Shown piece by piece: positions 1 through 20,004 of a stretch of DNA of 20,004 bases. The DNA is taken from positions 1 through 20,004 of IMG/VR virus record IMGVR_UViG_3300006928_000153; one strand, 5' to 3'. The position numbers were made by a program, and so were the translations under genes. Each line of letters starts with the position of its first letter. Within the stretch, counting starts at the first letter, position 1. Below the pieces are notes generated by a model, which had not been told where the DNA came from, ran no database searches, and was given only the letters and a program-made list of their open reading frames with translations. Origin of the DNA: a virus.

Positions 1-6
1 AATAAT

Positions 7-414
7 ATGGCAGCAAAAGGAAATTGGACAATAGTATTTGAAGATAAAGCAATCATTAAAAATTATGCAGAAGGTGCTAATGAAGGTGTTGGATACAGAA
101 TTGATGATGATGCTTTTTGGAATGAATCAAAATTTTCTAATATTTGGGCTATTCAATACGGCACTTCTAATACTTCTGACGAAGTAGAGCACAGAGATGA
201 AACTCCTCATTGTAGTTATGCAGATGCAGATTTAGGTGACATTAGTCAATTTAGTAATAGATGGGACTCAGCTCACTTATCTAAATTACAGTCAGATTGG
301 GATGAAGATACTTTATCAATTGAAGATCCAGAAGGATCAGAAACTTTTAGAGACGAAACAGAATCGGAGAAAATTGCTAGACTAGGCGCAAGACCTACAT
401 CATATTCTTCGTAG
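7..414 (+). CDS. Acidic hypothetical protein upstream of fibre genes
   Basis: A 135-residue protein that I do not recognise. It is rich in Asp, Glu, Ser and aromatic residues, strongly acidic in its second half, and has no signal peptide or membrane segment. It ends 8 bases before the first collar-domain fibre gene and so probably belongs to the same late tail operon. The ATG is only six bases into the window and those six bases contain no stop, so the true start could lie further upstream and the entry may be 5'-truncated. A tail or fibre accessory role is inferred from position only. Confidence 0.75.
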   Translation: MAAKGNWTIVFEDKAIIKNYAEGANEGVGYRIDDDAFWNESKFSNIWAIQYGTSNTSDEVEHRDETPHCSYADADLGDISQFSNRWDSAHLSKLQSDWDEDTLSIEDPEGSETFRDETESEKIARLGARPTSYSS

Positions 415-422
415 GAGAAAAC

Positions 423-998
423 ATGGCAAATTACGAAGCGACTAAATATGATTACTCAGGTGCAAGCCTTACTGGTATTGAAGGTATCCCTACAGCAACT
501 ATTATACCATGGTCTTCTTCTTCAGTACCATCAGGATATTTAGAATGTAATGGTCAAGCAGTTTCAAGATCAACGTATGCTGCTTTATTTGCAATCATAG
601 GTACAACTTACGGAGCAGGTGATGGTTCATCTACTTTTCTTGTTCCAGATCTTCAAGATAATATAGCATTAGGTAAATCTAACAACAAAGCTTTAGCGTC
701 AACAGGTGGTGCTAATACTGTAGCTAAAACTGGAAATATAGGTGGTTCAACAGCCAATGCAACTTTATCAACTCCACAACTTGCTTCTCATAATCACAAT
801 CAAGGAGTAGCTGCAGGTCCAGGTAGATTTAGAAAAATAAGTATACCCCAATATCAAGCAGCAGCTAAAAATGGATCAGCTACACCAAATACAGGTTCAG
901 GTGGTGGACATTCTCACAATATGAGCGCCAATTTTTCTGGGGATGCAACTTCAGTTATTCAACCTTATTTAACAATTATATACGTAATAAAAACTTAG
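423..998 (+). CDS. Phage tail-collar domain fibre-tip protein, copy A
   Basis: A 191-residue protein of the phage tail-collar/microcystin-dependent family. Residues about 25-80 carry the collar signature: a PWSSSSVPSGYLECNG segment followed by TYGAGDGSSTF and VPDL. The C-terminal half has two HxH motifs (residues 123-125 and 163-165) flanking a loop (about 126-158) unlike that of its two neighbours, then a conserved GDA..IQPYLTIIY end. In T4-type receptor-binding fibres, HxH motifs bind metal ions along the fibre tip; the same use here is inferred. An AGGAG ribosome site lies about 6 bases before the ATG. It is the first of three tandem paralogues and probably forms a trimeric receptor-contacting tip. 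Confidence 0.9.
   Translation: MANYEATKYDYSGASLTGIEGIPTATIIPWSSSSVPSGYLECNGQAVSRSTYAALFAIIGTTYGAGDGSSTFLVPDLQDNIALGKSNNKALASTGGANTVAKTGNIGGSTANATLSTPQLASHNHNQGVAAGPGRFRKISIPQYQAAAKNGSATPNTGSGGGHSHNMSANFSGDATSVIQPYLTIIYVIKT
764..792 (+). repeat. 29-bp identical anchor before hypervariable loop (copy A)
   Basis: These 29 bases, encoding the LSTPQLASH stretch, are identical in all three fibre genes (also 1348-1376 and 1944-1972) including third codon positions, although surrounding conserved codons differ. The block ends at the edge of the variable loop, so it could serve as a homologous-recombination anchor for loop exchange. Confidence 0.7.
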
Positions 999-1041
999 GA
1001 TAAATTATGTCAAACTACGAAGCAACAAAATATGATTTCGA
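990..1041 (+). repeat. 52-bp direct repeat at fibre gene junction (first copy)
   Basis: The end of fibre gene A, the spacer with its ribosome site, and the start of gene B match bases 1586-1637 (end of B, start of C) with a single C/T difference. It marks tandem duplication of the gene unit together with its translation signal. Confidence 0.8.
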
Positions 1042-1594
1042 CGCAGCAAACCTTACAGGTATTGAAGGAATTCCTACAGCAACTATTGTGCCTTGGTCTG
1101 ATTCTTCAGTCCCATCAGGTTTTTTAGAATGTAATGGTGCAGCAGTTTCAAGATCAACTTACTCTGCATTGTTTGCAATTGTAGGTACAACTTATGGCGC
1201 TGGGGATGGTTCAAGTACTTTTAATGTACCTGACTTACAAGATAACGTACCGGTTGGAAAATCAAATAACAAAGCAGTAGGTTCAACAGGTGGTGCTAAT
1301 ACTGTAGCAGCCACTGGAAACGTAGGTGGTTCAACAGCTAATGCAAGTTTATCAACTCCACAACTTGCTTCTCATAGTCACCCAAGAGCTGCAACTTATG
1401 TTAGACCTCCAAATAAAAACAACAACCCTGGACAAGATAACCCAGAGTATACAGCATTCGGTAACACAAATACTAGTTTAGGTAACGCTGGTTCAGGAGG
1501 TGCACATAGTCATAATATGAGTGCAAACTTTAGTGGTGATGCTGTTTCAGTTTTACAACCTTATTTAACTATAATATATATTATTAAAACTTAG
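1007..1594 (+). CDS. Phage tail-collar domain fibre-tip protein, copy B
   Basis: A 195-residue paralogue of the preceding gene. It has the collar signature at about 25-80 (PWSDSSVPSGFLECNG, TYGAGDGSSTF), the same spacing to the first HxH motif (123-125), and a second HxH at 167-169. The loop between them (about 126-161) is the longest of the three, is rich in Asn and Pro, and does not align with the other copies. The ATG follows TAGGATAAATT, where the stop of copy A overlaps the AGGA ribosome site. The 3'-end codons of this copy differ from A and C at many silent positions, whereas the block just before the loop is identical in all three. Confidence 0.9.
   Translation: MSNYEATKYDFDAANLTGIEGIPTATIVPWSDSSVPSGFLECNGAAVSRSTYSALFAIVGTTYGAGDGSSTFNVPDLQDNVPVGKSNNKAVGSTGGANTVAATGNVGGSTANASLSTPQLASHSHPRAATYVRPPNKNNNPGQDNPEYTAFGNTNTSLGNAGSGGAHSHNMSANFSGDAVSVLQPYLTIIYIIKT
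1348..1376 (+). repeat. 29-bp identical anchor before hypervariable loop (copy B)
   Basis: Second copy of the block at 764-792, identical base for base and again ending at the start of the variable loop. Confidence 0.7.
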
Positions 1595-1637
1595 GATAAA
1601 TTATGTCAAATTACGAAGCAACAAAATATGATTTCGA
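1586..1637 (+). repeat. 52-bp direct repeat at fibre gene junction (second copy)
   Basis: Matches 990-1041 with one mismatch. It spans the stop of copy B, the AGGA ribosome site and the first codons of copy C. Confidence 0.8.
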
Positions 1638-2184
1638 TGGGGCAAACCTTACTGACATTGAAGGTATCCCTACAGCAACTATTATTCCTTGGTCTGATTC
1701 TTCAGTGCCGTCTGGATATTTAGAATGTAATGGCCAAACAGTTTCAAGGAGTACTTATTCAGCATTATTTGCAATTGTAGGGACAACTTATGGTGCAGGT
1801 GATGGTTCCTCTACTTTTGCTGTTCCTAATTTGTCTGACAATGTAGCAATTGGAAAATCTAATAATAAAGCTTTAGCATCAACAGGTGGTGCTAATACTG
1901 TAACAACAACTGGAAACGTTGCGGGGAGTACAGCCAATGCAACTTTATCAACTCCACAACTTGCTTCTCATAGTCACCCCAAAGGATACGCTAATTTTAA
2001 TCCTGCTTATAGATCTAATAGACCAATGAGTCACCCATATCAAGGACCTACAGCCAGTCCATCTGGTTCAGGTAATACAGGTTCAGGTGGTGGTCACTCC
2101 CACAATATGAGTGCCAATTTTTCTGGGGATGCTACTTCGGTTGTGCAGCCTTATCTAACTGTAATGTATCTTATAAAAACTTAA
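1603..2184 (+). CDS. Phage tail-collar domain fibre-tip protein, copy C
   Basis: The third tandem paralogue, 193 residues. The N-terminal 120 residues align without gaps to copies A and B, with collar signature at about 25-80. HxH motifs lie at 123-125 and 165-167. The loop between them (about 126-158) is unique, with Tyr, Pro and Ser and an extra SHP. The last 30 residues (NMSANFSGDA and QPYLTVMYLIKT) are shared with the others. The gene ends one base before the stop codon of the opposite-strand oxygenase, with a terminator hairpin on the junction, so it is probably the last gene of the upstream late operon. Confidence 0.9.
   Translation: MSNYEATKYDFDGANLTDIEGIPTATIIPWSDSSVPSGYLECNGQTVSRSTYSALFAIVGTTYGAGDGSSTFAVPNLSDNVAIGKSNNKALASTGGANTVTTTGNVAGSTANATLSTPQLASHSHPKGYANFNPAYRSNRPMSHPYQGPTASPSGSGNTGSGGGHSHNMSANFSGDATSVVQPYLTVMYLIKT
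1944..1972 (+). repeat. 29-bp identical anchor before hypervariable loop (copy C)
   Basis: Third copy of the block at 764-792, identical in every base. Confidence 0.7.
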
Positions 2185-2784
2185 TTATTTTAACATCATC
2201 CAAGATGTTAAAATATATTTTTCACCAGAAAGTGGTGGGTTACCTCTGTGTAAATAAGGAAATGCTGCAGGCCAAATAACTATTCTACCTTTTTTAGGTT
2301 GTACTCTTTTTGAAAAATGTAAGAATTCTGTTTCTCCACCTTCTTCAACATCATTTAAATATATTGAATAAACAAAAGCTCTAGGTTCATTTTCATGTCC
2401 TTTTCCATGTTCTATATGCCAAACATGATAACCTTCTGTAGGTAAAGTTTTTTGTATTTTTAAATCTGTAAAATAAAAAGACTCTTCATAAGCTTGGTCT
2501 GCACCTGTATTTTTTACATAATGATTCCAAGCTATATCAAAATTTAACATCATTGGTTTTAATGATTCCCACCAAACATCTATATTATTAGGTGCTGCAA
2601 AATATTGTTGATCTTGTTTATGTGTTATAGATGATTTTTCAAAAGCTATTCTATTTAATGTATTATTAAATTTATTTTGATCTTCAAATAATTTAATAGC
2701 TTTATCGCATTCTTCTGGTCTAATATAATTATCATAGACACCTATGAAGTTAGTTATATTAACGGTTTTTTCAATCGCATCCAT
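2185..2784 (-). CDS. 2OG-Fe(II) oxygenase, prolyl-hydroxylase-like
   Basis: A 199-residue protein with the C-terminal double-stranded beta-helix pattern of prolyl-4-hydroxylase-like dioxygenases. These use Fe(II), O2 and 2-oxoglutarate to hydroxylate a substrate. Visible residues are H123 and E125 (an HxE variant of the usual HxD), a GGETEF turn at 149-154, distal H179, and K189 ten residues later as the likely 2OG-carboxylate contact. An AGAGGA ribosome site sits about 6 bases before the ATG. It is the last gene of a minus-strand run of four oxygenases and overlaps the upstream one by 31 bases, implying translational coupling. Its final codons form half of a terminator hairpin. The substrate is unknown. 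Confidence 0.88.
   Translation of the reverse strand: MDAIEKTVNITNFIGVYDNYIRPEECDKAIKLFEDQNKFNNTLNRIAFEKSSITHKQDQQYFAAPNNIDVWWESLKPMMLNFDIAWNHYVKNTGADQAYEESFYFTDLKIQKTLPTEGYHVWHIEHGKGHENEPRAFVYSIYLNDVEEGGETEFLHFSKRVQPKKGRIVIWPAAFPYLHRGNPPLSGEKYILTSWMMLK
2186..2215. terminator. Bidirectional intrinsic terminator between convergent operons
   Basis: A perfect 12-bp inverted repeat (2186-2197 with 2204-2215) encloses a 6-base loop. On the plus strand the stem is followed by ATATTTTTC, and on the minus strand by a T-rich run including GTTTTT. It sits where the fibre operon and the oxygenase operon meet tail to tail, so it can stop transcription from both sides. The stem overlaps the last codons and stop of the minus-strand oxygenase. 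Confidence 0.8.
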
Positions 2785-3332
2785 TTTAAATCCTCTTCGT
2801 GTGCTTTATTTCCTGTATTTTTAAAATACTTATCATATTGATGTCTTGTGAAATGTCCAGCTTTATCTACATAGTGAAAAAAAACTTGTGCCATACCTTC
2901 ACCTTTATATATGCCTGGTCTTTCATGTTTTTGAAAAACTCCATTATATATAATACCATCACCTTCATCCAATTCAAATTTTTTACCTTCAATTACAATA
3001 GGCCAGTTATCATTTTTTTTAATACATGCAGTAATAGATACTTCACAAGAAGGTCTATCTCTATGTTTACGTAGCGATCCTCCGTATACATAATATCTCC
3101 AATATGTATATGTTGGAAACAAACTTAATTTAGATTCTTTTTCTACCAAAGATAATTTAGTTTCTAACAAAGTATCCATTAAAGAATCATTGTACCACGC
3201 CGGAGAAAAAGATTGAGGATCAATAAAATAATCTTTAGTGGAATGTAGTTTATTAAAACAATATTTCTGAAGAATATTTAATTCTTCTTTACTAAAAAAA
3301 TTTTTAATTAATTTATTTTTTATTGTAGCCAT
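2754..3332 (-). CDS. 2OG-Fe(II) oxygenase-like protein (HRD...H type)
   Basis: A 192-residue protein resembling the Fe(II)/2OG dioxygenase fold. H90 and D92 form an HxD pair (LRKHRDRPSCEVS), followed by a beta-rich stretch ending in LDEGDGIIYNG and a distal H136 (KHERPG). A basic 2OG contact at the usual distance is not clear; R138 or K143 are the nearest candidates. The last 40 residues (GHFTRHQYDKYF onward) are an extra charged tail outside the core. It overlaps its neighbours by 13 bases upstream and 31 bases downstream, so all are probably co-translated. The ribosome site is weak. The family call is less certain than for the adjacent HTD-type protein. Confidence 0.78.
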   Translation of the reverse strand: MATIKNKLIKNFFSKEELNILQKYCFNKLHSTKDYFIDPQSFSPAWYNDSLMDTLLETKLSLVEKESKLSLFPTYTYWRYYVYGGSLRKHRDRPSCEVSITACIKKNDNWPIVIEGKKFELDEGDGIIYNGVFQKHERPGIYKGEGMAQVFFHYVDKAGHFTRHQYDKYFKNTGNKAHEEDLKWMRLKKPLI

Positions 3333-3865
3333 GCAACTATACTATACCTTGTTCCTTTTGTAATGGGTTGAATACCATGTGGATACATGAAATTACTTGG
3401 AAAAAATACTATTGATCCAGTGTTTAGTTTTAATCTTTTTATTTCTTTTTGTTTTTGATCTGCAAAAACTAAATCTCCACCTTCATACTTATTATTTAAA
3501 TTCATAATAATACTTAAATGTCTTGGTGCAGATGTGCCTTGATCGGTATGTGAATCATATTTTCCACCAACCCCATATTTTAATAAATCTATTTGATTAA
3601 TTTCAGAACTTTCCATCGCTGGAAATTTAATTTTATAAAAACTATATAATCTTTCTATTTCTTTCTTTATATAATTCCAATAAAAAATGTTTGTAGGAGT
3701 TTCATTATTTACATGAAAGCCTTTTACATTTCTTACATTTTTATGTAAGCCTCCAGTGGTAGTTAAATATTCTTTTGCTCTATGATCTATAAATGGTATC
3801 ATTTTTTTTATAAAATCTTTATCAATTATATTATCTAATTTAACAACTGCTTCTAAATGATCCAT
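3320..3865 (-). CDS. 2OG-Fe(II) oxygenase, P4H/PKHD-like
   Basis: A 181-residue protein with the most canonical motif set of the group. It has a Y-D-S-H-T-D segment with H106 and D108 as metal ligands, a GGDLVF turn at 129-134, a GSIVFFPSNFMYPHG strand with distal H163, and R173 ten residues later for 2OG binding. The length equals a single catalytic domain with no targeting signal, so it is probably a soluble cytoplasmic enzyme. Family members hydroxylate prolyl or other side chains; the phage substrate is unknown. It overlaps the next gene by 13 bases and follows the first gene of the run by a 7-base gap. Confidence 0.9.
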   Translation of the reverse strand: MDHLEAVVKLDNIIDKDFIKKMIPFIDHRAKEYLTTTGGLHKNVRNVKGFHVNNETPTNIFYWNYIKKEIERLYSFYKIKFPAMESSEINQIDLLKYGVGGKYDSHTDQGTSAPRHLSIIMNLNNKYEGGDLVFADQKQKEIKRLKLNTGSIVFFPSNFMYPHGIQPITKGTRYSIVAWLQ

Positions 3866-3872
3866 AATTTTA

Positions 3873-4376
3873 TTAACAAACTTTCCCAGCGTTGAAAGAT
3901 ATTATTAATCTTTCCTCGTCTTTTTTCAATGTTTTAACTTCATGAGGAATCATTGAAGGAAATAATAATAATGTATTAGCTTTAAATTTATGATCATATG
4001 GATTAAACTTTTTACTGTAGAAAACAGTTGGGCTAGGATTGTTTCCTTTTATATAAATAATTCCAGAATATATAGAAGATTCATGAAAGTGAATAGAGTG
4101 ACCATGATCTGTATTATATAACTGAGCCCAATTGTTATCTAGAAACAATTTATGTTTATCTAAAATATTAGTGATTTGTTTTTTTAAATTTTTTAATATA
4201 GGAAAATTCAAGATGTTAAATGTGGTAAAAGTAGTTTTACACTCTGAGATTTCTTTGGACCCATATGCATCTAAATTTTTTACCATCATTAAAATTTGAT
4301 TTACTTCTTCATTGGTAATTTTTAATATATATTCATAGAATAGATTTTCATGAGCAAATGGATCAAACTTTACCAT
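3873..4376 (-). CDS. Putative 2OG-Fe(II) oxygenase (2OG-FeII_Oxy_5-like)
   Basis: A 167-residue protein matching the pattern of the putative 2OG-Fe(II) oxygenase group represented by PF13759. The pattern is an H-x-H pair followed by Ser and SGIIYIKG (H96, H98, SG at 104-105), then LLLFPSMIPHEV with H145, and R156 in a closing RLIISFN. This signature differs from the three HxD/E-type proteins downstream, so the run is not a simple tandem duplication. It is the promoter-proximal gene of the minus-strand unit and starts 49 bases from the divergent plus-strand gene. The ATG is preceded in frame by a TGA, so no longer start exists; the ribosome site is weak. Confidence 0.83.
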   Translation of the reverse strand: MVKFDPFAHENLFYEYILKITNEEVNQILMMVKNLDAYGSKEISECKTTFTTFNILNFPILKNLKKQITNILDKHKLFLDNNWAQLYNTDHGHSIHFHESSIYSGIIYIKGNNPSPTVFYSKKFNPYDHKFKANTLLLFPSMIPHEVKTLKKDEERLIISFNAGKVC

Positions 4377-4382
4377 ATTATA

Positions 4383-4411
4383 TTGATACTTTCATTTTCC
4401 TTATTTATAAG
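4383..4411 (+). promoter_or_regulatory. Candidate sigma70-type promoter for the gp10-like gene
   Basis: TTGATA (4383-4388), a 17-base spacer and TATAAG (4406-4411) each differ from consensus by one base. They lie in the only gap between the divergent oxygenase and structural operons. The predicted start near 4418 would leave a leader of about 8 bases, and no ribosome site is visible before the ATG at 4426. Chance matches are frequent in A+T-rich DNA. Confidence 0.45.
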
Positions 4412-4425
4412 ATATAAAGCACTAT

Positions 4426-6393
4426 ATGCTACAAAAATTAAATTTCAAGCCTGGTTTTAATAAGATGACAACAGAATCCGGAGCCGAGTCTCAATGGGTT
4501 GATGGTGATTTTGTCAGATTTAGATATGGACTACCTGAAAAAATAGGTGGTTGGAATCAATTAACAGCAGGTAGTCTAACTTTACCTGGAGTAGCACGTG
4601 CTCAACACAGTTTTACAAGTATCGCTGGAGAAAAATATGCAGTGATAGGGACATCACAAGGTTTATTTCTATATTATGGAAATGACTTTTACGATATATC
4701 TCCGTTAGATACTGCTATTACTGGATTTACTTTTACATCTACAACTGGATCAGCAACCGTTACAATTAATAAAACATCTCATGGTTTAACTGCAGGTAGA
4801 TTTTTTACATTTACTTCTGTAACATTACCTGGAGGCGGTGCTACAGGATACACAACATCTGATTTTGAAGACACGCCTTATGAAGTTGTAACAGCAGATA
4901 CAAATAGTTTTACAATTACGATGGCATCAAATGAATCTGGAACTGGAATGACAGCTGCAGGTTCTGCAACTGTTAATCCTTACGTTCAAGTTGGTCCTAC
5001 ATTTCAAACAGCAGGATATGGTTGGGGCACAGATACTTGGAGCACATCAACTTGGGGCACAGAGAGAACAACTAGTGACGTAATTCTGGAACCAGGAAAA
5101 TGGAGTCTTGATAATTTTGGACAAGTATTAGTCGCAACTATTGCAGGAGGAAAAACATTTACTTGGAATGCAGGTGCAGCAAGCGCAAGAACAATTAGAG
5201 CGTCAACAACAACTACAAATTTTGAAACAACAAACAATCCAACGTCATCTAGATTAACACAAGTGTCAGATAGAGATAGACACTTGTTTCATTTTGGAAC
5301 AGAAACAACAATTGGTAATTCATTAACTGTTGATCCGATGTTTATAAGATTTTCTAATCAAGAAGATTTAAATACGTATGCATCAAATATTACAAATACT
5401 GCAGGTAGTTTTAGATTGGATAAAGGAAATAAAATTGTAGGAGCTGTATCTGGTAAAGATTATACTTTAGTTTTAACTGATAGCTCTGCGTATGTAATTC
5501 AATTTGTTGGTCCACCATTTACTTTTTCTGTAAAACAAGTTGGTACAAATTGTGGATTGATTGGTCAAAAAGCTTTGAGTTACTCTAATGGTATTGTATT
5601 CTGGATGTCAGGTGAAGGTGGATTTTTTGCATACGATGGTACTGTTAAATCATTACCTTGTTTAGTTGAAGACTTTGTATTTAATACTGATGGTGATAAT
5701 TTAGGTATAAACTTTAATGCAAGCGAACTTGTGTATGCAGAGCATAATACACTTTATAATGAAGTAAATTGGTTTTATCCAAAATCAGGATCAGAGCAAA
5801 TAGATAGAGTGGTTACATATAATTATGGGGAACAGGTTTGGACTACAGGATCACTAGCTAGAACAAGTTATATAGATACAGGTGTATTTGATGCACCCTA
5901 TGCAACAGAATATAATAAAACTGCAACTCCAAATTTTCAAATTCAAGGTATAACAAATAGATTTGGAGCATCAACTTATTATGCTCATGAAGTAGGAACT
6001 GATCAGGTAAACAGTTCAGGTACAACAGCGATTGCTGCTTTTATTAAATCTGGAGATTATGATATTACATCAAGTAAAAGCGCCCTGGGTCAGGCCACAG
6101 GAATGGTAAACTACAAAGGAGATGGAGAGTTCTTTATGTCTGTTAAAAGATTTATACCTGATTTTGCTATACAAACAGGTAATACAAAAATCACATTACT
6201 ATTAAATAACTATCCGAACAATACAGCATCTAGCTCACCGTTAGGTCCCTTTACAATTACATCATCTACTGATAAAGTAGATACCCGTGCAAGAGGAAGA
6301 CTCGTAGCACTAAAGATAGAAAACGATGGCACAGGTGAAACTTGGAGATATGGAACTCTAAGACTTGATGCACAACCAGACGGAAGAAGATAA
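4426..6393 (+). CDS. P22 gp10-like stabilisation/tail structural protein
   Basis: A 655-residue beta-rich protein opening with a motif set (GFNKMTTESGAESQWVDGDF, then VRFRYGLPEKIGGW) seen in phage structural proteins related to packaged-DNA stabilisation protein gp10 of P22. It has repeated blade-like segments (AVIGTSQGLFLYYG, LTDSSAYVIQFVG, GGFFAYDGTVKSLPC), consistent with a beta-propeller-like core that closes the head and joins it to the fibres. An inserted Ser/Thr-rich domain covers about residues 100-190. It is the first gene of the plus-strand virion operon and overlaps the next start by one base (TAATG). The gp10 assignment is from fold pattern and context; a generic tail or neck protein is the alternative. 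Confidence 0.72.
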   Translation: MLQKLNFKPGFNKMTTESGAESQWVDGDFVRFRYGLPEKIGGWNQLTAGSLTLPGVARAQHSFTSIAGEKYAVIGTSQGLFLYYGNDFYDISPLDTAITGFTFTSTTGSATVTINKTSHGLTAGRFFTFTSVTLPGGGATGYTTSDFEDTPYEVVTADTNSFTITMASNESGTGMTAAGSATVNPYVQVGPTFQTAGYGWGTDTWSTSTWGTERTTSDVILEPGKWSLDNFGQVLVATIAGGKTFTWNAGAASARTIRASTTTTNFETTNNPTSSRLTQVSDRDRHLFHFGTETTIGNSLTVDPMFIRFSNQEDLNTYASNITNTAGSFRLDKGNKIVGAVSGKDYTLVLTDSSAYVIQFVGPPFTFSVKQVGTNCGLIGQKALSYSNGIVFWMSGEGGFFAYDGTVKSLPCLVEDFVFNTDGDNLGINFNASELVYAEHNTLYNEVNWFYPKSGSEQIDRVVTYNYGEQVWTTGSLARTSYIDTGVFDAPYATEYNKTATPNFQIQGITNRFGASTYYAHEVGTDQVNSSGTTAIAAFIKSGDYDITSSKSALGQATGMVNYKGDGEFFMSVKRFIPDFAIQTGNTKITLLLNNYPNNTASSSPLGPFTITSSTDKVDTRARGRLVALKIENDGTGETWRYGTLRLDAQPDGRR

Positions 6394-7088
6394 TGGCAAA
6401 CATTTTTGATGTACCACTTTATAATTCAATTATATATCCACGAACTCCAGCTATAGGTATAGAAACTTTAAATCAAATTCCACCTATGGAAGATGATCTA
6501 CCATACGCACCTGAATATGGTGAAGGTTTTTTAATGAATACTACATTACCGTATGAGCAATTTCTTACACCAAAAATAGACATGGGAGCTATGGGAGTTA
6601 CTCCACAATTAGCTCAAAACATTCCTACAACCTTTAGTAGTCTACCTCCAAATCTAGGTGTTGCTACTCAGGCTAATGAAGAAACAGAAGAATATGAAGT
6701 TGATGAATTTGGTTATAGAAAAGAACCAAATAAATTAGGAGGCATTTTAGATTTATTTGCAGGCATAGCAATACCTGGTTATGGTATACTAAAAAATATG
6801 GCTCGAGGTGGTTTAGACGGATTAAGAAGATTAGGTCAATCTGATTTTGCTCAATCAGAAACTCATATGGAATTTTTAGATAGAATAAGAAACAAAAACA
6901 CTAGAACAAATGATTCTTCAGCAGCAGACCTACAAACTGAAATGGCAAACAGATCATCAGCTGTTCAAACTGATCAAGATAGAGGTAGAGGAGATAGACC
7001 TGGTGGAGCTAATCGTTCTACTTCTTCTAGAGGACACAGCTACAGTAGAGACAGTTCATCATTTGGAAAGAGTTTTCACGGTGGCTAA
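6393..7088 (+). CDS. Hypothetical virion protein with RG/RS-rich tail
   Basis: A 231-residue protein in three parts. Residues 1-100 are Pro-rich with PRTPAIGIETLNQIPP. A glycine-containing hydrophobic stretch lies near 120-140 (LFAGIAIPGYGILKNMARGG). The last 60 residues are disordered and rich in Arg, Ser and Gly (DRGRGDRPGG, SYSRDSSSFGKSFHGG). Arg/Gly-rich tails often bind nucleic acid, and the hydrophobic part could contact membrane, so a packaged or ejected protein is possible. It starts on the stop of the preceding gene (TAATG) after a GGAAG ribosome site, so expression is coupled. I do not recognise the family. Confidence 0.8.
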   Translation: MANIFDVPLYNSIIYPRTPAIGIETLNQIPPMEDDLPYAPEYGEGFLMNTTLPYEQFLTPKIDMGAMGVTPQLAQNIPTTFSSLPPNLGVATQANEETEEYEVDEFGYRKEPNKLGGILDLFAGIAIPGYGILKNMARGGLDGLRRLGQSDFAQSETHMEFLDRIRNKNTRTNDSSAADLQTEMANRSSAVQTDQDRGRGDRPGGANRSTSSRGHSYSRDSSSFGKSFHGG

Positions 7089-7248
7089 AATAACTTCATA
7101 CATACCTGAACCAAAGGAAGAATATGATGCTGAAAACCAAAGACAGATTCTTCGTGCAATTGATACAATCAAAAATGAACTTAATACATCTTTCTTAGAA
7201 GATTTAAAACAGGAGCAAGAAAGATTTACTTGGTTAATGCATGGCTAA
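7081..7248 (+). CDS. Small conserved-type phage protein with GTG start
   Basis: A 55-residue protein starting (V/M)AKITSYIPEPKEEYDAENQ and ending ERFTWLMHG. It is mostly predicted helix with many charged residues. A longer reading frame begins at 6910, but its first part is out-of-frame sequence within the previous gene. GTG at 7081 has a GGAAAGAG ribosome site 8 bases upstream and makes the natural 8-base overlap with that gene's end. It also overlaps the next gene by 8 bases. I recall similar short proteins at this position in marine phage genomes, but cannot confirm that here. Function unknown. Confidence 0.8.
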   Translation: MAKITSYIPEPKEEYDAENQRQILRAIDTIKNELNTSFLEDLKQEQERFTWLMHG

Positions 7249-7570
7249 CATATATAAAAACGCAAAGGCAGATTTAGATTCTACAAGTGAAGTAACTTTA
7301 TATACTTCACCTTCAAACTCTAGAGCTATAATAAAATCTATTTTACTTCATAATGATTCAGGATCTGGTGCTGATATTTCAATGAAAGTTGTTAATGCTT
7401 CTTCAGCAGAGTTTCCTATATTTACACAACTTTCAACAACTGCTAGATCAACAAGTCAAATATTGACTGAGCCATTAATTCTTGAAGAAAGTGAAGCGTT
7501 AAAATGCACAGCCAGTGTAGCTGATAGATTAATAGTAATTGTATCTATACTTGAAATTAATAAAGATTAG
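7241..7570 (+). CDS. Hypothetical beta-rich virion protein
   Basis: A 109-residue protein with alternating beta-strand character throughout (AIIKSILLHNDSGSGADISMKVVNA, broken here as a strand-turn-strand; then RLIVIVSILEI at the C-terminus). It has no signal, membrane segment or catalytic motif. The compact single-domain beta-sandwich look and the position among structural genes suggest a particle decoration or tail accessory protein; this is inference. The start overlaps the preceding gene by 8 bases. The ribosome site is weak, so translation is probably coupled. Confidence 0.78.
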   Translation: MANIYKNAKADLDSTSEVTLYTSPSNSRAIIKSILLHNDSGSGADISMKVVNASSAEFPIFTQLSTTARSTSQILTEPLILEESEALKCTASVADRLIVIVSILEINKD

Positions 7571-7586
7571 TGTTATTAGAATAACA
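7571..7586. promoter_or_regulatory. Perfect dyad immediately before His-rich gene
   Basis: TGTTATT-AG-AATAACA fills most of the 18-base gap between the stop at 7570 and the ATG at 7589. As RNA it would give a 6-bp stem with a TAGA loop just in front of the start codon; as DNA it could be an operator. There is no T-run after it, so it is unlikely to be a terminator. Confidence 0.4.
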
Positions 7587-7588
7587 GA

Positions 7589-7852
7589 ATGAATAAAGAT
7601 AAATTAGAACACACTCACGATAATGGCGTTACTCACTCTCATGAAGGTGGTGATGTTCCACATACACATGATATACCAAAAATAGATTGTGTTAGTACAA
7701 CAACATACAGAAATACTAAAACTGGAGAAGTGTTTAAAGAGAAAGTAGAAGGACCTGATATTGTACAAGATGTTACAGTTCAAATTACTAATAAAGGTCT
7801 TGAAGTATTTCAGAAAGTAATGAATCAAAAAAATGATAAAGATAATAAGTAA
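7589..7852 (+). CDS. Small protein with His-rich metal-binding-like N-terminus
   Basis: An 87-residue protein whose first 30 residues hold three HxH or HxHx motifs (HTHDNGVTHSHEGG, PHTHD). The rest is a short beta-rich domain ending in a charged tail (NQKNDKDNK). The His pattern suggests binding of Fe, Zn or Cu; HxH series bind metal in fibre tips, but this protein lacks the collar domain. It overlaps the downstream Fe(II)-dependent oxygenase by 20 bases, so an iron-handling or virion role is possible, both inferred. There is no clear ribosome site; the start is preceded by a small dyad. Confidence 0.78.
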   Translation: MNKDKLEHTHDNGVTHSHEGGDVPHTHDIPKIDCVSTTTYRNTKTGEVFKEKVEGPDIVQDVTVQITNKGLEVFQKVMNQKNDKDNK

Positions 7853-8357
7853 CGTCTTAAATAAAGAAGAGTTGTTTGCCCTGCATACAGGTTTGGTTTC
7901 AAATAATATGTGGTCATTAAATAGAAATAGCACAATAAATGGAATAGGTGGTGCTTTTCCTGGAGTTATATTTATGGATAATGAGGAAGTAGTATATAAT
8001 GATTCTTATTGGTTGGGATATTTTAATTGTTTATTTGATAGAATAAATACAGAATTACGAAAACAACATAATTTTCAAATTCAAAGAAGAATAAAAAGAA
8101 TAGCTTTGAATGCTCAAAATGATAATCATTTTACAGAATTTCATCAAGACAGTAATGATACTAGTTATAGTATTGTAGGATTTTTAACACCGCAATGGGC
8201 CGAAGATTGGGGAGGAGAATTAAATATAGAAGGAAAAGTTATTAAATATAATCCAGGTGATTTTATATTATTTGACTCTAACCAACTACATGCATCACAA
8301 CCAATAAAAAAAATACCATATTGGAGAACATCAGTTAGTTATGTCATTCACAAATAA
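7833..8357 (+). CDS. 2OG-Fe(II) oxygenase coupled to glycosyltransferases
   Basis: A 174-residue single-domain Fe(II)/2OG dioxygenase. Metal ligands are H104 and D106 (HQD), with a WGGELNIEG turn at 126-134, NPGDFILFDSNQLHASQP with distal H153, and R165 as the 2OG contact. It resembles the prolyl-hydroxylase-like group but is not a close copy of any of the four minus-strand oxygenases. It overlaps the preceding gene by 20 bases and the following glycosyltransferase by 17, a tight coupling that argues for one pathway: hydroxylation, then sugar transfer to the new hydroxyl. The substrate (protein, glycan or nucleotide) cannot be read from the sequence. Confidence 0.9.
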   Translation: MIKIISNVLNKEELFALHTGLVSNNMWSLNRNSTINGIGGAFPGVIFMDNEEVVYNDSYWLGYFNCLFDRINTELRKQHNFQIQRRIKRIALNAQNDNHFTEFHQDSNDTSYSIVGFLTPQWAEDWGGELNIEGKVIKYNPGDFILFDSNQLHASQPIKKIPYWRTSVSYVIHK

Positions 8358-9288
8358 TAATCCTAGAGGTGGAACAGAATTACAATTTGAGTTTTTACAA
8401 AAACATGTAGATTCTAAAATATTAAATCAGGTACAAATATGTACATCAGTGCCTGAAAAGATTCCATTACATCCAACTAAAGTAAATATACTTTGGCAAA
8501 AAAATTCTTACGATCAACCGAATCTTGCACCATGGTTTAGTGATTCAACTAATCACAGTAAGTACGATTGGTATGTATTTAATAGTCATTGGTCATATGA
8601 AAAGTTTAGAACATACTTTAAATTACCTACTGAAAAATGTGTTGTTATAAAAAACGGTGTAGAGAAAATAGAACCTGTAGCAACTACATATCAGAAGGGA
8701 AAAGAAATTAAGATAATACATCAAAACACACCTTGGAGAGGATTGAATGTTTTATTAGGTGCGATGCAGTTAATAAAGAACCCACTAATTACATTAGACG
8801 TATATTCTTCTACAGAAGTATATGGAAAAGATTTTTACGAACAGAATGATAAATATTATAAAACACTTTATGAACAAGCAGATTTATTACCTAATGTAAA
8901 TTACATCGGTTACAAATCAAATGAATATATTAGAGAACATTTAAAAAATTATAGAATGTATGCATATCCAAGTACATTTGAAGAAACATCTTGTATCTCT
9001 TTATTAGAATGTATGTCAGCAGGTTTGTATTGTATAACAACAGATCTGGGTGCATTGTTTGAAACAGGTGCAGAGTTTCCTATCTACATTCCATATACAG
9101 ATAACTATAAATTATTGGCTACTAAATTTGCTGCTGCTATCGAAGCAGCTGCACAATCTTTAGAAAGTGAAGCAGTAAACGAACATTTAAAATTTCAAAT
9201 TAAATATACAAATAAATATTATAATTGGGATAAACAGGGTTTATCTTGGACACGATTTTTACAAGGAGCAATCAATGCAAAACAATGA
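8341..9288 (+). CDS. GT4-like (GT-B fold) glycosyltransferase
   Basis: A 315-residue protein with the marks of a retaining GT4-type glycosyltransferase. A short N-terminal half begins at a PRGGTE glycine loop (8-13) and contains YDWYVFNSHW (75-84). An IKNGVE motif follows at 103-108. The C-terminal nucleotide-sugar domain has an E-x7-E pair at E215 and E223 (YPSTFEETSCISLLECMSAG). It has no membrane segment. It would transfer a sugar from an activated nucleotide donor; donor and acceptor are unknown. It overlaps the oxygenase before it by 17 bases and the second glycosyltransferase by 14. At 315 residues it is shorter than typical GT4 enzymes, with a reduced acceptor domain. Confidence 0.88.
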   Translation: MSFTNNNPRGGTELQFEFLQKHVDSKILNQVQICTSVPEKIPLHPTKVNILWQKNSYDQPNLAPWFSDSTNHSKYDWYVFNSHWSYEKFRTYFKLPTEKCVVIKNGVEKIEPVATTYQKGKEIKIIHQNTPWRGLNVLLGAMQLIKNPLITLDVYSSTEVYGKDFYEQNDKYYKTLYEQADLLPNVNYIGYKSNEYIREHLKNYRMYAYPSTFEETSCISLLECMSAGLYCITTDLGALFETGAEFPIYIPYTDNYKLLATKFAAAIEAAAQSLESEAVNEHLKFQIKYTNKYYNWDKQGLSWTRFLQGAINAKQ

Positions 9289-10174
9289 TCCAATATGGTT
9301 TAATAAACAAGAACCAAATAAAGACACTTATCAAACTATAAAAACAGGTAGTGTTGTTACCGAAATAAATGTAGGTGGTAAACCTAAGTATAAAATTATG
9401 GTATGTACACCATGTCACTCTGATGTGTCTATGCATTACACACAAGCGGTGTTAAAGTTTCAACAAGAGTGTATTAAAAATAATATACTAGTTAGTTTTA
9501 CATTATTAAAATCATCTTTAGTTACACAAGGTAGAAATCTATGTGTAGCTGATTTCTTGAGTCATGAACACGATTATGAATATTTATTGTTTATAGATTC
9601 AGATATAGATTTTCAGTTTTCTACTATCATGAAAATGATTGAAAAAGATAAAGATGTTATCGCATGTCCATATCCAATGAAGACTATCGATGAAGATAAA
9701 ATGTGGCTAGCACTTACAGAAAAGTATGAAATGATAAGAAAGAAAAGCGATGTTATCAAGTCTGGATATATGTATCCAATAAAGGTACCAGATAAAAACA
9801 GAATTGTTATGGAGAATGATATAATAGAAACAACGCATGTGCCTACAGGATGTATGTTAATAAAAAGACATGTTCTTACAAAAATGATAGAAAAATATCC
9901 TGAATTAGAGATATTTCAACCAACTATTATTAATGGTAAAGAAGTAAAGAAACCTAATTTTTATAATTTATTTGATACTTTACATGACCCAGATACTAAG
10001 AGATACTATGGCGAGGACTTTGGTTTTTGTCAAAGATGGACAGATATGGGTGGTAAAGTATTTGCTTATGTGTCTGACTATATAACACATGTTGGAGAGC
10101 ACTCTTATTGTGGTCGTTTCTTAGATGAATTACAGTCTTTAAAACGTGTTGACGATAGCGAAAAAATCAAATAA
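9275..10174 (+). CDS. GT-A fold (DxD) glycosyltransferase
   Basis: A 299-residue protein resembling phage and Anp1-like GT-A glycosyltransferases. It has an N-terminal strand IMVCTPCHSDVS (41-52) and a TQGRNLCVADFL helix (84-95). The metal- and donor-binding DSD of LLFIDSDIDF lies at 108-110. TTHVPTGCMLIKR covers 186-198, a GEDFGFCQRW acidic motif 246-255, and HVGEH 272-276. These fit a Mn-dependent enzyme using a nucleotide sugar. The ATG follows an AAGGAG ribosome site by 6 bases and overlaps the upstream glycosyltransferase by 14 bases. It ends the oxygenase-glycosyltransferase cassette; a 52-base gap follows. Confidence 0.88.
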   Translation: MQNNDPIWFNKQEPNKDTYQTIKTGSVVTEINVGGKPKYKIMVCTPCHSDVSMHYTQAVLKFQQECIKNNILVSFTLLKSSLVTQGRNLCVADFLSHEHDYEYLLFIDSDIDFQFSTIMKMIEKDKDVIACPYPMKTIDEDKMWLALTEKYEMIRKKSDVIKSGYMYPIKVPDKNRIVMENDIIETTHVPTGCMLIKRHVLTKMIEKYPELEIFQPTIINGKEVKKPNFYNLFDTLHDPDTKRYYGEDFGFCQRWTDMGGKVFAYVSDYITHVGEHSYCGRFLDELQSLKRVDDSEKIK

Positions 10175-10226
10175 ACTGAGATACTACAGGAATTATACCT
10201 GCTCTAAACTAGTTTAATTTATATAT
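10175..10226 (+). promoter_or_regulatory. Intergenic gap with small palindromes, possible leader
   Basis: This is the only gap of any size inside the plus-strand late genes. It holds CAGG-aattata-CCTG (10187-10201), a palindrome AAACTAGTTT (10206-10215) and an alternating AT run leading into the ATG. No convincing -35/-10 pair, T-run or ribosome site is visible. It may be a transcription entry or processing point for the ejection-protein block. Confidence 0.3.
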
Positions 10227-11507
10227 ATGACAATATCACGTATGCAACAACCGAGACAAATGTATCAGGATGGCAGCATCATGCCTAGACTAAATCAATT
10301 AGGTAGTGGTGTTTCTTCTGCAGAACAAATGTTACAAGGTATTAATCAAAGATTAGATTCAGCTGAATCTACTTTAGGTGAAGGTGGTGCTATGCAACAA
10401 CCCGCTTTGCAACAACCAATTGGACAACCAACACAAACGACTCCTTTTAATGGAAGAACTGTTGGTCTTATGCAACTTCCTCTTGGTGGTATGTTAGGTC
10501 CTACAATACCAACTGCAAATAATGTATCTCAAGGTAGGGAATCCTTTTTTGGTCAACCTTTGTTTGATACAGATGGATTTAGATTAGGAGATCAAAGATA
10601 TGGAACTGGTTTAGTTGGTGGACCATCAATGGCATTACCTGGTTCCGGTTTAACAAATCAAACACCATTTCAATCACCAATAGTAGGAGCTATGAGAGGC
10701 ATGGCAGCAGATGGTGGAATGATGGGTAGACAAAATTATGGCTTAGGTAGCCTTGTTAAATCAATTGGTAAAGGGATTAAAAAATTTGTTAAATCTGATT
10801 TAGGTAAAGCAGCACTTTTAGGTGTAACTGCTTTTGGATTACCTGGAGGAGCATTGGGTATGAAAGGTTTTTTACCACAAGCTTTTAAAACTGGAGCAAA
10901 ACAATTTTTATTTGGTGGAGGTACAAAATTTTTACCAGGACCTGCAGTAAAACAAGCTGCAGTTTCAAAACCAGGTATTTTTGGCGCACTTAAAAATTTT
11001 GTAGGTTCAAATATAGGTACAATAGCTTCAACAGTTATTCCATCTGTATTAGCTGCAGCAGGAGCTAAAGAAGAAGATATGCCGGAACTTCAACAAGATT
11101 CAGGAAAACTAGCTATGTTGTTAGAAAAAGGATACAGAAATTTAAATCCAGGTGTGTCAGACGAAGAAGTTGCTGAATTTGTAAGAACAAATGTAGCAGA
11201 AGGAGGTAGAATCGGTTATGCTATGGGTAGTCCAGAAGATAACGCGATTCAGGCAGCAGGCATCGAGGGTCTTCGATTAAATAAAAACCCTGCAGGAGTA
11301 ACTGAATTAGACCTTAGAGAAACAGGTGGATTTATTCCTCCAGTTGGTGTAAAAGAAAAGGCAGATGACATTCCAGCAATGTTATCAAATAACGAATTTG
11401 TAATGACAGCAGACGCTGTAAGAGAATTTGGAGACGGTGACGTCGATAAGGGTGCAGAACGTATGTACGCTATGATGAAAACATTAGAAAACGGAGGAAG
11501 AGTATAA
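10227..11507 (+). CDS. Gly/Gln-rich virion protein with DDIPAMLSNNEFVM motif
   Basis: A 426-residue probable virion protein. Residues 1-170 are low-complexity, rich in Met, Gln, Gly and Pro. About 172-290 is an amphipathic and hydrophobic region (GLGSLVKSIGKGIKKFVKSD, then ALLGVTAFGLPGGALGM). The end contains DDIPAMLSNNEFVMTADAVR, a motif also seen in other phage tail or tape-measure-type proteins, then a short helix. Glycine-zipper-like hydrophobic stretches suggest membrane insertion during DNA delivery. No ribosome site precedes the ATG; an in-frame ATG at 10242 is an alternative start. It overlaps the next gene by one base (TAATG). The exact role is unknown. Confidence 0.8.
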   Translation: MTISRMQQPRQMYQDGSIMPRLNQLGSGVSSAEQMLQGINQRLDSAESTLGEGGAMQQPALQQPIGQPTQTTPFNGRTVGLMQLPLGGMLGPTIPTANNVSQGRESFFGQPLFDTDGFRLGDQRYGTGLVGGPSMALPGSGLTNQTPFQSPIVGAMRGMAADGGMMGRQNYGLGSLVKSIGKGIKKFVKSDLGKAALLGVTAFGLPGGALGMKGFLPQAFKTGAKQFLFGGGTKFLPGPAVKQAAVSKPGIFGALKNFVGSNIGTIASTVIPSVLAAAGAKEEDMPELQQDSGKLAMLLEKGYRNLNPGVSDEEVAEFVRTNVAEGGRIGYAMGSPEDNAIQAAGIEGLRLNKNPAGVTELDLRETGGFIPPVGVKEKADDIPAMLSNNEFVMTADAVREFGDGDVDKGAERMYAMMKTLENGGRV

Positions 11508-12415
11508 TGGCAGAAGTCCAAGAGAGTAGAGTATTACCAGCGCCGTTTATAGAAGCGGAAGCAAAACTTTATTTAGATGATTTACAAAAAGCGATTGGTG
11601 GATATAAAACTGCAGATCTAACTAAAACATTTGGTCCACAGTTTATAGCAGAACAAGACGCATTACAAAAAAGAGCGCAGGAATTAGCGGAAACAGGTAT
11701 TGGTGGTTATCAACCATTCTTACAAAGTTCACAAGCTGCTCAAGCACGAGCTGCAGAAGCTGCTCAAGCAGCAGGTCAATTTGTAGGACCTGATGCATAT
11801 AAAGATTTTATGTCTCCTTATCAACAGGAGATAATTGATACAACTCTTTCAGAATTTGACAGACAAACACAAGCAGGTTTACCATCACTTAGAAATCAAG
11901 CGATTCAAGCCGGTGCATTTGGTGGAGCAAGAGAAGGTGTTCAAGAAGCAGAATTTTTATCTGGTCAAGCTAGAAACAGAGCTGCACTACAAGCACAATT
12001 ATTAGGACAAGCATTTGGTCAAGCTCAACAGGCATCGGGTAGAGCTTTTGGTCAACAACAAGCTTTAGCAAACCAACAACAACAACTTGCCGCAGCTCAA
12101 TTAGGATTAGGTAGTGCACAGCAATCATTCTTAGGTCAAGATGTAGGAGCTTTATCAACTTTAGGTGCACAAAACCAAGCACAGAAACAAGCAGAGTTAC
12201 AAGCAAGTCAACAGCTAGCTCAACAACAATTAAATCAACCTTTAACAGCTGCACAACAATATGGTTCTGGAGTTACAAGTTTAATTTCAGGATACCCAGG
12301 TAAAACTGTACAAGAAGTTTCTCCTTCACCAAGTGCATTACAAACTGGATTAACCACAGGTGCAACGTTGGCTGGTATCTATAGATTATTTAACCCACCA
12401 GGAAAACAATCATAA
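11507..12415 (+). CDS. Ala/Gln-rich putative ejection (internal virion) protein
   Basis: A 302-residue protein with an extreme Ala/Gln bias from about residue 65 to 250 (repeats of GQAFGQAQQ, LANQQQQLAAAQLGLG, QASQQLAQQQLNQ). It is predicted as long helices or coiled coil with a short globular interruption (GPDAYKDFMSPYQQEIIDTT). Composition and place resemble the small ejection proteins of short-tailed phages, which line the channel for DNA entry; this is an analogy of style, not a proven homology. A GGAGG ribosome site lies 9 bases before the ATG, and both ends share TAATG overlaps with the neighbours, giving tight coupling. Confidence 0.8.
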   Translation: MAEVQESRVLPAPFIEAEAKLYLDDLQKAIGGYKTADLTKTFGPQFIAEQDALQKRAQELAETGIGGYQPFLQSSQAAQARAAEAAQAAGQFVGPDAYKDFMSPYQQEIIDTTLSEFDRQTQAGLPSLRNQAIQAGAFGGAREGVQEAEFLSGQARNRAALQAQLLGQAFGQAQQASGRAFGQQQALANQQQQLAAAQLGLGSAQQSFLGQDVGALSTLGAQNQAQKQAELQASQQLAQQQLNQPLTAAQQYGSGVTSLISGYPGKTVQEVSPSPSALQTGLTTGATLAGIYRLFNPPGKQS

Positions 12416-13266
12416 TGAAAACTTTAAGAAGACCTATGTTTAGAAGAGGAGGTGAAGTCGATGGTGGCATCACTTCTGGTATGAGATCAAATTTTAGTCA
12501 GGGTTCATACAGAGAAAGATTTGATAAAATTATGCAAGATTATTCAGCACCTGCTGTTGATCCTATTGCACAGTTATTAATACAAGGTGGACTAAGAGGT
12601 TTTTCAGAAACAGGTGGCGGTTCAACACTAGGTAATTTAGCGAAAGCTTTTGAACCTGCAGTTGGTCAAGCATTTCAAACTATGGGAAGCCAAAGAGATG
12701 CAGCAAAACAAGCTGCACTAACAGGTTTAGAAATAGATATTGGAGAAGAGAGAAGAATAGAAGATCTTGCAAGAGAAGCTAAACAAAGAAAAGAAGACCA
12801 AGATTTTGATTTAAGTAAAATAGATACTAAATCAAAAGCTGATATAAAAAAGTTAGAGAGAGAATATGAATTAAAAGATCAGTATGGAACAGGAGCTTCT
12901 ACTTTACAAAAAGATTATTCACCAGAAAGAGTTTATTATGAAACTTTAAAAGAATATACTGATCCAAAAGCTGCTGGTTATATTACTACAATTCAACAAG
13001 AATACCCTGAAGCATTCGCAGAATTTGCTGCATATATTGGACCATCGATTAGAAAAAACGAAAATTTAAAAGGTGGTTTTATAGGAACTTTACCTAATAG
13101 AAAAAAAGGAAAAACAAGAGAATATATATTTGATGAAATGATTCCGGGTGCTATTTATTTTAAACCTGACACAAAAAGATTGTATGAAAGAGATCCGGAA
13201 CAAAACATATTAATTGAATATGATCCGTATTCAGGTAAAAAATTAAGAGAAATACCATTAGAATAG
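12415..13266 (+). CDS. Putative internal virion protein, basic N-terminus
   Basis: A 283-residue protein. The N-terminus MKTLRRPMFRRGGEVDGGIT is a short basic, glycine-containing segment; I recall similar starts on proteins at this genome position in other marine phages. Residues 45-105 are hydrophobic and Gly/Ala-rich, 110-150 are a highly charged helix (EERRIEDLAREAKQRKEDQD), and the rest is globular with a YEYDPYSGKKLREIPLE-like end. It starts on the stop of the Ala/Gln-rich gene (TAATG) and ends inside the strong ribosome site of the 1340-residue gene. A DNA-ejection or packaged protein is the best guess from context. Confidence 0.78.
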   Translation: MKTLRRPMFRRGGEVDGGITSGMRSNFSQGSYRERFDKIMQDYSAPAVDPIAQLLIQGGLRGFSETGGGSTLGNLAKAFEPAVGQAFQTMGSQRDAAKQAALTGLEIDIGEERRIEDLAREAKQRKEDQDFDLSKIDTKSKADIKKLEREYELKDQYGTGASTLQKDYSPERVYYETLKEYTDPKAAGYITTIQQEYPEAFAEFAAYIGPSIRKNENLKGGFIGTLPNRKKGKTREYIFDEMIPGAIYFKPDTKRLYERDPEQNILIEYDPYSGKKLREIPLE

Positions 13267-13271
13267 GAGGG
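13265..13271 (+). promoter_or_regulatory. Strong ribosome binding site AGGAGGG
   Basis: Full-length anti-16S match, overlapping the TAG stop of the preceding gene and 4 bases before the ATG at 13276. It is the strongest such site in the window and fixes the start of the 1340-residue protein. Confidence 0.8.
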
Positions 13272-13275
13272 TTAA

Positions 13276-16200
13276 ATGGCGACATATGACCCAACAAAAA
13301 ACTTCCCCACAAAAAAGAAGTTAGCAAAAGGTGAAATAGAAGATTATATTGATCTTACTCCTGAAGCTGAAGAAGATAACGAGATATCACAATTTGAAGC
13401 TGGACTTGCAGGTGTTGCATCAGGTATTTTAAAAATACCTGAAGGCTTTGTATCTTTAGGTGCTGAACTTATGGATGCAACAGGTTTATCACAAAATGCA
13501 GCGGCAAAAGTAGAACAAGTTTTTGACAAAATAAATCCATTTGAAGAAATAGCAGAGCAAAAAACTGCAGGTAAAATTGTAGAAGCATTAATACAAATGG
13601 GTGTGCCCGCAAGTATTGGTGCAAAAATTGCATCTAAATTAGCAACCAAAGCATTACAAGCAAGAAAAGCTGGAACGTATGTAAATCTAAAAGGTAAAAA
13701 CGTACGTAAAGGTATGCAACAAGTTTATAAATTAAATGATAAAGCAAGAGCTACAAGATTTGGAGCTGCAGTGGTTGGAGGTGCAACCGGTGAAGTATTT
13801 GTAGGTGATGCAGAAAAGATAGGAACATTTGGAGATGCATTTCAAATTGGACCAACACAATTAGATACAGAAGAATCAGCTGATCCAAAAGAAGATGCAG
13901 CAAGAAAGCTTTTAAACAGAGTTAAATTTGGTGCAGATTCAGTATTATATTTTCCATTTGTATATGGTGCAACTAAAATAGTAGGTAAGGTTGGTAAGTT
14001 TGGAAAAGATTTAGCATTTAGTTCTTCTAAAATAAATAAAAGAATAGATCAAATAGCAGGAGCCGTAAGGCCAACATCAAATAAACCAGAGGCTATGTTT
14101 TTAGCAAAGAATCAAGAGAATGCTCGTAAATCTGCTGACGCTAACTTTGCAATGGAACAAGTAAAAAGAATAGATAATGAAGTTGGTAAAATGTTTCCAA
14201 GTATTAAAACTTTATTTAATAAAGGTCTAAGAGAAGATTATCAAAAACAACAAGCAGAGTTTTACAAAGATCTAAAAACTTTAATGTTTGAAGGTGATAT
14301 GTCTAAAAAATTAGGTGATACACCTATCGCTAAAAAATTACAAAAAACAATGACTGATGGTGGTTTAAATTCAGAATCAAGAAAAATAGTTTTTGATGCT
14401 ATATATAATTCTAGACAAAAGTTTGTAAATTTAGTTGAAACTATTAAAGAAGGTAGCACAGCTGCTGTAACATTACCAAAAGATGTAAGAAAACTATCGG
14501 GACTAATGGGTGATAGATTAAAAATTATGTTGGGCGGCACATATAAAATATTTCAAAACCCATATGTAGATGCATTAACAGGTTATAAACCAACGGATCA
14601 ATCTATAAATAATGTAAAAGAAATATTAAAAAGACACGGTCAAAAACATGGAAGAGAATTATCTGATGATGAATTATCATACAGAGTAAATGAAATATTA
14701 GATAGTGCAATTAAGTTTACACCTAAAACACAATTACCATCATTTAAAATGACTGATTTAACCATAGGTGCAAAGACTCCAGATGTTAGAAAAAACTTTG
14801 TACAAATGATGAGCAAAAAAAATAAAAATGGTGATCCTGCTACTGAGATTATTGGTAAAGGAAGTAAGGCATTTAGAGAATTATTTGGAGAAGTAGATGA
14901 TGCAAGAGAATCTATTTATAGTGGAATTGGATTATTATCTAATCTTGCAAGAAGATCAGAGTTTATTGATGATGTATTAAAAGCAAATGATGAAGCTCTA
15001 GAAAAACAGACTAGAAAACTTTTTTATGCAGATAAAAATGAAGCAATTAAACAACTTGGAGCCGGTGGTCTAAATAAAATTGTATCTTTAGATGAAACAC
15101 TGGAAGGTATGTTTAAGAATGGAGTTCTTGTAAACAGACTAAAAGGATTACACACAACACAAGAGATAGCCGATTCTTTTGAAGCAGTAAACAAACTTAG
15201 TAATTTTTTTATACGAGAAGGTAAAGTAGCTGATGCATATAAGTATATATTTTTATATCCAAAGGCAGGAGCACAGATTGCAAAAACAGTTCTATCACCT
15301 ACAACACACATAAGAAACTTTTTATCTGCATCTGCTTTCTCTGTTGCTAACGGTACATTATTTACAAATCCTTCATTGATTGTAAGAGCAATGAACAAAG
15401 CACGTAAGTCTGTTCAGTTAGGTGTTAGATCACCTGAGGCGATGGATGAATATAGAAGATTGTTAGAGTTAGGTGTTGTGAATACCCAAACAAAAATGGG
15501 AGACTATCAAGCTTTGTTAAAAGATATTGAATTAAATCCTGATGGTGGTTTCTCAACTAATGCATTTAAAAGAATGCTACAAAAATTATCTAGAGCAACT
15601 AAACCTGCAACAGATTTATACACAGCTGAAGATGATGTTTATAAAATTTATAACTATTGGGTAGAAAAAGAAAGATTAGGTGATGCATATTTAAAAGCTG
15701 GTATTAAAAAAACTAATCAACAATTAGAAGAAGAAGCAGCTAACATTGTAAGAAACACTGTACCCAACTATGCATATGTATCTGATATTGTAAAAGGTTT
15801 AAGGTCAACACCTTTTGGTAACTTTGCATCTTTCCCAACTGCAATTATGAACAGCGCTGTTGGTATAGGTAGTAGAATAACAAGAGAAATGAAACATTCT
15901 AAACCTACAAAAGGATCAAATATGACACCTATGGTTTTTGAAATAGGTAAAGGTTTTGTTAAAAATGACAATCCTTTATATGGAATTGGTATGAAGAGAT
16001 TAGTTGGATCTGCAACTGCTTTTGGATCAATAGGAGTTGGTTTAGGTGCAGGATTTAAAGCTGTCAATGGTACAACAGATGATCAAGAAGCAGCTCTTGA
16101 AAGATGGGTTGCACCGTATGAAGTTGGTGACAAGAAATTTATTTCTTATGAAGAAGATGAAAATGGAAAACGAACATATTATTATCAGAACTGGAGTAAT

Positions 16201-17298
16201 AACAACGCTTACGATTATTTGGAGCAACCATTTAGAACAATGTTAAGATCAGTTCAAGAAGGTATTGAAAAAGATGATCAACTTATAAATGGATTTATTC
16301 AAGGTATATCTGATGCATTTAGTAGATCAATTGAACCTTTTACATCAGAGTCAATTGCACCTGAAGCGATTATAGATATTATTGCAAGGGGCGGTGTAAC
16401 TGATTCAGGTAAAAAATTATATACTGAGGAAACACCTATTCCAGACAAAGCAAGAATAATTATGGAACATTTACTAGAAACACAAGTTCCATTTTCTAAA
16501 TCACAGTTATCTAGAATATATTATGCAGCAAGAGGACTACCTGATCCAAAAGGAGAAATATACGATTTAGAAAAAGAATTACCAGGTTTATTAGGATGGA
16601 GATTAATTAAAATAGATCCTGTTAAAGGTCTTAATTTTAAAATAACTGAATTAGATAAATCATCTAGAAATGGTGTAAGAGAATTTACAGGTGGTGACAC
16701 AAGATTATTATCTTCACCAAGTACTGCAAAAGAAGTTATAAGACAATTTTTTATTGCTAATAGATCTATATTTAATTCACAGCAAAAAATGCATTTAGAT
16801 TTAAAAGCAGCCAACCAATTTGATGTAGATGACTCTGAACTAGCGGCAGTGTTTGAAGATAGGGGTATATCTAAAAAAGAATACGGAGCTTTGTTTGGTG
16901 GTGATTTTAGACCTTACACACCTTCACAAAATATTGTAGAAAAATTTGCTAGAAAAGCAGAAGAGTTTAGAGAAGCTAATCCGGAGTACAGCGACCCTTT
17001 TCAAGAAGCTTTACCTACAATTATAGAAATGATTCAAGAATTTTCTGGAGCTGATTTATCTGAATCATGGAAATTTAAACCATCAGATTTTGGACTAGAA
17101 GAAGTAGATGAAGAAATACAATTTAAAGACCCAACAGTAGGTTCATTACCTGACCTACCAATGCCTAGTCAAGAAGTGGTACAGACAGTAGAGATTAAGG
17201 ATCCAGGTCTCATGAATCAGGGTTTGACACAAATAGAAAACGCTCTACTATCTGAAGAAGAAAAACAAATTAGACTAAGACAAAGAGGATTAGCGTAA
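13276..17298 (+). CDS. Large putative internal virion / DNA ejection protein
   Basis: At 1340 residues this is the largest gene in the window. It opens with an acidic leader and a Gly/Ala amphipathic stretch (ISQFEAGLAGVASGILKIPE), followed by helix-rich hydrophobic segments at about 100-130, 163-185 and 217-240 and a glycine-rich hydrophobic segment near 912-931 (ATAFGSIGVGLGAGF). The remainder is charged helix. Size, helical content, position after three smaller ejection-type genes and scattered membrane-active segments fit a large ejected protein comparable in role to T7 gp16 or P22 gp16. I see no clear lysozyme or transglycosylase motif. It overlaps the holin candidate by one base (TAATG). 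Confidence 0.75.
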   Translation: MATYDPTKNFPTKKKLAKGEIEDYIDLTPEAEEDNEISQFEAGLAGVASGILKIPEGFVSLGAELMDATGLSQNAAAKVEQVFDKINPFEEIAEQKTAGKIVEALIQMGVPASIGAKIASKLATKALQARKAGTYVNLKGKNVRKGMQQVYKLNDKARATRFGAAVVGGATGEVFVGDAEKIGTFGDAFQIGPTQLDTEESADPKEDAARKLLNRVKFGADSVLYFPFVYGATKIVGKVGKFGKDLAFSSSKINKRIDQIAGAVRPTSNKPEAMFLAKNQENARKSADANFAMEQVKRIDNEVGKMFPSIKTLFNKGLREDYQKQQAEFYKDLKTLMFEGDMSKKLGDTPIAKKLQKTMTDGGLNSESRKIVFDAIYNSRQKFVNLVETIKEGSTAAVTLPKDVRKLSGLMGDRLKIMLGGTYKIFQNPYVDALTGYKPTDQSINNVKEILKRHGQKHGRELSDDELSYRVNEILDSAIKFTPKTQLPSFKMTDLTIGAKTPDVRKNFVQMMSKKNKNGDPATEIIGKGSKAFRELFGEVDDARESIYSGIGLLSNLARRSEFIDDVLKANDEALEKQTRKLFYADKNEAIKQLGAGGLNKIVSLDETLEGMFKNGVLVNRLKGLHTTQEIADSFEAVNKLSNFFIREGKVADAYKYIFLYPKAGAQIAKTVLSPTTHIRNFLSASAFSVANGTLFTNPSLIVRAMNKARKSVQLGVRSPEAMDEYRRLLELGVVNTQTKMGDYQALLKDIELNPDGGFSTNAFKRMLQKLSRATKPATDLYTAEDDVYKIYNYWVEKERLGDAYLKAGIKKTNQQLEEEAANIVRNTVPNYAYVSDIVKGLRSTPFGNFASFPTAIMNSAVGIGSRITREMKHSKPTKGSNMTPMVFEIGKGFVKNDNPLYGIGMKRLVGSATAFGSIGVGLGAGFKAVNGTTDDQEAALERWVAPYEVGDKKFISYEEDENGKRTYYYQNWSNNNAYDYLEQPFRTMLRSVQEGIEKDDQLINGFIQGISDAFSRSIEPFTSESIAPEAIIDIIARGGVTDSGKKLYTEETPIPDKARIIMEHLLETQVPFSKSQLSRIYYAARGLPDPKGEIYDLEKELPGLLGWRLIKIDPVKGLNFKITELDKSSRNGVREFTGGDTRLLSSPSTAKEVIRQFFIANRSIFNSQQKMHLDLKAANQFDVDDSELAAVFEDRGISKKEYGALFGGDFRPYTPSQNIVEKFARKAEEFREANPEYSDPFQEALPTIIEMIQEFSGADLSESWKFKPSDFGLEEVDEEIQFKDPTVGSLPDLPMPSQEVVQTVEIKDPGLMNQGLTQIENALLSEEEKQIRLRQRGLA

Positions 17299-17516
17299 TG
17301 CCTAACGGTGATAAATTAAGACCTAAAACTACAAGAGAACATTTACTTGCTATCTACGGATATATAACGGGTATGAAAAAAGACATGAAACACATGCATA
17401 ATGGTATTCACGATTTGGGCGGTAAGATAGATAAAATCTATTGGGCATTATTAGCGACGGTGGGGGCTGTCGCACTTTTATTATTAGAGAAAGTTATAGA
17501 TAAAGGTTGGTTCTAG
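17298..17516 (+). CDS. XhlA-like holin / lysis-associated membrane protein
   Basis: A 72-residue protein with a basic, helical N-terminal half (MKKDMKHMHNGIHDLGGKID) and one membrane segment near the C-terminus (about 48-64, IYWALLATVGAVALLLLEK), ending in KVIDKGWF. This layout matches XhlA-type phage holin accessory proteins and other single-pass holins, which open the inner membrane for lysis. The start shares TAATG with the large virion gene and has an AGAGGA ribosome site 8 bases upstream. No endolysin gene is visible beside it, so the lysis role is inferred. Its stop overlaps the stop of the opposite-strand helicase. Confidence 0.7.
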   Translation: MPNGDKLRPKTTREHLLAIYGYITGMKKDMKHMHNGIHDLGGKIDKIYWALLATVGAVALLLLEKVIDKGWF

Positions 17517-18946
17517 ATCCACTCTCTAAAATCTTCATCCATAATTGTATTAGCAATGTTAACTTTATTACGTAAAGCTTTTACAATTCTTTCATCAATA
17601 GTATCTTGACTCATTATATCTATATAAGTCATTTTTCTTGTTTGACCTATACGATCAATACGTGCTTCTGACTGTTGTCTTTTTTCAAGATCGTAACCAT
17701 TAGAAAAATAAATCATATTACTACCTGCAGTTAATGTAATACCGTAACCACCAGTGTGAGTGGTTCCTACAAAGAATCTACAGTTATCATTGTTTTGAAA
17801 TTTTTTAATGTTAGCTGATCTAGCATCTGTATCTGTTGCACCATAATAATCTACAACAGAATCATCACCATATACTTTTTTAATCTCTGCAATAATTCTT
17901 CTTACATCATGGGTGTAGTGGGACCATATAATAGTTTTACCTTCTACATTTTCTAAGATGTTCATTAATTCACCAAGCCTACTACAAGGTAAATCTTTTA
18001 TCGTACCATCATCAGCAGTAAAATGTCCACAAGTAATTTGATGTAGTCTCATTAATTGTGTCATAACAGTTGCTGAAGATTGCATCTTACCATCTAAAAA
18101 AGCTATTGCTTCTTTTTTCATTTGTTCATATACTTTCTTTTGTTCTTTTGTAAGTTCAACATAATGCTTGACATAACTTTTTTCAGGTAAATCTAAACAA
18201 TCATCTTTCAATATTCTTTTAGAAAAAGGTTTTATCTTATCGGATAACTCACCAAGATTTCTGTAGCCTACAACTATTTCTACTTGACGACCATTAACTT
18301 GAATCTTTTTACAGATAGAATATCTAGCACGAAATGTGTAGTAAGATTGATGGTCCAGGAGCCAGGGATCAAGAAACTGACATTGACTAAATAAATCTAG
18401 CGGTGATTTAGTTACAGGAGAACCTGTTAGTATTCTTCTATACTTACAATCTTTTCTAAGTGATAAAATATTTTTAGTTCTATTTGATGTAGGTGTTTTA
18501 ATTGTAGTTGATTCATCAATTGCAATCATTGATTTGTGACATGATAAAAATTTTTTAGCAAACTGTGTTCCAGTACCAGATGAAAAAGCTTCTACGTTCA
18601 TAATTAAAATATGAAAATCTGTTTCTGATTTAAATAAAGTATTTAAGATATCTCTTTGTTTTTTAGATTTGTCAGATGTTTTCCAAAGCACAACTTTTTT
18701 CTGTATATGATCTGGTAAGTGAGTTGGTATTTCAGAATCATACCAATTTTTATATACACCTTTTGGTGCAATCAATAACAGTCCATTTATAAGACCTTTG
18801 TCATATAATACAGCTGCATTATCTAATAATACTTTTGATTTACCTGTACCCATTTCCATAAAGTACGCAAAATTTTCTTTGTCCCACGATGCTTCTAATG
18901 CATCTAATTGATGACCATACGGCTTAGTTTTAAATTTATAGTTCAT
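17513..18946 (-). CDS. SNF2-family DNA helicase / translocase
   Basis: A 477-residue superfamily 2 helicase of SNF2 type. Visible motifs: YGHQLDALE (10-18), Walker A MEMGTGKSK (30-38), motif Ia LLIAPKGVYKNW (57-68), motif II DEST in place of DEAH (144-147), motif III LTGSP (173-177), motif IV TIIWSHYTHDV, motif V GGYGITLTAGSN (399-410), and motif VI QSEARIDRIGQT (425-436). Such proteins translocate on duplex DNA with ATP; phage versions act in replication, recombination or displacing bound proteins. A longer open frame reaches 19078, but its first 44 codons run through the divergent promoter region and the antisense of the next gene, so the ATG at 18946 is preferred. Confidence 0.9.
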   Translation of the reverse strand: MNYKFKTKPYGHQLDALEASWDKENFAYFMEMGTGKSKVLLDNAAVLYDKGLINGLLLIAPKGVYKNWYDSEIPTHLPDHIQKKVVLWKTSDKSKKQRDILNTLFKSETDFHILIMNVEAFSSGTGTQFAKKFLSCHKSMIAIDESTTIKTPTSNRTKNILSLRKDCKYRRILTGSPVTKSPLDLFSQCQFLDPWLLDHQSYYTFRARYSICKKIQVNGRQVEIVVGYRNLGELSDKIKPFSKRILKDDCLDLPEKSYVKHYVELTKEQKKVYEQMKKEAIAFLDGKMQSSATVMTQLMRLHQITCGHFTADDGTIKDLPCSRLGELMNILENVEGKTIIWSHYTHDVRRIIAEIKKVYGDDSVVDYYGATDTDARSANIKKFQNNDNCRFFVGTTHTGGYGITLTAGSNMIYFSNGYDLEKRQQSEARIDRIGQTRKMTYIDIMSQDTIDERIVKALRNKVNIANTIMDEDFREWI

Positions 18947-18999
18947 AATTTGCTTTTTCTTTCTAAAAGTGTATATATTATTACAAAAGGAAAAAGTCA
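18947..18999 (+). promoter_or_regulatory. Divergent intergenic region with plus-strand promoter candidate
   Basis: This 53-base gap separates the helicase from the next module. Toward the plus strand, TATATT (18974-18979) is a good -10 element with only a partial -35 (TTGCTT, 18950-18955, 18-base spacer). AAAAGGA (18985-18991) is the ribosome site for the gene at 19000. A minus-strand promoter is not clear. Confidence 0.4.
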
Positions 19000-19338
19000 A
19001 TGCCAAAAGTGTATTTAGTACAAGACATCCCTGTCGATAGAGAAACCGGTCAACCCAAATATAATATAATGGGTGCACAAAAATATGGCGAGATTACGGT
19101 TATGCTTCCTGCAAGAGCACAAATGATTTTTTCACCAGGACCTTTGATTTTTCAAATAAGAGATAAATTAAAAAGTTTTACAGAAGAAGATTATTTATTA
19201 TTATCTGGTGATCCTGCAATTATTGGAGTGACATGTTCAATAGTTTCTGATATGACTAACGGCAAATACAAGTTGTTAAAATGGGACAGACAGGAAAAAA
19301 CATACTACCCAATCGAAATAAATATTTTTCAGAACTAG
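19000..19338 (+). CDS. Hypothetical protein opening the early/DNA module
   Basis: A 112-residue protein, not recognised. It starts MPKVYLVQDIPVDRETGQPK and is a mixed alpha/beta single domain with a central hydrophobic strand (GEITVMLPARAQMIFSPGPL) and a C-terminal basic patch (KYKLLKWDRQEKTYYPIEI). No catalytic motif or membrane segment is visible. Its own ribosome site (AAAAGGA, about 8 bases upstream) and promoter-like elements suggest independent expression. It is the first plus-strand gene after the inverted helicase. The position suggests a replication- or takeover-related role, but function is unknown. Confidence 0.8.
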   Translation: MPKVYLVQDIPVDRETGQPKYNIMGAQKYGEITVMLPARAQMIFSPGPLIFQIRDKLKSFTEEDYLLLSGDPAIIGVTCSIVSDMTNGKYKLLKWDRQEKTYYPIEINIFQN

Positions 19339-19368
19339 TTGACAAACTAGAATTATCCTATATATACA
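19339..19368 (+). promoter_or_regulatory. Sigma70-type promoter with perfect TTGACA
   Basis: TTGACA (19339-19344) is followed by overlapping TATATA/TATACA candidates (19361-19368; spacer 16-18) in the 49-base gap after the TAG at 19336-19338. It overlaps AACTAGTT (19333-19340), with a second AACTAG at 19345-19350. AAAGG (19376-19380) then serves the ATG at 19388. It is the best host-like promoter in the window. Confidence 0.6.
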
Positions 19369-19387
19369 TTTTACGAAAGGCAAAATT

Positions 19388-19936
19388 ATGAATATAAATT
19401 TAAGACAGGATGCACCTGATCAAACTGATAACGTTGATGTCAATGAATTATCAGAAGCAATAGAACAATTTAAAACTGTTAGCGCACAAGTATTGGCTAC
19501 AGAACAAAAACTAAAAGAGTTTAAAGCTCAAGAAAAATATATTTCTGAATTTGTAATTCCAGAAATTATGGACAAACAAAATTTAAAAACTGTAAAACTA
19601 AAAGATGGTTCTGAACTATCTGTAGGTGATAGGTTTTTTGCTTCATTCAAAGCAGACAAAAAGAATGAAGGTATCAAATGGCTTCGAGACAATGGCTTAG
19701 GTGATATTGTAGATAATAATATTACAGTAACATTTGGTCAAGGCGAAGATAACAAGGCTGTCGAATACGCTAGCCTTGCGAGAGAGCGTGGCTATGAACC
19801 AACTCAACAAGAGAAGGTTCACCACGCTCGACTCTCTGCAGTGATGAAGGAATGGAAAACAAATGGTAATGAAGTTCCTGCTGATCTGTTTAATACACTA
19901 GAAGGTAAAAGAACTAGTGTAACTAATAAAAAATAA
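19388..19936 (+). CDS. Conserved-type phage protein of the DNA module
   Basis: A 182-residue protein. Residues 15-60 form a charged helix or coiled coil (EAIEQFKTVSAQVLATEQKL). A beta-rich domain follows (KTVKLKDGSELSVGDRFFAS), then KWLRDNGLGDIVDNNITVTF, and a C-terminal helix (VHHARLSAVMKEW). The KWLR.NGLGD...N..T..FG.GED pattern is one I recall from small uncharacterised proteins beside phage replication genes; I cannot name a verified function. The start has AAAGG 7 bases upstream and a strong promoter. It probably leads the early operon with the truncated gene after it. Confidence 0.8.
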   Translation: MNINLRQDAPDQTDNVDVNELSEAIEQFKTVSAQVLATEQKLKEFKAQEKYISEFVIPEIMDKQNLKTVKLKDGSELSVGDRFFASFKADKKNEGIKWLRDNGLGDIVDNNITVTFGQGEDNKAVEYASLARERGYEPTQQEKVHHARLSAVMKEWKTNGNEVPADLFNTLEGKRTSVTNKK

Positions 19937-19973
19937 ACAACTAAAATACTAAACTAATAAAGGAGTAAATAGT

Positions 19974-20004
19974 ATGGACAAACAAGTCGTAAAAAAGAAT
20001 AGTG
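19974..20004 (+). CDS. Start of next gene, truncated by window end
   Basis: ATG at 19974 with an AAGGAG ribosome site (19960-19965) 8 bases upstream opens a frame MDKQVVKKNS that runs off the window. The strong ribosome site and the 37-base spacing from the previous stop support a real gene in the same operon. The product cannot be identified from ten codons. Confidence 0.65.
   Translation, partial: MDKQVVKKNS

What the first reader, a model, noticed from the sequence alone, without database searches (positions are those of the whole stretch)
7833..10174. Hydroxylase-GT4-GT-A cassette with nested overlaps: candidate hydroxylate-then-glycosylate pathway
A 2OG-Fe(II) oxygenase (H104, D106, H153, R165) overlaps a GT4-like enzyme by 17 bases, which overlaps a DxD enzyme by 14. 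Such coupling implies one pathway. Installing a hydroxyl and then adding two sugars would parallel hydroxylysine glycosylation of collagen or the hydroxymethyl-base glycosylation used by some phages. Here it sits inside the virion operon, making a virion protein or packaged DNA the likely target. I know of no named system with this exact arrangement; novelty is not proven.
Basis: partly seen in the sequence, partly recalled or inferred. Interest (0 to 1): 0.72.

Follow-up and report, generated by a model that had tools for sequence, protein, structure and literature searches.

The report
Phage sugar-transferase pair with optional hydroxylase
A virus that probably infects the ocean's SAR11 bacteria carries two side-by-side sugar-adding enzymes, probably used to decorate its own surface fibres, and the hydroxylase gene in front of them looks like an exchangeable add-on, not a fixed third step of one pathway.

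Summary
In detail: 2OG-Fe(II) oxygenase (Ox) 7833-8357, GT4 8341-9288 and a DxD GT-A enzyme 9275-10174, overlapping by 17 and 14 bases, catalytic residues conserved. The window is a whole IMG/VR record resembling the late region of HTVC027P/HTVC023P-type pelagiphages.

The "three-gene cassette, one pathway" reading is not supported. GT4 and GT-A lie within 60 bp in 146 of 147 measurable contigs, but Ox sits before GT4 in only 11 of the 80 best contigs of the GT4 search (4 are near-copies of the window). Both cultured relatives have the pair and no Ox. Of 46 Ox loci, 21 are before GT4, 20 in oxygenase arrays, 5 elsewhere. A recombination breakpoint lies at the Ox/GT4 border of the window itself. 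The slot can also hold another, unnamed gene.

Most likely the pair builds a short glycan on a virion appendage: homologues, in reversed order, lie next to giant repeat-protein genes in six of six loci (marine virus AG-345-L05 and five related contigs). Host-surface glycan and DNA remain rivals; in four other T4-like phages the GT-A homologue lies among replication genes. Hydroxylate-then-glycosylate survives only as a minor, testable option.

The parts
7589..7852 (+). orf87: small protein of unknown function before the slot; His-rich N-terminus present only in some relatives
   Evidence: (no PHROG); a match lies somewhere in 175 of 178 GT4 locus records with over 700 bp upstream (position and strand of the match not checked there)
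7833..8357 (+). Ox: 2OG-Fe(II) oxygenase (H104, D106, H153, R165); accessory gene in the orf87-GT4 slot
   Evidence: slot statistics; breakpoint
8341..9288 (+). GT4: glycosyltransferase (E215-x7-E223), first gene of the conserved pair
   Evidence: 17-base overlap with Ox
9275..10174 (+). GT-A: DxD (D108-D110) glycosyltransferase of phrog_1574, second gene of the conserved pair
   Evidence: 14-base overlap with GT4
8341..8400 (.). Recombination breakpoint zone between the orf87-Ox block and the GT4-GT-A block
   Evidence: 100-base bins: identity to L164 falls here from 91-98% to 61-85%; identity to L005 rises here from at most 63% to 80-92%
2185..4376 (-). Array of four genes (oxA-oxD), the other usual location of Ox-family genes in relatives
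   Evidence: three have Pfam oxygenase hits above the cut-off, 2754-3332 has none (PHROGs match only)
423..2184 (+). Three tandem tail-collar paralogues, candidate virion acceptors (inference)
   Evidence: PF07484 in the first and third; the middle one by sequence likeness only

Best explanation
The conserved unit is a two-gene glycosylation module, GT4 then GT-A, between orf87 and the next virion gene in this group of presumed SAR11 podoviruses. GT4 probably transfers a first sugar and GT-A a second, building a short glycan on a late-made target. The target is most likely a virion appendage protein (tail collar, fibre or adhesin), with receptor binding, host range or protection of the particle as the gain. 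Ox is a separate enzyme, a small 2OG-Fe(II) hydroxylase of a kind these phages often carry several of. In this lineage it was recombined into a variable slot directly before GT4. Shown: gene classes, catalytic residues, conserved pairing, optional and mosaic nature of Ox. Inferred: sugar order, virion target, benefit. Unknown: donor sugars, the acceptor, whether Ox touches the same acceptor.
For: Pair: adjacent within 60 bp in 146 of 147 measurable contigs; present at the same place in HTVC027P (72/62% identity) and HTVC023P (54/51%). Ox optional: slot holds Ox in 11 of 80 GT4-search and 6 of 80 GT-A-search contigs, four of each being near-copies of the window; orf87 abuts GT4 in 60 and 70; a U-type gene alone is there in 7 and 3; 2 and 1 unresolved. 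Of 46 Ox-search loci 21 are in the slot, 20 in the oxygenase array, 5 elsewhere; one of the latter was read and has Ox behind a Peptidase_M15_3 gene and no GT4 in its contig. Two array-Ox contigs run from the virion gene to the downstream virion genes with no GT between. No Ox in the phage collection at 1e-5 nor in the HTVC027P, HTVC023P, 023Pt_psg01 and DSL-LC04 records. Breakpoint at the Ox/GT4 border. One clade for slot-resident Ox (plus L183) is rejected (p-AU 0.0036; run after a first tree had been seen). Virion target: late structural neighbourhood, GT-A close behind tail-collar genes in cyanophage ACG-2014f, and GT-A then GT4 with a giant repeat-protein gene on at least one side in six of six loci (AG-345-L05 and five related contigs, two of which look like copies).
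Against: In four other T4-like phages (phiM12, Cr30, OC, DLP6) the GT-A homologue sits among replication or recombination genes and GT4 lies elsewhere, which points to DNA or another intracellular target for some homologues. Published work on pelagimyophages reads their glycosyltransferases as host O-chain modifiers (PMC7029224). I found no virion mass spectrometry in the papers seen. Repeated movement of Ox into or out of this one slot could also mean functional coupling. The two sugar steps and their order are untested.
Confidence: 0.5

Rival explanations
1. Hydroxylate-then-glycosylate: Ox hydroxylates a residue of a virion protein and GT4 and GT-A add two sugars to that hydroxyl, as in collagen hydroxylysine glycosylation.
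For: Gene order, same strand and overlap in the window. Ox entered or left the same slot more than once. GT-A model matches mimivirus R699 (Z 15.1) and COLGALT1 (14.5), besides STIV A197 (16.5) and Mnn9 (14.7). Ox fold neighbours include prolyl hydroxylases. Virus precedent: mimivirus L230 hydroxylates and glucosylates collagen lysine and R699 glucosylates galactosylhydroxylysine (PMC9546862, passages). Other oxygenases of the same phages could serve where Ox is absent.
Against: Most fetched relatives have the pair and no Ox, and Ox occurs without the pair nearby. Breakpoint between them. The top LH3 match (residues 293-541) lies outside the only active GT domain, 33-277, in the accessory domain said to have lost function (PMC6082870, passages). 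No run of six or more Gly-X-Y in the window, the scanned parts of G001 or the HTVC027P stretch; six Gly-rich low-complexity runs occur in reading frames of the HTVC023P stretch (G001 15001-19986 not scanned).
Confidence: 0.12
2. The pair modifies the host's surface polysaccharide during infection and blocks adsorption of rival phages or re-adsorption to debris; Ox is unrelated.
For: Published interpretation for glycosyltransferases in SAR11 myophages (PMC7029224, passages). GT4 shows weak, far-below-cut-off matches to exopolysaccharide and LPS enzymes in NCBIfam.
Against: Virion-gene location; homologues next to giant repeat-protein genes. Neither excludes it: the published case also lies beside tail-fibre genes.
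Confidence: 0.22
3. The pair glycosylates modified bases in phage DNA.
For: Replication-gene location of GT-A homologues in phiM12, Cr30, OC and DLP6; thymidylate-synthase-type genes in phiM12 and Cr30; AlkB-type nucleic-acid oxygenases are among the best structural matches of Ox (Z about 11-12); thymine-hypermodification genes in clades V, VIII and IX of HTVC023P-type phages and a putative glucosyltransferase in that region in clade II (PMC9599517); a 2OG gene near the pair in AG-345-L05 has a sub-cut-off Tet_JBP hit (0.0024).
Against: No PF00303 or PF00145 gene in 10 relatives searched, including a 53.9-kb near-identical contig; most of the seven IMG/VR ones may be incomplete and one record (023Pt_psg01) lacks the pair. 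PF00303 also absent from OC, DLP6, AG-345-L05 and ACG-2014f. Ox has no Tet_JBP hit. [quoted passage not shown] The PF18723 kinase search had no positive control and says nothing.
Confidence: 0.08

Closest known systems
GT4/GT-A genes gp80-gp81 of Pelagibacter phage HTVC027P and gp77-gp78 of HTVC023P
   Same: Same two genes, order and genomic place; the annotated pair overlaps by 17 bases in HTVC027P and 14 in HTVC023P
   Different: No Ox gene between the small upstream ORF and GT4; no functional test seen
Collagen hydroxylysine pathway: LH3/COLGALT1 in humans, L230/R699 in mimivirus
   Same: 2OG hydroxylase plus glycosyltransferases; GT-A fold resemblance
   Different: Ox has no PDB sequence match below E 0.25, no collagen-like substrate found in the parts scanned, genes separable
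Glycosyltransferases of the host recognition cluster of pelagimyophages
   Same: SAR11 phages, glycosyltransferases near tail-fibre genes (PMC7029224, passages)
   Different: Described there as mostly GT8 and read as O-chain enzymes; here a GT4/GT-A pair in a podovirus-type genome
Mycobacteriophage virion glycosylation (Che8, Rita)
   Same: Phage glycosyltransferases with glycans reported on capsid proteins, as cited in PMC11256854 (passages)
   Different: Unrelated phages; homology of the enzymes was not tested here
2OG-Fe(II) oxygenases of HTVC023P-type pelagiphages
   Same: Ox-family genes occur in such arrays; eight non-orthologous oxygenase AMGs reported (PMC9599517, section 7)
   Different: A slot before GT4 is not described in the sections I read

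Membership tests
2OG-Fe(II) oxygenase superfamily | HxD...H...R residues on a double-stranded beta-helix | tested here: met
   Residues invariant in 26 proteins; model pLDDT 78.4 matches 2OG oxygenases: 3dkq Z 13.0, PiuC 9ghl 12.2, AlkB types and PHD2 about 11-12; PF13640 above cut-off
Glycosyltransferase family 4 / Glycos_transf_1 | Pfam match above cut-off and EX7E motif | tested here: met
   PF00534 3.6e-13; E215/E223 invariant in 28. EX7E as a hallmark is recalled
GT-A glycosyltransferases | GT-A fold with DxD metal motif | tested here: met
   Model pLDDT 74.6; best matches are GT-A-type domains; D108xD110 invariant in 50. No CAZy family assigned
Hydroxylysine-type hydroxylation and glycosylation (LH/COLGALT) | Hydroxylase and glycosyltransferases act as one pathway (here judged by being kept together) | tested here: not met
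   Ox absent from most fetched pair-bearing contigs and present without the pair nearby; breakpoint between them. Another oxygenase could stand in, so function is not excluded
Hydroxylysine-type hydroxylation and glycosylation (LH/COLGALT) | Collagen-like Gly-X-Y acceptor encoded by the virus | tested here: inconclusive
   No run of six or more Gly-X-Y in the window and scanned G001 parts; G001 15001-19986 not scanned; the acceptor could be non-collagenous
Glycosylated hydroxymethyl-base DNA systems | Base hydroxymethylase (thymidylate-synthase family) or C5-methyltransferase plus TET/JBP oxygenase | tested here: not met
   0 of 10 records for PF00303 and for PF00145, controls positive in 9 and 10 of 14; no Tet_JBP hit for Ox. 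Several records may be fragments
Virion-protein glycosylation systems of phages | Glycan on a virion protein that depends on the phage glycosyltransferases | not testable with these tools
   Needs mass spectrometry; only genomic context was available
Temperate-phage seroconversion operons (gtrA-gtrB-gtr type) | Membrane flippase, bactoprenol glucosyltransferase and a membrane serotype-specific transferase | not tested
   No transmembrane prediction was run; the definition is recalled

The most novel reading that the evidence does not exclude
The slot before GT4 is an exchangeable modifier port of a phage glycosylation line: different tailoring genes (Ox, the unnamed U-type gene, or both in the order U-Ox) are repeatedly recombined directly upstream of one constant GT4/GT-A pair, so that phages vary the acceptor hydroxyl or the glycan of a tail adhesin and with it host range. 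In AG-345-L05 and related contigs the same pair is likewise surrounded by possible tailoring genes (DUF6445 in six of six loci, sulfotransferase in three, 2OG oxygenase in two, an FkbM methyltransferase domain in the one whose GT4 gene was scanned for it besides AG-345-L05, which lacks it) and giant repeat proteins.
Probability: 0.17. Interest if true: 0.72.

Novelty: new member of a known kind. Interest (0 to 1): 0.36.

Why it matters
HTVC023P-type phages are described as widespread and among the most abundant pelagiphages (abstract of PMC9599517). In the papers my searches listed I saw no test of what their glycosyltransferases and many 2OG oxygenases do. Separating the constant pair from the exchangeable oxygenase tells an experimenter what to assay: two cultured phages carry the pair without Ox, so glycans on their virions can be sought without the hydroxylase question. 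If the fibres are glycosylated, it would be a new layer of phage surface variation in some of the commonest marine bacteria.

Tried and rejected
Overlap as proof of one pathway: rejected, because orf87 overlaps GT4 in the same way when Ox is missing. orf87 as a dedicated partner of the pair: first favoured (a match in 175 of 178 locus records), then weakened, because weak matches (E 0.002-0.03) also occur in three contigs where no pair was found. LH3 as the nearest relative of GT-A: dropped as evidence for hydroxylysine specificity, since the matched part is the accessory domain.

Relatives of GT-A in bacterial genome contigs (25 loci): the ten best are nine short metagenome-bin contigs and one 47.8-kb Pelagibacteraceae contig, perhaps of phage origin (not checked). 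Of the 15 weaker ones, mostly Beijerinckiaceae, three were examined; Pfam found mostly housekeeping neighbours, no hint. The U-type gene has no hit in Pfam or NCBIfam, one PHROGs hit at E 0.093 and one weak phage match (2e-3); I suspected an arginase-like fold from its HHHD motif, untested. The HTVC027P infection transcriptome defines temporal classes, but the section I read gives none for gp80/gp81. phiM12 and DLP6 papers: passages gave no usable statement on modified DNA. The first Ox tree with two outgroups had branches of length 10 and needed 10 changes of the slot label; it was replaced by one without them. PDB sequence searches: nothing below E 0.25 for Ox, 0.28 (ribosomal proteins) for GT-A, nothing up to 0.01 for GT4. 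In the VIA-align lists a family not shown is not excluded.

One truncated Ox (L204) was dropped from the tree.
Full report
What is there. The window is the whole of a 20,004-base virus record, about 33% G+C, with no tRNA gene found. Its only near match among 50,697 phage records is Pelagibacter phage HTVC027P (24% of the window covered at 76% identity; the virion protein 4426-6393 is 72.6% identical over its full length). The gene order from the tail-collar genes to the helicase broadly follows HTVC027P.

What each enzyme is. Ox belongs to PF13640 (1.3e-8). Its model (mean pLDDT 78.4) matches 2OG oxygenases: Foldseek lists prolyl-4-hydroxylases, PHD2 and vCPH among the best; the second aligner ranks a putative Shewanella oxygenase (3dkq, Z 13.0), AlkB types, PiuC (12.2) and PHD2 (11.2) within about 2 Z units, so the fold does not tell the substrate. 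GT4 is PF00534 (3.6e-13). The third protein has no Pfam match above cut-off, but its model (pLDDT 74.6) is a GT-A fold, nearest to the accessory domain of LH3 (Z 16.7), STIV A197 (16.5), mimivirus R699 (15.1), Mnn9 (14.7) and COLGALT1 (14.5). The LH3 paper gives residues 33-277 as the only active glycosyltransferase domain and says the accessory domain may have lost its function (PMC6082870, passages). All three genes are under purifying selection (dN/dS 0.07-0.26, seven pairs).

Is it a cassette? I fetched relatives from IMG/VR: the best 80 loci each for GT-A and GT4, and 46 for Ox, and mapped 15 window proteins on them. GT4 and GT-A lie within 60 bp of each other in 146 of 147 contigs where both ends could be measured; in the exception they are 536 bp apart (L121). 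Ox lies directly before GT4 in 11 of 80 contigs of the GT4 search and 6 of 80 of the GT-A search; four in each set are near-copies of the window, leaving 7 and 2. In 60 and 70 contigs orf87 abuts GT4; in 7 and 3 a different gene of about 170 aa (U-type) lies between; 2 and 1 were cut, unknown or lacked the GT4 start. U and Ox occur together in four contigs, in the order orf87-U-Ox-GT4 in three (L100/L202, L168, L179) and U-Ox-GT4 in the fourth, whose contig begins inside U (L203). Of 46 Ox loci, 21 are in the slot, 20 in the oxygenase array, and 5 elsewhere. The five are: three contigs whose Ox proteins were collapsed as identical, of which the one I read has Ox directly behind a Peptidase_M15_3 gene in a capsid-gene region; one slot-like locus cut at the contig end (L183); one locus cut at its start (L204). 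GT4 was found in 6 of the 20 array records, which are fragments. Two array-Ox contigs (G016, G017) show the virion gene and then the downstream virion genes with no glycosyltransferase match between. HTVC027P and HTVC023P (records titled complete genomes) have the pair and no Ox; 023Pt_psg01 has neither. Four large pair-bearing contigs (38-42 kb, perhaps incomplete) also have no Ox.

The window is itself a mosaic at this border. Against contig L164 the DNA is 91-98% identical in bins from 7600 to 8399 (orf87 and Ox) and 61-85% from 8400 to 9399 (GT4 and the start of GT-A, near which L164 ends); upstream, 6000-6399 is 71-85%. Against L005, which has no Ox, it is at most 63% before 8400 and 80-92% through GT4 and GT-A. 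Against L051, which has orf87 but no Ox in the slot, orf87 is 94-98% identical. So the Ox and the pair now in this genome have different recent histories. A tree of 37 Ox proteins (17 slot, 18 array, 2 other) needs 8 changes for the slot label (shuffled mean 12.4, 4 of 500 shuffles as low, so the label is clustered), and one clade for the slot-resident ones with L183 is rejected (p-AU 0.0036). Caveats: only 10 of 33 inner branches are well supported, and the test was run after a first tree had been seen. Ox has probably entered the slot, or left it, more than once. That can mean a recombination hot spot or selection for the place; the data do not decide.

What the pair may do. In the pelagiphages it sits among virion genes. 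Homologues of both genes occur together in several T4-like phages. In marine virus AG-345-L05 the order is DUF6445 gene, sulfotransferase, 968-aa kelch-like repeat protein, GT-A, GT4, DUF6445 gene, 916-aa laminin-G protein, 2OG oxygenase. Five further IMG/VR contigs found with its GT-A (L254 and L255 give the same match coordinates) have GT-A then GT4 then a relative of its second DUF6445 gene, with a kelch-like repeat protein on at least one side; their source and taxonomy were not checked. In one (L253) the GT4 gene carries an FkbM methyltransferase domain and a tail-fibre-like protein lies upstream. In cyanophage ACG-2014f the GT-A gene follows tail-collar genes, and a glycosyltransferase and a nucleotide-sugar epimerase come two genes later. 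These neighbourhoods favour a virion adhesin as target. Against this, in phiM12, Cr30, OC and DLP6 the GT-A homologue lies near sliding-clamp or gp46/47 genes, and pelagimyophage glycosyltransferases have been read as host O-chain enzymes (PMC7029224, passages).

DNA as target. No thymidylate-synthase-family or C5-methyltransferase gene was found in 10 relatives, including the 53.9-kb contig G001 that carries the same three proteins at 100% identity; the controls rang in 9 and 10 of 14 genomes. Other clades of this phage group do carry thymine-hypermodification genes (PMC9599517, section 7 and part 1 of section 10 read), so the option is not closed for the group.

What is in print. PMC9599517 reports three glycosyltransferases and eight non-orthologous 2OG oxygenases in HTVC023P-type genomes and does not link them in the parts I read. 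I saw no description of this slot in search listings (titles and starts of abstracts only) for oxygenase, glycosyltransferase and fibre glycosylation (5 of 5 papers listed), phage and glycosyltransferase terms (15 of 3,023 listed) and pelagiphage glycosyltransferases (10 of 4,189 listed). Supplements and most subscription papers were not seen, so this is weak evidence of novelty.

Verdict. The enzymes and overlaps are real, the pathway claim for all three is not supported, and what remains is a conserved phage glycosyltransferase pair with an exchangeable upstream gene. I give 0.5 to the pair acting on a virion appendage with Ox as an independent accessory (the accessory part alone I hold at about 0.85), 0.22 to host glycans, 0.12 to hydroxylate-then-glycosylate and 0.08 to DNA; the rest is for targets not thought of.

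Noticed in passing
L063 3586-4089; also L064, L070, L087, L099, L101, L104, L131, L132, L158 and, with Ox, L100/L202, L168, L179, L203: An unnamed gene of about 170 aa (motif HGYDEYNxxNIDHHHDF) occupies the same slot before GT4; no hit in Pfam or NCBIfam and only E 0.093 in PHROGs.
   Followed up: partly
window 2185-4376 (-): Four adjacent genes read away from the virion operon, three with Pfam 2OG-oxygenase hits; substrates unknown. PHROGs names relatives 'ferrochelatase' and 'DNA endonuclease V', which may be mislabels of oxygenases (my inference).
   Followed up: no
window 423-2184: Three tandem tail-collar paralogues of 191-195 aa with like ends and differing HxH-containing middles, a possible receptor-binding variation set.
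   Followed up: no
window 7589-7852: orf87 carries a His-rich N-terminal stretch (HTHDNGVTHSHEGGDVPHTHD) that many homologues lack altogether, as if an optional metal-binding tag.
   Followed up: partly
L212 and L252-L256: AG-345-L05 and related contigs: GT-A/GT4 pairs next to giant kelch-like repeat proteins, with sulfotransferase (3 of 6), FkbM methyltransferase (seen in L253) and DUF6445 genes (6 of 6): a candidate adhesin-decoration locus.
   Followed up: partly
phiM12 16408-17385, Cr30 65871-66719, OC 10322-11128, DLP6 29740-30597 (record coordinates): GT-A homologue embedded near clamp and recombination genes of T4-like phages; annotated as hypothetical in three and as putative glycosyltransferase in OC.
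   Followed up: partly
G001 1590-2102 (-): A second, distant Ox paralogue (31% identity) elsewhere in the near-identical 53.9-kb contig.
   Followed up: no
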